From the NCBI RefSeq assembly GCF_014174395.1, contig NZ_JABEQD010000002.1, forward strand, positions 310,001 to 374,000: a stretch of 64,000 nucleotides of DNA. Direction: 5' to 3'. The DNA is from Gluconacetobacter aggeris. GTDB lineage: Bacteria; Pseudomonadota; Alphaproteobacteria; Acetobacterales; Acetobacteraceae. Shown here one piece after another: positions 1-64,000 of this stretch. The translations under genes and the position numbers were made by a program. The notes below the pieces were generated by a model. It was given only the letters and a program-made list of their open reading frames with translations, did no database searches and was not told the origin of the DNA. Each line of letters opens with the position of its first letter. Positions within the stretch are counted from its first letter, which is position 1.

Positions 1-1334
1 ACGTTGATGCTGTGCGGCCAGCCGGAGACATGAAACGCCCGGCTCAGATCGAAACTGTTGCTCCACTGCGAATTGTTGAACCCCTGCGCCGCGATGACCG
101 TCGGCGTGCGGCCAGTATCGCGGGCCACCGCGAAATTCGCCGAATCCTTCAGCCCGATCGCGTCATAATCCCGCCCGTAGACCGAGGACAGGTCCCAGTT
201 CCACCCCAGCAGGACACCCTTGACGCCGGCCGTGACCTCCCAGTCATCCTCGTCGATCGTCTCCAGCGGCGAATAGCCGTTCGGATAGATGGCGGCATAT
301 TCCGGATGCGTCGCAAGCGAACCGGGCAGGCGATAATTCTGGAACGCCTCGGCATGCCGGTGGGCATAGGTCGCCAGCGCATAAGCCTGGATATCGTCCG
401 TCAGGTCATATCCGGCCTTGACCGCCACGCTCTCGCGCGTCTGCTCGGGCTGGCCTTGAAGCTTGTTGATCTTGGTGCCCGTCCGCAGATCCGGCGCGCT
501 GCGGAACGTGTGGTCCTGATGCACGAAATCGCCGCTGACATGCACGAACCCGCGCGCGCCCAGCTTCGCGCCGCCGTCCAGATACACGCCCTGCTGGAAT
601 CCGTCCTTCGCGGCCGTGATGCCGGTAATCGATTCCGCGTTGAAACCGTGATCCTGCTTCTTGAGGATGATGTTCACCACCCCTGCCACGGCGTCCGATC
701 CATATTGCGCCGACGCCCCGTCACGCAGGATCTCCACATGGTCGATCGCCGCCATGGGAATCATGTCCACATCGACCGGCGTGGTGCCCTGCTGGGGGCC
801 GCCATCGGCATACAGGTTGGCCGTGGTATGGCGCCGCTTGCCATCCACCAGCACCAGCGTCTCGTTGGGGCTCAGGCCGCGCAGGCTGAAGGCCGATGTC
901 AGCGCGCCGGTATCGAAGCCCCCGGTCGGCAGCGTCAGCGACGGCAGCAACTGGCCCAGCGCCTGGCGCAGCGTCGGCTGGCCGGTCTGCGCCAGTTGCT
1001 TCGCCGAGACGATATCGATCGGCGCCACACTGTCCCGCGCCTTCTTCCCGATCTCGCGCGTACCGGTCACGATAATGGCCTCGCCGGCATCGGCCGGCCG
1101 CGCAGGCTGCGCCGTCCCCTTCACCGCCTGGACACGGGCACGGCTGGCCTTGCTCGCGTCCTGCGGCGCCGTGGCCTGCGCCGCCTCATCCGCCGCCATC
1201 ACCCGCGCAATCGGCAGCGCCGTCAGGACCGAGGCCGCCAGCAGGACATGCCGGGGACGCAGACGGCACCCCGCCACGAATATCCTTCTGCCGACAGGCA
1301 CGAAATCCGGGGCGAGCAAGCGGGAGGACGGCAC
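1..1334 (-). CDS. TonB-dependent outer-membrane receptor, 3' end cut by window edge
   Basis: This encodes the N-terminal part of an outer-membrane TonB-gated transporter; the rest of the barrel lies beyond position 1. Translation from the GTG at 1334 gives a basic N-terminus, a hydrophobic signal stretch (HVLLAASVLTALPIARVMA), a TonB-box-like EAIIVTGTRE and then a plug domain with LRGLSPNETLVLVDGKRR, IDHVEILRDGASAQYGSDA and GVVNIILKK. AAGGAG lies eight bases before the GTG and supports that start. Unlike the receptor starting at 9265 there is no STN signalling domain, so it should be a plain transporter. It sits downstream of the mannosidase operon behind a terminator and has its own AT-rich palindrome upstream. 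The substrate cannot be read from sequence; iron complexes or sugars/oligosaccharides are both possible. Confidence 0.9.
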   Translation of the reverse strand, partial: MPSSRLLAPDFVPVGRRIFVAGCRLRPRHVLLAASVLTALPIARVMAADEAAQATAPQDASKASRARVQAVKGTAQPARPADAGEAIIVTGTREIGKKARDSVAPIDIVSAKQLAQTGQPTLRQALGQLLPSLTLPTGGFDTGALTSAFSLRGLSPNETLVLVDGKRRHTTANLYADGGPQQGTTPVDVDMIPMAAIDHVEILRDGASAQYGSDAVAGVVNIILKKQDHGFNAESITGITAAKDGFQQGVYLDGGAKLGARGFVHVSGDFVHQDHTFRSAPDLRTGTKINKLQGQPEQTRESVAVKAGYDLTDDIQAYALATYAHRHAEAFQNYRLPGSLATHPEYAAIYPNGYSPLETIDEDDWEVTAGVKGVLLGWNWDLSSVYGRDYDAIGLKDSANFAVARDTGRTPTVIAAQGFNNSQWSNSFDLSRAFHVSGWPHSIN

Positions 1335-1367
1335 GATAGCGGCTCCTTTATTATACTGTAAAATGAC

Positions 1368-1385
1368 GTTGTTTTATAAAACAAC
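1368..1385. promoter_or_regulatory. 18-bp perfect palindrome upstream of the TonB receptor
   Basis: GTTGTTTTATAAAACAAC is its own reverse complement and lies 34 bp before the GTG start of the receptor. It is far more AT-rich than its surroundings. A TATAAT-like hexamer on the minus strand (1350-1355) follows between it and the ribosome binding site. The most likely role is a repressor or iron-regulator operator overlapping the promoter; the cognate regulator is not known, and the sequence is not a classical Fur box. Confidence 0.5.
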
Positions 1386-1492
1386 AACGACAACAGCCGC
1401 CTGCGTATCACCATCAATACGGAATGTGAATTTCTCCCATGCGATTGGTCCGTTTCTCACCCAAAATGTGACAATTCAAACACACTCCGTTG

Positions 1493-1526
1493 CAAAAACA
1501 AAACATACGCGCAGGCCGCACGGCCT
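1493..1526 (-). terminator. Probable rho-independent terminator after the mannosidase operon
   Basis: On the minus strand, arms AGGCC/GGCCT around GTGC (1513-1526) form a short GC hairpin directly against the TGA stop at 1526-1528. A T-rich run (TTTTGTTTTT) follows about nine bases later. The gap between stem and T-run is longer than ideal, so termination may be partial. Confidence 0.45.
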
Positions 1527-2023
1527 CATTTCTTCGCGACCGGCTCCACCCGATCGAAGACCAGCATCCCGATCACATGCCGCCCATCGTCCGAGGCGAC
1601 GGTCATGACCAGCCGCGCCCGGTCCGCGGACAGCGCCCAGCGCGTCACGACGACACGCGCCGTATCGCCGGTCCTGACCCCGTGCGTGACCACCAGCATC
1701 GGCCCCTCCCGCCGTGCCGCGACGGTGCGCAGCGTGCTGGTCCCCAGCACAGTCCGCTCCGGAAGCGTCACAACGCGGCCATCGGTCGGCAGTTCGAGCG
1801 TCAGATGCTGCACCCGCCCCCGCGCCATCGCGACGATGACATCCGTGATACGCTCCCCCCGGTCGATGATCGTATCCGTCCGCGCCTCCGGCTCCTGAAG
1901 ATCGCGATAATCGCTTTCCCCCTCATCCAGGCGCCATGTTCCCGAAAACCCGGCCGGCTCCCGCCCAAAGGCCGGCAGGCCGAGGCAAGCGGCGAACAGA
2001 ACAATCAGAACGCTCTTCATCAT
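1526..2023 (-). CDS. Small secreted protein, lipocalin-like (FSGTW type)
   Basis: A 165-residue protein starting MMKSVLIVLFAACLGLPAFG, a clear signal peptide, so it is exported. The mature part opens with FSGTWRLDEGESDY, close to the 'F.GTWKL...KSD' opening seen in small secreted beta-rich proteins of unknown role, and is otherwise rich in beta-strand-like alternation. The start at 2023 overlaps the TGA of the upstream mannosidase gene (ATGATG, stop at 2020-2022), implying translational coupling. A longer reading upstream is excluded because it would run through the mannosidase in another frame. Its presence as last gene of the operon suggests a helper or binding role for the hydrolases, but no function can be assigned. 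Confidence 0.8.
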   Translation of the reverse strand: MMKSVLIVLFAACLGLPAFGREPAGFSGTWRLDEGESDYRDLQEPEARTDTIIDRGERITDVIVAMARGRVQHLTLELPTDGRVVTLPERTVLGTSTLRTVAARREGPMLVVTHGVRTGDTARVVVTRWALSADRARLVMTVASDDGRHVIGMLVFDRVEPVAKK

Positions 2024-4218
2024 CGGGCACCCGGCGCCACCCAGGACGCCCCCCACCGGCTGGGCTTCGCTCCCATGACGAAATGCAGGGTGCGGCCATC
2101 CACCATGTCCCGATAGGCCACCATGGGCGATGCCAGCGGCACGCCATCCAGGGTCGCCGACCGGATATAGGGCGCCTCCGCCGCGCCACGGTCCGCCACG
2201 ACGCTGAACACCCGCCCATCCCCCATCCGCAGACGCGCGCGAGAGACCAGGGGCGACCCGATCATGTAGATGCCGGACGCCGGATTCACCGGATAGAACC
2301 CCAGGGCCGAAAACACATACCAGGCCGACATCTGCCCGCAATCATCGTCGCCATCCAGCCCGGACACACGGTCGGCATATTCGGTCCGCATGATCGCGCG
2401 CACCCGCTCCTGCGTCTTCCACGGCTGCCCGACGAAATCGTAGAGATAGGGCACATGATGCGACGGCTCGTTGCTGTGCCAGTTGTAATCGCCGTCGAAA
2501 TAGCGATCCAGCCGCGCGGCCAGGGCATCCCGCCCGCCCATCAGTCCGATCAGCCCGCCGACATCATGCAGCACGTCGAACGTGTAGACCCACTTCCCGC
2601 CCTCGGTCCATCCAACATCCGGCCCCGCCCACGACCCGTCGAGATTGCGCGCCTGCATGAACCGCGTGGCCGGATTGAAGATGGTCCGATAATCCAGCGA
2701 CCGGCGCAGGAAATGTTCATAATCCGCCTGCCTGCCGACCGCCCTGGCCACCTGCGCCACACACCAATCGTCATAGGCATCGTCCAGCGTGCTGGAGGCC
2801 GCCTCCGCCGTGCGGTCGGCCGGTACATAGCCCAGCCGCAGCGCATAACTCAGCCCGCCCCGCGCCTCATACGGCGTGCCCGGCTTGCGGTCGCGCCAGT
2901 CGTTCGTCCCGTCGCCATCGGGCGGCACCGTCGCATCCTTGCGCACCGCCTCCCAGGCCAGGGCCCGGTCGAAGCCCGCAAACCCCTTGCCGATCGCTTC
3001 CGCCACCAGCGAATCCGCATGGGTGCCGATCATGATGTTGGTATAGGACGGGTTGGGCCATTTCGGCATCCAGCCCCCCTGCCGGTAATCCTGCAACAGG
3101 GCCTGGACCATCCCGCCGATGCGCTCGGGCGCCACCAGCGTCAGCAGGCTGAATTCGGCCCGGAACACATCCCAGGTCGCAAAATCGGTATAGCTGTCGC
3201 CCTCATGCACACGGTCGTCGAATGCGCTGTAATAGCGCCCATATTCCGAAAGCGACCTGGGGTAGAGCAGCGCATGGTACAGCGCCGTATAGAAGATATG
3301 CCGCTGCTCCGCGCTCAACCCTTCGACCGCAATCCTGTCCAGCTTCTCCTGCCAGACATCATGCAGCGCCCTGCGGACGGTCTCGAAATCCCACCCCGGA
3401 ATCTCCCGCCGCAGATTGTCCCGCGCCTGCTCCACGCTGATGAAGGAGGTACCCACCCGCACCTCAACGTCATCCGCCCCCGCATCGAAGGTCGCAAACG
3501 CCCCCGTCGGCCGATCCGGCGCCGGCGTGGCCGGATAGGTGCTCATCGTCGCCGGGCGGCTGAACTGAACGACGAAATAGCCCCGAAAATTCGGCAGCTT
3601 CAGCGGGCCGAGATCGGCATCCGAACGGCGCGGATTATACCCCGCGATCTCGCCCTTCGCCTCGTCCACCCGCACACCGCCCGTCACGCCCGCGCGGCTC
3701 GCCTCCACCAGTACCCGCCGCGCCGTCCCGGCGGGAAAGCGGAAGCGGAACAGCGCCGAATGCGCCGCGGCCGTCATCTCGGCACGGATCGCCTGCCCGC
3801 CCGCCCCCATGACGACCCGATAATAATCGGGCCGTGCCACCTCGTCCCGATGGCTGAACGGCAATGCCCGCTCGGCAGGCAGGGTCCGGGCCTCGCCGCT
3901 CTCGGGCATGATCACCACGTCACCATAATCCCCCATCCACAACGCCGCCTGATGGGTGCCGGCAAAGCCGGAAATGGTCCGGTCCTTGTGATAGTAGGAC
4001 AGGCCAGGGTGGCCGCTCTGCCGCGTCTGCGCCACCCAGCCCGTCATGCCGAAGGGCGGCGTCACCACCGGCATGGTGCGCCCATAGCCAATCGGGCCGC
4101 CGCCGGTCCCGATCAGCGGATGCACCACATCGACCAGATCCTCCGCGCAGGCCGCACGCCCCACGACCGATCCGGAAACCAGCAGCAGAACAGCGGCAAG
4201 AACGGCATGGCGCCTCAC
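2020..4218 (-). CDS. GH92 family alpha-mannosidase, secreted
   Basis: A 732-residue glycoside hydrolase family 92 enzyme; the family comprises calcium-dependent exo-alpha-mannosidases acting on mannans and N-glycans. The start is a GTG at 4218 that overlaps the upstream stop (GTGA) and gives MRRHAVLAAVLLLVSGSVVG, a signal peptide; an in-frame ATG at 4263 would place codons inside the upstream gene and spoil the signal. Family motifs are present in order: HPLIGTGG and PPFGM near the N-terminus, ATWDVFRAEFSLL near residue 350, AYDDWCVAQ near 480, YLYDFVGQPWKTQ near 590 and DDDCGQMSAWYVFSALGFYP near 626. Length is typical. The stretch usually written TLEYAYDDW reads TLDDAYDDW, so a key acidic position may be Asp rather than Glu. 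Expected location is periplasm or exterior. Confidence 0.93.
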   Translation of the reverse strand: MRRHAVLAAVLLLVSGSVVGRAACAEDLVDVVHPLIGTGGGPIGYGRTMPVVTPPFGMTGWVAQTRQSGHPGLSYYHKDRTISGFAGTHQAALWMGDYGDVVIMPESGEARTLPAERALPFSHRDEVARPDYYRVVMGAGGQAIRAEMTAAAHSALFRFRFPAGTARRVLVEASRAGVTGGVRVDEAKGEIAGYNPRRSDADLGPLKLPNFRGYFVVQFSRPATMSTYPATPAPDRPTGAFATFDAGADDVEVRVGTSFISVEQARDNLRREIPGWDFETVRRALHDVWQEKLDRIAVEGLSAEQRHIFYTALYHALLYPRSLSEYGRYYSAFDDRVHEGDSYTDFATWDVFRAEFSLLTLVAPERIGGMVQALLQDYRQGGWMPKWPNPSYTNIMIGTHADSLVAEAIGKGFAGFDRALAWEAVRKDATVPPDGDGTNDWRDRKPGTPYEARGGLSYALRLGYVPADRTAEAASSTLDDAYDDWCVAQVARAVGRQADYEHFLRRSLDYRTIFNPATRFMQARNLDGSWAGPDVGWTEGGKWVYTFDVLHDVGGLIGLMGGRDALAARLDRYFDGDYNWHSNEPSHHVPYLYDFVGQPWKTQERVRAIMRTEYADRVSGLDGDDDCGQMSAWYVFSALGFYPVNPASGIYMIGSPLVSRARLRMGDGRVFSVVADRGAAEAPYIRSATLDGVPLASPMVAYRDMVDGRTLHFVMGAKPSRWGASWVAPGAR

Positions 4219-6494
4219 GGTGACGACACCCCCAGCAGACGGGTAAAGGTCGCAAGCGGACACACAGCCCCGCCCCCACAGCCCGGCACGGCCAGATAGG
4301 CCATATCCGGCGGATCGCGCTCATCCCCCGCCCGCTGCCGGCCGGGCGTCTGCGACTGGAACATCACTTGCACAACCGGATGCCCGCCCCGCGCATCCGT
4401 CAGCAGGGCAAAGCCCAGCGCACTGCCCACCGGCACATCATCCATCGCATAGCCCGGCGCATGCACATGCAGCCCAAGCTGCGCCAGCAGCGGCACGATC
4501 GTGCTGTCATGCCCCAGCCATACCGCCACAGCCGGGCCGTCGGCACGGGTCAGGCCCGCCACGATCGCCGGGCGCAGCTTCTGGCTGAGCACCGGCGCCA
4601 GCGCCGGCAATCCCGTCATCACATGCAGCATCGCCGCATGCAGTCCGGACAGGCCGGCAAAATCCTCATCGCGCACGGCCCCCCACGCGGCCGAAGCAGC
4701 AGACCGGCCGGACAAGGAGCCCAGCATGATCGCCTCCGCCGCCGACGACGCCGGCAGCAACGATCCCGAAAGGGTCAGATGCCGACCCGACGCATCGACA
4801 TCCAGCACCGCCGGCGCCCCGTCATCGACGCAAAGCGCCCCCCGCCCAGGACAGCCCATCAGCCGCCGCAGCACCGCAAGCCCCTCGCGCGGCGGCCCCG
4901 CCAGCAACCCGGCGGCGGCGGCTTCTGCCCGCAGGCGCGGCAGCAGCGCCCGCACATCCACCTGGCCGGCAGCCGCTTCAACCGGCGCGAACATCCCATC
5001 CGGCACACCGATCGGCTCATGACGCACCGCAACCGGGCAACCCGGCGCCAGGCCCATGGCAAACGCCTCGGCACTGGCCACCGTCCGCCGGCTGGAATTC
5101 GCCCGCAGCCGCAGCGCATCGGGCGCCGGGCAGCCGCCGGCCGCAAATCCCGGCACGTCATTGCCCGCCAGCAGCACCCGCTCCCACGCCCCCAGCAGGC
5201 GCATCTGCGCCGCCCCCTCCGGCGTCAGGTCGCCCGGAATCCCCGTCCACACCGGCCATGCGTGATCGACCAGCGCGCGCGACGGCACCTGATCGGCCAG
5301 CGGCGAGCGCAGGCCATGCCGCACCACCAGCACCAGCCGGCGCAGGCGCAGCGCGTCGGCCGCACGCGGCGCGATCGCCGCATCCCGGCAGGATGCCGGC
5401 GCGGTCACCGGGTTGCAGCGCGCCGCCAGCCCGGTCCCGAACCCCACGCGATAGCCCGTCCAGCGCGCCGGCTCGAAATCCGGGTAATCGGTGCTGACAA
5501 GCTGGGCACCGCTGGCCAGCGCCGCATCGCGCCGCGCCGGGTCGCCGCTGCGCCCTTCCCGCGTATCCGCATCGGCGCGCGTCCGCACCAGCATGTGCCG
5601 GCGCACCAGTGCCGCAATCGCCTCCGGCGGCCCGTCATTCAGCTCGGTGAAGGCCGCATCCTCGGCATCGGGCGGCGCATTGGTAAACGCAACCCGCCCG
5701 CGCAGCCCCGGATGATCCTTCAGATACAGGTCACGATTCGACCGCTGATCCAGCAGAAAAATCACCTTCCCCCGCGCGGCATCCACACCCGGCCAGCCAC
5801 GCGCCGCAACGGCGTTCCGCAGGCTCGCCGCCTCACCCCGCACCCGGTCGGGCGTCAGCAATTCCCCCGGCGCGAAGACGGAACGGATCTCCCCGTCCAG
5901 CGCATCGAAGCTCCGGGCGGTAAAATGCTCGGGCTCGGTCAGCGGCGGCCGCGATCCCTGTTCGATCTCCAGCAGCACGAACAGCGGCAGATGCCCCGGA
6001 TGCGCCCGCGACCACGCCCGTATCTGCCCCAGACAGGCCAGCAGCGGCTGGCAGGTCGCCCGCTGATCGATATCGGGGATATGCATCACCTTGAAGCCGG
6101 GGCGCCGCATGACGGCCCCATCGCCCGTCTCGGCGGGCGGCAACCCCGCCTCCGCCAGCCAGCGCGCCGATTGCGGATGCGCGAACCGCCCGCCCACACT
6201 GTCCGCATAGACATCCAGCTCGATCTGCCGGATTCCCCGGTCGAACTGCGCCGGCAGGTCCGCATGCGCATAGTCCAGCCCCTGCGCCGCTTTCGGGTCC
6301 CGCCGCGCCAGCAGCGCCGCGATCTGGGGCGCCAGCCCGGCATGATAGCTGTTATGCGACCCGATCACCTGGATCTGGTCCAGCCGCACTCCCTCCGCCG
6401 CCCCGGATGCCGGCGCCACCACCGGCATCAGCAGCAGCGCCAGCAAACACCCCCCCGCCACGCACCCGGCGCGACGGGGGAACCGGACGGCCAT
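4215..6494 (-). CDS. Fusion: Ca2+-dependent PI-phospholipase C-like domain + histidine acid phosphatase (phytase-like)
   Basis: A 759-residue secreted two-domain enzyme. After a signal peptide (residues 1-33) comes a PI-PLC-C1-like domain: IGSHNSYH at 44-51, RGIRQIELDVYAD, then VMHIPDID and a closing VSTDYPDFEP near 330. This is the pattern of calcium-dependent phosphoinositide phospholipase C-like proteins. From about residue 380 a histidine acid phosphatase begins: RHGLRSP near 392, the Arg/Thr helix SSRRTVASAEAFAMGLAPGC, and the proton-donor motif GHDSTI near 661, as in AppA-type phytases and glucose-1-phosphatases. Predicted joint action is release of a phospho-inositol head group followed by its dephosphorylation. 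Start ATG at 6494 overlaps the receptor stop (TGATG); its own stop overlaps the mannosidase GTG. Each domain is clear; the substrate is inferred. Confidence 0.9.
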   Translation of the reverse strand: MAVRFPRRAGCVAGGCLLALLLMPVVAPASGAAEGVRLDQIQVIGSHNSYHAGLAPQIAALLARRDPKAAQGLDYAHADLPAQFDRGIRQIELDVYADSVGGRFAHPQSARWLAEAGLPPAETGDGAVMRRPGFKVMHIPDIDQRATCQPLLACLGQIRAWSRAHPGHLPLFVLLEIEQGSRPPLTEPEHFTARSFDALDGEIRSVFAPGELLTPDRVRGEAASLRNAVAARGWPGVDAARGKVIFLLDQRSNRDLYLKDHPGLRGRVAFTNAPPDAEDAAFTELNDGPPEAIAALVRRHMLVRTRADADTREGRSGDPARRDAALASGAQLVSTDYPDFEPARWTGYRVGFGTGLAARCNPVTAPASCRDAAIAPRAADALRLRRLVLVVRHGLRSPLADQVPSRALVDHAWPVWTGIPGDLTPEGAAQMRLLGAWERVLLAGNDVPGFAAGGCPAPDALRLRANSSRRTVASAEAFAMGLAPGCPVAVRHEPIGVPDGMFAPVEAAAGQVDVRALLPRLRAEAAAAGLLAGPPREGLAVLRRLMGCPGRGALCVDDGAPAVLDVDASGRHLTLSGSLLPASSAAEAIMLGSLSGRSAASAAWGAVRDEDFAGLSGLHAAMLHVMTGLPALAPVLSQKLRPAIVAGLTRADGPAVAVWLGHDSTIVPLLAQLGLHVHAPGYAMDDVPVGSALGFALLTDARGGHPVVQVMFQSQTPGRQRAGDERDPPDMAYLAVPGCGGGAVCPLATFTRLLGVSSP

Positions 6495-9265
6495 CAGAAC
6501 TGGCCCATCAGCGACAGGCGGAAATTCCGCCCCAGGATCGGCCGCGCCAGGAATACATTCTGCCCCGCCTGCGAACTCAGCACCTCGCCCGCACGCGGAT
6601 TGCCCTCCGTCAGGCCAAGCGAGTCGTTGAGGTTCTGACCGGAGAGATTGAAGGTCAGATAAGGCGTGATCGCATAGGTCGCACCGAAGTTGATCACCGT
6701 ATAGGCCGGCAGGCGCTGGGTATTGGCCACATCGGCATAGCGCAGCCCGTAATGCTCGATATCGGCCTGCAACAGCAGCCTGCCGTCCAGCAGATGCAGG
6801 CGCGGCGTCACGCGAAACATCACCGGCGGCGTCCGCAGCAGATGGTTGCCGGTATAATCCAGCAGATTGGGCGACCCGTTGCTCAGCACCAGATAGCGCA
6901 TCTTGCCGAACCGCGCATTCTGCGCGGTGCCGGAGAACACCACGTCGACATACTTGCCGGGGCGGATCGTCCCCTCGAATTCCAGCCCGTACGTATGGGT
7001 GGTCGCCGTGATCGCCTGCTGGTTGTACGACCCCGTCTTCACGTCGAAGACCAGATTGTTGATCCCGTAGCTCGGATAGTCGGTATTGAACCCGGTCAGG
7101 AAAAGATCCGCATAGCGCGACTGATATTTCACGCCGCCTTCATACATGAAGATCTTCTGCGTGATCGGCACCGCCACCGGATTGGTGATGAAAGACGCCA
7201 GGCTGGGCAGGCGATAGGCACGCGTGAAGCGGGCAAAGAACCCGAGATTGGGCTGAAGCTGGTAATTCACGCCGATCGTGCCGCCGAACCCGGCGAAACT
7301 GGCATGATAGGGCGTATAGACCCCGTTACCCGACAGCATGTTTGACAGGTAAGGCGCCGCACCCGCCACCACACTGTGGCTACCTTCCACCAGGCCGCTG
7401 GTCCGCTGCGCCTCATAGCGCACGCCGGCATCCACCCGCAGCTTCTTCGTGATGGCCCATTCATCCGTCGCATAGCCCGCAACGTCGGTATCGTCGCCAT
7501 GCCCGTTGGCAAATTCGGTGCCGTAACGGGTATAGCCGTTCTGGGTGATCGACCCCACGACATTGCCCGCCGCATCCACGGCATCGATATTCAGGCGCTG
7601 GGCATGCGACGTGGTGTCCAGCAGCATGTTGGCCGAATAGCGCGTGAAATCCTCGTTGAAATACGTAACGAACGCCCCCATCGCCACATCATGATGGCCG
7701 AGGAACGAGAAGGATTTCTCCAGCTTGAAGTCGTTCATGACCTCATGCTCGTTCATCCACACCGCGCGCAGCGAGGCATCCGTCACATAATTGTTGCCCG
7801 TCACCGCCGAGGTGAATTGCTGGCTCGGATCATTCAGGTAACGCAATTGCCAGCCGGTAGCGCCGGCGAACATCGACCCGGCACTGGCCAGCCCGGCCAG
7901 ACGCGCGCCGGCCTGCGTCACCGCGCTGGGCGACAGCACGGTCCAGGTCGCATTCATCGCGCGATAACGGAACGTGTCGGACAGATGCCACCCGTCCGCC
8001 AGATCATGCCTGAAACCGGCCGTCACCTGATGGAGGTTGATATGGATGCCGCTCTGCAGGTCGATATGCTTCGTGCTGCCGCCAGGACCTGGCAGATACG
8101 CATTCTCCAGCGCCGAAGACGAATAACTGCCGGTATTGGCATCGAACCCGGGAAGCGACGTGATGTTGCCCGACTTGTCATACGTCACCGGAATGTCGGG
8201 AAAGAACGTGGTCCGGTCGTCCATGTGCTTGTAATCGACGAAGACGCTGCCGCCATGGCTGAAATCGCGACTGATATTGGCGCGGATCTGCCCGCCCGAA
8301 TTGGCGCGGAAACCGGGGTCGCGCACGCCGTTCTCCACCCGGTAGAACCCGCCCAGGCTCCAGCGCCAGGCACCGGCCGGTCCACCCAGCCAGGCATCGG
8401 TGCGGTACAGCCCGTCATCGCCGAACGTCTGCTTGGCCAGCCCCGACAGCTTGCTGGTCCCCCGCCGCGACAGGAAATTGACCAGCCCGCCCGGCGCATT
8501 CTGCGCGACGATCGAGCTCGGCCCGCCACGCACCACCTGGATCTGCTTCATCGTCTCGTCGATACGAAACGAATCATCGGCGTTCAGATACCCCAGAGCC
8601 GGGTCCGACTGGATCGGCAACCCGTCTTCCTCAAGCTGGACCGATCCATACCCATCCACCGGAATACCGCGCGCCCGGATATTGGCACCCACTTCACCGC
8701 CCGAGGCCTCGACCCAGAAACCGGGCGTATTCTTCAGCGCCTCGGACACCGAAGACGTCCCCCGCACACGCAGATCTTCCTGCGAAATGGTGGTGATCGC
8801 GTAGCTGGCATCGATCTTCCGCTGCTTCCTGGTCGACGCACGGCCGGTCACGATCACGGCCTCGCCTTCCCGCAGCGATGCCGGCGTGGCCGAGGCCCGC
8901 GCGGCGCGTTGCAGCAGCCACACCCCATCCGCCTTCGACCGTACCGAAATCCCGGTGCCCCTGAGCATGTCGTCGAGCGCCTGCTCCGGCGTCTTTCTGC
9001 CTTGTACGGTGCCGGAGCGGACATTTTCCACATCATGCCCATCCACCGCCACATGCACGCCCGACTGGCGGCTGAACTGCGTCAGGGCAGAAGCAAGCGA
9101 CTGCGCCGGGATGGAAAAATCCCTCTCGGCGGATGATTGCGCAACGGCCGCGGAAGGCAGCACCAGCGGCAGCGTGGCCATGGAGGCCATGGCCAGGCCA
9201 AAGACATGGAAGGGAGGGAAAGCGGCACCGAACACAGGTCGAGGGCGCGGGTTCTTTCTTTTCAC
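6494..9265 (-). CDS. TonB-dependent transducer with N-terminal STN signalling domain (FecA-like)
   Basis: A 923-residue outer-membrane receptor. Residues 1-42 form a long signal peptide ending AAVAQ. Residues about 48-120 form the STN (secretin/TonB N-terminal) domain (FSIPAQSLASALTQFSRQSG, then TPEQALDDMLRGTGI) that contacts a periplasmic anti-sigma factor. A TonB box-like EAVIVTGRA, a plug (NIRARGIPVDGYGSVQLEEDG, IQVVRGGPSSIVAQNAPGG) and a 22-strand-type barrel follow, ending in aromatic LSLMGQF as expected for BAM insertion. GTG at 9265 is the start; the nearby ATG at 9285 is out of frame. With the sigma and FecR genes just upstream it forms a FecIRA-like cell-surface signalling unit. The hydrolase genes that follow by overlap suggest it imports or senses their product. 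Confidence 0.95.
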   Translation of the reverse strand: MKRKNPRPRPVFGAAFPPFHVFGLAMASMATLPLVLPSAAVAQSSAERDFSIPAQSLASALTQFSRQSGVHVAVDGHDVENVRSGTVQGRKTPEQALDDMLRGTGISVRSKADGVWLLQRAARASATPASLREGEAVIVTGRASTRKQRKIDASYAITTISQEDLRVRGTSSVSEALKNTPGFWVEASGGEVGANIRARGIPVDGYGSVQLEEDGLPIQSDPALGYLNADDSFRIDETMKQIQVVRGGPSSIVAQNAPGGLVNFLSRRGTSKLSGLAKQTFGDDGLYRTDAWLGGPAGAWRWSLGGFYRVENGVRDPGFRANSGGQIRANISRDFSHGGSVFVDYKHMDDRTTFFPDIPVTYDKSGNITSLPGFDANTGSYSSSALENAYLPGPGGSTKHIDLQSGIHINLHQVTAGFRHDLADGWHLSDTFRYRAMNATWTVLSPSAVTQAGARLAGLASAGSMFAGATGWQLRYLNDPSQQFTSAVTGNNYVTDASLRAVWMNEHEVMNDFKLEKSFSFLGHHDVAMGAFVTYFNEDFTRYSANMLLDTTSHAQRLNIDAVDAAGNVVGSITQNGYTRYGTEFANGHGDDTDVAGYATDEWAITKKLRVDAGVRYEAQRTSGLVEGSHSVVAGAAPYLSNMLSGNGVYTPYHASFAGFGGTIGVNYQLQPNLGFFARFTRAYRLPSLASFITNPVAVPITQKIFMYEGGVKYQSRYADLFLTGFNTDYPSYGINNLVFDVKTGSYNQQAITATTHTYGLEFEGTIRPGKYVDVVFSGTAQNARFGKMRYLVLSNGSPNLLDYTGNHLLRTPPVMFRVTPRLHLLDGRLLLQADIEHYGLRYADVANTQRLPAYTVINFGATYAITPYLTFNLSGQNLNDSLGLTEGNPRAGEVLSSQAGQNVFLARPILGRNFRLSLMGQF

Positions 9266-9326
9266 AGGATCTATCCGGGCTTTTCATGGTGGATGGAGGA
9301 CACCAGTGAGTTGCCCCACGCCCCGA

Positions 9327-9332
9327 ATTTCC
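9327..9332 (-). promoter_or_regulatory. Candidate ECF (FecI-type) -35 element GGAAAT before the receptor
   Basis: On the minus strand GGAAAT, the -35 hexamer recognised by FecI-like sigma factors, occurs 62 bp before the receptor start in the gap between fecR and the receptor, where the regulated promoter is normally found. A convincing -10 element at the usual 16-18 bp spacing was not found, so this is a weak call. Confidence 0.25.
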
Positions 9333-9476
9333 GTCTCCCGTTTTCGTGAAAGTTAAATGACAACCGGAATGGATCGGAACCTGCCCGTGCCCGCAGGGCC
9401 GCACCCGCCATGTGTTTCCGAGCCCCGGAGCGGAGCAACCCAACGCGCCCGTCCAGGCCGGATCTCAGACAGGATC

Positions 9477-10442
9477 TCAGAAAATATCCAGCCGCCGTGC
9501 CGACGCCACATAATCGACATGCAGCACGCCCCGCGCCACCCGCGCGAACGTGTCGGGATCATCGAGCGCGAACGAGCCCATCAGCACGCGCCCGCCCGCC
9601 TGGCCATGCACCATCAGCTTCTTCGCGTTATACCGGTTGAAGATCGCGGCGGCGTCGCCAAGCGTTTCGCCCTGCAATTCCACCACGCCGCGTTCCCAGT
9701 TGGTGGCCCGTGCCAGCTCGTCCGCCGTCAGGCCACGCAGCCGGGGGGGCGATCCCGCCCCCATGGTCAGGCAATCCCCGGCCCGCAGCGTGAACCGCTC
9801 CCCGGTCCCCTGCCGGATCGCCACGGCACTGCCCGAAAGCAGCAGCCCGGTCGTCCGGTCCCCCGCAATCGCGACCTGCACCCGCCCGACCGAACGAAAT
9901 GTCAGGCTCCCGGCATCCAGTCGCGCCACCCGCCGGCTCGACAGCACACAGCGCCCATCCAGCAGCCGCGCAGCCGCCCCCCCCACCAGCAGGCCGGAAA
10001 AGCAGTCGAGCCGCACCGTCCCGCCCGCCATCTCGATCGAGCGCGGCGCCGCGTCCCGCACGCTGTAGAATCGCCCCATTTCCCGCGACGGCGCCGGCCA
10101 TGCGCCAAGCGCCAGACCCGCCGCCGAGGCCACCATCGCCCGGCGCGACAGGCTCCGCGCCCGCGCGGGCAAGGGGTGCAGGGCGGCAAATGCTTCCGGG
10201 GGGCGAACGGCCAGGGACGCACCGGCCCCGGCACCCGGCCTCAGCGCCGCCGCGCGTTCCGTCGCCTGCCACACCACCTGCGCCCGGATCATCGCGCCAC
10301 GATGGCGGAGATCGGCGCCCAGCCAGCGGTCCAGCTCCCCCTGTTCCCCGGCGGTCAGCGCGGCACGGTCCATCCGCGCCACCCAGTCCGCGGCGATGCT
10401 CTCAGGCGTTGGATTTTCCCGTCCGCAGGTCACCGGGCCCAT
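9477..10442 (-). CDS. FecR-family anti-sigma factor
   Basis: A protein of about 321 residues starting at ATG 10442 (MGPVTCGRENPTPE); a GTG nine bases further on is an alternative. The N-terminal cytoplasmic part carries the FecR signature SIAADWVARMDRAALTAGEQ. One membrane segment (AMVASAAGLALGAWP) lies near residue 135. The periplasmic part carries the FecR domain (GGTVRLDCFSGLLVG through VQVAIAGDRTTGLLLSGSAV) and the C-terminal NWERGVVELQGETLGDAAAI motif that binds the receptor STN domain. It should hold the sigma factor inactive until the ligand-loaded receptor signals. It overlaps the sigma gene by 41 bases, implying coupled synthesis. Confidence 0.93.
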   Translation of the reverse strand: MGPVTCGRENPTPESIAADWVARMDRAALTAGEQGELDRWLGADLRHRGAMIRAQVVWQATERAAALRPGAGAGASLAVRPPEAFAALHPLPARARSLSRRAMVASAAGLALGAWPAPSREMGRFYSVRDAAPRSIEMAGGTVRLDCFSGLLVGGAAARLLDGRCVLSSRRVARLDAGSLTFRSVGRVQVAIAGDRTTGLLLSGSAVAIRQGTGERFTLRAGDCLTMGAGSPPRLRGLTADELARATNWERGVVELQGETLGDAAAIFNRYNAKKLMVHGQAGGRVLMGSFALDDPDTFARVARGVLHVDYVASARRLDIF

Positions 10443-11010
10443 GCCCGCCGCCCTGCGCCGGAAGATCCCGGCCGGCATAGGCCATGCCGATGATCCTGAG
10501 CGCCCTGGCAAGCTGCTTTTCGACCACATTCTCCGAAACATTCAGGTGAAGCGCACATTCGCGTTGTGAATATCCATAAAAGCGGCGCAACACGAACACG
10601 TCCCGGCACCGGTCCGGCAGGTCACGCGCGACCTGGTCGAGAAAACGCAGTTCCTGCCGCGCGGTCACCGACCGTTCGACCGCCTGCCCCTGGTCGGGAA
10701 TCTCCGCGCCCGAAAAATCGGTCAGGGAATCGAACGAGACGATCCGTGCCTTGCGATAGTGTTGAAGAACCAGATTGCGCGCCACAGCAAAAAACCATGC
10801 ACGCGGAAATCTGATGGACGCATGGTCGGCTTCGGCAAGCTCCACCCAGGCCTGCTGGATGATATCGTCGCTCTCGATCCCCGAAAAACGCCGCAGCCAG
10901 CTCCGCACATCCCCCTCATGCGGAAGAATATGGGTCGCCAGCCAATGATTTCGCTCTTCCGGAAGCAATGGACCACATCCAGTCGCACAAGGACGGCGCG
11001 TCGATAGCAT
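10402..11010 (-). CDS. ECF sigma factor, FecI-like
   Basis: An extracytoplasmic-function RNA polymerase sigma factor of about 202 residues. Region 2 is seen as DIIQQAWVELAEADHASIRFP...AWFFAVARNLVLQHYRK, and region 4 as LPDRCRDVFVLRRFYGYSQRECALHLNVSENVVEKQLARAL, the FecI arrangement. The start is uncertain: ATG 11010 (MLSTRRPCAT) gives a normal length, while in-frame ATGs further upstream add about a dozen or more residues of unusual composition. It is first gene of the FecIR-receptor unit and should direct transcription of the receptor-hydrolase operon. It is divergent from the MFS exporter, with about 100 bases between their starts. Confidence 0.92.
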   Translation of the reverse strand: MLSTRRPCATGCGPLLPEERNHWLATHILPHEGDVRSWLRRFSGIESDDIIQQAWVELAEADHASIRFPRAWFFAVARNLVLQHYRKARIVSFDSLTDFSGAEIPDQGQAVERSVTARQELRFLDQVARDLPDRCRDVFVLRRFYGYSQRECALHLNVSENVVEKQLARALRIIGMAYAGRDLPAQGGGHGPGDLRTGKSNA

Positions 11011-11110
11011 GCGGTCCCGGCGAGAAATGTGATAAACTCGTGACATCCATAGCCGCCCCGCCGCGCGCCGCGGCATGGAAGTCGCCCCTGTGGCGCGTTA
11101 TGATCGGACC

Positions 11111-12493
11111 ATGCCGATCCTGCCCTATATCGTCGCCGCCACCTTCTTCATGGAGTATCTCGACTCCACCATCATCGCCACGGCCCTGCCGGCGATGGCG
11201 CGCAGCTTCCATGTCGGCCCCAACGAACTCAGCCTGGGCATGACGGCCTATATGCTCACCCTGGCGGTCTTCATCCCCGTCAGCGGCTGGATGGCCGACC
11301 GTTTCGGCTCGCGCACCATCTTCGCTACCGCCGTGTCCATCTTCACCGCCGCCTCGATCCTGTGCGGCTTCGCCGGCAGCGTGAACATGTTCATCGCCGC
11401 CCGGGTGCTCCAGGGGCTGGGTGGCGCGATGATGGTGCCGGTCGGGCGTTTCATCGTCATGCGCAATACCGAGACCAGCCGCATGATCCAGGCGGTCTCG
11501 ACCATCACCTGGCCGGCGGTGGCGGCCCCGGTGGTCGGTCCCACGATCGGTGGCATGATCGTGACCTTCACAAGCTGGCGCTGGATCTTTTTCATCAACC
11601 TGCCGCTGGGCCTGGCGGTGCTGGGCGTCATCTTCGCCGTGGTGCCGCAACAGTTCGGCGAACGCCGCCCGCTGGACTGGGGCGGCTTCGTGCTGGGCGG
11701 CCTGGCGCTGACATCCATCCTGCTGGGCACGGAGCTGGCCAGCAACACCCGGGCCAGCCTCACCCTGGCCGCCCTGCTGTTCGGCGGCGGCCTGCTGCTG
11801 GCCATCGCCACCCTGCGCCACGCGGCGGCCAGCACCCACCCGCTGCTCGATTTCGGGCTGTTGCGCCACCCCACCTTCAGCGTCACCATGGCGGCCGGCA
11901 CGCTCTCGCGCCTGACGATCGACGCCATCCCCTATCTGGTGCCGCTGCTGTTCCAGATCGGCTTCGGCCTCACCGCCTTCCATGCCGGGTCGCTGATGCT
12001 GGCCTTCGCGCTGGGCAATCTGGGTATGAAGATGTTCACCACCCGCATCCTCCAGCGCTTCGGCTTCCGCGCCACGGCCGCCGTCAACGCGGCATTGGGG
12101 GCGCTGTTCGTGCTGCTGGCGAGCACCATGGTGCCCGCCACCCCGGTCACCATGCTGCTGCTGGTGCTGCTGGGCTGCGGCATCACGCGCTCGATGCAGT
12201 ACACGCTGCTGGCCACGCTGGGCTTCGCCGATATCGGCGCCCAGGAAAAGGGTGCGGCCAGCACGCTCCTCAGCGTCAACCAGCAGATGTGCATCGGCAT
12301 GGGCGTCGCCTTCGCCGCCCTCACCCTGCGCCTGATCGCCACCCTGCGCGGCGAACACCCAGCGACCGACGCCTTCACCCAGACCGACTTCCACTGGGCC
12401 TTCCTGGTCGCCGCAATCCCCCTGATCCTGTCGATCCCCGGCTACCTGCGCCTCGACCGCACCGCCGGCGCCGCCCTCCGCCAGGCATCCTGA
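11111..12493 (+). CDS. MFS drug/solute exporter, DHA2 (EmrB/QacA-like)
   Basis: A 460-residue inner-membrane proton-driven exporter. The start at ATG 11111 opens directly into the first membrane segment (PILPYIVAATFFMEYLDSTI), whose DST...ATALP motif is typical of DHA2 members. Motif A is GWMADRFGSRTIF and motif C-like glycines follow in TWPAVAAPVVGPTIGGMIV. Thirteen to fourteen hydrophobic segments are visible. No adjacent membrane-fusion protein or regulator is present, so the substrate is unknown. It lies back to back with the sigma factor and converges on hslU. Confidence 0.9.
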   Translation: MPILPYIVAATFFMEYLDSTIIATALPAMARSFHVGPNELSLGMTAYMLTLAVFIPVSGWMADRFGSRTIFATAVSIFTAASILCGFAGSVNMFIAARVLQGLGGAMMVPVGRFIVMRNTETSRMIQAVSTITWPAVAAPVVGPTIGGMIVTFTSWRWIFFINLPLGLAVLGVIFAVVPQQFGERRPLDWGGFVLGGLALTSILLGTELASNTRASLTLAALLFGGGLLLAIATLRHAAASTHPLLDFGLLRHPTFSVTMAAGTLSRLTIDAIPYLVPLLFQIGFGLTAFHAGSLMLAFALGNLGMKMFTTRILQRFGFRATAAVNAALGALFVLLASTMVPATPVTMLLLVLLGCGITRSMQYTLLATLGFADIGAQEKGAASTLLSVNQQMCIGMGVAFAALTLRLIATLRGEHPATDAFTQTDFHWAFLVAAIPLILSIPGYLRLDRTAGAALRQAS

Positions 12494-12563
12494 TACCCGG
12501 ACAATCAGAAGATCAGTCCGAAAAAATGAGTGCCGGAAACGTGGGCTGGTGAGCGAGAGTGCC

Positions 12564-12596
12564 GCGCGCCGGATCGCCGCCAGCGCGCGTTTACGG
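12564..12596. repeat. Dispersed intergenic palindromic repeat, copy A
   Basis: A 33-bp GC-rich imperfect palindrome (GCGCGC-CGG...CCAGCGCGC around GGATCGCC) followed by TTTACGG, lying nine bases past the hslU stop between converging genes. Closely similar elements occur at 43748-43780 and 54335-54367 in the same position and orientation relative to minus-strand stop codons. It may act as a transcript-end hairpin. Confidence 0.6.
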
Positions 12597-12604
12597 CCAC
12601 AAAC

Positions 12605-13921
12605 TCAGAGGATGAAGCGGCTGAGGTCGCCCTTCCGGGCCAGCGGCTCCACCCGATCGCGCACATCGGCGGCGGTAATCCGCACGGTCTGGCCCGATCG
12701 GTCTGCCGCCGTGAAGGACACATCCTCCAGCAGCCTTTCCAGCACCGTCGCCAGTCGCCGCGCGCCGATATTCTCGACCCGCTCGTTGATGTCGGCGGCC
12801 AGCTCCGCCAGCGCATCCACCGCATCGTCCGAGAAATCGAGCGCCAGCCCCTCGGTCCCCAGCAGCGCCGTATATTGCTTCAGCAGCGAATGTTCCGGCT
12901 CGGTCAGGATGCGCCGCAGATCCTCGCGCGTCAGCGGCGAGAGTTCGACGCGGATCGGCAGCCGTCCCTGCAATTCCGGCAGCAGGTCCGACGGCTTGGC
13001 GATATGGAACGCGCCCGAGGCGATGAACAGGATATGGTCCGTCTTCACCGGCCCGTATTTGGTCGAAACCGTGGTCCCCTCGATCAGCGGCAGCAGGTCG
13101 CGCTGCACGCCCTCGCGCGAGACATCGCCGCCCCGGAAGCCGCTTTCCGACGACCGGGCACAGACCTTGTCGATCTCGTCGAGGAACACGATGCCATGAT
13201 CCTGGGCATGCGCCACGGCCTCGCCGACCAGCGCGTCATTGTCCAGCATCTTGTCCGCTTCCTCGCGGGTCAGCGCCTCGCGCGCTGCCGAAACGGTCAT
13301 CCGCCGGCGCTGGGGCACGCGGTTCATCAGCCCCTTCATCATGTCGGAGAAATTGATGACGGTACCGGGCTGCATGTTGGGCATCTCACCCATGCCGGGG
13401 CCGCCTTGGGCATCGGCGACCGAAATCTCGACCTCCTTCTCCTCCAGTTCGCCCGCGCGCAGCATGCGGCGGAACTTGTTCTTGGTGTCGGCCGAGGCCC
13501 CCTCGCCCACCAGCGCATCGACCAGCCGGTTCTCGGCCTCCTGCTCGGCCCGCGCCTGCACGTCGCGGCGGCGCAGGTCGCGCAGCATGTTCAGCGACAC
13601 TTCGACCAGATCGCGCACGATGCTCTCGACATCGCGACCCACATAGCCGACCTCGGTGAACTTGGTGGCCTCGACCTTCAGGAACGGCGCCTGCGCCAGC
13701 CGCGCCAGCCGCCGGGCGATCTCGGTCTTGCCGCAGCCGGTCGGCCCGATCATCAGGATGTTCTTGGGCACGACCTCATCGCGCATGCCATCGGCCAGTT
13801 GCGCCCGCCGCCAGCGATTGCGCAGGGCGATGGCCACCGCGCGCTTCGCATCGCCCTGGCCGATGATGAAACGATCGAGTTCCGAGACGATCTCGCGCGG
13901 GGAATGGTTGGGAATATCCAT
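12605..13921 (-). CDS. hslU: HslU, ATPase/unfoldase of the HslUV protease
   Basis: A 438-residue AAA+ unfoldase that feeds substrates to the HslV peptidase in the cytoplasm. It opens [20 protein letters not shown], has Walker A GPTGCGKT at 59-66, Walker B region IVFLDEIDK, the sensor/arginine region and the C-terminal LSRFIL tail that inserts into HslV pockets. Length matches the family. Its ATG at 13919-13921 overlaps the hslV stop by one base (TAATG), the usual hslVU arrangement. It converges on the exporter gene. Confidence 0.98.
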
Positions 13922-14511
13922 TATGCGTCCTCCCTTCCCTTTTCACCCAGCGTCTCGAGGATCACCGAATGGTTGGTATAAACACAGATCTCGCCGGCAA
14001 TGCGCATCGCCCGCCGCGCGATCTCGGCCGCCGACATCCCGTCCACTTCCGCCAGCGCCCGCGCGGCCGACAGCGCATAATTGCCGCCCGAACCGATGGC
14101 GATGATGCCATCCTCGGGCTCCAGCACGTCGCCATTGCCGGTCAGGGTGAAGGAGCGTTCCAGATCGGCCACCGCCATCATCGCCTCCAGCCGGCGCAGA
14201 TAGCGGTCCGTCCGCCAGTCCTTGGCCAATTCGACGCAGGCGCGCTCAAGCTGGTTGGGAAAGCGCTCCAGCTTGGCCTCCAGCCGCTCCAGCAGGGTAA
14301 AGGCATCGGCGGTGGCACCGGCAAAGCCGGCCAGGATGGTGCCGGCCGGCCCGATCCGCCGGACCTTGCGCGCATTGCCCTTGATGACGGTGGCGCCCAG
14401 CGTCACCTGCCCATCTCCGGCCATAGCCACCTCTGCGCCACGTCGCACGCACAGGATCGTCGTTCCATGCCAGCCGACTGGATCATGGGGGGTCGCGTGT
14501 ATGTTCTGCAT
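13921..14511 (-). CDS. hslV: HslV, peptidase subunit of the HslUV protease
   Basis: A 196-residue threonine peptidase. The precursor residues [16 protein letters not shown] precede the catalytic threonine of the mature TTILCVRRG sequence, and GDGQVTLG and the G-S-GG pattern ([15 protein letters not shown]) follow as in known HslV. ATG 14511 is the only in-frame choice, yet no Shine-Dalgarno sequence precedes it. Upstream, CTTGTC (14543-14548) and CCTATC (14522-14527) with 15 bp between resemble a heat-shock promoter, which would give a very short leader. The gene follows the chemosensory operon by 47 bases on the same strand, so read-through is possible. Confidence 0.97.
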
Positions 14512-14558
14512 GACTGACAGAGATAGGCCGTTCGCGCCTCAGGACAAGAGCCGCCCCC

Positions 14559-16481
14559 TCATCCGCCCATCGCACGGGCGACATGCCCCGACAATTCGGC
14601 CTGGGTGAAGGGCTTGCGCAGCACCAGCGCATCCTCCGGCAACACGGCATTGTCGGCATAGCCGGTCAGGAACAGGATACGCGTTTCGGGATAGAGCGCG
14701 CCGATCCGCCGCGCCGCCTCCTCGCCGCCCATTTTCGGCATCATGACATCCAGCACCACCAGGTCGGGCCGATGGGGCGCCATCGCATCGATTTGCGCCA
14801 GCGCCTCCTCCCCGCCCGATGCCTCGATCGCCTCATGCCCCATGCCGCGCAGGAAACCGGCCGTCACGGTCCTGACCGTGTCCTCGTCGTCCACCACCAG
14901 GATGCGCAGCCCCTTGCGGACAGGCAGAGGCTCCAGCGCCTCCGGCCGGTCGAGGGCCGCCACCGGGCAGCGATGGACCGGCAGATACAGATCCACCTGC
15001 GTCCCCTGCCCCGGCGCGCTGGTCACCCGCACATCGCCCCCGGCATGGCGCACGAAACCATAGATCATCGACAGGCCCAGCCCGGTCCCCCGCCCGACAT
15101 CCTTGGTCGTGAAGAACGGCTCGAAGATCCGCGCCAGCGTCTCCGGCGCCATGCCCGTGCCCTGGTCGGCCACCGACACCACGACATATTCGCCCTGGGG
15201 CAGATCCCCTTCAGCCACCGGCGCCTCCAGCCGCGCCACATGGGTCGAGAGCATGATCCCCCCCCCATCCGGCATGGCGTCGCTGGCATTCAGGCACAGA
15301 TTCAGCAGCGCCAGTTCCAGTTGCCCGGCATCGGTCCGCACCAGCGGCACCTCCCCGCCCGGGTCCGCGGTCTCCATCCCGATCTCGACCGGCGGGCGCC
15401 CCGCCGCCCCCTCGCGCCGCCGCGCGGTCACGCCCTGCACCAGCAGGTCATGCATGCCCCGCAACAGAGCATTCACATCGACCGGTTGCAGGCTCAGATC
15501 ACGCGGCCGGCTGAAATTCAGCAGCCGGCGCGTCAGGTCGGCCCCCCGCCGTGCCGCGCCCATCGCATTGTCCAGCAGATGGGTCGTGCGGTCGTCCAGC
15601 CCCGCGCCCATATCGACGGCCAGTTCCAGAGACCCCATCACCGCCGTCAGCAGATTATTGAAATCATGCGCAATTCCGCCGGCCATGGTGCCCAGCGCCT
15701 GCATCTTTTCCGCCTGGCGCAGGCGCGCCTCCATCTCGCGCTGGCGAGTGACGTCCCGATTGATCAGCACCGAATAGGCCTCGCCCCGCGCATTCACGCC
15801 CAGACGCGCACGGGTGAATTCCCGCCAGCTCACACTGCCGCCGGGGCCGGACACCGGCAGCACTTCCTCATCCCGGCCCTCGGCCTCCAGCCGCGCCTCA
15901 GCCGCATGCAGCGCCGGCAGCAGGGCCGGATCGGACAGATCCTCCTCCCGCCGCCCCAGACAATCGGCCTCGTCCCGGCCATAGAAGGCGGCGGCATTGC
16001 GGTTGATGCGGATAAAGCGCCCGTCCGGGTCCTTGAAGGCCAGGCCGGCGCGCAGATTCCCCAGCAGGCCGCGCAGCAGCATCCGCTCGGTCTGCAACTC
16101 GCCTTCCAGCTTGTGGCGATGCGCCGCCTGGACGACCATCGCGCGCAGGGCATCCCCATCCCAGGGCTTGTGCGAATAGAAGGAAATCCGCCCCTGGTTC
16201 AGCGCCGCCGCCACGGCGCCGATATCGGCATACCCTGTCAGCAGGATCGCCTGCGCGTCGCACATCCCCCGCGCCCGCGCCAGCATCACGTCGCCCCCCA
16301 TCTCGGGCATGCGCTGGTCCGAGACGATGACATCGATATCGCGGCGCCGGGCCAGAATATCCAGCGCCTCGACCGGCGAGGTGGTCGACAGGATGGTGAA
16401 ACTGTCTTCCAGCAGGTCGGTCAGCGCCACCAGGATCTCTGGTTCGTCATCCACCAGCAGCACGACGGGGCGGTCGGTCAC
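14559..16481 (-). CDS. Hybrid histidine kinase: REC-PAS-HisKA-HATPase-REC
   Basis: A 640-residue cytoplasmic hybrid kinase without membrane segments. Domains in order: receiver with phospho-acceptor in VIVSDQRMPEMGG near residue 54; PAS (GLAFKDPDGRFIRINRNAAAFY) about 140-250; HisKA with GGIAHDFNNLLTAV near residue 272; HATPase with CLNASDAMPDGG and EPFFTTKDVGRGTGLGLSMI; C-terminal receiver with LVVLDVMMPKMGG near 576. The HDFNN phosphoacceptor type and terminal receiver resemble CckA-like and other soluble hybrids. Its ATG overlaps the stop of the preceding kinase gene (ATGA), so it is the last member of the Wsp-like operon and a plausible phosphorelay output of the CheA in that operon. Confidence 0.95.
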   Translation of the reverse strand: MTDRPVVLLVDDEPEILVALTDLLEDSFTILSTTSPVEALDILARRRDIDVIVSDQRMPEMGGDVMLARARGMCDAQAILLTGYADIGAVAAALNQGRISFYSHKPWDGDALRAMVVQAAHRHKLEGELQTERMLLRGLLGNLRAGLAFKDPDGRFIRINRNAAAFYGRDEADCLGRREEDLSDPALLPALHAAEARLEAEGRDEEVLPVSGPGGSVSWREFTRARLGVNARGEAYSVLINRDVTRQREMEARLRQAEKMQALGTMAGGIAHDFNNLLTAVMGSLELAVDMGAGLDDRTTHLLDNAMGAARRGADLTRRLLNFSRPRDLSLQPVDVNALLRGMHDLLVQGVTARRREGAAGRPPVEIGMETADPGGEVPLVRTDAGQLELALLNLCLNASDAMPDGGGIMLSTHVARLEAPVAEGDLPQGEYVVVSVADQGTGMAPETLARIFEPFFTTKDVGRGTGLGLSMIYGFVRHAGGDVRVTSAPGQGTQVDLYLPVHRCPVAALDRPEALEPLPVRKGLRILVVDDEDTVRTVTAGFLRGMGHEAIEASGGEEALAQIDAMAPHRPDLVVLDVMMPKMGGEEAARRIGALYPETRILFLTGYADNAVLPEDALVLRKPFTQAELSGHVARAMGG

Positions 16482-18370
16482 GCCTGCATCTCCGCATTAC
16501 TCCGGACGGGCTCGGCCATCGCTTCCAGATGCGGCTGCCAGGGCACCGAAATCGTAAACATCGTTCCCCGTCCTCCATTGGTGCCGGCCCTGCGCGGCGC
16601 GTCGGCAATCGCGATCGTGCCATGATGGGCCTGCACGACACTATAGGCGATGGCCAGCCCCAGCCCCGTCCCCGCCCCCACCGGCTTGGTGGTAAAGAAC
16701 GGCTCGAAGATCCGCTCCGCCATCTCCGGCGGAATGCCCGGACCATTATCCGTCACGATAAAGACATATGATTGCTCGCCCGAGCCCTCGCTGACACGCA
16801 ATTCGGTGGCAATCCTGATCACTCCGCGCGCCGGCCCCGCCGGGTCGCCCTCGCCGGCATCCTCCAGCATGGAATAAATCGCGTCGGCGGCATTGCTGAT
16901 GATGTTCATCATCACCTGGTTCAGCAACGCAGACTGGCAATACAGGCGCTCGGGCGCGCGATAATCCCGCTCCACCACGATCTGGTTGCCGAATTTCTGC
17001 GTCAGCAGGGCCAGCACCGTCTCCAGTGCCTCGGGCACGTCGATCACCTGGAACAGCCCCTCGTCCAGGCGCGAGAATTTCCGCAGGTTCAGGACCAGGT
17101 TCTGGATGCGCCGCAGGCCCAGGCTCATCGATTCGACACGGTCGCGGCATTTCATCAGCGCCGCGTGCCGGCTCCCGTCCGCATCCGTGCCAGGGTCCTC
17201 CTCGGCGATCACCTGCGCCAGCAGGCGGGCCACCGTCTCCTTGTGGGCCAGGATGAAGGCCAGCGGATTGTTGATCTCATGCGCAATGCCGGCCACCAGC
17301 TCGCCCAGCGACGCCATCTTGGCGGTCTGCACCAGCTTGCCCTGGGTCTCGATCAGCCGGCGGTTGGCATCGGCCAGCTCGGCATTCGCCTGTTCCAGCG
17401 CCTCGGCCAGCGAGGCCTTGGAGGCAATCGCCGCCGCCTCGGCCCGCGCGGCCTCGACCGCGATCTCGCGCGCCTGCCGGTCCAGGTCGATGCGCCGCGC
17501 ATCGTCCTGCAGCAGCTTGCGCCGCACCAGCGCCCGAATCCGCAGGGCCAGCACATCGGGCTCGATATCGTCGGCCACCATGTCGTCCACACCGGCCTCG
17601 AACGCCCGTGCGGGAAAGACACCGCGCGCCGCACCCGGCCCGCTCAGGCCCAGGATACGGGGCGCCCCTCCGCCCGCCACCACGACATCCTGCCGCAGAT
17701 CGTCCAGTGCCTGGCAGAAGGCGATGCCGTCGAACCGGTCGGACACCAGATCGACCACCACGCAGTCGGGCGCACGCGCAGGGTCGAACCAGTCCGCCCG
17801 CTCCATCGCGCCGGGATGACCGATCACGGTCACGTCATGCCCGTCATTGCGCATCAGGGCCGCCAGGGCCGCCACCGCATGCTCCCGCGCCCCTTCGCCG
17901 CCGACAATCAGGATTCGTGCCCGACGGAACAGCGGGCTGGCATCCCGCTGCCCGGTACCGGCCCCCGTACCCGCACCCTCGCGCAGCAGCGCGCGGATGC
18001 GAAAGACGATCAGGTCCGGTTCGGCCGATTTGGGCACATAGGCATCGGCGCCGCTTTCCAGCCCCTCGCGCTCCAGGCCCGGCTCCCCCCCCTCGGTCAG
18101 CATCAGCACCGGGATCATGCGGGTGGCCGCACTCATGCGTAATTGGCGCGCCATCTGCCCGCCATTCATGCCCGGCAGATGGTAATCGGCGACCACCAGA
18201 TCCGGAATCCGCGTATCCAGCGTATCCAGCGCGGCCTCGCCACTGGCCACCCGCGTCACCGCAAAGCCATGGCCTTCCAGCATCCGGCGTATGCGCAACG
18301 CCTGGGTGTCGGAATCCTCGACCAGCAGCAGCGTCGGCGGCACCTGCCCCTCGGCGGAGGCGTCGGTCAT
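16478..18370 (-). CDS. Sensor histidine kinase with receiver and pseudo-receiver: REC-REC'-HisKA-HATPase
   Basis: A 630-residue soluble kinase. The first receiver (LLLVEDSD, acceptor in [13 protein letters not shown] near residue 59, Lys in YVPKSAEPD) looks intact. A second receiver-like domain ([14 protein letters not shown] to about residue 280) lacks the acidic pair and has [13 protein letters not shown], so its phospho-transfer is doubtful. A coiled linker rich in A/E leads to HisKA with [15 protein letters not shown] near 363, then HATPase motifs [10 protein letters not shown] and [19 protein letters not shown]. It overlaps cheB upstream and the hybrid kinase downstream by four bases each. 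Receiver-headed kinases of this type accept phosphate from a partner kinase, here most likely the operon's CheA. Confidence 0.94.
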
Positions 18371-19452
18371 GGCCCTCGTCCTTCCATCCCGACCGCCATC
18401 GGCAAGGGTGCGGCGGCCGAAGCCACGGCCACCAGATGCGGCGCGATCTGTCCCAGGGGCAGGCTGATCGAGGCCCCCCCGATCCGCTCGGCCGCACCGG
18501 GCATCCCATGCACGATCGACGTGCTCCGGTCCTCGACGATCGTGTATCCGCCCGCCCGGCGCATGTCGCGCAGCCCCACGGCCCCGTCCTCGCCCATGCC
18601 GGTCAGCAGAACGCCGATCGCCCCGCCCCCCACCCGCGCCATCGAAGCGAACAGGGCAGTGGCCGATGGCCGCTGCCCGCCCAGCGGCGGCGCGTTCGAC
18701 AACCGGATCTCATCGCTCAGCCCGAGGGTCAGATGCGCCTCGGCCGGTGCCACATAGACATGCCCCGGCCGCATGATCTCCCCCTGCCGGGCCAGCGCGA
18801 CCGGCAGCCGGGTCTGGGTATCGAGCCAGGCGGCGAACCCTTCCATGAACCCCATGCCCATATGCTGCACCAGCAGGATCGGCCACGGAAAGCTGGCGGG
18901 CAGCGCCCCCATGATATGCGCAAAGGCCTGCGGCCCGCCGGTCGACGCCGCCATGCCGACCAGGCGCGGGCGCAGACGCGGCGGCGGCCCCACATCCTGC
19001 ACCGGTACCGCCCCATAATGCAGCCGGTGACGGATCACCGGCACCTGGCTCATGATGTAGAGCTGGGTCGCGATCGCGGCCCCCCCGGCGGCATCGACCG
19101 GCCAGCCGGCCGGCTTCTGCACCACCGACAGCGCGCCGGAACGCAGCGCATTCATCGAGATCCGCAGCGCCGGATCGGTTGAGGAATCGCTGACGATCAC
19201 GATCGGCGTCGGGCATTCGGCCATGATGCGCCGCGTGGCTTCCAGCCCATCCATGCCGGGCAGCCGCACATCCATCGAGATCACGTCGGGCCGCAGCATC
19301 GGCACCAGGCGCAACGCCTCCTCGGCCGTTTCCACCGCCTCCAGCAGTTCAAACCGCGGATCGTCGCGGATCAGCCGCACCAGCACATGCCGGACCACCG
19401 CCGAATCCTCGACGACCAGCACCCGGACGCGCGGCCCTGCCAGGCCGGTCAC
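18367..19452 (-). CDS. cheB: CheB/WspF-like protein-glutamate methylesterase
   Basis: A 361-residue protein with an N-terminal receiver (VLVVEDSAVVR, acceptor in ISMDVRLPGMDG near residue 60) and a C-terminal methylesterase with the catalytic Ser in GMAASTGGP (near 169), His in VQHMGMGF (near 196) and Asp in LLTGMGEDG (near 287). It removes methyl groups from, or deamidates, the operon's methyl-accepting receptor, giving adaptation. In Wsp systems the equivalent protein WspF is a negative regulator. Start and stop overlap the neighbours by four bases. Confidence 0.97.
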   Translation of the reverse strand: MTGLAGPRVRVLVVEDSAVVRHVLVRLIRDDPRFELLEAVETAEEALRLVPMLRPDVISMDVRLPGMDGLEATRRIMAECPTPIVIVSDSSTDPALRISMNALRSGALSVVQKPAGWPVDAAGGAAIATQLYIMSQVPVIRHRLHYGAVPVQDVGPPPRLRPRLVGMAASTGGPQAFAHIMGALPASFPWPILLVQHMGMGFMEGFAAWLDTQTRLPVALARQGEIMRPGHVYVAPAEAHLTLGLSDEIRLSNAPPLGGQRPSATALFASMARVGGGAIGVLLTGMGEDGAVGLRDMRRAGGYTIVEDRSTSIVHGMPGAAERIGGASISLPLGQIAPHLVAVASAAAPLPMAVGMEGRGP

Positions 19453-21548
19453 AGCACGCCTCGGATAATATCCAGCAATTCGCCCTGTTCGAATCCCTGC
19501 TTGGTCACGTAAGCCCGGGCGCCACCCTCCAGCCCGCGCCTGATATCGGCTTCCTCGTTGCGCGACGTCATCAGCACCACCGGAATCCGGGACAGGCGCG
19601 GGTCCGACCTGACCGCGTCGAGCAATGCGAAACCATCCATCCGGGGCATCTCCACGTCCGTCACGATCACGTCGATCCGACGTGGCGACCGGTGCAGCAG
19701 CGCCAGGGCCTCGACCCCGTCCGTCGCCAGCAGCACATCATAGCCGTGGGTCTGCAGGATCGTCTTCTGGAGAGTCCGTGTGGTAATCGAATCGTCAACC
19801 ACCAGCACGATGGGCACCCGGCGGGCCGCCGGCGCCCCGCCGTCCGGCCCCGCATCGCCGGCACCGTCGAAATGCCCCCCCGTGGCCCCCGCCATCCGCC
19901 ACCGCTCCAGCAGCGTATCGGGATTGAGCACGAAGACCGGCCGGTCACCGCGCGGCCAGCCCACACCTGGGATCAGCTCGCTGTCCAGCCCCGCCGCCTC
20001 GGCGTCGGAAATATGCAGGATGCGGACCTCGCGCATCCGGTCGACGGCAAAGCCGCAGCACCCGCCATCCGCCATGCCCAGCACGACGACCGACAGCGCC
20101 CCGTCATGGACCGGCAACGCCGCATCCGGCCGGCCAAGAAAGGCGGCCAGAGGCACCACCGGCACCAGGGCAGCCCCAGCATCCAGCCCGCTCTCCGGCC
20201 CGCGCCGCCGGTCGAGGGCAAAGCAGGCCCGGCCATCGACCATGCGGATATCGGCCTGCCGCACCCGCGCCAGCCGCTCGATCACCCGCCCGGGCAGGCC
20301 GATGGTCATGTCGCCGGCCTCGACCACCAGCGTGGTGCGCTGCCGGCGCGAGACCGGCACCGCCATCGTCACCACCGTCCCCCAGGGGTTGCCCGCCTCC
20401 ATGCGGACCGACCCCTGCAGGGCACGCGCGGCCTCCGCCACCACCGACAGGCCCATGCCCCGGCCGGACAGCCGGTCGGCCTCGGCCCGGGTGGAAAAAC
20501 CGGGTGCGAACACCAGGCTCAGCAGGGTTTCGGGCAGGCAAGGATCATCCGGCTGCATCAGCCCCTGGCGGATGGCGCGCGCCGCGATCGCCTCCAGGTC
20601 CGGACCACGCCCGTCATCGCTCACCGCGACCAGCAGGCGCACGCCCAGCATCCGCACCGACAGGGTCAGGACCGGCTCCGCCGGCTTGCCCTCCGCCTGC
20701 CGCCGGGCGGGGCTTTCCAGCCCGTGGACGATGGCATTGCGCAGCAGATGGATCACCGGATCGCGCAGCGCCTGCATCACCCGCCGGTCGGCCCGCACAT
20801 CCATGCCCAGCAGGCGCACCGTCACCTCGCCGCTGCCATGCTCGCGCGCGATCTGCCGCACCATGCCGGTCAGCGAGCCGAACACCGTCCCGGCCGGCAC
20901 CAGCGTCACCGCCCGCACTTCCTCGTCCAGCCGCATCATGGCCCGGTCGGCCTGCCCCGCGATTCGCCCGCGCTCGCGCGACAGGGCAAACAGGGCGCGG
21001 GTCAGGCGCGACAGTTCCGCCGCCGGGTCGGCGGCCGGCCCCGTCCGCCGCGCCGCGGCGGCGGTCAGGTCCTCCAGATCGGCCCATAGCCGTTCCTGCC
21101 GTTCGGCAATGCCCATCATGTCGTGCATGACGCCGACCAGCGCATCCAGGCGCGACACGGGCACCTGCACATAGCTGCCGGCCGCCTCCTCGCGCCCCGG
21201 CGGCGCCGCCTCGCCCCCATCGGGGCCGGCCGGCGCCTCCGCCAGATCCTGCATGCGGGCGTCGACCTGGTCCATGGCGGTGCCGATGGCGGCGATATCC
21301 TCCGCCGTCACGGGCCGCTGCCCGTCCAGCAGCCCGAACAGCCGCCCCTCCAGCGTATGGGCGATGGTCTCGATATCGGCGCGCTCGACGACGCGGGCCG
21401 CCCCCTTCAGCGAATGAACACGCCGGAAGATCTCGCCGATCCCGCGCCCATCCACCGGGCCGGCGGCCAGAATGTCGCGCACGACGCGCAGATGGTCGCG
21501 ATATTCGGCCTCGAAGACCGCCAGCAATTCCTGTCGCAGAGCCTCCAC
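19449..21548 (-). CDS. CheA-REC hybrid chemosensory kinase (WspE-like)
   Basis: A 699-residue hybrid kinase. Hpt domain with phospho-His in RRVHSLKGAARVV (His45); ATPase with N-box VIHLLRNAIVHGLESP near residue 269 and G boxes DDGRGPD and LSGRGMGLSVVAEAA; CheW-like coupling domain about 400-530; C-terminal receiver with acceptor in VIVTDVEMPRMDG near 628. A separate P2 domain and a clear dimerisation helix pair are short, as in WspE and FrzE types. The fused receiver may be sink or output. It is followed by cheB (ATGA overlap) and preceded by the receptor gene nine bases away. Confidence 0.96.
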   Translation of the reverse strand: MEALRQELLAVFEAEYRDHLRVVRDILAAGPVDGRGIGEIFRRVHSLKGAARVVERADIETIAHTLEGRLFGLLDGQRPVTAEDIAAIGTAMDQVDARMQDLAEAPAGPDGGEAAPPGREEAAGSYVQVPVSRLDALVGVMHDMMGIAERQERLWADLEDLTAAAARRTGPAADPAAELSRLTRALFALSRERGRIAGQADRAMMRLDEEVRAVTLVPAGTVFGSLTGMVRQIAREHGSGEVTVRLLGMDVRADRRVMQALRDPVIHLLRNAIVHGLESPARRQAEGKPAEPVLTLSVRMLGVRLLVAVSDDGRGPDLEAIAARAIRQGLMQPDDPCLPETLLSLVFAPGFSTRAEADRLSGRGMGLSVVAEAARALQGSVRMEAGNPWGTVVTMAVPVSRRQRTTLVVEAGDMTIGLPGRVIERLARVRQADIRMVDGRACFALDRRRGPESGLDAGAALVPVVPLAAFLGRPDAALPVHDGALSVVVLGMADGGCCGFAVDRMREVRILHISDAEAAGLDSELIPGVGWPRGDRPVFVLNPDTLLERWRMAGATGGHFDGAGDAGPDGGAPAARRVPIVLVVDDSITTRTLQKTILQTHGYDVLLATDGVEALALLHRSPRRIDVIVTDVEMPRMDGFALLDAVRSDPRLSRIPVVLMTSRNEEADIRRGLEGGARAYVTKQGFEQGELLDIIRGVL

Positions 21549-21557
21549 GGCCGGCCG

Positions 21558-23240
21558 TCAGGTCCGGTAACGCGCGGAAATGGCCAGGAGCTGATGCGAC
21601 AGGCTGCCCAGATTGCTGGCCGAGGCCTCCAGGTTTCGGGTCCCCGCCGCCGTCTGCTGGCTGGCCTGGCGAATGCTCTGCAACGCGGTCATCACCTGCT
21701 CGATGCCGATCTGCTGCTGGTTGGTCGAGGCCACGATCTGCTGGAACGCATGCACCCCTTCCTCGATACCGCCGGTCATGCGCTCGATGGTGCGATAGGC
21801 GATGTCGGTCCGCTCCTTGCCGGCCGACACGCGCTTGACCGCCTCCTCGGTCAGCATGACCGACGTGTTGATGCCGCGCTGGATATCGCCCAGGATCGCA
21901 CGCACATGCTGGGTGGCATCGCGCGACTGGTCGGCCAGGATCTTCATCTCCGCCGCGACCACGGCGAAGGAACGCCCATGCTCGCCGGCGGCGGCGGCCT
22001 CGATCGCCGCATTCAGCGCCAGCAGGTGCGACCGCTCCGACAGATCGTTGACGGCGGTGATGATCTCGCTGATCGCATCCGTCCGCTCGGAGAGTGCTAC
22101 GATGTTCGAGGCCACGGCCTCCGCCCCTTCCTGCGTGCGCTCCATGGCCCGCGCGGTCTCCTCCACCGCCTCCAGCCCGCTGGCCGAACTGTGGACGATG
22201 GTCTCGGCCGACGAGATCACTTCCCGCGCGCGCTTGCTGATCTGCGCGCCGGAATGGGTGATCTGGTCCACCGTCGCCGCCGTCTCCTGCACTGCGGCGA
22301 ACTGTTCCTCCACGCTCGCCGCCTGCTGCTGGGCGGAGGCACGGATATCGGCCACCGCCGCATCCAGGTTGCGCGTGGCCTCGCGGCTCTGCTGCGCGAT
22401 CTCGCGCAGGCCGTCGATCATTCGGTTCAGCCCGTCGGCCAGGCGCTCGAACTCATCCCGTCCCCCACCTGAGCCGCCGACCGTCACATGGGTCGACAGG
22501 TCGCCCTGCCCCACCCGCTCCATCACCCGCATCAGCGCCGCCAGCGGGGCCAGGATCGACCGCCGGGTCCAGAAGGTGACGATCAGCGCGACGATCACCG
22601 CCACCGCCAGCCCCAGGATCAGCGAGCGGCGGCTGAATTCATACAGCGCGCTGCTCTGCGTCTCGCCCGCCTGCACCCCGCCATCCAGCGTGGTCCCGGC
22701 GTCGGAGATCAGCCGGTCGATGGTCTGGTCCCGCGTGTCCGACCGCGCCGATTGCTGGCGCACCGCCGCATCATCGCCCTGGCGGATGGCCGCGAACAGG
22801 TCCGACGCCGCCTCGGCATTCTGGCGCGCCTGGTCCAGCGCCTCGTGCAGGCGGGCCGAAATGGCGGCGAACATGGCGCGGCGCGCGTCGATCCGCGCCT
22901 CGTCGTCGGCCTGGCTGGCTGCGGCCATCGCCTGCACCAGCGTATCCTCCGCCTGCCGGTCCACCCCGGTCCAGTCGGTGACCGCCGCGTCCAGCATCGC
23001 CGGGTCCTTCTGGTAATCCCGCGCATAATAATGCGACAGGATCGACAGCCGCCGCGCCACCAGGTCGTTCTCCAGCACCCGCAGATGGTTCAGGTGGCGA
23101 TAGACCAGCAGGTCCCGGGTCACGATCACCGTCATCTCGTCGCGGACATTGCGGATCTGCCCCAGCGCATAGACGCCGATCGACACCATCAGCATGACGC
23201 CGACCAGGAACCCGAACAGAAGACGATTGGCAATTGTCAC
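21558..23240 (-). CDS. Methyl-accepting chemoreceptor (WspA-like)
   Basis: A 560-residue inner-membrane receptor: TM1 about residues 7-28, a helical periplasmic sensor domain of about 155 residues, TM2 (ILGLAVAVIVALIVTFW), HAMP, and a long cytoplasmic coiled coil with the conserved tip SERSHLLALNAAIEAAAAGEHG and FAVVAAEM. The periplasmic domain is predicted all-helical (four-helix-bundle size) with no recognised ligand motif. Together with two CheW proteins and a TPR-bearing CheR the architecture matches WspA, which responds to surface contact or envelope stress in pseudomonads; that role here is inference. Confidence 0.95.
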   Translation of the reverse strand: MTIANRLLFGFLVGVMLMVSIGVYALGQIRNVRDEMTVIVTRDLLVYRHLNHLRVLENDLVARRLSILSHYYARDYQKDPAMLDAAVTDWTGVDRQAEDTLVQAMAAASQADDEARIDARRAMFAAISARLHEALDQARQNAEAASDLFAAIRQGDDAAVRQQSARSDTRDQTIDRLISDAGTTLDGGVQAGETQSSALYEFSRRSLILGLAVAVIVALIVTFWTRRSILAPLAALMRVMERVGQGDLSTHVTVGGSGGGRDEFERLADGLNRMIDGLREIAQQSREATRNLDAAVADIRASAQQQAASVEEQFAAVQETAATVDQITHSGAQISKRAREVISSAETIVHSSASGLEAVEETARAMERTQEGAEAVASNIVALSERTDAISEIITAVNDLSERSHLLALNAAIEAAAAGEHGRSFAVVAAEMKILADQSRDATQHVRAILGDIQRGINTSVMLTEEAVKRVSAGKERTDIAYRTIERMTGGIEEGVHAFQQIVASTNQQQIGIEQVMTALQSIRQASQQTAAGTRNLEASASNLGSLSHQLLAISARYRT

Positions 23241-23246
23241 GACAGG

Positions 23247-23792
23247 TCAGACTCCGAATTGACGCGCGGCGAACAGGCGGGCGGGGTCCAGCACCGCGAC
23301 CAGCCTCCCATCCGGCAGGGCTGCCATCGGGTGGGCCGATACCGGTGCGGCGGCCGGCGCCCCCACCACATCGTCCACACCCAGCGTCCGCCCGGCCAGC
23401 AGCGCGATCCGCGCCACCGGCAGGCCGGCCACCGGGCGCAGCAGCGCCATGGCCCCGGCACGATCCATCGGCGCCCCGCCCAGCAGAACCGACAGATCGA
23501 TCACCGTATACAGATGGCCGACATAGCCATAGACACCCCGCACCGACACCGGGCAGTCCGGCCGCCGGGGCATGACGCTCCAGGCCGGCTCGGCCATGCG
23601 CAGCACATGGTGCAGGTCGATGGCATAGATCTGCCCGCCAACGTCCAGGATCACCGCCGCGCGGCGCCCCGCATCGTCGGCCGGCGCCTGCCCGCGCGCG
23701 GCCAGTTGCCGCGCACGCTCCGCCATCACCCGGCGGGCATAGCCGCCCGCGCTCCCGACGGACGCGTCGCGCGGCCCCGCCACGTCCGGCAT
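23247..23792 (-). CDS. CheW-like coupling protein (WspB/WspD type)
   Basis: A 181-residue protein with one CheW domain (AVILDVGGQIYAIDLHHVLRM, VRGVYGYVGHLYTVIDLSVLLG, RIALLAGRTLGVDDVV) that links the receptor to CheA. The first 45 residues are a low-complexity extension (QLAARGQAPADDAGRR). It ends six bases before the receptor gene. The operon's second CheW-type protein starts at 25730, matching the paired CheW proteins of Wsp systems. Confidence 0.9.
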   Translation of the reverse strand: MPDVAGPRDASVGSAGGYARRVMAERARQLAARGQAPADDAGRRAAVILDVGGQIYAIDLHHVLRMAEPAWSVMPRRPDCPVSVRGVYGYVGHLYTVIDLSVLLGGAPMDRAGAMALLRPVAGLPVARIALLAGRTLGVDDVVGAPAAAPVSAHPMAALPDGRLVAVLDPARLFAARQFGV

Positions 23793-23806
23793 GCCGCCCT
23801 GACCGG

Positions 23807-25207
23807 TCAGGACACGCTCCGCGCCAGCATCGGCGCACCATCCTCGCGCACGTCATCGGCATCCGCCGCCCCGTCCCCGCCGACCAGCCGCAGCAATCCG
23901 GCCACGGTCAGCCCGCCGCCATCCGCGACCGGCGCGTCGGCGGGCAGCCGGCGCAGCAGGGTCCGGGCCTGCCGCAGCATCCGTTCGGCGTCCTTCACCT
24001 CGCCGGCATCCTGCAACAGCCGGGCCAGATGCACATGCGCCATGACATGCTCGCGATCCAGGTAGAGCGTGCGCCGGAACCCGTCCTCGGCGGCCACGGA
24101 ATCCTCCGCCAGGACGGCCGAGAGGAAATGCAGCCCGGCATCCAGCGGATGCAGGGCCAGCGCCGCGCCGCAGCAGGCCCGCGCCTCGGCCAGCGCACCG
24201 CGATCGGCCAGCGCCCGGGCCTCGGCCCGCGCCAGCCCCGCATCGCCGTGGGCGAGGATCTCGGGCGCCCGCTCCCGCGCCTGGCGAAACGGCGGCGGCG
24301 CGGCAAGCGGCGCATCCGGCAGGCACGACAGCACGCCCCGGCGCGGCGCGGCCGGCCCCTGGCGCGAGCCAGCGGCGCGAAACGCCACCGTACCCGCAAA
24401 CGTCACGGTCTCGAGAAAATCGCCGCATTCGCCGATCGGGTCGGAATGGCCCAGCAGCAGCCACCCGGGTGGCGACAGCCGGTCCGCCAGCGCCCGCACC
24501 AGTTCCAGCGCCCGCTTCGGTTCGAAATACAGCAGCACATTGCGGCACAGGATCAGGTCGAACGGCCCGGTCGCCCCCCCGCCCGACGGCAGGTCCATGA
24601 TGTTTCCGTATTCGAAGCGCACCATGCGCCGATAGACATCGCGCAGGGTCCAGTGCCGCCCGCTGGCGGCGGGGCGGAACCATTGCCGCCGTTCCGAGGC
24701 ACTGACGTCGCGCAGCGACCACGCCCCATATTCCGCGCGCCGGGCCCGCTCCAGCGCCAGATCGCTGATGTCGGTGCCCAGGATATCGACGGTCCAGTCC
24801 TGCTCGCCCCGCGCCCGCAGCAGCCGGTGCAGCAGAATGGCCAGCGAATAGGGTTCGGCACCGTTGGAGCACCCGACACTCCAGATCCGGATGGTCCGCA
24901 GCGGGCGCAGCCGGGTGATCAGATCGGGCAGGATCGTGCGTTCCAGCGCATGGAACTGCTCGGCATAGCGGAAGAAGAACGTCTCGCCGATCGTCACGGC
25001 CGATTCCAGCGCCCGCCATTCGGCCTCGCCCGCCGCATCGTCCGAAAGCCGCGACAGGTACTCCATCGGGCAGGCACAGCCGCAGGCATCCATGCGCCGC
25101 CGCAGCACCATCTCCAGCAGGTCCATCTTGTCGGCATAATAATGCAGCCCGGTCCGCGCGACGATCCGGGTGGCCAGCCGTTCCAGGGCATGTTGCCGGT
25201 CAGCCAT
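23807..25207 (-). CDS. cheR: CheR-type methyltransferase with C-terminal TPR region (WspC-like)
   Basis: A 466-residue S-adenosylmethionine-dependent methyltransferase that methylates glutamates of the chemoreceptor. The N-terminal helical domain is followed by TIGETFFFRY and the SAM site WSVGCSNGAEPYSLAILLHR near residues 107-125, GTDISDLALERAR and DLILCRNVLLYF. The last 150 residues carry alanine-rich tetratricopeptide-like helices (RARALADRGALAEARACCG, AEDGFRRTLYLDREHVMAH), as in WspC. The start ATG 25207 is chosen because it overlaps the previous stop by eight bases; an in-frame ATG at 25243 would overlap more. Confidence 0.95.
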   Translation of the reverse strand: MADRQHALERLATRIVARTGLHYYADKMDLLEMVLRRRMDACGCACPMEYLSRLSDDAAGEAEWRALESAVTIGETFFFRYAEQFHALERTILPDLITRLRPLRTIRIWSVGCSNGAEPYSLAILLHRLLRARGEQDWTVDILGTDISDLALERARRAEYGAWSLRDVSASERRQWFRPAASGRHWTLRDVYRRMVRFEYGNIMDLPSGGGATGPFDLILCRNVLLYFEPKRALELVRALADRLSPPGWLLLGHSDPIGECGDFLETVTFAGTVAFRAAGSRQGPAAPRRGVLSCLPDAPLAAPPPFRQARERAPEILAHGDAGLARAEARALADRGALAEARACCGAALALHPLDAGLHFLSAVLAEDSVAAEDGFRRTLYLDREHVMAHVHLARLLQDAGEVKDAERMLRQARTLLRRLPADAPVADGGGLTVAGLLRLVGGDGAADADDVREDGAPMLARSVS

Positions 25208-25730
25208 CCGCGCGCTCCCATAGTGCATCGCGCAATGCCGCATCCAGGGCCAGGGCCTCGATCCGCTGCCGTTCGCGCTCCATCAGCAGCCGGTCGGGGT
25301 CCATCAGCAACGCGGTCATTCCTCCGGCCAGTTCGACCTCCCCCGCCAGCCAGCCGCCGGCCGGCATGCCATCGGCAGGCAGCACCATCACGGCCCCCAT
25401 CCTCTGCCGCACATCCAGCACGCTGTCGACCATGAAGGCCACCTTCATTCCAGCGCCCGGGTCGCACAGCAGCAGCGGGCGATACAGCATCGCATCGTCG
25501 TCCGGCGCGCTCCACGCCCGCAGCCCCAGCATCACTGCAAGATCGATCGCGACCACGCGTTCCGCACCAAGGCGAAAGAATCCCAGCACCGGCGCGGGCG
25601 TCCCGGCAGGGCGGACAAGCGCCGGCACGGGCATGCATTCCCGCACCGCGGGCGCGGGCAGGCCGTAACACGTATCCACAAGACGGAAGATGACGACGGC
25701 CACTGACACCGGGGCTTTGCTGCCTTCCAC
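25200..25730 (-). CDS. CheW-like protein, first gene of the Wsp-like operon
   Basis: A 176-residue protein with a divergent CheW fold: AVVIFRLVDTCYGLPAPAVREC at the start, VLGFFRLGAERVVAIDLAVMLG in the middle and KVAFMVDSVLDVRQ towards the end, the last matching the CheW 'vD.V.gv..i' strand. An additional C-terminal helix of about 35 residues (RQRIEALALDAALRDALWERA) is not standard and may mediate a private contact. It is the promoter-proximal gene of an eight-gene operon running to 14559. The 150-bp gap to the divergent gene at 25881 must hold the promoter. Confidence 0.85.
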   Translation of the reverse strand: MEGSKAPVSVAVVIFRLVDTCYGLPAPAVRECMPVPALVRPAGTPAPVLGFFRLGAERVVAIDLAVMLGLRAWSAPDDDAMLYRPLLLCDPGAGMKVAFMVDSVLDVRQRMGAVMVLPADGMPAGGWLAGEVELAGGMTALLMDPDRLLMERERQRIEALALDAALRDALWERADG

Positions 25731-25880
25731 CCGAGCCGGCCCGGCAATGGCTTGCCGGCGCGTTTCCTACCTGCTTTTCTCCCCGAAGATTGCATTTATG
25801 ACAAGTGACGGCTACCTCCGGCAGGGATGCGTACCCGGCAGATCGGGCGCGCCGCAGCCGCCGCCGGAGATCCGACCGTC

Positions 25881-26291
25881 ATGGACAGTTTCAATTCGGG
25901 CCGCGCCACCGACCGGTTCCTCCCGCCCCGCGCGGGCGGATCGCAGCGCTTTCCCGTCGCCCGCATCGCCCGCGTGGCGATCTGCGCCGTATTCTACGGG
26001 CTTTTCTACTTCGTCCAGCAGGTCACCGAACTGCTGGCCCCGCTGGTCCTGATCCTGGGCGTGGGCTGGGGTGCCCTGCCCCATATCGTCGGCGCCATCG
26101 GCACCAGCGCCGCCTCCGCCGATCCGCAGACCCGCGATATCGTCACCCATGTCGCCGGCACCATCCCGCACCAGATCGTCCTCGGCTCGCATGTCGTGAC
26201 GGCCGATTCGCTGGTGGTCGACGGGCTGCTGATGATGGCGGCGGCGGCGGTCTGCGCCACCCTCGCCGCCGTCGCGGCGCGCGAGATGTGA
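25881..26291 (+). CDS. Small membrane protein of unknown function
   Basis: A 136-residue protein starting MDSFNSGRATDR. Two or three hydrophobic segments are visible: VAICAVFYGLFYFVQQVTEL followed closely by LAPLVLILGVGWGALPH, and a C-terminal VDGLLMMAAAAVCATLAAVAA. No family recognised. It is 25 bases before ftsE on the same strand and may be cotranscribed. ATG 25881 is preferred to an in-frame ATG at 25827, which would add 18 residues of unlikely composition. Confidence 0.7.
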   Translation: MDSFNSGRATDRFLPPRAGGSQRFPVARIARVAICAVFYGLFYFVQQVTELLAPLVLILGVGWGALPHIVGAIGTSAASADPQTRDIVTHVAGTIPHQIVLGSHVVTADSLVVDGLLMMAAAAVCATLAAVAAREM

Positions 26292-26316
26292 CGCACACGC
26301 CGCCCGCCCCTCACCC

Positions 26317-26980
<664 letters not shown>

Positions 26981-26988
<8 letters not shown>

Positions 26989-27955
26989 ACGGCCGGGCCT
27001 CCTCACCCGCTGGAACCAGGCCAGGCGCGCCGACGGACTGGCCCTGCGCCGCGCCCTGCCCGACCGGCTGCTGCCGCTGCTGGTCGCCGCCATGGCGGTC
27101 CTCGCCGCACTGGCGCTGGCGGGCGCCACCGGCGCGCAGATCCTCTCCACCCGCTGGTCGAACGGCGCCGCATCGATGCTGACCATCCAGGTCCCCGACC
27201 CGGAGACCCCGACAACGACAGCAGGCACCACCACCCACCTCACGCGCTCCGACGCCGTCCTGGCCGCCCTGGCGGACAGTCCCGGCGCCTCGCGCGTCCA
27301 CCGGCTGGACAAGGCGGAACTGGGCGCCCTGCTGGCCCCCTGGCTGGGCCAGGACCATGATTTCGCCCTGACCCTGCCCGCGATCATCGAGCTGCACATG
27401 GCAGCCGGCACGCAAACCGACGCCACGGCGCTCGCCCGCCGCCTGGCCGCCATCGCCCCCGGCACACTGGTCGAACGCAATGCCGAATGGGGCGAACGGC
27501 TGGGCCGGCTGGCCGACAGCCTGCACAGTTGCGCATTGCTGGCGGTGGCGATCGTGGCCGGCATCGCGGTGGTGCTGATCGCGGCCACCACCCGCGCCGG
27601 ACTGGCGGCCCGGCGCCTGCCGATCGAACTGATCCACGCCATGGGCGCGACCGACGGCTATATCGCCGGGCGCTTCGCCCGCCGCACCGCCCTGCTGGCC
27701 TTCATCGGCGGGCTGGCGGGCAGCGTGCTGGCCCTGCCCATCCTGGTGCTGCTGTCCCGCGTGGCGGCCCCCTTCGCGGCGGCAGCCCCGGCGCCCGCGC
27801 CTGCGGCCGACTGGACCATGCCGGCCCACATGCTGCTCGCCACATTGCCCACCCCCCTGGCCGCCACCCTGCTGGCCCTCGCCCCGGCGGCGGCGCTGAT
27901 CGGCTGGCTGACGACCCAGGCCACGGTGCGCGCCTGGCTGAGAAACCTGCCGTAA
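26981..27955 (+). CDS. ftsX: FtsX, membrane protein of the FtsEX divisome complex
   Basis: A 324-residue inner-membrane protein with the FtsX plan: a first membrane helix near residue 30 (LLPLLVAAMAVLAALALAGA), a periplasmic domain of about 130 residues, then three clustered helices (ALLAVAIVAGIAVVLIAAT, AFIGGLAGSVLALPILVLL, and one near the C-terminus). ELIHAMGATDGYIAGRFARR between helices is the conserved cytoplasmic loop. The start ATG 26981 overlaps ftsE. Its stop overlaps the next ATG (TAATG). Confidence 0.94.
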
Positions 27956-28578
27956 TGAAGCGGGGCGGCGCGGCTGGACGATTCCTTTACGGCACGCTGG
28001 CCGGCCTGCTGGGCTGCATGCTCCTGTGGAGCACGGGCTTCGCCTGGTTCGTCCACGACGCACTGAAATCGCCTGCCCGTCCCCCCGTCGCGGACGGCAT
28101 CGTGGCCCTCACCGGCGGCCAGGGCCGGATCGAGGCGTCGCTGCGGCTGCTGGCCAGCGGCCAGGCACACCAACTGCTCATCTCCGGCGTCGCCCCCCAC
28201 GCCACCACCGCCAGCATCGCCGGCGCCCTCCCGCCGGATCTTGCGGCCAGCCTGTCGCCCGAACTGTGGCGGCGGGTCACGCTGGGCCGCCACGCCACCT
28301 CGACCATCGGCAATGCCGACGAAACCGCGCAATGGGCCCGCGCCAGCGGGCTGCGCTCGCTGATCGTGGTCACCGCCGGCTACCATATCCGCCGCGCGAT
28401 CATGGAAATCCATCGCACCGTGCCCGACGTGGCGCTCCATCCCTATGCGGTCCGCCCCCCGGCGCTGCGCGCGCCGCTGCGCGGCTCCTCGCTGCGGCTG
28501 CTGGCAATGGAATACGACAAATGGCTGATGGCCAGTCTGGGCCTCACCCGCAACATGCCGGTCCGGGCACAGAACTGA
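27955..28578 (+). CDS. YdcF/SanA-like DUF218 protein
   Basis: A 207-residue protein with one N-terminal membrane anchor (LYGTLAGLLGCMLLWSTGFAW) and a DUF218 domain: DGIVALTGGQGRIEASLRLL, LLISGV, ADETAQWARASGLRSLIVVTAGYHIRRA. The conserved acidic and basic residues of the fold are present. Members are linked to envelope homeostasis and vancomycin/SDS tolerance, with ElyC as the best-studied relative; the chemistry is unresolved. Translationally coupled to ftsX by TAATG overlap, which hints at a cell-envelope role. Confidence 0.88.
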   Translation: MKRGGAAGRFLYGTLAGLLGCMLLWSTGFAWFVHDALKSPARPPVADGIVALTGGQGRIEASLRLLASGQAHQLLISGVAPHATTASIAGALPPDLAASLSPELWRRVTLGRHATSTIGNADETAQWARASGLRSLIVVTAGYHIRRAIMEIHRTVPDVALHPYAVRPPALRAPLRGSSLRLLAMEYDKWLMASLGLTRNMPVRAQN

Positions 28579-28662
28579 CGACCGCGACCAGCTCTTGTCT
28601 CGCGGCCGTTTTTCTGATGTACGCCGCCCCGTCGCACGCCCGTCGTGCCTGACCTGTCCGGA

Positions 28663-29448
28663 ATGCCCCCGCCTGCCATGATTTTCGTCCGCGCGTGCCT
28701 GTTCAATCTCTATTTCGTCCTGCTGACGGTCGCGATGGGCATCGCCGCACTGCCCATCCGCCTGTTCGCCCGGCACCTCGCACTGCCGTACGCCAAGCTG
28801 TGGACCAGGCTTTCGGTGGCGGGATTATGCCATATCTGCGGCATCCGCGTCGTGGTGACGGGCCGCGAACACCTGCCGGCGGGCCCCTGCCTTCTCGCCT
28901 CGCAGCACCAGTCGGCCTTCGACACGCTGGTGTGGATGAACCTGGTCGACCGCCCGGCCTATGTGATGAAGGAGGAACTGACCCGCATCCCGCTGGTCGG
29001 CCCGATGCTGCTGCTGGCCGGCATGATCCCGGTCCGCCGCGCCGACGGCGCCCGCGCCCTGCGCGCCCTGCTGACCGCCACCGGACAGGCGGCCGCCGAC
29101 GGGCGCCAGATCGTCATCTTCCCCGAAGGCACCCGCACCCAGGCTGGCGAGACCAGGCGCCTGCATCCCGGCATCGTCGCCATGGCCACCCATACCGGCC
29201 TGCCCATCATCCCCGTGGCGACCGATTCCGGCCTGCGCTGGTCGCGCAACGCCTTCGTCAAACGTCCCGGACCGATCCACATCGCCATCGGCCCCGCCCT
29301 GCCCGCCGATGTGGGCAAGGCCCGCATCCTGAGCGAAATCGCCGCACGATGGCAGGAATCGTCCAGCCGGTTCGGCAGGATCGAGGGCGCGGAGAAACCT
29401 GTGGATAACTCTGTGGGCAGTCAGACCGGTCATCCGGCGGGCCTGTGA
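28663..29448 (+). CDS. plsC: 1-acyl-sn-glycerol-3-phosphate acyltransferase (PlsC family)
   Basis: A protein of about 261 residues that transfers an acyl group to lysophosphatidic acid at the inner membrane, the second step of phospholipid synthesis. An N-terminal membrane helix (FLYFVLLTVAMG-like) precedes the catalytic HQSAFD (HX4D), substrate-binding FPEGTRT and the block GMIPVRRADG. The start is uncertain between GTG 28645, ATG 28663 and ATG 28678; none has a good ribosome site. The last codons contain a perfect DnaA box (29400-29408). Confidence 0.93.
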   Translation: MPPPAMIFVRACLFNLYFVLLTVAMGIAALPIRLFARHLALPYAKLWTRLSVAGLCHICGIRVVVTGREHLPAGPCLLASQHQSAFDTLVWMNLVDRPAYVMKEELTRIPLVGPMLLLAGMIPVRRADGARALRALLTATGQAAADGRQIVIFPEGTRTQAGETRRLHPGIVAMATHTGLPIIPVATDSGLRWSRNAFVKRPGPIHIAIGPALPADVGKARILSEIAARWQESSSRFGRIEGAEKPVDNSVGSQTGHPAGL

Positions 29449-29735
29449 CTGTCCGTTTGCCCACAGGCTGGCGCCCCTCCGCTACCGGCGGCCTCCACGC
29501 CACGCCATCATCCAGCGGACAGCCGAAAAGCGCGCAATAACATATTAAATTCACACCTATTTTTAATATATTTTCCCGACAGACCCGGCGCCGGGCCTGC
29601 CGGCGGCCTCTGCGCGCACCGCCGCCCGCTCCCCGTTCGCCGAAACTGTGGATAAATTCGGTCCCCCGCTCTTTTTTCCAATCGGGCGCGGCATGTGAAA
29701 GATTTGTGAATCAATCTGTTCCCGGCCTTCCGCAA
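29395..29735. other. DnaA-box-bearing AT-rich intergenic region, candidate replication-origin-like site
   Basis: The 307-bp gap between plsC and the DUF2125 gene, plus the plsC tail, holds two perfect 9-mer DnaA boxes TGTGGATAA (29400-29408 and 29647-29655, same orientation) about 250 bp apart. A near-pure A/T core of about 39 bases (29536-29574) lies between them. A near-consensus IHF site (AATCAATCTGTTC, 29709-29721) follows. The gap lacks a gene. The arrangement resembles a small origin or a DnaA-regulated promoter; the classical alphaproteobacterial origin neighbours are not in view. Confidence 0.4.
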
Positions 29736-29755
29736 GGTGCCTTATCAAGAACGAC

Positions 29756-30841
29756 ATGCCGCAGCACTCCTCCCGGCCCGTGCGCCATCGCCCATCCGGC
29801 CGCCGCCCGTGGCTCCGCCGCGCCGCGCTGGCCCTGCTTGGGGTTGCGGCCATCGACGGCCTCGCCTGGCAGGCCGCGCAGCACGCGCTGGACAGGATGG
29901 CGGCGGGCTGGAGCACCCGCTTGCGCCAGCAGGGCTGGACCGTGCAGCCCGGCCTCCCTACCCGGGGTGGCTCCCCGCTGACCGCCCGGCTCACCCTCCG
30001 CGCCCCCCGCCTGGACGGCCAGGCCGGCGGCCGAACCATCGCCTGGGGCGCGCAGAACGTCACGCTGTCGCTGTCCATGCTGCACCCGCTGACCATCCGG
30101 ATCGGCCTCGACGGCACCCAGGCCGCCCGCATGACCGGCCCCGACACCATCCGGGCCGTCAGGGTCCAGGGAGAGGATGCCCGCATCTTCGTCCCGCTCG
30201 GCCTGCCGCCGGGGGCCGTGGCCGGTCAGGCGGCGTGGGCTGCCCGCGCGCTCACCCTCCAGATCCTGCAACCGGACGGCCGCACGACCGACCTGACACT
30301 GCACGATCTGCGCGGCCACGGATTATGGAACGACCGCGCCGGCCCCGACGCCAGCCGCTTCGCCCTGACCACCCATGCCGCCGCGATCGACCTGCCGCCC
30401 ACCCTGCCCCTGCCGCCCGCGCCGACGGACGCGCACCGCCTGTCGGATGCCGGCCTGACCCTCGCGCTCCCGGGCGGCACGGAGCCCGCCCTGCTGGTGC
30501 AGGACCTGCATGCGCGCTGGACGCACCTGTCCCTGTCGGTGATAGGAAGCGCCCATCTCTCGGCGCAACATGGCCCGGAGGGCAGTTTCACCCTCTCCGT
30601 GGCAGGAATCGGCCAGACCGTCCGCACGCTGGACCAGGCCGGCATATTGTCCCCGGACCTGGCCAGGGCCGTCACGACGATCGACCGGCTGGCCGCCCGT
30701 TATCCGGGCGGCACCGCACCCGCCACGCCCGAGGCCCCGCTCCCCACCGACCGCCCTTTGAGCCTGCCGCTGCACCTGAGCGCCGGCACGCTGTTCGTCG
30801 GCGCAATTCCGCTAGGCCCCCTGACGGACTGGCTCAACTGA
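29756..30841 (+). CDS. DUF2125 family exported/membrane-anchored protein
   Basis: A 361-residue protein with an N-terminal signal-anchor (AALALLGVAAIDGLAWQAA) and a beta-rich domain that matches the DUF2125 pattern of alphaproteobacteria: G-WTVQPGLPTRGGSPLTARLTL and later VGAIPLGPLTDWLN at the C-terminus, with AGTLFVGAIPL typical. The role is unknown; the fold resembles AsmA-like periplasmic proteins in its long strand-rich stretches. ATG 29756 is preceded by AAGGTG about 14 bases away. It converges on phaR with only 11 bases between stop codons. Confidence 0.8.
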   Translation: MPQHSSRPVRHRPSGRRPWLRRAALALLGVAAIDGLAWQAAQHALDRMAAGWSTRLRQQGWTVQPGLPTRGGSPLTARLTLRAPRLDGQAGGRTIAWGAQNVTLSLSMLHPLTIRIGLDGTQAARMTGPDTIRAVRVQGEDARIFVPLGLPPGAVAGQAAWAARALTLQILQPDGRTTDLTLHDLRGHGLWNDRAGPDASRFALTTHAAAIDLPPTLPLPPAPTDAHRLSDAGLTLALPGGTEPALLVQDLHARWTHLSLSVIGSAHLSAQHGPEGSFTLSVAGIGQTVRTLDQAGILSPDLARAVTTIDRLAARYPGGTAPATPEAPLPTDRPLSLPLHLSAGTLFVGAIPLGPLTDWLN

Positions 30842-30852
30842 ATTCATGCGCC

Positions 30853-31467
30853 TCAGCCTGCGCCCGACGACGCGGCCAGCGCGGCCCGCAGGGCCGCAAC
30901 CTCGCGGCGCAGGCGCAGCACTTCCTCTTCCATGCTCTCGCCGCTCGCGGTCCCGTCCCCGGCCACCGCCACCGCGTTACCGTTCCCATCCTCATGCGAC
31001 GCCGCCGGCTCGCGGAACGCGGCGAACACCGACATCGCCCGGTCCATCATCTCGATGTCCTGGTGGCCCAGACTCTCCATTTCCGGTGGCAGGAACGCCG
31101 CCATCGTCTGCTGCATGGGGGTGCGGATCGGGTGATGGTTGGCCGCGAACAGCTCCATCATCTGGTCCAGATAGTCCGGCACCAGCCCCTGCATGCTGTC
31201 GCCATAGAAACGGATGATCTGCCGCAGGAAGCTCGCGGGCAGCATGGCACGCCCCTTGGTCTCTTCCTCCATGATGATCTGGGTCAGCACGGCGCGGGTG
31301 ATATCGTCACCCGTACGGGCATCGAAAACCACGAAATCCTTGCCGGAACGGACCATGTCGGCCAGCGCGTCGAGCGTGACATAGATCGACCGTTCGGTGT
31401 CGTACAAACGTCGGTTAGCATATTTCTTGATGACGACCGGGGCGCACGGGCGGCTGGCATCCGGCAA
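30853..31467 (-). CDS. phaR: PhaR, polyhydroxyalkanoate synthesis repressor
   Basis: A cytoplasmic DNA- and PHB-binding regulator of about 204 residues. The N-terminal DNA-binding domain is seen as VIKKYANRRLYDTERSIYVTL, followed by the PHB accumulation regulator domain (FVVFDARTGDDITRAVLTQII) and a C-terminal leucine-rich coiled coil (EEEVLRLRREVAALRAAL). The start is set at TTG 31467 because GGAGG lies five bases before it; ATG 31479, which is part of that same GGAGG context, is the alternative. No PHA synthase gene is nearby, so it may regulate carbon flow more broadly. Confidence 0.92.
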   Translation of the reverse strand: MPDASRPCAPVVIKKYANRRLYDTERSIYVTLDALADMVRSGKDFVVFDARTGDDITRAVLTQIIMEEETKGRAMLPASFLRQIIRFYGDSMQGLVPDYLDQMMELFAANHHPIRTPMQQTMAAFLPPEMESLGHQDIEMMDRAMSVFAAFREPAASHEDGNGNAVAVAGDGTASGESMEEEVLRLRREVAALRAALAASSGAG

Positions 31468-31646
31468 TATACCCTCCATCAACGGCTGGGCCGGCGGGTG
31501 GCCGGGGCATGAAACGAACCGCCGTGCAAGCTCCGGCGAGACAACACGAAAATGACATCCACCCAGGACCATCGCGGGGGCGACCGCCCGGATATCGGCA
31601 ACAGGGTCGAAAACCCTAGCATGACCGCACACCCGATGCACAGGCC

Positions 31647-31680
31647 GCGCCCCTGGATCGCCAACCGGTCGGCCCTGCGA
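31647..31680. repeat. Possible degenerate copy of the dispersed intergenic repeat
   Basis: GCGC...GGATCGCCA.CCGG.CG....TGCG matches the core of the repeats at 12564, 43748 and 54335 with several mismatches, and lies 41 bases past the stop of the glutathione S-transferase gene in the same orientation. Palindromy is weaker than in the other copies. Confidence 0.25.
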
Positions 31681-31721
31681 TGCCTAACGTGCCGGCGGCC
31701 CAGCGGTGCCCGCCGATCGGA

Positions 31722-32318
31722 TTATAAGGTGACCGCCGTCCGGGCCAGGCACGGCAGCCGGCAGGCCGCCTCGTACCAGGCTGCCAGTGCCGGACGGTCC
31801 AGCCGCCACGGATCATCGACGAAGCGCACATCCAGGTATCCCAGCGCACACGCCACCGACAGGCCGCCGATATCGATCGGCTCCAACGCGGGCGGCTCGC
31901 TTTCCAGCCGGTCCAGGCTGCGCCTGACCGCCGCAAGCTGGCGCTGGACCAGCGGATGGTCATGGACCAGCCCGGCCGGAATCAGCGTCCGGACCAGGAT
32001 CGCGGCATCGGCCAGCCCATCGCCCAGCGCCTGCATCCGCAGCACCCGCCGGCGCGCCTCGTCCCCGGCAGGGACCAGCCGCCCGCCTCCGGCCAGCCCG
32101 TCCAGATAATCCACGATCACCCGACTGTCGTACACGCCCTCGCCATCCGGCAGTTCCAGGGCCGGGATCTTGCACAGCGGGTTCGCCGCCAGCACCTCAG
32201 GCGGCGAGTCCGAGACCCGCACCGCAATTTCGGTCACGCGCGCCTCCAGCCCAAGCAGGATCACGGCAGCCCGCACCTTGCGCGCATAGGGGCTGAGCGG
32301 AGCGTGGTAGAGCTTCAT
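31722..32318 (-). CDS. Glutathione S-transferase family protein
   Basis: A 198-residue cytosolic protein with the thioredoxin-like N-terminal domain (MKLYHAPLSPYARKVRAAVIL, with Ser/Tyr at the usual activation site; NPLCKIPALELPDG with the cis-Pro; DSRVIVDYLD) and an all-helical C-terminal domain. It conjugates or reduces electrophiles with glutathione; no particular substrate can be named. ATG 32318 is chosen because the fold begins there. It is an isolated gene, followed by a weak copy of the dispersed repeat. Confidence 0.92.
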   Translation of the reverse strand: MKLYHAPLSPYARKVRAAVILLGLEARVTEIAVRVSDSPPEVLAANPLCKIPALELPDGEGVYDSRVIVDYLDGLAGGGRLVPAGDEARRRVLRMQALGDGLADAAILVRTLIPAGLVHDHPLVQRQLAAVRRSLDRLESEPPALEPIDIGGLSVACALGYLDVRFVDDPWRLDRPALAAWYEAACRLPCLARTAVTL

Positions 32319-32482
32319 CGGGGACGATATCCTTCGGTCATCTGTCGCGCCCCGATCGTACCCGACATCCTCAATGCGCGCGATCGTTTCCGTCTTCGCC
32401 GGCGTCGCGACCGTGCCGGCGCGCAACGCCGCCCTGGTGACGTCCTTGAATGTGGCGGCCGCCTCGGCGCCCTCGGCGGCGC

Positions 32483-32869
32483 CTATACCGACACCTGACG
32501 CGGCCGCCCTTCCGCATCCAGAGCGACGAAAACGAAGCAGCCCTGTGTAACCTTCTGAATTTCGGTCGTATGCCGAACCCGCCGCCAGGCTTGGACGTCG
32601 ATCGTCATGGACGTCCGCCCGACCTTCAGCAGGCGGGTATAAATACTGACCTCATCCCCCACGGCAACCGGATGGTGAAACACCACCCCATCGATCGCCA
32701 CTGTGGCGCACCGCCCGCGCGCCGTCAGCGCGGCGGTCGTGCTGGCGGCAAGGTCCATCTGGGACATCAGCCAGCCACCGAAAATATCACCCGCGGGGTT
32801 CGTGTCGTTGGGCATCGCCACGACCCGGATTGTCAGATCCCCGCCATCTACCGCCCGTTCGTTATTCAT
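32483..32869 (-). CDS. Acyl-CoA thioesterase, YciA/hotdog type
   Basis: A 128-residue hotdog-fold hydrolase of acyl-CoA. Motifs: LTIRVVAMPNDTNPAGDIFGGWLMSQMD with the catalytic Asp in the GDIFGGW loop, VDGVVFHHPVAVGD and VGRTSMTIDVQAW. The start ATG 32869 is preceded by GAGAGGTGG. It is the last gene of the fatty-acid operon, starting 50 bases after the CoA-transferase stop, and would release CoA from stalled or branched intermediates. Confidence 0.92.
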   Translation of the reverse strand: MNNERAVDGGDLTIRVVAMPNDTNPAGDIFGGWLMSQMDLAASTTAALTARGRCATVAIDGVVFHHPVAVGDEVSIYTRLLKVGRTSMTIDVQAWRRVRHTTEIQKVTQGCFVFVALDAEGRPRQVSV

Positions 32870-32918
32870 ATCCACCTCTCTTGCATCGACCGCCGGGCGC
32901 GGGCCGGATCCTGAACCG

Positions 32919-35674
<2,756 letters not shown>

Positions 35675-35707
35675 GATGTCTTTTCCTTGTCGGGCTGGCA
35701 CGAGCGG

Positions 35708-36643
35708 TCAGCCAAGCGCCTTTTCCAGTTCGGGAACGATCTCGAACAGATCGCCGACGATGCCGTAATCGGCCACCTGGAAGATCGGCGCATCTTCATC
35801 CTTGTTGATCGCAACGATAATCTTGGAATCCTTCATGCCGGCGAGGTGCTGGATGGCCCCGGAGATGCCGAGCGCGATATAAAGATCGGGCGCCACGACC
35901 TTACCAGTCTGCCCCACCTGCAGGTCATTGGGGGCGTACCCGGCATCGACCGCCGCGCGCGACGCGCCGATGGCGGCATGCAGCCGTTCCGCAAGAGGGC
36001 CGATAATCTCCTGGAATTTCTCGGCCGACCCCAGCGCCCGCCCCCCGGAAACGACGATCCGCGCCGATGCCAGATCCGGCCGGTCGCTGCTGCTCAGCGT
36101 CTCGCCCTCGAACCGTGCGAGCCACACCCCCTGAGGGGGCACTACCTCCTCGATCGGCACGGCAACCGCGATCGTCCCGGCGGCGGCGAAAGCGGACGTC
36201 CGGATCGTCAGCAGCTTTTTTTCGTCCGTGCTCTGCACCACGGCGATCGCGTTTCCGGCATAGATCGGCCGCTCGAACGTGTCCGGCGAGACGACCCGCA
36301 CCACGTCGGAAATCTGCATGACGTCGAGCAGCGCCGCCACGCGCGGCAGCACATCCTTACCGCCTGAGGTCGCCGGCGCGGCAATCACCCGATAATCCGC
36401 GGCCAGCGACAGGATAAGCGCGGCGAGCGGCTCGGCCAGCCCATGCGCGAATGCCGCGTCGTCCACCAGGATCACCCGCCCCGTCCCATGGAGTTTCGCG
36501 ACCTGTTCGGCTACCGGCCTGGCCTGGTGGCCGGCAACCAGGACATGCACCGCATCGTCGAGCGCGCACAGCGCGGTCAGGGCGCGGGCTGTGGCATCGG
36601 ACAGCACGCGGTTATCATGGTCCGCGACAAGAAGTGTCGTCAT
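35708..36643 (-). CDS. etfA: Electron transfer flavoprotein alpha subunit
   Basis: A 311-residue subunit carrying the FAD. The C-terminal FAD domain is clear: [77 protein letters not shown]. With EtfB it takes electrons from the acyl-CoA dehydrogenase to the ETF-quinone oxidoreductase encoded by the same operon. It is followed by the thiolase 33 bases away. Confidence 0.98.
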
Positions 36644-36681
36644 GCTGATCTCCAGAATCTGGCGATTTTAAAAGAGAAAAG

Positions 36682-37431
36682 TCAGACAAGGCCCGCCGCG
36701 CGCAGGTCGCTGACCAGTTCGGATGCCGTCGCCACCCTGATGCCCGGCTTGCGCCCGGCGGGCGGCCGCACCGCCACGATCTTCAGACGCCGGCCGATAT
36801 CGATGCCGTAATCGGCAGGCACGCAGACCGTCAGCGACTTCTTGCGGGCCTTCATGATATTGGGCAGCGCGCAATGCCGGGGCTCGTTCAGGCGCAGATC
36901 CGTGGTGACGACCGCCGGCAGCGGCAGCGACAGCGTCTGCAGCCCGGCATCGATTTCGCGTGTGACCAGCAGCCTATTTTCCGCGAACCGGACGGCGGAG
37001 GCGAACGTCGCCTGAGGCCAGCCCAGCAATGCCGCCAGCATCTGGCCGGTCTGGTTGCAATCATCGTCGATCGCCTGCTTGCCCAGGATGACCAGGTCCG
37101 GCACTTCCTCCCTGGCGACTGCACATAGCAGCTTGGCCACCGCAAGCGGCTCGACCGTCTCGTCGGTCTGGATCAGCATGGCCCGGTCGGCACCCATCGC
37201 CAGCGCCTGGCGCAGCGTATCCTGTGCCTTGGCCGGCCCGATGGAGACGACCACGACCTCCTCGGCCGCTCCCGCCTCCTTCAGACGCAGCGCCTCCTCC
37301 ACCGCGATCTCGCAGAACGGATTGATCGACATCCGCATGCCGGCCACATCGATACCGGTCTCGTCCGTCCGGACCCGGGGCCGGGCATTGGAATCGAGAA
37401 CCATCTTTACTGGAACAAGGATCTTCTTCAT
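36682..37431 (-). CDS. etfB: Electron transfer flavoprotein beta subunit
   Basis: A 249-residue AMP-binding subunit of ETF. It opens MKKILVPVKMVLDSNARPRV, has NPFCEIAVEEALRLKE and the ETF-beta signature region VTREIDAGLQTLSLPLPAVVTTDLRLNEPR. Start ATG 37431 is chosen over an in-frame ATG at 37455 because it matches the family N-terminus. The gene order etfB-etfA is standard. Confidence 0.98.
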   Translation of the reverse strand: MKKILVPVKMVLDSNARPRVRTDETGIDVAGMRMSINPFCEIAVEEALRLKEAGAAEEVVVVSIGPAKAQDTLRQALAMGADRAMLIQTDETVEPLAVAKLLCAVAREEVPDLVILGKQAIDDDCNQTGQMLAALLGWPQATFASAVRFAENRLLVTREIDAGLQTLSLPLPAVVTTDLRLNEPRHCALPNIMKARKKSLTVCVPADYGIDIGRRLKIVAVRPPAGRKPGIRVATASELVSDLRAAGLV

Positions 37432-37470
37432 GGATTCTTTCCCTCCCAGGGACATATCCGGGGCCGCGCG

Positions 37471-39240
37471 TCAGAAATCCCCGGCAGCCAGCGCCATGAC
37501 GGGCGCGCTCCCCGCGTCGATCTGCCGCGCCAACGCGCCCGCCTGCGGCAGGATACGGCCGGCAAAGAACCGGCCGAGCGCGATCTTGCGCCGCGCATGC
37601 GCGTCGGCGCCCTCCCCCTTCTTCAACACGACCAGGGTCATGCGCAGCCAAAGCCAGCCGAAGCTGACCAGCGCGAACAGGCGCAGGTAATCGGTGGCCG
37701 CCGCATTCCGCTCGTCCGATCCGGCGAGGTCGCCGTCGACAAGGCGCGCCGTAACCTGTTCCAGATGCGCCAGCGCCTCGCGCAGGGCCGCACATTGCGC
37801 GGCGGCTTCGGCACTCCCGTCCGCCTGTTCCAGCGTCTCCCTGATCAGCCCGAGAAACGTCCGGACAGGCCGGCCACCGTCCAACGGCAGTTTCCGCAGC
37901 ACCAGATCCTGCGCCTGGATGCCGTTCGTCCCTTCGTAGATCATCGCGATCCGCGCATCGCGGACGAACTGCTCCTGCCCCCATTCGCGGATATAGCCAT
38001 GGCCACCCAGCACCTGCTGTCCCAGCACGGCGGCCTCGAACCCGAAATCGGTCAAGGCGGCCTTGATGACCGGCGTCAGCAGCGCCACCAGTCCGCCGGA
38101 CACGCGCCGGATGTCCGGATCGGGATGAAATTTCTCCTTGTCCATCTCCAGCGCCGTAAACAGGCTCAAGGCACGCCCGGCCTCGATGAAGGACAGCATT
38201 GACAGGAGCATCCGCCGGACGTCCGGGTGGGCGATGATCGGCGCGGTGCCGGCAATATCCGTCGCCCGTCCCTGCAACCGTTCGCGCGCATAGGTCGCGG
38301 CGGTCTGGTAGGACGCATCGGCCACGCCCAGCCCCTGCATGCCCACGAACAGGCGCTCGGCATTCATCATGGTGAACATCGCCGCCAGACCGCGATGCTC
38401 CTCTCCCACCAGCCAGCCCTGGCAGCCGTCATAATTCATGACGCAGGTGGGCTGGGCATGGATGCCCATCTTGTGTTCCAGCGCCCCGACCGAAATGGCA
38501 TTGCGCGCACCCGGCGTCCCGTCACGATCGACCAGATATTTCGGACACAGGAACAGGCTGATGCCCCTGGTTCCCGCCGGCGCATCCGGCAGCCGCGCCA
38601 GCACCAGGTGAATGACGTTTTCCGCCATGTCGTGATCGCCGGAGGAAATGAAGATCTTCGATCCGGTGACCGTGTACGAACCGTCGCCACGCGGCACGGC
38701 CGTTGCCTTCAACAAGCCCAGATCGGACCCGGCACCGCCTTCGGTCAGCGCCATCGCACCGGTCCAGGTGCCGGCAATCATCTTCGGCAGGTAAAGCGCC
38801 TTCAGCGCCTCGTCGCCATGGGCCTCGATCGCTTCGTAGGCGCCGCGCGTCAGGCCGGGAAAGAGCCCGAACGACAGGTTGGAGGCCGACAGCATCTCGT
38901 CCACCAGGATCTGCACCGTGCGCGGCAGCCCCTGCCCGCCATGATCGGGCGAAGCCGACAGTCCGCCCCACCCGGCATCGCAAAACGCCGCATAGGCCTC
39001 CGCGAAGCCTTTCGGGGTCCGCACCACGCCGCCTTCCAGACGGCAGCCCTCGGCATCGCCGCTCATGTTCAGCGGCTGGAGAATCTCGGTGCAGAAACGT
39101 CCGGCTTCCTCCAGCACGTTCTCGACCACATCGGTATCGATCTCCGCATAGGCGGGGATTTCGGCAAAGACCTGTCCGGCGCCGAGGACATCCTTCAGCA
39201 CGAACATCATGTCCTCGACCGGAGCCTTGTAGGATGGCAT
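37471..39240 (-). CDS. Acyl-CoA dehydrogenase, long (DmdC-like) type
   Basis: A 589-residue FAD acyl-CoA dehydrogenase. It is about 200 residues longer than the classic type and carries the extra C-terminal domain seen in DmdC/AidB-like enzymes. MALTEGGAGSDLGLL and KIFISSGDHDMAENV bind FAD/substrate; QVLGGHGYIREWGQEQFVRD and AMIYEGTNGIQAQDLVLRK hold the catalytic-Glu region. It would oxidise acyl-CoA to enoyl-CoA, donating electrons to the adjacent ETF. Chain-length preference cannot be inferred. Confidence 0.95.
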   Translation of the reverse strand: MPSYKAPVEDMMFVLKDVLGAGQVFAEIPAYAEIDTDVVENVLEEAGRFCTEILQPLNMSGDAEGCRLEGGVVRTPKGFAEAYAAFCDAGWGGLSASPDHGGQGLPRTVQILVDEMLSASNLSFGLFPGLTRGAYEAIEAHGDEALKALYLPKMIAGTWTGAMALTEGGAGSDLGLLKATAVPRGDGSYTVTGSKIFISSGDHDMAENVIHLVLARLPDAPAGTRGISLFLCPKYLVDRDGTPGARNAISVGALEHKMGIHAQPTCVMNYDGCQGWLVGEEHRGLAAMFTMMNAERLFVGMQGLGVADASYQTAATYARERLQGRATDIAGTAPIIAHPDVRRMLLSMLSFIEAGRALSLFTALEMDKEKFHPDPDIRRVSGGLVALLTPVIKAALTDFGFEAAVLGQQVLGGHGYIREWGQEQFVRDARIAMIYEGTNGIQAQDLVLRKLPLDGGRPVRTFLGLIRETLEQADGSAEAAAQCAALREALAHLEQVTARLVDGDLAGSDERNAAATDYLRLFALVSFGWLWLRMTLVVLKKGEGADAHARRKIALGRFFAGRILPQAGALARQIDAGSAPVMALAAGDF

Positions 39241-39288
39241 GTCCTGTTCTTCCTTGTTGTGCGGTGTGCTTGTGCGGTGTGCCGCGCG

Positions 39289-41556
39289 TCAGTTCCGCAG
39301 GGGTTTGCCGGTAGCGATCATCTGGCGCATGCGCGCGCGGGTCGGTTCGGTAAGGGCGAGATCGAGAAAGCATTCCGTCACACGCGCGGTCAGGTCCGAG
39401 GCGCTGACCGGCCGCCCGTCGCCGGACAGAATCCCGGCCAGCGCACGCGCGATCACGCGGTCATGCGGGGCGAGGAAGGACGTCAGATCATCAACCACCC
39501 CGTCCAGCACGGCCCGAGGCGGCAGATGCAGATCGGGGGCCGCGGGCGGACGGAATCCGGGCCGCAATGCAAGCGCCACGGCGCGCGCATCTGCGATCAA
39601 CCGGTCCGCATTCATCACGATGCGATCATCCGGCCGCAGCAACCGGGCCTCCTGCGCAGGAAAGGCGCCCGGCCAGGTCACCCCCCGCACTACGGCCCGA
39701 AGCGTCGCCGAGGCCGCCTCGCCCGCCTCCAGTCCGGCGGCCTGGTGACGCGCCAGCCATGCCGCGACCCCGCCCCACCCCGGCACCAGGCCGACCTGCG
39801 CCTCGACCAGCCCGATCCGCGCCTCGGCATGGGCGACGACCCGGTGGGCATGCAGCAGGAATTCACATCCGCCGCCCACGGCCAGCGCGCCGACCGCACC
39901 AACAACAGGAAACGGCGCACAGGCCAGGGCATCGAACGCCCGCTGCCCGGCAAGCAGGAAAGCCTCCAGCCCCGCTCGGTCATTGCCTTCCGACAAGGCC
40001 AGCATGGTCTTCAGATCCGCGCCCGCACTGAAGACCGGCCCGTCATTCCCCGCGACCAGCGCATCGAAATAACGCGGCACGACGGCCGCGACCTGTTGCA
40101 CGGCATCGATCAGCGGCGGCGTGAAGACGTTCAGCTTGGTATGGAAAGCAAACAGCCCCACGCCATCATCCAGATCCCACAGCGACGCCGCCTCGCTCGA
40201 CCAGACCGGCTGCCGGGTCAGACGCAGCGCCGGCAGCGCGATGACGCCTTCGGCCGGCTCCAGCCGCGCATGAACCGCGCCCGACTCCCGTGGCGCCAGA
40301 ACTTCGCGCGCCCCATCCGCAACACGATAGAACCCACCGGCGGAGGCCGCCTGCAAAAGAGCGGGTACTGGCTGCCCGTCCTCGGCCAGCCGGCCGGCCA
40401 GCCATTCCGCCCCGATCCGGTCGATCAGTTCGAACGGCCCGTAGGTCCAGCCATAGCCAAGCCGCATGGCCTCATCCACCTGATCGGGCCGATCCGCGAT
40501 CTCTGGCACCAATGAAGCCGCATAAGCCAGGGTCCGTGACATCACCGCCCAGGCATAACGCGCCGCGAGATCGGTCCCCGCCATGAGCCGGCGCGGCTCC
40601 CCCTCCAGCACCGGCGCCGGGCGTGGGTCGCGATACTCCCCACCGGAGAGGTCCAGCACCTCCCGCCCCCCGCGTCCGGCGGCCATCCGGTAGAAGCCGC
40701 CGCCACCCTTGCGTCCCGTCAGCCCCCGCTCCAGCATCGCGGTGACACGCGCAGGCTCCGCGTCATAGGCCTGAATGGCGTCCTCAGTCGGCAGATTGGC
40801 CTGGAGCGAACGGATCAGGCCCGGCATCAGATCGATGCCGATCAGGTCGTACAAGCCGAATATGCCCGTGCGCGGCAGCCCGAACGGCTTGCCCATCGCC
40901 GCGTCGGCGGTCTCCACATCGATACCCAGCCGTAAGGCCTCGCCCAGCCCCGCCGCCAACCAGAAACAGCCGATACGATTGGCAATGAAACCCGGCGTGT
41001 CGTTGCACGCCACGATGCTCTTGCCGAGCGCGACATCGATGAAGCGGCTCAATCGTGCCACCGTACCGGGATCGGTGCGCGGCCCGCTCACCAGTTCCAG
41101 CAGCCTCATCTGACGGGGCGGATTGAAGAAATGGGCAATCAGCACGTCACGGGCCAGCGCCGGATTCATGCCCTCCACCAGTTCGCGCAGCGGGATCGTC
41201 GACGTATTGGACGACAGGACGGAACCCGGCTTCCTGAAGCGCGCGATCTCCGCGAACAGGGCACGCTTGATCTCCAGACGCTCGGCCACCGCCTCAACGA
41301 TCCAGTCCGCATCGGCAAGCAGCGCCATGTCGGTGCGCGTGCTGCCGGTCCGCACCCGGTCCGCGAAGCCCGGCAGCATGAAGCCCCCGACCTTGACCTG
41401 CCGCTCCACCGCACGGGAAGCGACCTCCGCATCCAGGTCCAGCAGCACGACTTCCGCGCCGGCATTGGCCATATGCGCCGCAATCCCGGCCCCCATCGTG
41501 CCAGCGCCAATGACCGCGCATTTACGTAATTCCATTTCTTTTTCTAAATTTTTCAT
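39289..41556 (-). CDS. Bifunctional 3-hydroxyacyl-CoA dehydrogenase/enoyl-CoA hydratase
   Basis: A 755-residue multidomain enzyme. Unlike E. coli FadB, the NAD-dependent 3-hydroxyacyl-CoA dehydrogenase comes first: CAVIGAGTMGAGIAAHMANAG, SSNTSTIPLREL, IAHFFNPPRQMRLLELV, with second helical domains up to about residue 400. The crotonase domain is at the C-terminal end (GADLKTMLALSEGND, FPVVGAVGALAVGGGCEFLLHAHRVVAHAEARIGLVE), ending near residue 620 with a helical tail. It performs hydration and second oxidation of beta-oxidation. The gene lies nine bases past the ETF-QO stop. Confidence 0.96.
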   Translation of the reverse strand: MKNLEKEMELRKCAVIGAGTMGAGIAAHMANAGAEVVLLDLDAEVASRAVERQVKVGGFMLPGFADRVRTGSTRTDMALLADADWIVEAVAERLEIKRALFAEIARFRKPGSVLSSNTSTIPLRELVEGMNPALARDVLIAHFFNPPRQMRLLELVSGPRTDPGTVARLSRFIDVALGKSIVACNDTPGFIANRIGCFWLAAGLGEALRLGIDVETADAAMGKPFGLPRTGIFGLYDLIGIDLMPGLIRSLQANLPTEDAIQAYDAEPARVTAMLERGLTGRKGGGGFYRMAAGRGGREVLDLSGGEYRDPRPAPVLEGEPRRLMAGTDLAARYAWAVMSRTLAYAASLVPEIADRPDQVDEAMRLGYGWTYGPFELIDRIGAEWLAGRLAEDGQPVPALLQAASAGGFYRVADGAREVLAPRESGAVHARLEPAEGVIALPALRLTRQPVWSSEAASLWDLDDGVGLFAFHTKLNVFTPPLIDAVQQVAAVVPRYFDALVAGNDGPVFSAGADLKTMLALSEGNDRAGLEAFLLAGQRAFDALACAPFPVVGAVGALAVGGGCEFLLHAHRVVAHAEARIGLVEAQVGLVPGWGGVAAWLARHQAAGLEAGEAASATLRAVVRGVTWPGAFPAQEARLLRPDDRIVMNADRLIADARAVALALRPGFRPPAAPDLHLPPRAVLDGVVDDLTSFLAPHDRVIARALAGILSGDGRPVSASDLTARVTECFLDLALTEPTRARMRQMIATGKPLRN

Positions 41557-41565
41557 ATATCTGCC

Positions 41566-43212
41566 TTACATATTCGCGTAATTGGGGCCACCGCCGCCCT
41601 CGGGCGGCGTCCAGGTGATGTTCTGGGCCGGATCCTTGATGTCGCAGGTCTTGCAATGCACGCAGTTCTGCGCGTTGATCACGAAGGAAGGCGTCCCGTC
41701 CGATGCAACGGCAACCTCATAGACGCCGGCCGGACAATAAAGCCGGGCCGGCTCGCCAAAGCGGGGCAAGTTCTCGCGGACCGGAAGCAACGGATCGGCC
41801 AGGCGCAGATGGCAGGGCTGGTTTTCTTCGTGATTCACACCCGATAGATACACCGAGGACAATCGGTCGAACGTCAGCACTCCGTCCGGATTCGGATAGG
41901 CGATCGGCGTAACCTCGGCGAGGGGACGCAGGCTGGCATGGTCGGCCTTGCGATGGCGCAGCGTCCCCATGACCGACATCCCCGCAAGCGCATGGGCCCA
42001 CATGTCCAGTCCGCCGAGGACAAGCCCCGCCAGACCGAAGCGCGACCAGAGCGGCTTGACGTTGCGGACGGGATAGAGATCGCGGCCGATCGGCGACGTA
42101 CGCCAGCCACTCTCATAGGATCGCGGCTCGATCAGGTCAGGGGCCGCGACAATCGCGTCGGCCGCCTGCATGCCGGAGAGGATGGCATTGTGCGATCCCT
42201 TGATGCGGGCAACATTCATGAAGCCCGCCGCGCAGCCGATCAGCGCCCCACCCGGAAAGGTCACACGGGGCACCGCCTGCCAACCGCCTTCGGTCAGGGC
42301 ACGTGCGCCATAGGCGACCCGGCGCCCGCCGGCCAGCAGATCGCGCATGGACGGATGCGTCTTGAAACGCTGGAACTCGTCGAACGGCGACAGCGTCGGG
42401 TTGGCATAGTCCAGATGGACGACAAAGCCCACCGTCACCAGGCTATCCGCGCCGTGATAGACGAAGGAACCGCCGCCAGTATGCCGGTCCAGCGGCCAGC
42501 CCACAGTGTGCCGGATCAGGCCAGGATGGCATTTCCCCGGCGCCACCTCCCACACTTCCTTGATCCCGATGCCATATTTCTGGAACCCGGCGTCACGATC
42601 CAGCCCATGGCGGGCAATGACCTGCTTGCTCAGCGAGCCACGCGCACCTTCGGCAAACAGGGTATAGCGTGACCGAAGTTCCATGCCCGGCGTGAATGAT
42701 GCGCCAGGCTTGCCATCCCTGCCGATTCCCATGTCACCGGTGGCAATCCCCTCGACGCGGCCGGTATCGTCGTAAAGGATCTCGACCGCCGGGAAGCCGG
42801 TATAGATCTCGACGCCAAGCTCTTCCGCCCGAGCCGCCAGATAGCGCGTCACCTCTCCCAGCGACCCGACGAAACATCCCCTGTTGCTCATGCGCGCGGG
42901 AAACAGGATTTCCGGCACGGAAAAAGCCCGACTCCGCGTCAGGAAGGCAAATCGATCCTCTGACACCTCTTGCCGAAGCGGGCGATCGCCATCGTCCCGC
43001 CAATCCGGCAGCAGGGCGTCCAGACCGACAGGGTCCATGACCACGCCGGAGAGGATATGGGCGCCGGTTTCAGCACCTTTCTCCACCACGATGACCTGGA
43101 GCCCCGGTACCCGTTGCCTGAGTCGGATCGCCGCGGCCAGACCCGCGGGACCTGCCCCAACGATCACGACGTCGCATGTCACGACCTCTCGATCCTCACG
43201 ATGCCCCAGCAC
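41566..43212 (-). CDS. Electron transfer flavoprotein-ubiquinone oxidoreductase
   Basis: A 548-residue inner-membrane-associated FAD/4Fe-4S protein passing electrons from ETF to ubiquinone. FAD site DVVIVGAGPAGLAAAIRLRQ near the N-terminus; ILSGVVMDPVGLDALLPDW and FTPGMELRSRYTLFAEGARG follow; C-terminal cluster NAQNCVHCKTCDIKDPAQNI with WTPPEGGGGPNY is diagnostic. The start is placed at GTG 43212 because AAGGGG precedes it at six bases and it gives the family length; a GTG at 43263 is an alternative. It is the first gene of the beta-oxidation operon. Confidence 0.97.
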   Translation of the reverse strand: MLGHREDREVVTCDVVIVGAGPAGLAAAIRLRQRVPGLQVIVVEKGAETGAHILSGVVMDPVGLDALLPDWRDDGDRPLRQEVSEDRFAFLTRSRAFSVPEILFPARMSNRGCFVGSLGEVTRYLAARAEELGVEIYTGFPAVEILYDDTGRVEGIATGDMGIGRDGKPGASFTPGMELRSRYTLFAEGARGSLSKQVIARHGLDRDAGFQKYGIGIKEVWEVAPGKCHPGLIRHTVGWPLDRHTGGGSFVYHGADSLVTVGFVVHLDYANPTLSPFDEFQRFKTHPSMRDLLAGGRRVAYGARALTEGGWQAVPRVTFPGGALIGCAAGFMNVARIKGSHNAILSGMQAADAIVAAPDLIEPRSYESGWRTSPIGRDLYPVRNVKPLWSRFGLAGLVLGGLDMWAHALAGMSVMGTLRHRKADHASLRPLAEVTPIAYPNPDGVLTFDRLSSVYLSGVNHEENQPCHLRLADPLLPVRENLPRFGEPARLYCPAGVYEVAVASDGTPSFVINAQNCVHCKTCDIKDPAQNITWTPPEGGGGPNYANM

Positions 43213-43788
43213 CTGTATCCCCTTGCCCAATGTGGGTCCGAAACAGGACGAACCGGAAAACACCGCACGCCCGGGTTAACCAGGCGGCTGAGCCGATTCG
43301 TCCGCCTGCATCCGCCACCGAAACTACCAAACACTTGTTGGGCAATGTGTAGATACCGGTTTCATGCTTTGTCGAGGTCCAAAATAGGCAAGGACGATCA
43401 CAGATGTATGATGCGGTGCGCGGAACGAACGGCAGAGCGTCTGAGACGCCTGTTTGGAAATACGCCTGCGCCAGAACAGATCAATTCAGATATTCTTATT
43501 TATTTCACATAAGATTTTCAATTCATTACGACCACGGAGAGACTTGCGAAAGATGCGATGGAAAGGCTTCTCAATCGCTCCCCGCGCGGTCGAACCGCTC
43601 ATGCGCGGAACGCGGGGGGCCGCAGCGCGCCATCCGAGGCCGGTCGAACGCACGCCCCTCAGCGGCGAGCGCGCGCCCGGCCGGGCAACACATCACGCAA
43701 GATCGGCTGATGTAGGCAGCCATGCCCGACATCGGAAACCGGCCGAGGCGCGTCGGGATCGCCACCAACGCGCGTCCGCACCCAGCCT
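43213..43788. other. Non-coding region upstream of the beta-oxidation operon
   Basis: These 576 bases hold no convincing gene. They contain an imperfect dyad ACACTTGTTGGGCAATGTGT (43331-43350) and an 8-bp GGTTAACC palindrome (43274-43281), both possible operators for the minus-strand operon. A striking AT-rich pocket lies at 43481-43530 (a TTATTTATTT-containing stretch) in otherwise GC-rich DNA. The region ends with a copy of the dispersed repeat beyond gloB. Confidence 0.4.
43748..43780. repeat. Dispersed intergenic palindromic repeat, copy B
   Basis: A 33-bp element (GCGCGTC-GGGATCGCCACC-AACGCGCGTCCGCA) beginning eight bases past the gloB stop codon, in the same orientation as copies A and C. 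The arms GCGCG/CGCGC are kept, while the centre has one inserted G. Confidence 0.55.
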
Positions 43789-44517
43789 TCAACGAAAACC
43801 ATCCTTCTCCCGCCGCAGCCGCGCGAAGGCCGCCGCGTCGGGCGCACGCAGGAACGGATTGGTGCGCTTTTCCAGCCCCAGCCGCACCGGCACGGTGGGC
43901 CGCCCTTCGGCCCGCATTCTCTCGATCTCGGCCGCGCGTTCGCGCAACGCCCCATTGTCGGGATCGACCGCCAGCGCGAAGCGCGCGTTGGACTGCGTAT
44001 ATTCATGCCCGCAGCAGACCAGCGTCGCATCCGGCAGGGCGGCGATCCGGCGCAGGGACTGGAACATCTCCTCCGCCGAGCCTTCGAACAGCCGCCCGCA
44101 ACCCAGGCTGAACAGCGTGTCGCCACAGAACAGCGCCGGGGTCAGCGGAAAATAATAGGCAATATGCCCGCGCGTATGGCCCGGCGTCTCCATCACGGTG
44201 CCGATGGCCCCGCCCAGCGTCACGCCGTCGCCGTCATTCACCGCCTGGTCCAGCATCGGCAGCCGGTAGGCATCGGCCGCCGCCCCGGTCACAATCGCAC
44301 CGTAGCGCTTGCGCAGGGCATCGGTCGCCGCCACATGATCGGCATGATGATGCGTCAGGAAAATCTGGTCCAGCCGGCCGCCGGCCTGCTCCACCGCCGC
44401 GACCAGGGGGGCCTCCTCGGCCGGATCGACCAGCGCCGTGGCGCCGCTTTCCTCGTCACGCAGCAGCCAGGCGTAATTGTCGGCCAGGATCGGCACCGGG
44501 TGGATGGCAAGCACCAT
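43789..44517 (-). CDS. gloB: Hydroxyacylglutathione hydrolase (glyoxalase II)
   Basis: A 242-residue metallo-beta-lactamase-fold enzyme hydrolysing S-lactoylglutathione to lactate and glutathione, the second step of methylglyoxal detoxification. Metal motif THHHADHV, second His in TPGHTRGHIAYYF, Asp in FCGDTLFSLGCGRLFEGS and His in CCGHEYT. ATG 44517 gives the family N-terminus MVLAIHPVPILADNYAWLL; longer readings run into the antisense of the next gene. It is divergent from the methyltransferase gene. Confidence 0.97.
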   Translation of the reverse strand: MVLAIHPVPILADNYAWLLRDEESGATALVDPAEEAPLVAAVEQAGGRLDQIFLTHHHADHVAATDALRKRYGAIVTGAAADAYRLPMLDQAVNDGDGVTLGGAIGTVMETPGHTRGHIAYYFPLTPALFCGDTLFSLGCGRLFEGSAEEMFQSLRRIAALPDATLVCCGHEYTQSNARFALAVDPDNGALRERAAEIERMRAEGRPTVPVRLGLEKRTNPFLRAPDAAAFARLRREKDGFR

Positions 44518-44589
44518 GATCTCTCTCCGTCTCGTACGCGGCTCCAGGGCGGTCCGGCATTCTCCAACAGTTTGTGCTAATCTGGCCTG

Positions 44590-45315
44590 ATGCAAGACGA
44601 TATCTGCACCGCAGCCAGATTCTATGCCGGCCGCGCGGGCGAGAACACCGCCCGGCTGCTGCGGCATCGCCTGCATGCATTCTGGCCCCACACCGGCAAC
44701 GACCGGATATTGGGGCTGGGCTACACGCTGCCCTTCCTCCAGCTCTGGACCCGGCCGGACGGCGCGCCCTGCATCTCGGCGCGGATGGACACGCCCGTCA
44801 CCCGCGACGCCCCCCCCTTCACGCCGGAGGGCATGCGCGACTGCCTGGTGGCCGAAGACCGCCTGCCCTTCCCCGACCTGTCCTTCGACCGGGTGCTGCT
44901 GGTCCACGCGCTGGAAATCACCCAGCGACCCGACGCACTCGTCCGCTCGGTATGGAAGGTCATGAAGGATCATGGCCGCCTGCTGCTGGTCGTGCCCAAC
45001 CGCGCCGGCTGGTGGGCGCATTCCGACGGCACGCCCTTCGGCCAGGGCGAGCCCTTTTCCGCCCGCCAGATCGCGCGACGCCTGTCGCAGGCCTTCCTGC
45101 GCGCCGAACGGCATGACGGCGCACTGTTCATGCCTCCGCCCGGGGCCGGGCACCGGCGCCCCGGCGCGCTGGCCGAAACTGCCGGCCACATGCTGCTGCC
45201 GCAACTGGGCGGCGTCTTCGTCATCGAAGCGGTCAAGGACGTCTATTCCGGCGTCCCGGCCCTGAGCGCGCCGGCCCTGATCCGCGCGCCCCGACGGATC
45301 TACGAACCCGGCTGA
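44590..45315 (+). CDS. SAM-dependent methyltransferase (class I, unknown substrate)
   Basis: A 241-residue protein. The Rossmann-type pattern is visible: ILGLGYTLPFLQLW as the SAM-binding glycine loop, LPFPDLSFDRVLLVHALEI as motif II/III, and HGRLLLVVPNRAGWWA as the later strand. The pattern matches family 11-type methyltransferases found beside gloB in alphaproteobacteria. The substrate is not known. It lies 72 bases from gloB in the divergent direction and 84 bases before psd. Confidence 0.88.
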   Translation: MQDDICTAARFYAGRAGENTARLLRHRLHAFWPHTGNDRILGLGYTLPFLQLWTRPDGAPCISARMDTPVTRDAPPFTPEGMRDCLVAEDRLPFPDLSFDRVLLVHALEITQRPDALVRSVWKVMKDHGRLLLVVPNRAGWWAHSDGTPFGQGEPFSARQIARRLSQAFLRAERHDGALFMPPPGAGHRRPGALAETAGHMLLPQLGGVFVIEAVKDVYSGVPALSAPALIRAPRRIYEPG

Positions 45316-45399
45316 CCGCCCCCCCGATCCATGCCACACTGGCGTCGCACCGGCGCCACGCTTGACCCATTCCCCCGCAAACCCCATGAAGCTCGGTCC

Positions 45400-46077
45400 A
45401 TGTCCCTGATCCAGTCCATCAAGCTCGTCCTCGCGCGACCGCATCCGGCCGCCCGTCCCTTCCTCCTGGCGTCGGGTGCCACCGCGCTGGCAGCCCGGCT
45501 GCTGCCCTGGCGCCCGGCCCGCTGGCTCAGCCACGCGGCGGGGCTGTTCTTCGGCTTCTGCCTCTATTTCTTCCGCGATCCGGAGCGCGTGCCGCCGGCC
45601 GACCCGCATCTGGCGGTAGCCCCCGCCGATGGCCGCGTGGTGTCGGTGGAAAAGGTCTCCCCCCCCGCGTCGCTCGACATGGGCGACGCGCCGGTCTGGC
45701 GCATCGCCACCTTCCTGTCGGTGCTGGACGTGCATGTGAACCGCATGCCCGCCGCCGGAACCGTGACGCGCGTAGCCTACCATCCCGGCCAGTTCCTCAA
45801 CGCCAGCCTGGACAAGGCGTCCGACCTCAACGAACGCAATGCCCTGCGCCTGACGCTGGAAGACGGGCGCAACCTGGCGGTGGTGCAGATCGCGGGCCTG
45901 ATCGCCCGGCGCATCCTGTGCGATGCCGAGGAAGGCATGACCTATGAGGCCGGCGAGCGCTTCGGCCTGATCCGCTTCGGCTCGCGCACCGACCTGTACC
46001 TGCCGCCGGGCGTGGAACCGCTGGTCTCGACCGGCCAGACCATGATCGGCGGCGAAACGGTCATGGCGCGTCTCTGA
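45400..46077 (+). CDS. psd: Phosphatidylserine decarboxylase, short archaeal/alphaproteobacterial type
   Basis: A 225-residue proenzyme making phosphatidylethanolamine from phosphatidylserine at the inner membrane. It has N-terminal membrane segments ([30 protein letters not shown]), [11 protein letters not shown]-like [24 protein letters not shown] and the self-cleavage motif [10 protein letters not shown], where the Ser becomes the pyruvoyl group. The start is at ATG 45400, giving the family N-terminus; an ATG at 45331 would add 23 residues. It is five bases before pssA. Confidence 0.96.
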
Positions 46078-46082
46078 CCCCG

Positions 46083-47057
46083 ATGGCCCTGCCCGACACG
46101 CCCCCCTCCTCCGCCCCGGCCACGCCGCGGCGGCGGCGCCGGCTGATTCGCAGACGACGGCCCCGCGTTCGCGGCCCGTCCTTCAACCGGCTGATCCCCA
46201 ACATCATGACGATGCTGGGCCTGTGCGCGGGGCTGACGGGCATGCGCTTCGCGCTCGACGGACGGTTCGGCGACGCGGCGGTGGCCCTGCTGATCGCCGC
46301 CTGCATCGACGGGCTGGACGGGCGCATCGCCCGCCTGCTGCGCGGCACCAGCCGCTTCGGCGCGGAATTCGACAGCCTGTCCGATTTCCTGTGCTTCGGC
46401 GTGGCGCCCGGCTTCGTGCTGTATCTGTGGGCACTGCGCGATGCCGGGCGCTACGGCTACCTGCCCTGCATCATGTTCACGGTCTGCATGGCGCTGCGCC
46501 TGGCGCGCTTCAACGCCAGCCTGGACGATACCGAAAAGCCCAAATACGCCAGCAATTTCTTCACCGGCGTCCCGGCCCCCGCCGGGGCGGGACTGGCGAT
46601 GTTTCCCCTGTTCCTGGGGCTGGAGGCCCACAAGCTGGGCTGGAACCAGGTCTATGAGCTGACCCGCCTGCCGCTCCTGCCGGCGCTGACGCTCAGCGGC
46701 ACCGCGTTCCTGCTGGTCTCCACGCTGCCCGTCTGGTCGTTCAAGAATTTCAAGGTCCCGTCGGCCTATGTGCTGCCGCTGATGCTGGGCACCGGCGCCT
46801 ATGCCGCCGTCCTGGTCGCCGACCCGTGGGGCGCGCTGGCTGCCGCAGGCGTGATCTATATCGCCCTGCTGCCCCTCAGCCGCCGCAGCTTCCACCGCCT
46901 GAAGCAGGAGGCCCTGGCCCTTCAGGCCGAGGAAGACAATCCGGAGGCCCCCAGCAACGCCGCCAGCCCGGCGACGATGGAAGCCGGCGAAGGCGGACAG
47001 CCGGGGATCGACGCATCCAGCGGCGCCCGGCCCTCCAACCCGCCCAGAACGGCATAA
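46083..47057 (+). CDS. pssA: CDP-diacylglycerol-serine O-phosphatidyltransferase
   Basis: A 324-residue integral membrane enzyme making phosphatidylserine, the substrate of Psd just upstream. The CDP-alcohol phosphatidyltransferase motif is complete: DGLDGRIARLLRGTSRFGAE followed by FDSLSD. An arginine-rich N-terminus (RRRRRLIRRRR) may bind acidic lipid. Six to eight membrane segments follow. The last about 45 residues (from EEDNPEAPSNAASP) are hydrophilic and are encoded opposite the conserved 3' part of the converging hyfI-like gene, so this tail looks like an overprinted extension. Confidence 0.96.
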   Translation: MALPDTPPSSAPATPRRRRRLIRRRRPRVRGPSFNRLIPNIMTMLGLCAGLTGMRFALDGRFGDAAVALLIAACIDGLDGRIARLLRGTSRFGAEFDSLSDFLCFGVAPGFVLYLWALRDAGRYGYLPCIMFTVCMALRLARFNASLDDTEKPKYASNFFTGVPAPAGAGLAMFPLFLGLEAHKLGWNQVYELTRLPLLPALTLSGTAFLLVSTLPVWSFKNFKVPSAYVLPLMLGTGAYAAVLVADPWGALAAAGVIYIALLPLSRRSFHRLKQEALALQAEEDNPEAPSNAASPATMEAGEGGQPGIDASSGARPSNPPRTA

Positions 47058-47389
47058 TTCTCCCCGAACGGGCCGCCATCGATCGCGCAGGCCCCAACCG
47101 CCACCAGCGCCCGCGGATCGGGCATGGCATGCCATGCCGCCTCCAGCACCGGGGCCATGGCGCGGGTCAGCGGCCCGGTCACCAGCAGCACATCGGCCAG
47201 GCGCGGCGTCGTCACGAAACGCAGGCCCGTCGCCGGCAGCGCATAGGCCGCCCCGTCCAGCGCCGAGACCTCCATCGCGCATCCCTCGCACCCGCCTGTA
47301 TCCACGTGAAACACCGCCATCGGCCCCACGGCCGGCAGGCGGATGGCAGGCCGGACTCCCCGCGCCAGAATCGCACGCAGCAGCGCCAA
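46922..47389 (-). CDS. Hyf/complex-I-like small subunit (NuoB/HyfI family)
   Basis: A 155-residue iron-sulfur subunit. The four cluster ligands of the group 4 hydrogenase/complex I family are present: HVDTGGCEGCAMEV, VGACAIDGGPFGEN and IPGCPPSP. A TTG start at 47389 with GGAGG six bases upstream, directly after the TAG of the large-subunit gene, gives a normal length; longer readings would overlap that gene out of frame. It is the last gene of the operon and overlaps the converging pssA by 136 bases. It should hold the distal 4Fe-4S cluster of a membrane electron-transfer complex. Confidence 0.88.
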   Translation of the reverse strand: MALLRAILARGVRPAIRLPAVGPMAVFHVDTGGCEGCAMEVSALDGAAYALPATGLRFVTTPRLADVLLVTGPLTRAMAPVLEAAWHAMPDPRALVAVGACAIDGGPFGENYAVLGGLEGRAPLDASIPGCPPSPASIVAGLAALLGASGLSSSA

Positions 47390-47400
47390 GAATCGCCTCC

Positions 47401-48909
47401 CTACAGGTCCGCGCCCGCGGCCGAGAGGCCGAACGAGCGCACGATCATCCCCACATCCTCGGCCTGCGCCCCGGCCAGCACATGCTCCAGCGCACAGGCC
47501 TGGGCCAGCGCGGGGTCGCACGCATGCGCCGCCGCAACACGGCCATCGACCATACGAACCCAATACCACACCGCGCCGCGCGGCCCCTCGGCAAAGCCGA
47601 CACCCTCACCGACAGCCTGCTGCCTCCACCCGGCATCCGGCATGCTGCCGGCCGCCGCCCGCAGCAACCGCGCGACGCCGCCCAGCTCCGTCAGCCGCAG
47701 GTCGATGCGCGCCGCCACATCGCCACCGCGCCGCACGCCGCTATCCAGCCATTCGCGCCGATAGCCCGGCACCAGCCGCCGCAGATCCTCCTCGCGCGCC
47801 GACGCCCGGCCCACGACGCCCCCCACGCCCAGCGCCCGCGCCGCCGACTGGTCCAGCACGCCCACGCCGGCAATGCGCGCCTCCAGCCCCGGCCACCCCC
47901 GACAACGCACCAGCGCGGCCCGGCCGGCCTCCAGCAGGTCCGCCACCCGGCCGCCGATGGCAACGGCCACGTCATCCATCGCCGGATCGCCCGCCCCTCC
48001 GGGGCAAACCCGATCCATCAGCAGCCGATGGCCACCGATCCGGCCGCACTGCTCCAGGATCGCCTCGCGCAGCCGCTCGCATTCCGCCGCCAGGGTCGCC
48101 CCTCCGGCCGCCCGCGCCACGCGCGACAGATCATGCAGATGCGTCGCCGCCCGCTCGATTTCCGCCAGCAGCACGCGCGTACGCACGGTGGCGGCATCGG
48201 CAGTCTGCCCCGTCGCCGCCTCGATCGCCCGGCACAGCGCCGATTGATGGGCGACCGACGCCCCGGCGACGGCCCGCCCGGCCAACCGCACCGCACCATC
48301 GGCATCCAGCCCCGCCAGCCGGGCCACCACCCCACGATGCGCATAGCCCAGCCGCCATTCCGCCTGTCCGACCACGCCCCCGCCATCCACCGCCAGACGC
48401 AGATGGGCCGGCGCATGGTGCCCGCCATCGGCCGGCCCGCTGCCCAGGATCATGCATTCGCCCGGCACCGGCCGAAAATCCGGCGGGTCGGGCGGCCAGG
48501 CAGCCGGCCCCGGACGCGCACTCAGCGGCCAGGTCGCGGTCCACAGCCCATGGTCCAGCCATGGACGCACATCCCGCGCCTCCATCGCCGAAAACCCCCA
48601 CAGATCCTGCACGCAACGCTCGAACGGTGCCGCCGCCGGACGCGCCGGGGACAGGCCCAGATAGCGCCCGCCATAGGGTTCGACGCTCGCCACCAGCGGG
48701 CGCTCGCCCCCCTCCAGGAACAGGGCATGCACATCCCGCCCATTGGCCCACAGGGTCACGAACGGCAGCGGGTCATGCCGCAGCGCCTCGGCCAGATCGT
48801 GCCAGCCTTCCTCCTCCAGCCGGAAGCGCCAGCCGCCGGCTTCAGCCTCCCCGCGCCGGATCAGCGCGGCGGCCGTACGCGGGGCCGGATAGGGCTCGGC
48901 GCGGATCAT
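47401..48909 (-). CDS. Hyf-like large subunit (HycE/NuoC-NuoD type) lacking nickel ligands
   Basis: A 502-residue protein with a NuoC-like N-terminal part (WHDLAEALRHDPLPFVTLWA; FERCVQDLWGF) and a NuoD-like part (GHHAPAHLRLAVDG, AEWRLGYAHRGVVARLAG, ERAATHLHDLSRVA). The nickel-binding CxxC pairs of real [NiFe] hydrogenases are absent: the first site reads DRVCPGGAG and the C-terminal site CDPALAQAC instead of DPCxxC. It therefore resembles energy-converting hydrogenase-related (Ehr) complexes rather than a hydrogenase. ATG 48909 overlaps the previous stop (ATGA). Confidence 0.88.
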   Translation of the reverse strand: MIRAEPYPAPRTAAALIRRGEAEAGGWRFRLEEEGWHDLAEALRHDPLPFVTLWANGRDVHALFLEGGERPLVASVEPYGGRYLGLSPARPAAAPFERCVQDLWGFSAMEARDVRPWLDHGLWTATWPLSARPGPAAWPPDPPDFRPVPGECMILGSGPADGGHHAPAHLRLAVDGGGVVGQAEWRLGYAHRGVVARLAGLDADGAVRLAGRAVAGASVAHQSALCRAIEAATGQTADAATVRTRVLLAEIERAATHLHDLSRVARAAGGATLAAECERLREAILEQCGRIGGHRLLMDRVCPGGAGDPAMDDVAVAIGGRVADLLEAGRAALVRCRGWPGLEARIAGVGVLDQSAARALGVGGVVGRASAREEDLRRLVPGYRREWLDSGVRRGGDVAARIDLRLTELGGVARLLRAAAGSMPDAGWRQQAVGEGVGFAEGPRGAVWYWVRMVDGRVAAAHACDPALAQACALEHVLAGAQAEDVGMIVRSFGLSAAGADL

Positions 48910-50072
48910 CGCCACCCTCGCAGCACCAGCACCGCCAGGCCGCCCAGCAGCACGGCGGTCACGCCCCGTCCTAGCCAGCCCATCCGGACCGCGCCACCGA
49001 CGGGCAGCGGACTGCCGACCACCACCCCGACCGCCACCGGCAGCACCAGCATCGGTGCGGCATCGCACAGCGCAACCAGCGTCAGCACCAGCCCCCCGAA
49101 CGGCAGAAACGGCGAATGGACCAAGGGCGCAAGGCTCCCATCCCACGGCCCATGCCGGTCGGGCCCCGCCTGCCGCGCCAGCGGCCCCATCAGCGCGACC
49201 GACAGCAGCAGCGCCACCAACCCCGCCAGACCGGCACCATCACCCGCTCCGGCCGCTACCGCCGCCAGGCCGATCATCAACCCGACCGACAGCCGGCCCC
49301 GCCGCTCCGGGGGCGCCACGCGGATGGAAAGCGCCATCAGCCACAGCGTCACCAGCCCCAGCGCCATCACCCCCATCCGGTCCTGGCCCTGCGCCAGATG
49401 ACGCAGCACCGGGATCGCGGTCATGACCGGCGCCAGGGCCATGGGCGCCACCGCATCCCCGGCCGCCAGCACGACCGGGGCGGCAGGCCCCAGCCCCGCG
49501 ACAGTCCCCAGCCCGACCGTCAGCAACAGCCCCCCCAGCCCCTCCAGCCGTCCCGCCGCGTCGGACGCCGCCAGCAGCGCGGCACCGGGCACGGCCAGCA
49601 GGATGCCGGACAGGCTGAGGCGAAAAAGATCCCACCCCGCCCGTGCCGCGCCACGCGTCACGGCGGTCGCCAGCGCCACCAGCATCGCCACCCCGCCAAC
49701 CGCGACCGCGCCCGACAGCGGATCGGCGCAGGCGGTGGCAACGGCCGCGCCACCGGCCAGCCCATGCATCAGCACGCCCGCCCCCCGCCGTCCCGGCGCC
49801 ATGTCGGCCGACAGACAGGCCAGGAACAGCGCCAGCAGCGGCAGCGGCAGCAGAAGTCCCAACGCGCCGGGCGGCGCGGCAAAGGGCGTCCCCGGCCAGA
49901 CGCTCCGCAACGCCACCGCCAGGGCAGCCAGCCCCAGCCCGACCGCCGACAGCCCCACCCCCGCCGCGCGCGCCGAGGCCGGCGAGCAGGCCGCCAGCAC
50001 CCCCATCGACAGGAACGGCCAGCACAGCGCCAGCGGCATCAGCACCGGCAGCGAAACAGGCGGAATGCTCAC
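48906..50072 (-). CDS. Hyf-like proton-channel subunit (HyfF/NuoN-like, shortened)
   Basis: A 388-residue polytopic membrane protein. GTG 50072 overlaps the upstream stop (GTGA). More than ten hydrophobic segments, with LTVGLGTVAGLGPAAPVVLAAGDAV matching the 'fG.kaGl.P.h.WLp.Ah' region of antiporter-like subunits. Several charged positions of proton-pumping relatives are replaced by small residues in my reading. It is shorter than typical HyfF (about 526), so it may have lost terminal helices. Confidence 0.75.
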   Translation of the reverse strand: MSIPPVSLPVLMPLALCWPFLSMGVLAACSPASARAAGVGLSAVGLGLAALAVALRSVWPGTPFAAPPGALGLLLPLPLLALFLACLSADMAPGRRGAGVLMHGLAGGAAVATACADPLSGAVAVGGVAMLVALATAVTRGAARAGWDLFRLSLSGILLAVPGAALLAASDAAGRLEGLGGLLLTVGLGTVAGLGPAAPVVLAAGDAVAPMALAPVMTAIPVLRHLAQGQDRMGVMALGLVTLWLMALSIRVAPPERRGRLSVGLMIGLAAVAAGAGDGAGLAGLVALLLSVALMGPLARQAGPDRHGPWDGSLAPLVHSPFLPFGGLVLTLVALCDAAPMLVLPVAVGVVVGSPLPVGGAVRMGWLGRGVTAVLLGGLAVLVLRGWR

Positions 50073-50623
50073 GTCAACTCCCGCCCCCAGGCGATCCGGC
50101 GCAGGCAGACAAAGGCCACCACCAGCAGCGCCGCCTGCAATGCCACAGCCCCCGCCAGCACCGCGCCCCGCCCGGCCAGGCCGGCGAGCAGCATCAATCC
50201 GTTCAGGGCCGCCGCCAGCCCCGCGCACTGCCCCACCACCGAACGGCGGACCGCGGCAGCCAGCACACCGCACAGAATGGCCACCAGCGCCGCAATCAGG
50301 TCCGGCCGCGTCACGACGTCGATCAGGCCGCGCGGCACCGCCAGAACCGCCAGGATCGTCAGCATCAGGCCACCGCCCACTCCTGATATCCGCTCCGCCG
50401 GCACCGGCGGCCGATCCTCCAGCCGCGCCAGCCCCCAGACCAGCGGCGCCGTCCCCGCCACCACGAACAGGGCCGCCAGACAGGGACGCACCGGTGCCTC
50501 GACATCCAGCGCCGCCGCCAGCAATGTCAGCACCACCAGCCCGGCCTGCCAGGGCAACGCCCAGCGCAGGCCCGACAGCACGACCGAGGCGGCAATCAGC
50601 AGGCCGGGAAGCGGCGACCCCAT
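50069..50623 (-). CDS. Hyf-like HyfE/NuoK-type membrane subunit
   Basis: A 184-residue membrane protein of five or six helices (LLIASVV-type start, AGLVVLTLLAAALDV, CLAALFVVAGTAPLVWGLA, GGLMLTILAVLAVPRGL, AVALQAALLVVAFVCL). The order and size match HyfE. AGGAGG lies seven bases before ATG 50623, supporting that start inside the end of the previous gene (TGA overlap). Similarity is at topology level only. Confidence 0.72.
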   Translation of the reverse strand: MGSPLPGLLIAASVVLSGLRWALPWQAGLVVLTLLAAALDVEAPVRPCLAALFVVAGTAPLVWGLARLEDRPPVPAERISGVGGGLMLTILAVLAVPRGLIDVVTRPDLIAALVAILCGVLAAAVRRSVVGQCAGLAAALNGLMLLAGLAGRGAVLAGAVALQAALLVVAFVCLRRIAWGRELT

Positions 50624-51576
50624 CACGCGACCTCCTGATCCGCGAACAGCACCACGACCGCCAGCGCCGCGAACAGCAGCGCCAGCACCAGCCGGCCGCG
50701 CACCGCGCGCGCCGAGCCCATCACGACCACCCGCGCGGCGACGATGCCGGCACAGATCCCCCCCGTCCGCGCCAGCCACGCCACGACGGCGCCGGGCAGC
50801 GACGCGGCCGCCGGCAACTGCGCCCCGGCCTCCGGCATCGCCAGCCCACCCGGCCAGGCCAGATCCCCCGCCAGCGTAACCCAGGCGATCAGCCCCAGAT
50901 CCCGCGCCAGTTCCATGGCAGCACGGCCGCGTCCGCCCAGATCGACCATCATGTCCGCCGCGCGCGCCTCATCGCCGGGGCCGATATCCGGCCCGGCCAG
51001 CAGCAGGGCGACGGCCAGCAACATCGCCGACACCCGCCCGCCCCCCGGATCGGGGTCGCGCAGCCGCCCCAGCAGGGCATCGATCCCCCCATGCCCGGTC
51101 GCCATGACCGCCGCCGCCACCGCCAGCGGAAAGACCGCCTGCATCGCCGCCAGGGCGCCCACACCTCCGGCCGACGCCAATCCGGCCCGTGCGCCGCCCG
51201 GCGCCAACGCCGCCAGCAATGGCAGCAGGCGCGCCAGGACCAGCAGCCCCGAGACCGTCAGCAGGTCCGAAAGCCCGCCTCCCGGCAGACCGAGCACGAA
51301 GGACGGCACCAGCGCACAGGCGGCCAGCGCGGTTGCCAGCGCCATCGCCGGCGCAATCTCGGCCACGCCGGCAGCGCGCACCCCATGCCGGCGCGCGCAG
51401 GACCGGATCAGCCGCCAGCGCGTCAGCACCGGGACACGCTCGGCACCGCCCGCCCAGGCCATGCCGGCCGCCAGCAGCCCCCGTGCCAGCGGCGCACAGG
51501 CGACCATCAGCACCAGATGCACCGCCAGCAGCACGCATCCCACGATCCCTGCCGACATCATCGCCCACGACACCAT
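50623..51576 (-). CDS. Hyf-like HyfC/NuoH-type membrane subunit
   Basis: A 317-residue polytopic protein. It begins MVSWAMMSAGIVGCVLLAVH, and near the middle has DLLTVSGLLVLARLLPLLAAL. A cytoplasmic loop with GPDIGPGDEARAADMMVDLGGRGRAAMELARDL corresponds to the conserved E-rich quinone-site loop of NuoH/HyfC. ATG 51576 overlaps the HyfB-like stop by one base (TGATG). Length matches HyfC (about 320). Confidence 0.8.
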   Translation of the reverse strand: MVSWAMMSAGIVGCVLLAVHLVLMVACAPLARGLLAAGMAWAGGAERVPVLTRWRLIRSCARRHGVRAAGVAEIAPAMALATALAACALVPSFVLGLPGGGLSDLLTVSGLLVLARLLPLLAALAPGGARAGLASAGGVGALAAMQAVFPLAVAAAVMATGHGGIDALLGRLRDPDPGGGRVSAMLLAVALLLAGPDIGPGDEARAADMMVDLGGRGRAAMELARDLGLIAWVTLAGDLAWPGGLAMPEAGAQLPAAASLPGAVVAWLARTGGICAGIVAARVVVMGSARAVRGRLVLALLFAALAVVVLFADQEVA

Positions 51577-53345
51577 CACGAATGGCCCCACATCCGGACC
51601 AGCGCCGCCACGGCCAGCCACAGCAGCACCAGCCCCATGGCATGGCGCGACGCCCAGGCCACGCCCCCCTCCGTCACCGCCAGCATGCGGCGACCCGCAT
51701 TCCGTACCCGGCGCGCCATCCGCCATGCGAGGCGCCGCAAAGGTACCCCTCCCCCCAGGCCCCACGCCAGCGCACCGGCAAACTGCGCCGGCCCGGCCTG
51801 CGCCGCCGGCTCGCCGAACGGCATCCAGGGCGGCGAAGGGGGAGCCCCCTCGGTCCAGGCCGCCACCGGGCGCGACGCCACCGTGCCGGCCAGACGCGAC
51901 AATGCCAGCACCCCGGCTCCCGCCAGCCCCAACAGCGCCACAATGCCGATCGGATACAGCACCCCGCCGCCACCCGGCGCCGCCAGAGCCAGCCAGTCCG
52001 GCCGCGCACCCGACGGAATCGTCCCGCGCAGGCCGGCAATGTCCCACCCCGCGCCGCGCGTCAGCCACAGCCAGATTCCGGGCACGAGCACCATGACCGC
52101 ACTCCCCCCCAGGCACGCGGCCGGTGCCGCCAGCCTTCCCGTCGCGGGGTCGGTCGCCCCGGCAGCACGCGGCGTGCGCGGCCGGCCCAGGACCAGGCAG
52201 GATAACAGGCGCACCGCCGCCAGGATCAACAGCCCGCATACCAGCCCGACCCCGGCCAGCGATGCCAGCAGCGGCATCGCGCCGGCCAATCCTTCGGCAC
52301 GCGGCAGCGCCAGCAACGACTGTACCAGCAGCCACGCCACCGCAAACCCGCCCGACGGCGGCAGGGCGCACACCCCGGCCAGCGCCAGGGCCAGCATGCC
52401 CGACGTCCTCGGCATCAGGGCCGCCAGCCCCCCGGCGCGCATCAGCCCCAGCGAACCCGCCGCCTCGGCAATCCGCGCCAAGGTCAGGATCGCGGCCAGA
52501 AACGCCAACCCGACCCCACCCATCAGCAGCATCAGGGCACGGAACGCCCCCAGCGCCAGCAAGGGCAGGTCATCCGCCCGCCCGGTCACCACCAGCCCGA
52601 CCAGCAGCAGCGCCAGGCCACCCCAGCCCCCCAGCATGCCGGCCATCACACGGCCCGCATCGCGCGCGCCCAGGGCGCGTCCACACGCCACCAGCGCCAA
52701 CATCAACCCCACAGCGACCAGCGCGCCTCCCCAGAAGGCGCCGACCGCTCCCCCAGGCCAGTCAACCAGCATGCGCACGGCAAGGCAGAGCCCGGCCACC
52801 ATTCCCGCCAGATGCGCGACCCCGACAGGCGCGCCATGCCGCGCGCCAGACAGCGGCCGCAGCGACAGCCCCATCAGCGCCGCGGCCGCCACCAGTGCCG
52901 GAACCGGCAGCACGATCAGCCGCCAGCCGCCCGACCCCGCCAGCAGGGCGGTCGCCACCGCCACCCCGACACTCCCCCAGCCCACCACGGCACGCGGCAC
53001 GGCACCCCGGCTCCGCAGAAGCGGCAACAAGGCCGCAGCGCCGATCGCAAACAGAAGGGGATTGCCGGTGCCCACCGTCAGCGCCGCGCCGGCCAGCACC
53101 GGCGTCCGCTCGCCCGAGGCCAGGCCGGCCACCGACAGGATCAGCACGAACGGCAAGGACAGCGCATCGACGCGCAACAGGGCCATCGCCCCCGCTTCCG
53201 GAACCGTCGCCGGGCCCGGAGGCAGGACGGCCATCGCCAGTGCCAGCACAAGGGCCAGCCCCCACCCCGCGCGGGCCGCCTGCGGCACCGCGAACCGGGG
53301 CATCAGGCCGTCCAGCAGCAGCACCGACAACACAAGCACAAGCAT
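51576..53345 (-). CDS. Hyf-like HyfB/NuoL-type antiporter subunit
   Basis: A 589-residue protein with about fourteen membrane segments, first gene of a six-gene operon. ALALAGVCALPPSGGFAVAWLL matches the conserved 'LalaGlPP.nGF.seWl' of antiporter-like subunits. The stretch usually written H.FFKALLF reads GAFRALML, so the discontinuous-helix Lys is Arg and the His is absent. Loss of such residues would weaken proton pumping. No HyfA, HyfD or ferredoxin-like HyfH/NuoI gene is present in the cluster. Confidence 0.8.
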   Translation of the reverse strand: MLVLVLSVLLLDGLMPRFAVPQAARAGWGLALVLALAMAVLPPGPATVPEAGAMALLRVDALSLPFVLILSVAGLASGERTPVLAGAALTVGTGNPLLFAIGAAALLPLLRSRGAVPRAVVGWGSVGVAVATALLAGSGGWRLIVLPVPALVAAAALMGLSLRPLSGARHGAPVGVAHLAGMVAGLCLAVRMLVDWPGGAVGAFWGGALVAVGLMLALVACGRALGARDAGRVMAGMLGGWGGLALLLVGLVVTGRADDLPLLALGAFRALMLLMGGVGLAFLAAILTLARIAEAAGSLGLMRAGGLAALMPRTSGMLALALAGVCALPPSGGFAVAWLLVQSLLALPRAEGLAGAMPLLASLAGVGLVCGLLILAAVRLLSCLVLGRPRTPRAAGATDPATGRLAAPAACLGGSAVMVLVPGIWLWLTRGAGWDIAGLRGTIPSGARPDWLALAAPGGGGVLYPIGIVALLGLAGAGVLALSRLAGTVASRPVAAWTEGAPPSPPWMPFGEPAAQAGPAQFAGALAWGLGGGVPLRRLAWRMARRVRNAGRRMLAVTEGGVAWASRHAMGLVLLWLAVAALVRMWGHS

Positions 53346-53415
53346 GAGAAACAGCGGCAGGATGGCCCCATCCCCGAATCACGGGTCCGATCGAACCGCC
53401 ATCAAACCACGCCGC

Positions 53416-54270
53416 TCAGATCATGGCGAGGGGGACCTTGCGTCGCGGCGGCGGGATCGACCGGTCGATCGCCGCCAGATCCTCCGATGTCAGCACCAGC
53501 TCGGCGGCCGCCACGTTCTCGCGCTGGTGCTGCGGGCTGCCCGCCTTGGGAATTGCCAGCATGCCCGGCTGCCGCAGCACCCAGGCCAGCGCCACCTGGG
53601 CGGGCGTCGCCGGCCCCAGGCTGGTCTCGTGCCGACCCGCGATCCGCTTCAGTACCGGCTGGTGCAGCAGGTCCCCGCCCTGTCCCAGCGGGGAATAGGC
53701 CATGGTCACGATCGACCGGCGCCGGTCCGCCTCCAGCAGATCGAATTCCACCCCGCGATAATCCAGGCTGTAGAGGATCTGGTTGGCCGCACAGGGATCG
53801 GGCGAGGCGACGCGCGCCAGCTCATCCAGATCCCCGACATCGAAATTCGATACGCCCCAAGCACCGATCAGCCCTTCCCGCTTCAGCCGCTCGAAGGCCC
53901 CGATCGTCTCGCCCAGCGGCACGGCCCCCCGCCAGTGCAACAGGTACAGATCGATCCGATCGGTGCCCAGCCGCCGAAGCGACGCCCGGCAACTGGTCGC
54001 CACCCCGGCGCGCGAGGCATTGGACGGCAGCACCTTCGTGACAAGAAAGACCTCATCCCGCCGGCCGGCGATCGCCTCGCCCACCAGCCGCTCCGACCGC
54101 CCGCCCCCGTACGTCTCGGCGGTATCGACCACCCGCAACCCCAGATCCAGGCCCAGCCGCAGGCTGGCGATCTCCTGCATCCGGCGCTCGGCACTGTCGC
54201 CCAGCGCCCAGGTCCCCATGCCCAGCGCCGGCACGCGCACACCCCCCGGAAACATGACGGAATTGACCAT
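53416..54270 (-). CDS. Aldo/keto reductase
   Basis: A 284-residue NADPH-dependent oxidoreductase with an (alpha/beta)8 barrel. The catalytic tetrad is visible: Asp and Tyr in VVDTAETYGGGRSE, Lys in FLVTKVLPSNAS and His in YLLHWRG. NADPH-binding AIPKAGSPQHQREN near the C-terminus replaces the usual IPKS. The preferred substrate cannot be stated; sugar or ketone reduction is likely. ATG 54270 gives the family N-terminus. Confidence 0.94.
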   Translation of the reverse strand: MVNSVMFPGGVRVPALGMGTWALGDSAERRMQEIASLRLGLDLGLRVVDTAETYGGGRSERLVGEAIAGRRDEVFLVTKVLPSNASRAGVATSCRASLRRLGTDRIDLYLLHWRGAVPLGETIGAFERLKREGLIGAWGVSNFDVGDLDELARVASPDPCAANQILYSLDYRGVEFDLLEADRRRSIVTMAYSPLGQGGDLLHQPVLKRIAGRHETSLGPATPAQVALAWVLRQPGMLAIPKAGSPQHQRENVAAAELVLTSEDLAAIDRSIPPPRRKVPLAMI

Positions 54271-54334
54271 GCCGCGCGGTCCTCCTCACAGATTCTGTGC
54301 TGCCATGCGCGAAAGCCACCCTCAAAGTCCGACC

Positions 54335-54367
54335 GCGCGTCGGATCGCCACCGGCGCGCATCTGCGG
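54335..54367. repeat. Dispersed intergenic palindromic repeat, copy C
   Basis: A 33-bp element (GCGCGTCGGATCGCCACC-GGCGCGCATCTGCGG) starting seven bases past the holC stop, upstream of the aldo/keto reductase gene. It is the closest match to copies A (12564) and B (43748) and keeps the same orientation relative to the preceding stop codon. Confidence 0.6.
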
Positions 54368-54373
54368 TCAGGC

Positions 54374-54823
54374 TCAGCGCGCCCCTCGGGTCCATCCTTT
54401 CGCCTGCTGCCGCCAGTAGGCAAGCGTGTGTCCGGCCTCGCGGGCACTGGTCCACCGCCGGCGGGCCGCTTCCACGGCTTCCGGGTCGCCCCCATCGAAC
54501 AGGTCGAACACCCGCTCGAACGCGGCCGCGTCCGGACAGTTCACCCCGTCGATCAGGAACAGGTAGGTCGCCCCGTTCGGCACATCGTCCCCAGCCGTCA
54601 GCCAGATGGGCTGCAACGGCCCGTGCCCCATCGCGGCACTGCCATGCGGCAGCCAGACCGGATCGGTAGCACGCCACAGGGCCTCGTCCATCGCCTTGAC
54701 CCGCTGCGCGTCGCCACAGCGCAGCACGGCGCGCCGCCCGGCCTCCAGCGTCCGGCCCAGCAGGGCCGGCAGCGCCTGGTCGACGCTGGTCCGCGTCAGG
54801 TGATAGAAGCCGATTTCCGCCAT
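54374..54823 (-). CDS. holC: DNA polymerase III chi subunit
   Basis: A 149-residue clamp-loader accessory protein that links the polymerase III holoenzyme to single-strand binding protein. It opens MAEIGFYHLTRTSVDQALPALLGRTL, then RAVLRCGDAQRVKAMDEALW, PIWLTAGDDVPNGATYLFLIDG, all typical of chi. ATG 54823 is chosen because it begins that sequence. It sits directly downstream of pepA, as in many proteobacteria, and is followed by a repeat. Confidence 0.94.
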   Translation of the reverse strand: MAEIGFYHLTRTSVDQALPALLGRTLEAGRRAVLRCGDAQRVKAMDEALWRATDPVWLPHGSAAMGHGPLQPIWLTAGDDVPNGATYLFLIDGVNCPDAAAFERVFDLFDGGDPEAVEAARRRWTSAREAGHTLAYWRQQAKGWTRGAR

Positions 54824-54842
54824 GGCGCGCCGCGATCCCGCC

Positions 54843-56312
54843 TCAGCCCTCGTGGTTTTCCCGCACGAAGCGTTCCAGCAGACGCACGCCGAAGCCCGTG
54901 GCCCCCTTGGGCGTGCAATGCACGGTCTTCCGGGCCCAGGCGGTGCCGGCAATGTCCAGATGCGCCCACGGCACCTGATTGACGAAATGTTCCAGGAACT
55001 TGGCCGCCGTGATCGACCCGCCCGGCCGCCCGCCGACATTCTTGAAATCCGCGATGTCCGAGCGCAGCGCGTCGCGATAGGCATCGGACAGCGGCATGCG
55101 CCACAGAAGCTCGCCCGTCTCCTCGCCCGCCGCGGCCAGCCGCCCGGCCAGCGCGTCATCGTTCGAGAACAGGCCGGCATATTCATGCCCCAGCCCGACG
55201 ACGATCGCGCCCGTCAGCGTAGCCAGATCGACCATCAGGCGCGGCTTGAACCGCTCCTGCACGTACCACAGCACGTCGGCCAGCACGAGCCGCCCCTCGG
55301 CATCGGTATTGATCACCTCGACCGTCTGGCCGGAATAGGTCCGCACCACATCGCCCGGCCGCTGGGCATTGCCGGCCAGCATGTTCTCCACCAGCCCGAC
55401 CGCGCCCACGACATTGACCCGCGCCTTGCGGCCGGCCAGCGCCGCCATCAGCCCTACCACGGCGGCCGCGCCGGCCATGTCGGTCTTCATCTCCTCCATG
55501 CCCGCCGCCGGCTTGATCGAGATCCCGCCGGAATCGAAGGTCACGCCCTTTCCGATAAAGGCCAGCGGCGCGGAATCATCGCCGGCGCCGTTCCAGCGCA
55601 TCAGCACCGTGCGCGGCGGGGCATCGCTGGCCTGCGCCACCCCCAGCAGCGCGCCGAAGCCCAACTCGGCCATCGCATCCCGATCCAGGATCTCGACCGC
55701 TACCCCCAGTTCGCGCAGCGCCTCGATCCGGGTCGCGAATTCGGGCGGACGCAGGACGTTCGCCGGCTCGCTGACCAGGTCGCGCGCCAGATAGACACCC
55801 CGCGCCACGGCGGACAGGTCCGCCCACGCCGCCTCCGCCTGGGCGGCGGCCGGGGTCAGGATCGTGATCTCCGCCAGCCGCCAGCGCGCATCCTCGGGCA
55901 GGCGGGTATGGTAGCTGTCGAAGCGAAAGGCGGCGAGCGTCGCACCCTGGGCGACATGGGCCACCAGCGCGGGCAGCACGCCATCGGCTGCGATCCGCGC
56001 CGCAGCGGCCAGCTTGCCCAGCGCCGTGACGGCGGCGCCGGCCGCGTTCTCGACGGTGCGGGCCCCGATCTCGGCCAGCTTGCCCAGCCCGACCAGCAGA
56101 ATACGGTCGAATCCGCCGCCGGGAGCCAGCAACATGCAGGTCCGGCCGGCACCGAACGTGAACGACGCGGCCCCGACCGCGCGCTCCAGCGCGCCGCCGG
56201 TCGCCCGATCGGCAGCAAGATAGGTGGCCGGACGTGGCCCGTCCTCGGGCACCAGAATGGCCAGGACGCCATCGGCGGGAAGGACGGCATCGGAAAAACC
56301 GGTCTGCAACAT
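54843..56312 (-). CDS. pepA: Leucyl aminopeptidase
   Basis: A 489-residue family M17 zinc aminopeptidase that removes N-terminal residues from cytosolic peptides. Metal and catalytic motifs: FIGKGVTFDSGGISIKPAAG, EEMKTDMAGAAAV and the signature NTDAEGRLVLADVL. The N-terminal domain is weakly conserved. ATG 56312 (MLQTGFSDAVLP) is favoured over ATG 56399 because of length and sequence. The gene is divergent from cysQ, 172 bases apart. Confidence 0.97.
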   Translation of the reverse strand: MLQTGFSDAVLPADGVLAILVPEDGPRPATYLAADRATGGALERAVGAASFTFGAGRTCMLLAPGGGFDRILLVGLGKLAEIGARTVENAAGAAVTALGKLAAAARIAADGVLPALVAHVAQGATLAAFRFDSYHTRLPEDARWRLAEITILTPAAAQAEAAWADLSAVARGVYLARDLVSEPANVLRPPEFATRIEALRELGVAVEILDRDAMAELGFGALLGVAQASDAPPRTVLMRWNGAGDDSAPLAFIGKGVTFDSGGISIKPAAGMEEMKTDMAGAAAVVGLMAALAGRKARVNVVGAVGLVENMLAGNAQRPGDVVRTYSGQTVEVINTDAEGRLVLADVLWYVQERFKPRLMVDLATLTGAIVVGLGHEYAGLFSNDDALAGRLAAAGEETGELLWRMPLSDAYRDALRSDIADFKNVGGRPGGSITAAKFLEHFVNQVPWAHLDIAGTAWARKTVHCTPKGATGFGVRLLERFVRENHEG

Positions 56313-56484
56313 GGCGCTGATACTCCGCAACGATCGGTCGGTCAGGGTCGCGCCCCGGACCCTGGAACAGGTACGGCAGCATGCCGCATGCGGGCGCATC
56401 TGTCCAAAGCCGGCCCGCCGAACCCCCGAAGATTCGAGAAAGGCGCATGACGCGCGGCCGCGAGTAAGCTAATTCCATGAACCC

Positions 56485-57285
56485 ATGAATCGTTCCTCCC
56501 TGCTCCATCCCGGCGACGATGCGTTGCTGGCCCTGGCGACCCGCCTGGCCTCCGAGGCCGCCGAACTGATCCGCGCGATCCGTGCGCGCGGGTTCGAAAC
56601 CGTGACGAAATCCGATTCGTCCCCGGTGACCGAGGCCGATCATGCCGCCGAGGCCCATATCCTGGCCGGGCTGCGCGCCGCCGCGCCCGAAATTCCCGTG
56701 ATCGCCGAGGAAGAAGCCGCCGCCGGCGTGCGCGTCGAGGCCGGTCACATGTTCTGGCTGGTCGACCCGCTGGACGGCACGCGCGAATTCGCGGCGGGCC
56801 GGGACGATTTCACCGTCAATATCGGCCTGGTCCGTGACGGAAGCGCCGTTCTGGGGGCGGTCGCCCTGCCGGCCTATCACCAGCTTTATGCCGGCCATGT
56901 CGCCACCGGCGCGCACCGTATCGACGCGGCCGGCACGCATGCCATCCACGTCCGCCTCGTTCCGCCGGAGGGGCTGACGGTGCTGGCCTCGCGCCATTAT
57001 GCCGACGACCCGCGCCTGGCGTCGTTCCTGGGCGGCCGGCAGATCGCCCATCTGGGCAATATCGGCTCCGCCGCGAAATTCATCCGCGTGGCCGAAGGCG
57101 CGGCCGACCTCTACCCCCGCCTGGGCACGACGATGGAATGGGATACCGCCGCCCCGCAGGTCATTGTCGAGGCCGCCGGCGGCAGCGTCACCACGATGGA
57201 TGGCGAACCCCTGCGCTACGGCAAGCCCGACTGGCGCAACCCGCACTTCATCTGCGCCGGAAAGCGGGAGCAATCAGGCGCGTGA
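56485..57285 (+). CDS. cysQ: 3'(2'),5'-bisphosphate nucleotidase, CysQ-like
   Basis: A 266-residue inositol-monophosphatase-fold enzyme that dephosphorylates 3'-phosphoadenosine 5'-phosphate from sulfate assimilation. Metal-binding sites: VIAEEEAAAG and DPLDGTREFAAG (motif 1), and GTTMEWDTAAPQVIVEAAGG (motif 2). The start is ATG 56485. Inositol phosphatases share the fold; CysQ is favoured by the DGTREF and NPHFI-type C-terminus. Confidence 0.92.
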   Translation: MNRSSLLHPGDDALLALATRLASEAAELIRAIRARGFETVTKSDSSPVTEADHAAEAHILAGLRAAAPEIPVIAEEEAAAGVRVEAGHMFWLVDPLDGTREFAAGRDDFTVNIGLVRDGSAVLGAVALPAYHQLYAGHVATGAHRIDAAGTHAIHVRLVPPEGLTVLASRHYADDPRLASFLGGRQIAHLGNIGSAAKFIRVAEGAADLYPRLGTTMEWDTAAPQVIVEAAGGSVTTMDGEPLRYGKPDWRNPHFICAGKREQSGA

Positions 57286-57336
57286 CGCGTTATGATCAAC
57301 GACATGATCGGCCACGAACGGACGGGTAGAGGGGAG

Positions 57337-58308
57337 ATGACGGAACGCCTGGAAGCAAACGACGCGGGCATCGCCCGCGCGGCCGAGCTGCTGCGGGCAG
57401 GCGGCCTGGTGGCGTTCGGGACGGAAACCGTCTACGGGCTTGGTGCCGACGCGACCAATGATACCGCCGTGGCCCGCATCTTCGCCGCCAAGGAGCGCCC
57501 GCGCTTCAACCCGCTGATCAGCCATTTCCCCGATGCCGAGGCCGCCTTCACCGAGGCCGTGCCCGACGAGCTCGCCCGGCGCCTGGCCGAGCGGTTCTGG
57601 CCCGGCCCGCTGACGCTGGTCCTGCCGCGCCAGCCGGGCGGCACGATCTCGGACCTCGCCGCCGCCGGCCTGCCCTCGGTGGCGGTCCGCGTGCCGCGCG
57701 GCGCGGTCACGGCGGCCCTGCTGCGCGCCACCGGCCGCCCGGTCGCGGCCCCGTCGGCCAATCTGTCCGGCAAGGTCAGCCCGTCGGACGCCTATCACGT
57801 CATGCGCGGCCTGAACGGCCGCATCGACGCGGTGCTGGATTCCGGCCCGTGCCAGGTCGGGGTGGAAAGCACGGTCCTCGACCTGACGGGCACCGCGCCC
57901 ATGCTGCTGCGCCCCGGCGGCGTCACGATCGAGGCTCTCGCCGAGATCTGCGGCCCGATCTCCCATCCCGACGATTATGCCGACACCCTGCCGGTCTCGC
58001 CCGGCCGGATGGAATCGCACTACGCCCCCTCCCTGCCGGTCCGTCTGGACGCGCAGGAGGTCGGCACCGACGAGGCCCTGCTGGCCTTCGGGCCGGAACT
58101 GCCGGGGGCCGGGCTGGTCTGGAATCTCAGCCCCTCCGGCACGGTGGACGAAGCCGCGGCCCGCCTGTTCGCCGGGCTGCGCTTCCTCGACAGCGAGGGC
58201 GCGCGGCGCGGCCTGACCCGCATCGCCGCCATGCCGATCCCCCGCGCCGGGCTGGGGCTGGCCATCCGCGACCGCCTGCGCCGCGCGGCCTCCCCCCGTC
58301 CCGCATGA
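57337..58308 (+). CDS. L-threonylcarbamoyladenylate synthase (TsaC/Sua5)
   Basis: A protein of about 323 residues that makes the activated intermediate for the t6A modification of tRNAs reading A-starting codons. The YrdC domain has GGLVAFGTETVYGLGADATN, FAAKERPRFNPLISH, FWPGPLTLVLPR, RPVAAPSANLSGKVSP and ESTVLDLTG. A C-terminal Sua5 domain (from SPGRMESHYAPSLPVRL) makes it the long form. ATG 57337 is preceded by AGAGGGG; ATGs at 57292 and 57304 are possible but weaker. It may be cotranscribed with cysQ. Confidence 0.95.
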   Translation: MTERLEANDAGIARAAELLRAGGLVAFGTETVYGLGADATNDTAVARIFAAKERPRFNPLISHFPDAEAAFTEAVPDELARRLAERFWPGPLTLVLPRQPGGTISDLAAAGLPSVAVRVPRGAVTAALLRATGRPVAAPSANLSGKVSPSDAYHVMRGLNGRIDAVLDSGPCQVGVESTVLDLTGTAPMLLRPGGVTIEALAEICGPISHPDDYADTLPVSPGRMESHYAPSLPVRLDAQEVGTDEALLAFGPELPGAGLVWNLSPSGTVDEAAARLFAGLRFLDSEGARRGLTRIAAMPIPRAGLGLAIRDRLRRAASPRPA

Positions 58309-58357
58309 TGCCGCATCCCGCCACAACCGCCTGCCCCGAACATCGTGATCCGCCGCC

Positions 58358-58903
58358 ATGAGCGACAAACTCGATCCCAAGGAACTGAAGATCCTGGCGG
58401 ATATCCTGGCCCTGGTCCTGGAGGACCATCCGGGACAGTCCGCCAATGCGCTGGACGCCATCCGCAACCGTGCCCGCCGCAACGGCATGACCGGCGGGGC
58501 CCTGAAGAACCTGTTCACGGCCATCGCGCCGAACCCGCCGCAGCGCCCCCCGCCCCGCCCCCGCGCCTCCCGCGCCGCATCCGGCGCCGCCGCCACCGAG
58601 GAAATGCAGGCCGCGCGCACGCGGATCATGCAGTTGACCGAAAGCATCAACCGGCTCGACCTCGACCTGCGCAGCGCACGCGCCCGCAATGAGGAATTGC
58701 GGTCGCAGCTCTACCTGACCCAGCAGGCCCGCGCCGAAACGCAGGCCGCCCTGTCCGTGATGCGGGCGCGCCCCACGCCGCGCCGCCGCTCGGTCGTCGC
58801 CCTGGCCGTCGCCGTCGGCGCCCTGGCGGGCGCAATCGGCATGGGCATGGTGCGCGCCATGGACGTGCCTTCCGTCCCGCTCCGAACGACGGCCCTCAAC
58901 TGA
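58358..58903 (+). CDS. Coiled-coil membrane protein of unknown function
   Basis: A 181-residue protein not assigned to a family. The first 50 residues are helical (ELKILADILALVLEDHPGQS). A Pro/Arg-rich linker (PPQRPPPRPRASRAASGAAA) leads to a coiled coil (IMQLTESINRLDLDLRSARA then NEELRSQLYLTQQARAETQ). A C-terminal membrane helix (VVALAVAVGALAGAIGMGM) suggests tail-anchoring. ATG 58358 is preferred. It is followed by the tandem repeat at 58916. Confidence 0.75.
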   Translation: MSDKLDPKELKILADILALVLEDHPGQSANALDAIRNRARRNGMTGGALKNLFTAIAPNPPQRPPPRPRASRAASGAAATEEMQAARTRIMQLTESINRLDLDLRSARARNEELRSQLYLTQQARAETQAALSVMRARPTPRRRSVVALAVAVGALAGAIGMGMVRAMDVPSVPLRTTALN

Positions 58904-58915
58904 CGGAACCAGCGG

Positions 58916-58965
58916 CCCCAAGGCCGGACCCCAAGGCCGGACCTGGGGCCGGACCTGGGGCCGGA
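58916..58965. repeat. Four-unit GC-rich tandem repeat, terminator-like
   Basis: Two copies of CCCCAAGGCCGGA (58916-58928, 58929-58941) are followed by two of CCTGGGGCCGGA (58942-58953, 58954-58965). CCCCAAGG of the first pair is complementary to CCTGGGG of the second, so the RNA can fold in several registers. It lies 13 bases after the coiled-coil gene stop and may act as a terminator or attenuator before the oxidoreductase gene. Confidence 0.6.
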
Positions 58966-59043
58966 CATTGCCTTGCCGGTCGTTCTGTCCCAAGACAGTC
59001 GCCGTCCCCCGCGCCGATCATCCATCGCCACCGGAAACCCGCC

Positions 59044-60492
59044 ATGACCGCCACCCCCTCCCCCGCTTCCCCGACCGCCGACCTGCTGGCCCGTCTGGCG
59101 GACCTGCTGGGACCGTCGGGCATCCTCACCGAGACCTCGGACGTCGCGCCATACTGCACCGACTGGCGCTCGCTCTATCACGGACGCGCGGCGGCGGTCC
59201 TGCGCCCGGCCAGCACCGCCGAACTGGCCCAGGCCGTCTCGCTGTGCGCCGCGGCCGGGGTCGCGATGGTGCCGCAGGGCGGCAATACCAGCATGGTCGG
59301 CGGCGCCACGCCCGACGAAAGCGGGCGGGACATCGTGGTGTGCCTGTCGCGGATGAACCGCGTGCGGCGGATCGACCCGCTGGACCACACGATGGACATC
59401 GAAGCCGGCGTCACGCTGAAGGCGGCGCAGGATGCGGCGCGCGAAGCCGGCCTGATGCTGCCGCTCTCGATCTCGTCCGAAGGCTCGGCCCAGATCGGCG
59501 GCGTGCTGGCCACCAATGCCGGCGGCAACAATACCGTGCGCTACGGCAATGCGCGGGAACTGGTGCTGGGGCTGGAGGTCGTGCTGCCCGACGGCAGCGT
59601 CTTCAACGGGCTGCGCCGGCTGCGCAAGGACAATACGGGCTATGCGCTGCGCCAGCTCTTCGTGGGGTCCGAGGGTACGCTGGGCTTCATCACCTCGGCC
59701 ATCCTGCAATTGCAGCCCCAGCCGCGCGCGGTCGAGGCCGCGCTGTGCGCGGTCGCCGGCGCCGGCGCGGCGCTGGCGCTGTTCAGCGCCTTCCGCGCCC
59801 AGGACCCGGCGCTGATCCAGGCCTTCGAATATATGTCGGGCGCCGGGATGGACCTGGTCACGCGGCTGGTACCCGGCACCAGCCTGCCGCTGGCCGAACC
59901 CGCCCCGGCCTATGTGCTGGTGGAACTGGCGACCCCGCGCCGCAATGCCGGCCTGCGCACGGTGCTGGAAGACGTCCTGGCCGGCATGTTCGAGGCCGGC
60001 ACGGTCAGCGACGCCGTGATCGCCGAAAGCGAGGGCCAGCGCCTGGCGCTGTGGAAACTGCGCGAAGAGCATGCCGAGGCCCAGCGCCGCGCCGGCGCCA
60101 GCGTCAAGAACGACGTCTCGGTCCCCGTCTCGCGCGTGCCGGAACTGATCGACCGCGCCAGCGCCGCCTGCGCGGCCCTGATCCCGGGCATCCGCCCGGT
60201 GCCGTTCGGCCATATCGGCGACGGCAACATCCATTTCAACCTAGTGCAGCCCGAGGGCATGGACCCGGCCGCATTCCTGGCGCAGGATCACCGGATCATG
60301 GATACGGTCGCCGCCATCGTGCGCGACCTGGACGGCTCCTTCTCGGCCGAACATGGGGTCGGACGCCTGAAGCCCTACATGATGCCCGACTGGCGCGGAG
60401 GCGCCGAACTGGCCACCATGCGCCGGATCAAGGACGCAATCGATCCGCACGGGCTGATGAATCCCGGCACGCTGTTTCCCCCCGCGGGCTAG
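59044..60492 (+). CDS. FAD-linked 2-hydroxyacid dehydrogenase (GlcD/D-2-hydroxyglutarate dehydrogenase-like)
   Basis: A 482-residue flavoprotein of the vanillyl-alcohol-oxidase fold. The FAD-binding domain carries VVPQGGNTSMVGGATP-type VPQGGNTSMVGG, then GVLATNAGGNNTVRYGNAREL and KDNTGYALRQLFVGSEGTLGFIT. The C-terminal domain carries PFGHIGDGNIHFNLVQP and SAEHGVGRLKPYMM, typical of D-2-hydroxyglutarate/D-lactate dehydrogenases. The substrate among D-lactate, glycolate and D-2-hydroxyglutarate is not decided. It has no adjacent GlcE/GlcF genes. Confidence 0.93.
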   Translation: MTATPSPASPTADLLARLADLLGPSGILTETSDVAPYCTDWRSLYHGRAAAVLRPASTAELAQAVSLCAAAGVAMVPQGGNTSMVGGATPDESGRDIVVCLSRMNRVRRIDPLDHTMDIEAGVTLKAAQDAAREAGLMLPLSISSEGSAQIGGVLATNAGGNNTVRYGNARELVLGLEVVLPDGSVFNGLRRLRKDNTGYALRQLFVGSEGTLGFITSAILQLQPQPRAVEAALCAVAGAGAALALFSAFRAQDPALIQAFEYMSGAGMDLVTRLVPGTSLPLAEPAPAYVLVELATPRRNAGLRTVLEDVLAGMFEAGTVSDAVIAESEGQRLALWKLREEHAEAQRRAGASVKNDVSVPVSRVPELIDRASAACAALIPGIRPVPFGHIGDGNIHFNLVQPEGMDPAAFLAQDHRIMDTVAAIVRDLDGSFSAEHGVGRLKPYMMPDWRGGAELATMRRIKDAIDPHGLMNPGTLFPPAG

Positions 60493-60771
60493 CGTACCGT
60501 CGGCGCGTCCCGCGCGGAGGCGGCCCATGGACCTCCTGCCGGCTCCCCGGTTCTCCACCGGCATCCTCGCTCGCCCCAATAAAACCATCGGGATGGGATC
60601 TGCTTCAGCCGGCCGGCACATGATGACCGTCGGGAACCGGCGGGACGACCAGCCGTAACGGTCGCACCACCCCTGGATACAGGGCTTTTCACCACATCCT
60701 CCGGGGAGCTACACAGGCCTATGTCGTTCGCCCGATCCGCAATCAGACGTCCCTCAAGGACGCACCTGCCG

Positions 60772-61920
60772 ATGCTCGACCGCTACGTGCTGCGGCAGCT
60801 CCTCATGGCGCTGGCGGCAACCACGGGCGGCCTGGCGGCCCTGATCTGGCTTACCCAGTCCCTGCGCTTCGTCTCCCTGGTGGTCGAACGCGGCCTCTCC
60901 CTGCGGGTCTTCATCGGACTGACCAGCCTGCTCGTACCCTCCTTCGTCGCCATCATCCTGCCGATCACGACCTTCGTCGTGGTGCAGTTCATCTATCAGC
61001 GCCTGGCCAGCGATCGCGAACTGACGGTCATGCGCGCGGCCGGCCTGTCGCCCTTTCATGTGGCGCGGCCCGGCCTGCTGTGCGCCGGCGCGTCGGTGCT
61101 GCTCTGCCTGCTCCTGAATGTGTGGATCGTCCCGCAGGCCTTTCACGCGTTCAAGCAGTACGAATTCCAGATCCGCAACCGCATCGCGGCCTTCATGCTG
61201 CAGGACGGCGTCTTCACGCCCCTGTCGGACACCATGACCGTCTATGTCCGCTCCCGCGATCATGACGGCACGCTCCACGGCATCATGGTCGAGGACGACC
61301 GCCAGCCCGACAACCCCTCGACCATCCTGGCCGAGCGCGGTACCATGCTGGTCATCAACGACCAGCCCCGCGTGGTCCTCTTCGACGGCTCGCGGCAGGA
61401 AATCGACCGCCGGACCGGCCGGTTGAACGTGCTGACCTTCGCGCGCAACACCATCGACCTGACCACCCCCCGGGGCGAGCAGACCCGCTATCGCGACGCC
61501 AGCGAGATGGCACTGCACGAATTGCTGCATCCCGACCCGCACCAGGTCTCGGACCGCGATCGCGGCAAGTTCGCGGTCGAAGCCTGGCGGCGCCTGACCT
61601 CGCCCTTCACCGCCTTTTCCTTCGCGATGATCGGGCTGGTCAGCGTGCTGGGCGGCACCTTCTCGCGGCACGGCAACATCCTGCGTCCATTCACCGCGAT
61701 CATGAGCGTGGTATGCCTGCTGGCCCTCAGCCTGATGGTGCAGAACCTGGCCGGCCGCAATCCGGGGCTGATGCCCCTGATGTGGGTCGAGGCCATCCTG
61801 CCGGGCGCCGGATGCGCCCTCGCGCTCTTCCTGCCCGAATGGCGCCAGCGGCAACAGGCGATGGCAATGGCGCCGTCGCTTCCCGCCTCCGTCCCGTCCG
61901 GCCAGGCCCCCCGCCCATGA
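60772..61920 (+). CDS. lptF: LptF, permease of the LPS export complex
   Basis: A 382-residue inner-membrane permease which with LptG and LptB extracts lipopolysaccharide for transport to the outer membrane. It opens MLDRYVLRQLLMALAAT, has three N-terminal helices with LPITTFVVVQFIYQRLASDRELTVMRAAG, a periplasmic beta-jellyroll region and three C-terminal helices (MIGLVSVLGGTFSR, AIMSVVCLLALSLMVQN). ATG 60772 matches family N-termini; ATG 60721 is an upstream alternative. Its stop overlaps lptG by four bases. Confidence 0.95.
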   Translation: MLDRYVLRQLLMALAATTGGLAALIWLTQSLRFVSLVVERGLSLRVFIGLTSLLVPSFVAIILPITTFVVVQFIYQRLASDRELTVMRAAGLSPFHVARPGLLCAGASVLLCLLLNVWIVPQAFHAFKQYEFQIRNRIAAFMLQDGVFTPLSDTMTVYVRSRDHDGTLHGIMVEDDRQPDNPSTILAERGTMLVINDQPRVVLFDGSRQEIDRRTGRLNVLTFARNTIDLTTPRGEQTRYRDASEMALHELLHPDPHQVSDRDRGKFAVEAWRRLTSPFTAFSFAMIGLVSVLGGTFSRHGNILRPFTAIMSVVCLLALSLMVQNLAGRNPGLMPLMWVEAILPGAGCALALFLPEWRQRQQAMAMAPSLPASVPSGQAPRP

Positions 61921-63026
61921 CCGTCTCGGTCACCCTCTCCTTCTACATCGCGCGGCAGTTCACGCTGGCGGTCCTGGCGATGATCCTGTCGCTGACCGGG
62001 CTGGTCTCGCTGTTCGATTTCATCGACCTGCTGCGGCGGGTCGCAACGCGTCCCAACGTGCCCACCCGCCTGGTCAGCGAGATCGCGCTCCTGCACATCC
62101 CCTATTTCATGATCGAAATCCTGCCCTTCGGCGTGCTGCTGGGCGGGCTGGTCTGCTTCTGGCGTCTCACCCGCTCGTCCGAGCTGATCGTGGCGCGGGC
62201 CGCCGGCATTTCGGCATGGCAGTTCCTGACAGGCCCGCTGGCCTGCGCCCTGCTGATCGGCGCGCTGGCCACCGGGGCGCTGTCGCCCCTGTCGTCGCTC
62301 ATGTACCGGCGGGCGGAAACGCTGGATCATGTCTATCTGCGCAGCGGCGGCCCGCTGAATCTCGCCGACGGCGCATTGTGGATTCGTCAGGCCGACAACG
62401 CCCTGGCCCCCCATGGGGTGGCGATCCTGCATGCCCGTGGCGTGCATCTGCAGGACGGCGTGCTGCGGATCAGCGGCATCAGCCTGTTCCGGCTGGACGA
62501 TTCCGACCGTATGATCGTCCGCGTGGAGGCCCCCAGCGGGCATCTGGGCCACAGGGAATGGGTGCTTGACGACACCCGCACCATCCAGCCCGACCGCCTG
62601 CCCGTCCAGGTAGGACGCTTCACCCTGCCGACCGACCTCACGCTCGCACGTGTTCAGGAAAGCTTCGCCTCGCCCGATACGCTGTCGGTCTGGGCATTGC
62701 CGGGCTTCATCTCGCTTCTCGAGCGTTCGGGCTTCTCGTCCATCCGGCACCGGCTGCATTTCCAGTCGCTGCTCACGTTGCCGATCCTGGCAGGCACCAT
62801 GGCGCTGGTCGCGGCCGGGTTTTCGATGCGCCCGACCCGGCGCGGCGGCGTGGCGCGCATGATCGGCGGCGGGGTGGCGGCGGGCTTCGCGCTGTTCACG
62901 GTCTCCAAGGTGGCGGCACAATTCGGGGAATCCGGCGCCATGCCCCCGATTCTGGCCGCCTGGGCTCCCACCGGGGCCGGTCTCTGCCTTGCAGTTTCTC
63001 TTCTGCTTCATTTAGAAGATGGATGA
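61917..63026 (+). CDS. lptG: LptG, permease of the LPS export complex
   Basis: A 369-residue partner of LptF with the same 3+3 helix plan. LSFYIARQFTLAVLAMILSL, FEILPFGVLLGGLVCFWRLTRSSE-type MIEILPFGVLLGGL and LIVARAAGISAW are in the N-terminal half, and SLLTLPILAGTMALVAAGFSM and GGGVAAGFALFTVSKVAAQFG near the end. The start at 61917 is set by the ATGA overlap with lptF; its stop overlaps lptD (TGATG). Confidence 0.95.
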   Translation: MTVSVTLSFYIARQFTLAVLAMILSLTGLVSLFDFIDLLRRVATRPNVPTRLVSEIALLHIPYFMIEILPFGVLLGGLVCFWRLTRSSELIVARAAGISAWQFLTGPLACALLIGALATGALSPLSSLMYRRAETLDHVYLRSGGPLNLADGALWIRQADNALAPHGVAILHARGVHLQDGVLRISGISLFRLDDSDRMIVRVEAPSGHLGHREWVLDDTRTIQPDRLPVQVGRFTLPTDLTLARVQESFASPDTLSVWALPGFISLLERSGFSSIRHRLHFQSLLTLPILAGTMALVAAGFSMRPTRRGGVARMIGGGVAAGFALFTVSKVAAQFGESGAMPPILAAWAPTGAGLCLAVSLLLHLEDG

Positions 63027-64000
63027 TGCCCGTTCTCCTGCCTCGTCGCCCATTCCGCCCCGTAGGGGGCCAATCCGCGCAGGCACGCGGCACGCTGCTG
63101 GCTGCCACCATGCTTGGCGGCACGCTGCTGGGGGCCACGATCCAGATCCACCATGCCCATGCGCAGGTCCACCCGCTGCACGTCGACACCGGCACACCGC
63201 TGTCCCAGAACGCCCCGGTGACGTTCCAGGCCGACAAGGTGTCGTACGACAACGCGCAGGGCACCGTCACCTGGTCGGGCAACGTCCAGATCTGGCAGAA
63301 CGACCATGTGCTGCGGGCCGATACGGTCACCTATGACCGCAATACCGGCGTCGCGGCGGCGCGGGGCAATGTCGCGATCGTCGAGGCGGACGGCACCGTG
63401 CTGTTCAGCGACTATGCCGAACTCAGCAACGGCATGCGCGACGGCATCATGACGCGCCTGCACGCGCTGATGGCCGACAACGCCAAGCTTGCCGCCAACG
63501 GCATGCGCCGGACCGGCGGGCGCGTCAACGACATGACCCGCGCCGTCTATACCGCCTGCGAGATCTGCGCCAAACATCCCACCCGCCCGCCATTCTGGCA
63601 GTTGCGGGCCTATGATGCGATCGACGATACCGAGCACAAGCGCATCGAATTCCGTGATGCCTATCTCGACATGTTCGGGATTCCGGTCATGTACCTGCCG
63701 ATCTTCTCGATGTCGGACCCCTCGGTCCGGCGGCAGAGCGGCTTCCTCACCCCCGGCATCACGCCACACGACCGCTATCTGGGCGCCTACGCCACCATTC
63801 CCTATTACTGGGTGATCGACGGCCAGTCCGACCTGACCGTCCAGGGCCTGTTCTCCACCCGTACCGGCCCGCAGCTCAGCAGCCAGTACCGCAACATCTT
63901 CAACTGGGGCACGCTGAACATCCTGGCCGGCCTGGCCTACGACACCCACCGCCAGGGCGCGTATATCAACACCTTCGGCAACACCGTCGGCTCGGCCAAC
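63026..64000 (+). CDS. lptD: LptD, LPS assembly outer-membrane protein, N-terminal part
   Basis: The 5' 325 codons of the outer-membrane LPS translocon; the barrel continues beyond the window. MPVLLPRRPFRP begins the precursor, a signal region (LLAATMLGGTLLGATIQIHHAHA) follows, then the OstA/LptA-like N-terminal domain (VTFQADKVSYDNAQGTVTW, GNVQIWQNDHVLRADTVTYD, RGNVAIVEADGTVLFSDYAE) and the start of the barrel with FRDAYLDMFGIPVMYLPIFS. Cys residues in YTACEICAKHP may form the family disulphide. The start is fixed by overlap with lptG. Confidence 0.94.
   Translation, partial: MPVLLPRRPFRPVGGQSAQARGTLLAATMLGGTLLGATIQIHHAHAQVHPLHVDTGTPLSQNAPVTFQADKVSYDNAQGTVTWSGNVQIWQNDHVLRADTVTYDRNTGVAAARGNVAIVEADGTVLFSDYAELSNGMRDGIMTRLHALMADNAKLAANGMRRTGGRVNDMTRAVYTACEICAKHPTRPPFWQLRAYDAIDDTEHKRIEFRDAYLDMFGIPVMYLPIFSMSDPSVRRQSGFLTPGITPHDRYLGAYATIPYYWVIDGQSDLTVQGLFSTRTGPQLSSQYRNIFNWGTLNILAGLAYDTHRQGAYINTFGNTVGSAN

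Follow-up and report, generated by a model that had tools for sequence, protein, structure and literature searches.

A putative receptor-signalled gene cluster for scavenging alpha-mannosylated phosphoinositide glycoconjugates in Gluconacetobacter aggeris

A cluster of six genes in Gluconacetobacter aggeris, here called locus A, is real and conserved, and is probably a system for receptor-signalled scavenging. Judging from its domains and gene neighbourhoods, we are inclined to read it as a system resembling polysaccharide-utilisation loci (PULs), placed under cell-surface signalling and directed at alpha-mannosylated phosphoinositide glycoconjugates.

The window (the whole stretch of DNA analysed) comprises 64,000 nucleotides. 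Six genes had been named in the sequence-only reading on its minus strand (1526-11010), and all are where they had been placed; in Pfam and NCBIfam domain scans the small secreted protein alone had no match (Table 1). The three gene overlaps that it described are also present: TGATG at 6494 holds the receptor stop and the fusion start, GTGA at 4218 the fusion stop and the GH92 start, and ATGATGA at 2023 the GH92 stop and the start of the small protein. Of the proposal that the genes form one colinear unit, the colinear order stands and the single unit probably does not. Because a 211-bp gap with a conserved promoter-like block (9266-9476; about 120-390 bp in relatives) separates the FecR-like gene from the receptor gene, transcription probably proceeds in two units. 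One would hold the sigma and FecR-like genes, the other the receptor, fusion, GH92 and small-protein genes, and the block suggests that the second is driven by the cluster's own sigma factor. In G. asukensis and G. tumulicola the gap length varies via repeat-like GC-rich insertions (GCTTCGGTGCTC / CGCTCCGATGCTCG).

Table 1. Features of locus A and its divergent neighbour, in window coordinates
Feature	Position	Strand	Basis or remark
FecI-like ECF sigma factor	10402..11010	-	ORF open to 11076; ATG 11010 is the inferred start
FecR-like anti-sigma factor	9477..10442	-	Start inferred; overlaps sigma gene
Candidate sigma-dependent promoter block GGAAATTCGGGGCGTGGGGCAAC	9310..9332	-	Six-species alignment footprint
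TonB-dependent receptor/transducer with STN signalling domain	6494..9265	-	Pfam STN, Plug, TonB_dep_Rec
Secreted PI-PLC-C1/histidine acid phosphatase fusion, 759 aa	4215..6494	-	Pfam, motifs, AlphaFold
PLC half of fusion	about 5409-6389	-	
Phosphatase half of fusion	about 4233-5381	-	
GH92 exo-alpha-mannosidase, signal peptide	2020..4218	-	Pfam, TIGR01180
Small secreted beta-barrel protein, about 165 aa	1526..2023	-	Kept in six species; low-confidence model
Divergent DHA2-type MFS transporter	11075..12493 (start 11075 or 11111)	+	MFS_1; neighbour in 6/6 carriers

The divergent MFS transporter is a conserved neighbour and, on gene order, a candidate member of the system only. A second TonB receptor (TBDT2), which lacks an STN domain, lies downstream (window 1-1373, minus strand, continuing to L006:9292-11778) and occurs in the neighbourhoods of four of the six carriers; it was rejected as a system member because the sequence read around the cluster in G. 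asukensis and G. tumulicola does not contain it. Elsewhere in the window, the translations read as a chemotaxis/response-regulator gene cluster at 14559-25730 (minus strand), and a GC-rich (72-75%) set encoding large proteins, with strong AT skew, occupies 47401-53345 (minus strand). One of these proteins matches the Complex I 49 kDa subunit (E 1.5e-15), and three others that were scanned had no Pfam match at 0.001.

All six genes occur in order in 6/14 Gluconacetobacter genomes, the other carriers being G. asukensis, G. tumulicola, G. dulcium, G. liquefaciens and G. sacchari. Co-occurrence in related genomes, set beforehand as a test, was thus found within the genus. The five other species share the order MFS (divergent)-sigma-FecR-receptor-fusion-GH92-small protein, with 69-98% protein identity, and the gene set therefore cannot be due to chance. 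The receptor accompanies the locus-A fusion in all six genomes that have it and was found in no other of the 14, and the cluster therefore appears to have been gained or lost as a block. Because locus A is known from one genus only, we count the gene linkage as one evolutionary event. A receptor linked to hydrolases and a regulator, with overlapping genes and an order kept in six species, is the arrangement of a polysaccharide-utilisation-type locus. About 3-5 kb downstream of the cluster, G. dulcium (L033:16855-19499) and G. liquefaciens (L034:3-2083) have a further sigma/FecR/receptor set (39%/31%/27% identity), which is absent from the stretch read in the window's genome.

The fusion enzyme joins a PI-PLC-C1 domain (Pfam E 2e-120), present in full (PF16670, profile 1-329 of 329), to a His_Phos_2 domain (E 5e-15) whose Pfam match spans the N-terminal third only; the NCBIfam match and the fold span the whole phosphatase. 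H47 and H138, which we take to be the PLC catalytic pair, are invariant together with acidic residues among the 21 relatives compared. The phosphatase half carries RHGLRSPL and GHDSTI, the motifs of branch-2 histidine acid phosphatases, and its nearest relatives are phytases and glucose-1-phosphatase. RHGhRS and GHDxTI are kept in nearly all 14 fusions, Swaminathania having RHGLRT, and the shorter RHG and GHD cores are kept in every one. In the AlphaFold model (pLDDT 84.6), the C-terminal half matches phytase/glucose-1-phosphatase and the N-terminal half matches the Ca-dependent PI-PLC 5fyr. Bacterial Ca2+-dependent PI-PLC (5fyo, 3h4w) and periplasmic phytase/AGP (4aru, 3ntl) each match one half of the fusion in sequence and predicted fold, but here both are joined in one protein. 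Within the public genome collection searched, the PLC-phosphatase join was seen only in Acetobacteraceae; the named species nearest to this genome are G. asukensis and G. tumulicola, with about 96% identity in the fusion protein. Nothing relevant was found in the literature on a PI-PLC/HAP fusion or on mannan use by acetic acid bacteria.

The mannosidase belongs to GH92 (GH92N E 4e-51 and GH92 E 1e-161 in Pfam, with a TIGR01180 match), and its TEG and GDDDCGQ motifs (catalytic acid/base) align with BT3130. Trp88 and His584/Glu585 have described roles in BT3990, whose 580-loop sets the alpha-1,2 preference (PMC5930347). The equivalent of Trp88 is kept in the cluster enzyme, within THQAALW, and the whole 580-loop carrying His584/Glu585 is deleted, which places the enzyme outside the alpha-1,2-mannosidase subgroup and leaves its linkage specificity open. 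One GH92 cuts alpha-1,4-mannosides, found mostly in GPI cores and fungal walls (PMC5930347). No match to the cluster receptor, sigma, anti-sigma or fusion was found near the other GH92 genes of the genome (L004, L005). The small protein has a low-confidence all-beta model with FABP/CRABP-like (fatty-acid/retinoid-binding-protein) matches, and lipid binding is only a suggestion.

Fusions also occur in Gluconobacter, Acidomonas, Novacetimonas, Brytella, Swaminathania and Acetobacter senegalensis (public genome scan). In a maximum-likelihood tree they form one clade (100/99) made up of two sister clades, which match two locus types. In eight of the nine loci outside the locus-A setting, the fusion lies next to a GH76-SBP-TIM(IolE-like)-ROK-ABC set and an IolG-like enzyme of the Gfo/Idh/MocA type. 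Locus B, with its GH76, binding-protein importer and ROK kinase, was found as eight loci in Gluconobacter, Acidomonas, Brytella, Novacetimonas, Acetobacter and G. sacchari, where it houses a second fusion copy. Its receptor is unrelated to that of locus A and lacks an STN domain; the single receptor tested falls in the TIGR01782 class. In Swaminathania and in genome G242, a receptor and the fusion are present with GH76 absent nearby. Swaminathania has, besides the fusion gene, two tandem stand-alone PI-PLC-C1 genes by a divergent Plug-domain protein (L039:9084-11740). Of 249 Acetobacteraceae genomes, 15 have PI-PLC-C1, seven the fusion and only four a strong GH76, which in three of the four lies within 7 kb of a fusion. 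One further locus (L087, G239:C56) has the GH76-SBP-TIM-ROK-ABC set, a receptor and the Gfo/Idh/MocA enzyme without a PLC/phosphatase gene, and the phosphoinositide step is therefore optional in locus B.

We consider the convergent association of the fusion with two unrelated families of alpha-mannan hydrolases (GH92 and GH76), in two unrelated contexts, to be the strongest new evidence. Common ancestry within each setting reduces the fourteen cases to two events. In five of the eight Acidobacteriota loci read, a receptor-like barrel and a metallophosphatase come first and a stand-alone PI-PLC relative after them (two Pfam-scanned, the other three assigned by matching sequence), and GH92 is directly adjacent in one locus (L082) and about 6 kb off in another. 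A lipase and a phosphatase, the latter of a different family, are thus paired again. The claim that the target holds both alpha-mannose and phosphoinositol gains support from the recurrence of the fusion/PLC pairing in locus B (GH76) and in Acidobacteriota (GH92 once). The GPI core glycan is reported to be cut by Dfg5-type GH76 and to be recognisable by a fungal/bacterial-type GH76 (PMC12295086).

Scavenging of such conjugates would yield mannose, phosphate and perhaps lipid. GPI anchors and mannosyl-inositol-phosphoceramides contain alpha-mannose and phosphoinositol, as do phosphatidylinositol mannosides (PIM)/lipomannan and plant glycosyl-inositol-phosphoceramides (GIPC). We favour yeast GPI-mannoproteins or mannosyl-inositol-phosphoceramide as the most likely candidate source. 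Acetic acid bacteria commonly live with yeasts, and it is because of this ecology that yeast is the likeliest donor; no result here singles it out. With the same machinery, actinobacterial PIM/lipomannan or plant GIPC could be the donor, which is possible, although we doubt it. Their composition would suit GH92 and GH76, given that PIM/lipomannan is PI with alpha-1,2 and alpha-1,6 mannose and that plant GIPC bears mannose on inositol-phosphoceramide. Several carriers come from plant or fermentation settings, which we count for these donors, but the habitat that acetic acid bacteria generally share with yeasts counts against them. A GH92 without the 580-loop that gives BT3990 its alpha-1,2 preference (PMC5930347), and hence of open linkage, would accommodate them too, but the known GH76 loci of marine and gut bacteria target fungal alpha-mannan (PMC9213526).

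The locus could also serve mainly to free phosphate from phosphoinositides, phytate or glucose-1-phosphate, with mannose removal merely exposing the headgroup. The kinship of the phosphatase half to phytases and glucose-1-phosphatase fits this idea, as do the different phosphatase paired with PI-PLC in Acidobacteriota and the fact that no iolE-type gene for inositol catabolism turned up in this genome. We nevertheless consider it unlikely, given the repeated pairing with alpha-mannan hydrolases, the sugar uptake and catabolic genes of locus B, and cell-surface signalling, which senses a specific ligand and not general phosphate. Inositol carbon is doubtful in this strain because iolE was not found. 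Among carriers, only G007 has iolE above the cut-off, and the IolE/IolG-like enzymes of locus B score below theirs, for which reasons inositol catabolism was given less weight as the purpose of the system.

The sigma factor has Sigma70_r2 (E 1.6e-7) and r4_2 (E 3e-12) domains in Pfam and exceeds the TIGR02937 (sigma70-ECF) cut-off in NCBIfam; we class it with the FecI-type ECF sigma factors of cell-surface signalling, the FecI-type models themselves matching below their own cut-offs. The anti-sigma factor has DUF4880 above the gathering score (E 1e-6), a weak C-terminal FecR match (NCBIfam, E 3.7e-4) and a membrane segment that is also weak. The receptor has an STN domain above the gathering score (E 1.2e-8), as in receptors of cell-surface signalling, and its nearest solved structures, for the N-terminal part only, are FpvA, FoxA, HasR and FecA. 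The STN/anti-sigma mechanism is established for FecA/FoxA-type receptors (PMC11637429) and likewise for the STN-bearing SusC transporters of Bacteroides (PMC7782687).

In the six-species alignment, the last part of the FecR-receptor gap holds a conserved block, GGAAA(T)...GGGGCG.G.GGCAAC, and the FecR-proximal part varies freely. GGAAAT, which is probably the -35 element of FecI-type promoters, begins 67 nt before the receptor start (GGAAAA in G. sacchari). Each of the six carriers has a single exact match to the block pattern, always at this place, and the eight non-carrier Gluconacetobacter genomes have none. This suggests a candidate sigma-dependent promoter, for which ligand-dependent activation is predicted. 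The unit has no iron genes and the best Fur-like box in the upstream regions scored 11/19, in agreement with the sequence-only reading that cell-surface signalling is here tied to hydrolases and not to iron. An ordinary iron/siderophore FecIRA system with separately expressed neighbouring hydrolases is very improbable: iron uptake is the usual role of FecIRA systems (PMC1790865) and FpvA, FecA and FoxA are similar to the receptor in its N-terminal part, but the genes of the hydrolases overlap one another as well as that of the receptor, the six-gene order is fixed in all carriers, no upstream match to a Fur box is better than that just given, and the receptor's siderophore-family scores (NCBIfam) are far under curated cut-offs.

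In the scenario that we propose for alpha-mannosylated phosphoinositides, the STN receptor would bind a soluble mannosyl-phosphoinositol glycan, and its STN domain would signal to the FecR-like anti-sigma factor so that the FecI-like sigma factor is freed. The freed sigma would fire the GGAAA promoter ahead of the receptor-PLC/phosphatase-GH92-small protein genes. The glycan would be imported via the receptor and its mannose stripped by GH92, while the PLC half would release phosphoinositol from the lipid. The phosphatase half would take phosphate off the resulting inositol phosphate. We infer the inducer, the substrate, the enzymes' sites of action and the step order. The cluster's enzymes have ordinary signal-peptide-like N-termini and a lipid-anchored protein would be unable to pass a TonB receptor, which we count against this scenario with respect to the site of PLC action. 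Further points against it are the weak C-terminal FecR match, the single evolutionary origin of the locus-A linkage, the locus-B variant that lacks PLC, and the fusions of Swaminathania and G242 that have no GH76 close by.

The Bacteroides PULs with ECF-sigma/anti-sigma pairs have the same sigma, anti-sigma and STN TonB transporter (SusC) before glycan-degrading enzymes (PMC7782687), whereas the present locus is alphaproteobacterial and includes a PI-PLC/phosphatase for a lipid headgroup. No SusD-like domain was found by Pfam in any cluster protein and the SusC-type model is weak, so the locus lacks the SusC/SusD pair of a Bacteroidota PUL. The yeast alpha-mannan loci of Bacteroides and Salegentibacter share GH92 (with locus A), GH76 (with locus B) and TonB-driven uptake, as described in PMC5930347 and PMC9213526, but far fewer mannosidases are found here, and GPI, phosphatase and phospho- terms are all absent from the Salegentibacter paper. 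FecI-FecR-FecA and FoxI-FoxR-FoxA are likewise regulators built of three parts, in which the receptor bears STN (PMC11637429), but here the receptor operon carries hydrolases and no Fur-like box was found. In the Xanthomonas CUT loci, a TonB receptor is likewise grouped with degradative enzymes for complex carbohydrates, although the FecI/FecR case in that study is Fur-linked (PMC1790865). Sigma-controlled glycan loci are thus already known in Bacteroides, and the apparent novelty lies in the fusion, in a lipid headgroup as target and in the genus.

More speculatively, and with rather less confidence than in the function itself, acetic acid bacteria may have evolved dedicated systems, under receptor signalling, to take apart the GPI anchors or mannosyl-inositol-phosphoceramides of yeast for food. 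These would be built on a new PI-PLC/phosphatase fusion, with GH92 and GH76 versions arising separately, and would be the first utilisation loci aimed at a eukaryotic lipid anchor and not at a polysaccharide. Since there are two sister locus types, the identity of the substrate can be tested directly. If the proposal is correct, the two-step enzyme (lipase plus phosphatase) could possibly be used in releasing GPI proteins, and receptor signalling through sigma and anti-sigma factors, known for iron and gut glycans, would in food and plant bacteria also serve phosphoinositide glycolipids. It would also help to explain in molecular terms how yeasts in vinegar, kombucha and fruit are exploited by acetic acid bacteria.

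Follow-up and report, generated by a model that had tools for sequence, protein, structure and literature searches.

An operon with a fused PLC-HAP gene

The window analysed here is a stretch of 64,000 nucleotides from Gluconacetobacter aggeris. On its minus strand lie, in gene order, the genes for a FecI-like ECF sigma factor (10402..11076), a FecR-like anti-sigma regulator (DUF4880; 9477..10541), a TonB-dependent receptor (TBDR) with an STN signalling domain (6494..9265), a 759-aa protein that joins a phospholipase C (PLC) domain to a histidine acid phosphatase (HAP) domain (4215..6494), a secreted GH92 alpha-mannosidase (2020..4263; translation probably begins at a GTG at 4218) and a 165-aa small secreted protein (1526..2023). 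The sigma factor, FecR-like protein, receptor and mannosidase were assigned with Pfam and NCBIfam. The 165-aa protein, encoded by the last gene of the operon, has no Pfam match and is conserved in the related loci L002-L006, where the operon order is conserved as well. The genes are tightly packed: the TBDR stop and the fusion start share 1 nt (TGATG), the fusion stop and the likely GH92 start share 4 nt (GTGA), and the GH92 stop overlaps the start of the small secreted protein gene (ATGA). A phosphoesterase gene and a TonB-dependent transporter thus lie together, as in phosphate-utilisation systems, and this pairing is kept in relatives. Pfam found no SusD-like gene among the six other genes scanned, and only STN, Plug and barrel domains in the TBDR.

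The fusion gene has an ATG start, and the one continuous frame of 759 codons reported in a preliminary description of this DNA proved exact on the minus strand. Direct reading of the sequence revealed a single signal-peptide-like stretch at the N terminus (residues ~1-33, 6396..6494, minus strand) and none at the PLC/HAP junction, in agreement with the single signal peptide claimed earlier. The n-region cysteines of this stretch are not conserved in the alignment of fused proteins, and we therefore do not infer a lipobox. Each motif quoted in the preliminary description (IGSHNSYH, ELDV, VSTDY, RHGLRSP and GHDST) was found in the protein.

A frameshift or assembly artefact joining two genes was ruled out because 15 other fused proteins, from eight genera of Acetobacteraceae, have an uninterrupted frame as well (14 loci from other genomes, L002-L014 and L024, plus L058 from the same family). 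Chance motif matches were excluded by profile, fold and residue tests. We found no published description of a PLC-HAP fusion in the full texts of an open-access library, and the protein is absent from an mBio paper (PMC6355987). As far as we found, both the fusion and its link to a mannosidase are undescribed. The locus is real, conserved and functionally coherent, with a domain architecture that is new as far as we searched.

A PI-PLC domain joined to a histidine acid phosphatase domain

Domain searches assigned both Pfam families to the protein, PF16670 and PF00328, and thus two domains rather than one. PF16670 (PI-PLC-C1) matches with 402 bits against a cut-off of 29.9, over the whole model (positions 1-329). 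The Ca2+-dependent PI-PLC domain spans residues 36-362 (5409..6389, minus strand), as delimited by PF16670, alignments, a structural model and a fold match. Residues H47, N48, E92, D94, H138 and E176 are the same in all aligned fused proteins and in all 51 sequences of a PLC alignment. We take them to be the HN, ExD, H and E catalytic and Ca2+-binding set, with roles assigned from what is known of PLC-delta1.

A model of the full-length fusion reached a pTM of 0.59 with low confidence in the PLC half. We therefore modelled the PLC domain separately with the 51 sequences, which gave a pLDDT of 95 and placed the catalytic/Ca2+ residues where successive strands of the barrel end. Superposition with Foldseek was poor (rmsd ~7), that with VIA-align good: the model matched 5FYP with a Z score of 25.8 (rmsd 2.6, 247 residues aligned) and 3H4W with a Z score of 24.2, followed by eukaryotic PLCs near Z 17. 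The structure prediction thus agrees with solved Ca2+-dependent PI-PLCs at Z 24-26 and, for the HAP half, with the phytase 4ARU (see below). The solved bacterial enzymes of Pseudomonas (5FYO/5FYP/5FYR) and Streptomyces antibioticus (3H4W/3H4X) share the fold and the HN/ExD/H/E residues with the fusion, but they are stand-alone proteins with only ~20-24% identity to its PLC domain. By domain, catalytic residues and barrel fold, the N-terminal half is predicted to be a Ca2+-dependent PI-PLC.

The HAP domain covers residues 380-755 (4230..5357, minus strand), with evidence from Pfam, NCBIfam, PDB and alignments. PF00328 (His_Phos_2) matches residues 384-495 with 56 bits (cut-off 23.6), and two NCBIfam models show that the half is full length (Agp, residues 372-754; AppA, residues 372-753). 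The PDB phytase 4ARU aligns with residues 380-755 (E 4e-31), and the predicted fold matches it with a TM score of 0.78 by target (E 5e-26). In the fused proteins, R392, H393, R396, R470, H662 and D663 are invariant and provide the RHGxRxP, distal Arg and HD motifs; the proline of RHGxRxP is an alanine in some relatives.

The preliminary description had read the motifs of this half as the pattern of AppA-like phytases. Fold and motifs agree with this, but the pocket does not. The domain reaches neither the AppA equivalog NF007552 (102 bits versus a cut-off of 585) nor the Agp equivalog NF007553 (118 bits versus 425). Aligned with the E. coli proteins, the window HAP reads RHGLRSPLA and ANSSRRTVAS, Agp reads RHNLRAPLA and ANSLQRTVAT, and AppA reads RHGVRAPTK and ADVDERTRKT. 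After RHGxRxP, LA thus replaces the TK of AppA, and the fused relatives also lack the T-K pair. Judged by these residues, the pocket is closer to that of the glucose-1-phosphatase Agp than to that of the phytase AppA, and a small sugar or cyclitol (inositol) monophosphate is therefore a likelier substrate than phytate. Agp and AppA share the HAP fold and the RHGxRxP and HD motifs with the fusion, which has pocket residues like those of Agp; both E. coli enzymes stand alone and are ~24-27% identical in structural alignments, whereas the window HAP is fused behind a PLC.

Two mannosidase contexts and unfused counterparts

At 96% identity, Gluconacetobacter asukensis and G. tumulicola are the closest relatives. 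Of 249 Acetobacteraceae genomes sampled, 15 contained PF16670, and 7 of these 15 showed a frame of fused size. A tree of 51 PLC domains united the fused proteins in one clade (100/99) with two subclades, one of them of the window type. Most simply, then, the fusion arose once.

The second context of the fusion occurs in six genera: in three Gluconobacter loci, Acidomonas, a second copy in G. sacchari, Novacetimonas, Brytella and Acetobacter. Here the fusion follows a TonB receptor, of the TIGR01782 type in Acidomonas, and we found no FecI or FecR gene beside this receptor. A Gfo/Idh/MocA oxidoreductase, for which IolG is the best equivalog but below cut-off, lies close to the fusion. A divergent cluster encodes a GH76 alpha-mannanase, the sugar-binding protein and permeases of an ABC sugar importer, a ROK kinase and an IolE-like protein (144 bits versus a cut-off of 290). 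Further along the Acidomonas locus come a MalK-like ATPase and a ROK-type repressor, both named by eye.

The fusion thus adjoins GH92 in the Gluconacetobacter subclade and GH76 in the sister clade, and the two alpha-mannosidase families are not homologous. That two sister clades should adjoin two unrelated alpha-mannosidase families by coincidence is unlikely, which suggests a mannosylated substrate. Among PDB entries, the GH76 protein matches CtGH76 best, and GPI-core glycans are recognised by CtGH76 (PMC12295086). The fungal Dfg5-type enzymes described with CtGH76 remodel the fungus's own wall, and the window locus has GH92 instead of GH76. Swaminathania and genome G192 carry the receptor and the fusion with neither glycosidase. 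Conversely, contig 56 of genome G189 keeps the GH76/ABC/IolE-like/ROK cluster without a PLC-HAP gene, and the GH76 and PLC modules are thus separable. This contig also encodes a different TonB receptor and a 533-aa protein that resembles, by eye, a carbohydrate porin.

The two halves also occur unfused. A tblastn search revealed two Novosphingobium plasmids (L081 and L082) on which they are separate adjacent genes behind a TBDR. On the first plasmid, the receptor gene ends at 8881 and is followed by a 381-aa PLC (8881-10026) and a 404-aa HAP (10028-11242). The second has the same layout, with a HAP gene of 394 aa. These genes were defined by simple ORF calling and BLAST, and the PLC of the second plasmid by its tblastn match. 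Both enzymes and the gene order behind the TonB receptor are as in the fusion, but in two genes rather than one; we found no annotation or study of this triplet. Because PLC and HAP are separate yet adjacent in Novosphingobium, the fusion probably joined an existing operon pair. That the two are fused in one lineage and adjacent in another indicates that their functions are coupled.

Elsewhere, receptor and PLC genes form a pair in Sphingomonas and are divergently oriented in Zymomonas; the Zymomonas genes, a stand-alone PI-PLC gene and a divergent TonB receptor, lie at 3284-7098 of the small plasmid pZZM405 of Z. mobilis ZM4, an alcohol producer that is tractable in the laboratory. Most stand-alone PLCs of Acetobacteraceae that we examined adjoin TBDRs. 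At three Acetobacteraceae loci (L051, L056 and L057), stand-alone PI-PLC genes occur in tandem, with a TonB receptor of a third type alongside at two of these loci.

Could the locus serve the use of yeast phosphomannan? GH92 would then uncap Man-P-Man side chains, the HAP domain would dephosphorylate mannose-6-phosphate and the PLC domain would free GPI-anchored mannoprotein. Members of GH92 and GH76 act on yeast mannan, acetic acid bacteria and yeasts have niches in common, and the Agp-like pocket would suit a sugar phosphatase. However, this explanation gives the PLC-HAP pair no role in Novosphingobium, which has no mannosidase beside it, and we consider it quite improbable.

The related HAP gene of an N. 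capsulatum plasmid (L085) lies between a TonB receptor and iolE, iolD, iolC and iolG. This neighbourhood ties the HAP type to inositol use, and the plasmid region is likely an inositol-phosphate utilisation locus. Classical myo-inositol catabolism was considered for the window species and rejected: its genome gave no IolE match and no IolD match above cut-off. The window host would thus use inositol otherwise, for instance by the periplasmic oxidation typical of acetic acid bacteria, or its gain would be phosphate and sugar.

Regulation and the candidate substrate

The promoter of the TBDR contains a PHO-box-like site, TTGTCATTTAACTTTCAC (9346..9363, minus strand), that is kept in relatives. 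The search matrix was derived from nine PHO-box-like sites that precede pstS-type genes in the same family. The site had the top score of the 64-kb window (16.8 versus 10.8 for the runner-up) yet stayed below most pstS sites (14.8-29.8 in leave-one-out scoring). Upstream of PLC units, such sites occurred in 8 of 17 cases at p<0.05, computed on shuffles, versus 6 of the 54 gaps that served as controls (Fisher p 0.003). Five of the nine fused contexts tested lack the site; with this, and with a window site weaker than most pstS sites, PhoB control can only be proposed. Just downstream lies GGAAAT-N17-TC (9308..9332, minus strand), which resembles a FecI-type promoter. With two exact occurrences in the window, this motif is not significant alone. 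Taken together, operon transcription appears, from these motifs and genes, to be driven by ECF sigma/FecR with the PHO-box-like site, partly for phosphate scavenging.

A FecI-type promoter-like motif, an ECF sigma factor, a FecR protein and an STN-type receptor would also fit uptake of ferric phytate, in which the FecIR-controlled receptor imports phytate-bound iron and the HAP domain, acting as a phytase, frees iron and phosphate. The closeness of the HAP fold to phytases speaks for this possibility, but the phytase T-K pair is missing from the pocket, an intact PLC domain and a mannosidase are left unexplained, and the TIGR01782-type receptor of the GH76 context lacks neighbouring FecI/FecR genes. 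We regard it as highly improbable.

The sequential release and dephosphorylation of a phospho-inositol put forward in the preliminary description gains support from the complete domains, their catalytic residues, the PLC fold and the split Novosphingobium genes. We hold, with slightly more confidence than doubt, that the fusion is a two-step enzyme in a TonB/alpha-mannosidase uptake locus that scavenges phosphate and glycan, with mannosylated inositol phospholipids as likely targets. Its parts differ in strength: from sequence, we are fairly confident that the chemistry of both domains is as proposed, and the chances that the target is a mannosylated inositol phospholipid are about even. Several findings count against the overall reading: the absence of IolE and above-cut-off IolD matches from the window genome, the sub-threshold scores of the IolE-like and IolG-like genes in the GH76 context, the GH76 cluster that occurs without a PLC, and the PHO-box-like sites, which five fused contexts lack and which in the window score lower than most pstS sites.

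In the mechanism that we infer (the two activities and the sequence in which they act, a glycolipid as target, control by PhoB and the cell location of the fusion alike), the fusion would be a secreted or periplasmic bifunctional protein. The PLC domain would cut phosphatidylinositol (PI) or glycosylated PI into lipid and inositol-1-phosphate, possibly via a cyclic intermediate, and the HAP domain would then take off the phosphate to yield inositol (or glycosyl-inositol) and Pi. The alpha-mannosidase, GH92 in the window and GH76 in other genera, would trim mannose, and the TonB receptor would import the substrate or the products. Likely targets would be fungal GPI anchors, mannosyl-inositol-phosphoceramide or actinobacterial PI-mannosides. 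A stricter version, in which acetic acid bacteria have a locus dedicated to mannosylated inositol phospholipids that performs demannosylation, phosphodiester cleavage, dephosphorylation and then glycosyl-inositol uptake, we put forward tentatively and with more doubt than belief. To our knowledge, no bacterial locus for the use of such lipids has been described.

The described system closest to the window locus is PUSI of Flavobacterium johnsoniae (Fjoh_4168-4173), in which a PF16670 PLC and a metallophosphatase lie beside SusCD and which is induced by low phosphate (PMC8115612). The two have in common a PF16670 PI-PLC, a gene of a phosphatase superfamily and a TonB-dependent transporter. PUSI, which belongs to Bacteroidota, differs in its separate genes, in a PF00149 metallophosphatase in place of the HAP, in SusCD in place of a single TBDR and in that no alpha-mannosidase has been reported for it. 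The PhoB regulon of Caulobacter also counts TBDRs, a phytase and a phospholipase C among its members (PMC11208175). The window locus would work in a similar way to both, but is set apart by its covalently joined enzymes, its type of phosphatase (HAP), the control of a single receptor by ECF/FecR and the alpha-mannosidase.

Another explanation is plain phosphorus scavenging from ordinary PI or glycerophosphoinositol of decaying plant or yeast membranes, with the mannosidase as an unrelated passenger that shares the receptor and the promoter. PUSI is a precedent, reported with phosphoesterases rather than CAZymes (PMC8115612). The PHO-box-like sites point the same way, as do the glycosidase-free TBDR-PLC or TBDR-PLC-HAP units of Sphingomonas, Zymomonas, Novosphingobium, Swaminathania and G192. 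A passenger mannosidase is hard to reconcile, however, with two sister fusion clades beside two non-homologous alpha-mannosidase families and with a likely GH92 start that overlaps the fusion stop, and we judge this explanation unlikely.

If the two-step use of mannosylated inositol phospholipids is true, the fusion would be a natural two-step enzyme for gaining both inositol and phosphate from inositol lipids. It would also point to a food source, so far unrecognised, of the acetic acid bacteria that live with yeasts on fruit, on flowers and in vinegar. Feeding on GPI or mannosyl-inositol lipids would be testable with one operon, and the protein might serve as a tool to release and dephosphorylate GPI-type anchors. 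The idea of phosphate-utilisation systems would then reach from Bacteroidota to Alphaproteobacteria.

Elsewhere in the window, the plus strand contains a 1748-aa open frame (49423-54669) without a Pfam match at E 1e-5; it may be spurious, a product of high GC content, or may encode an unusual protein.
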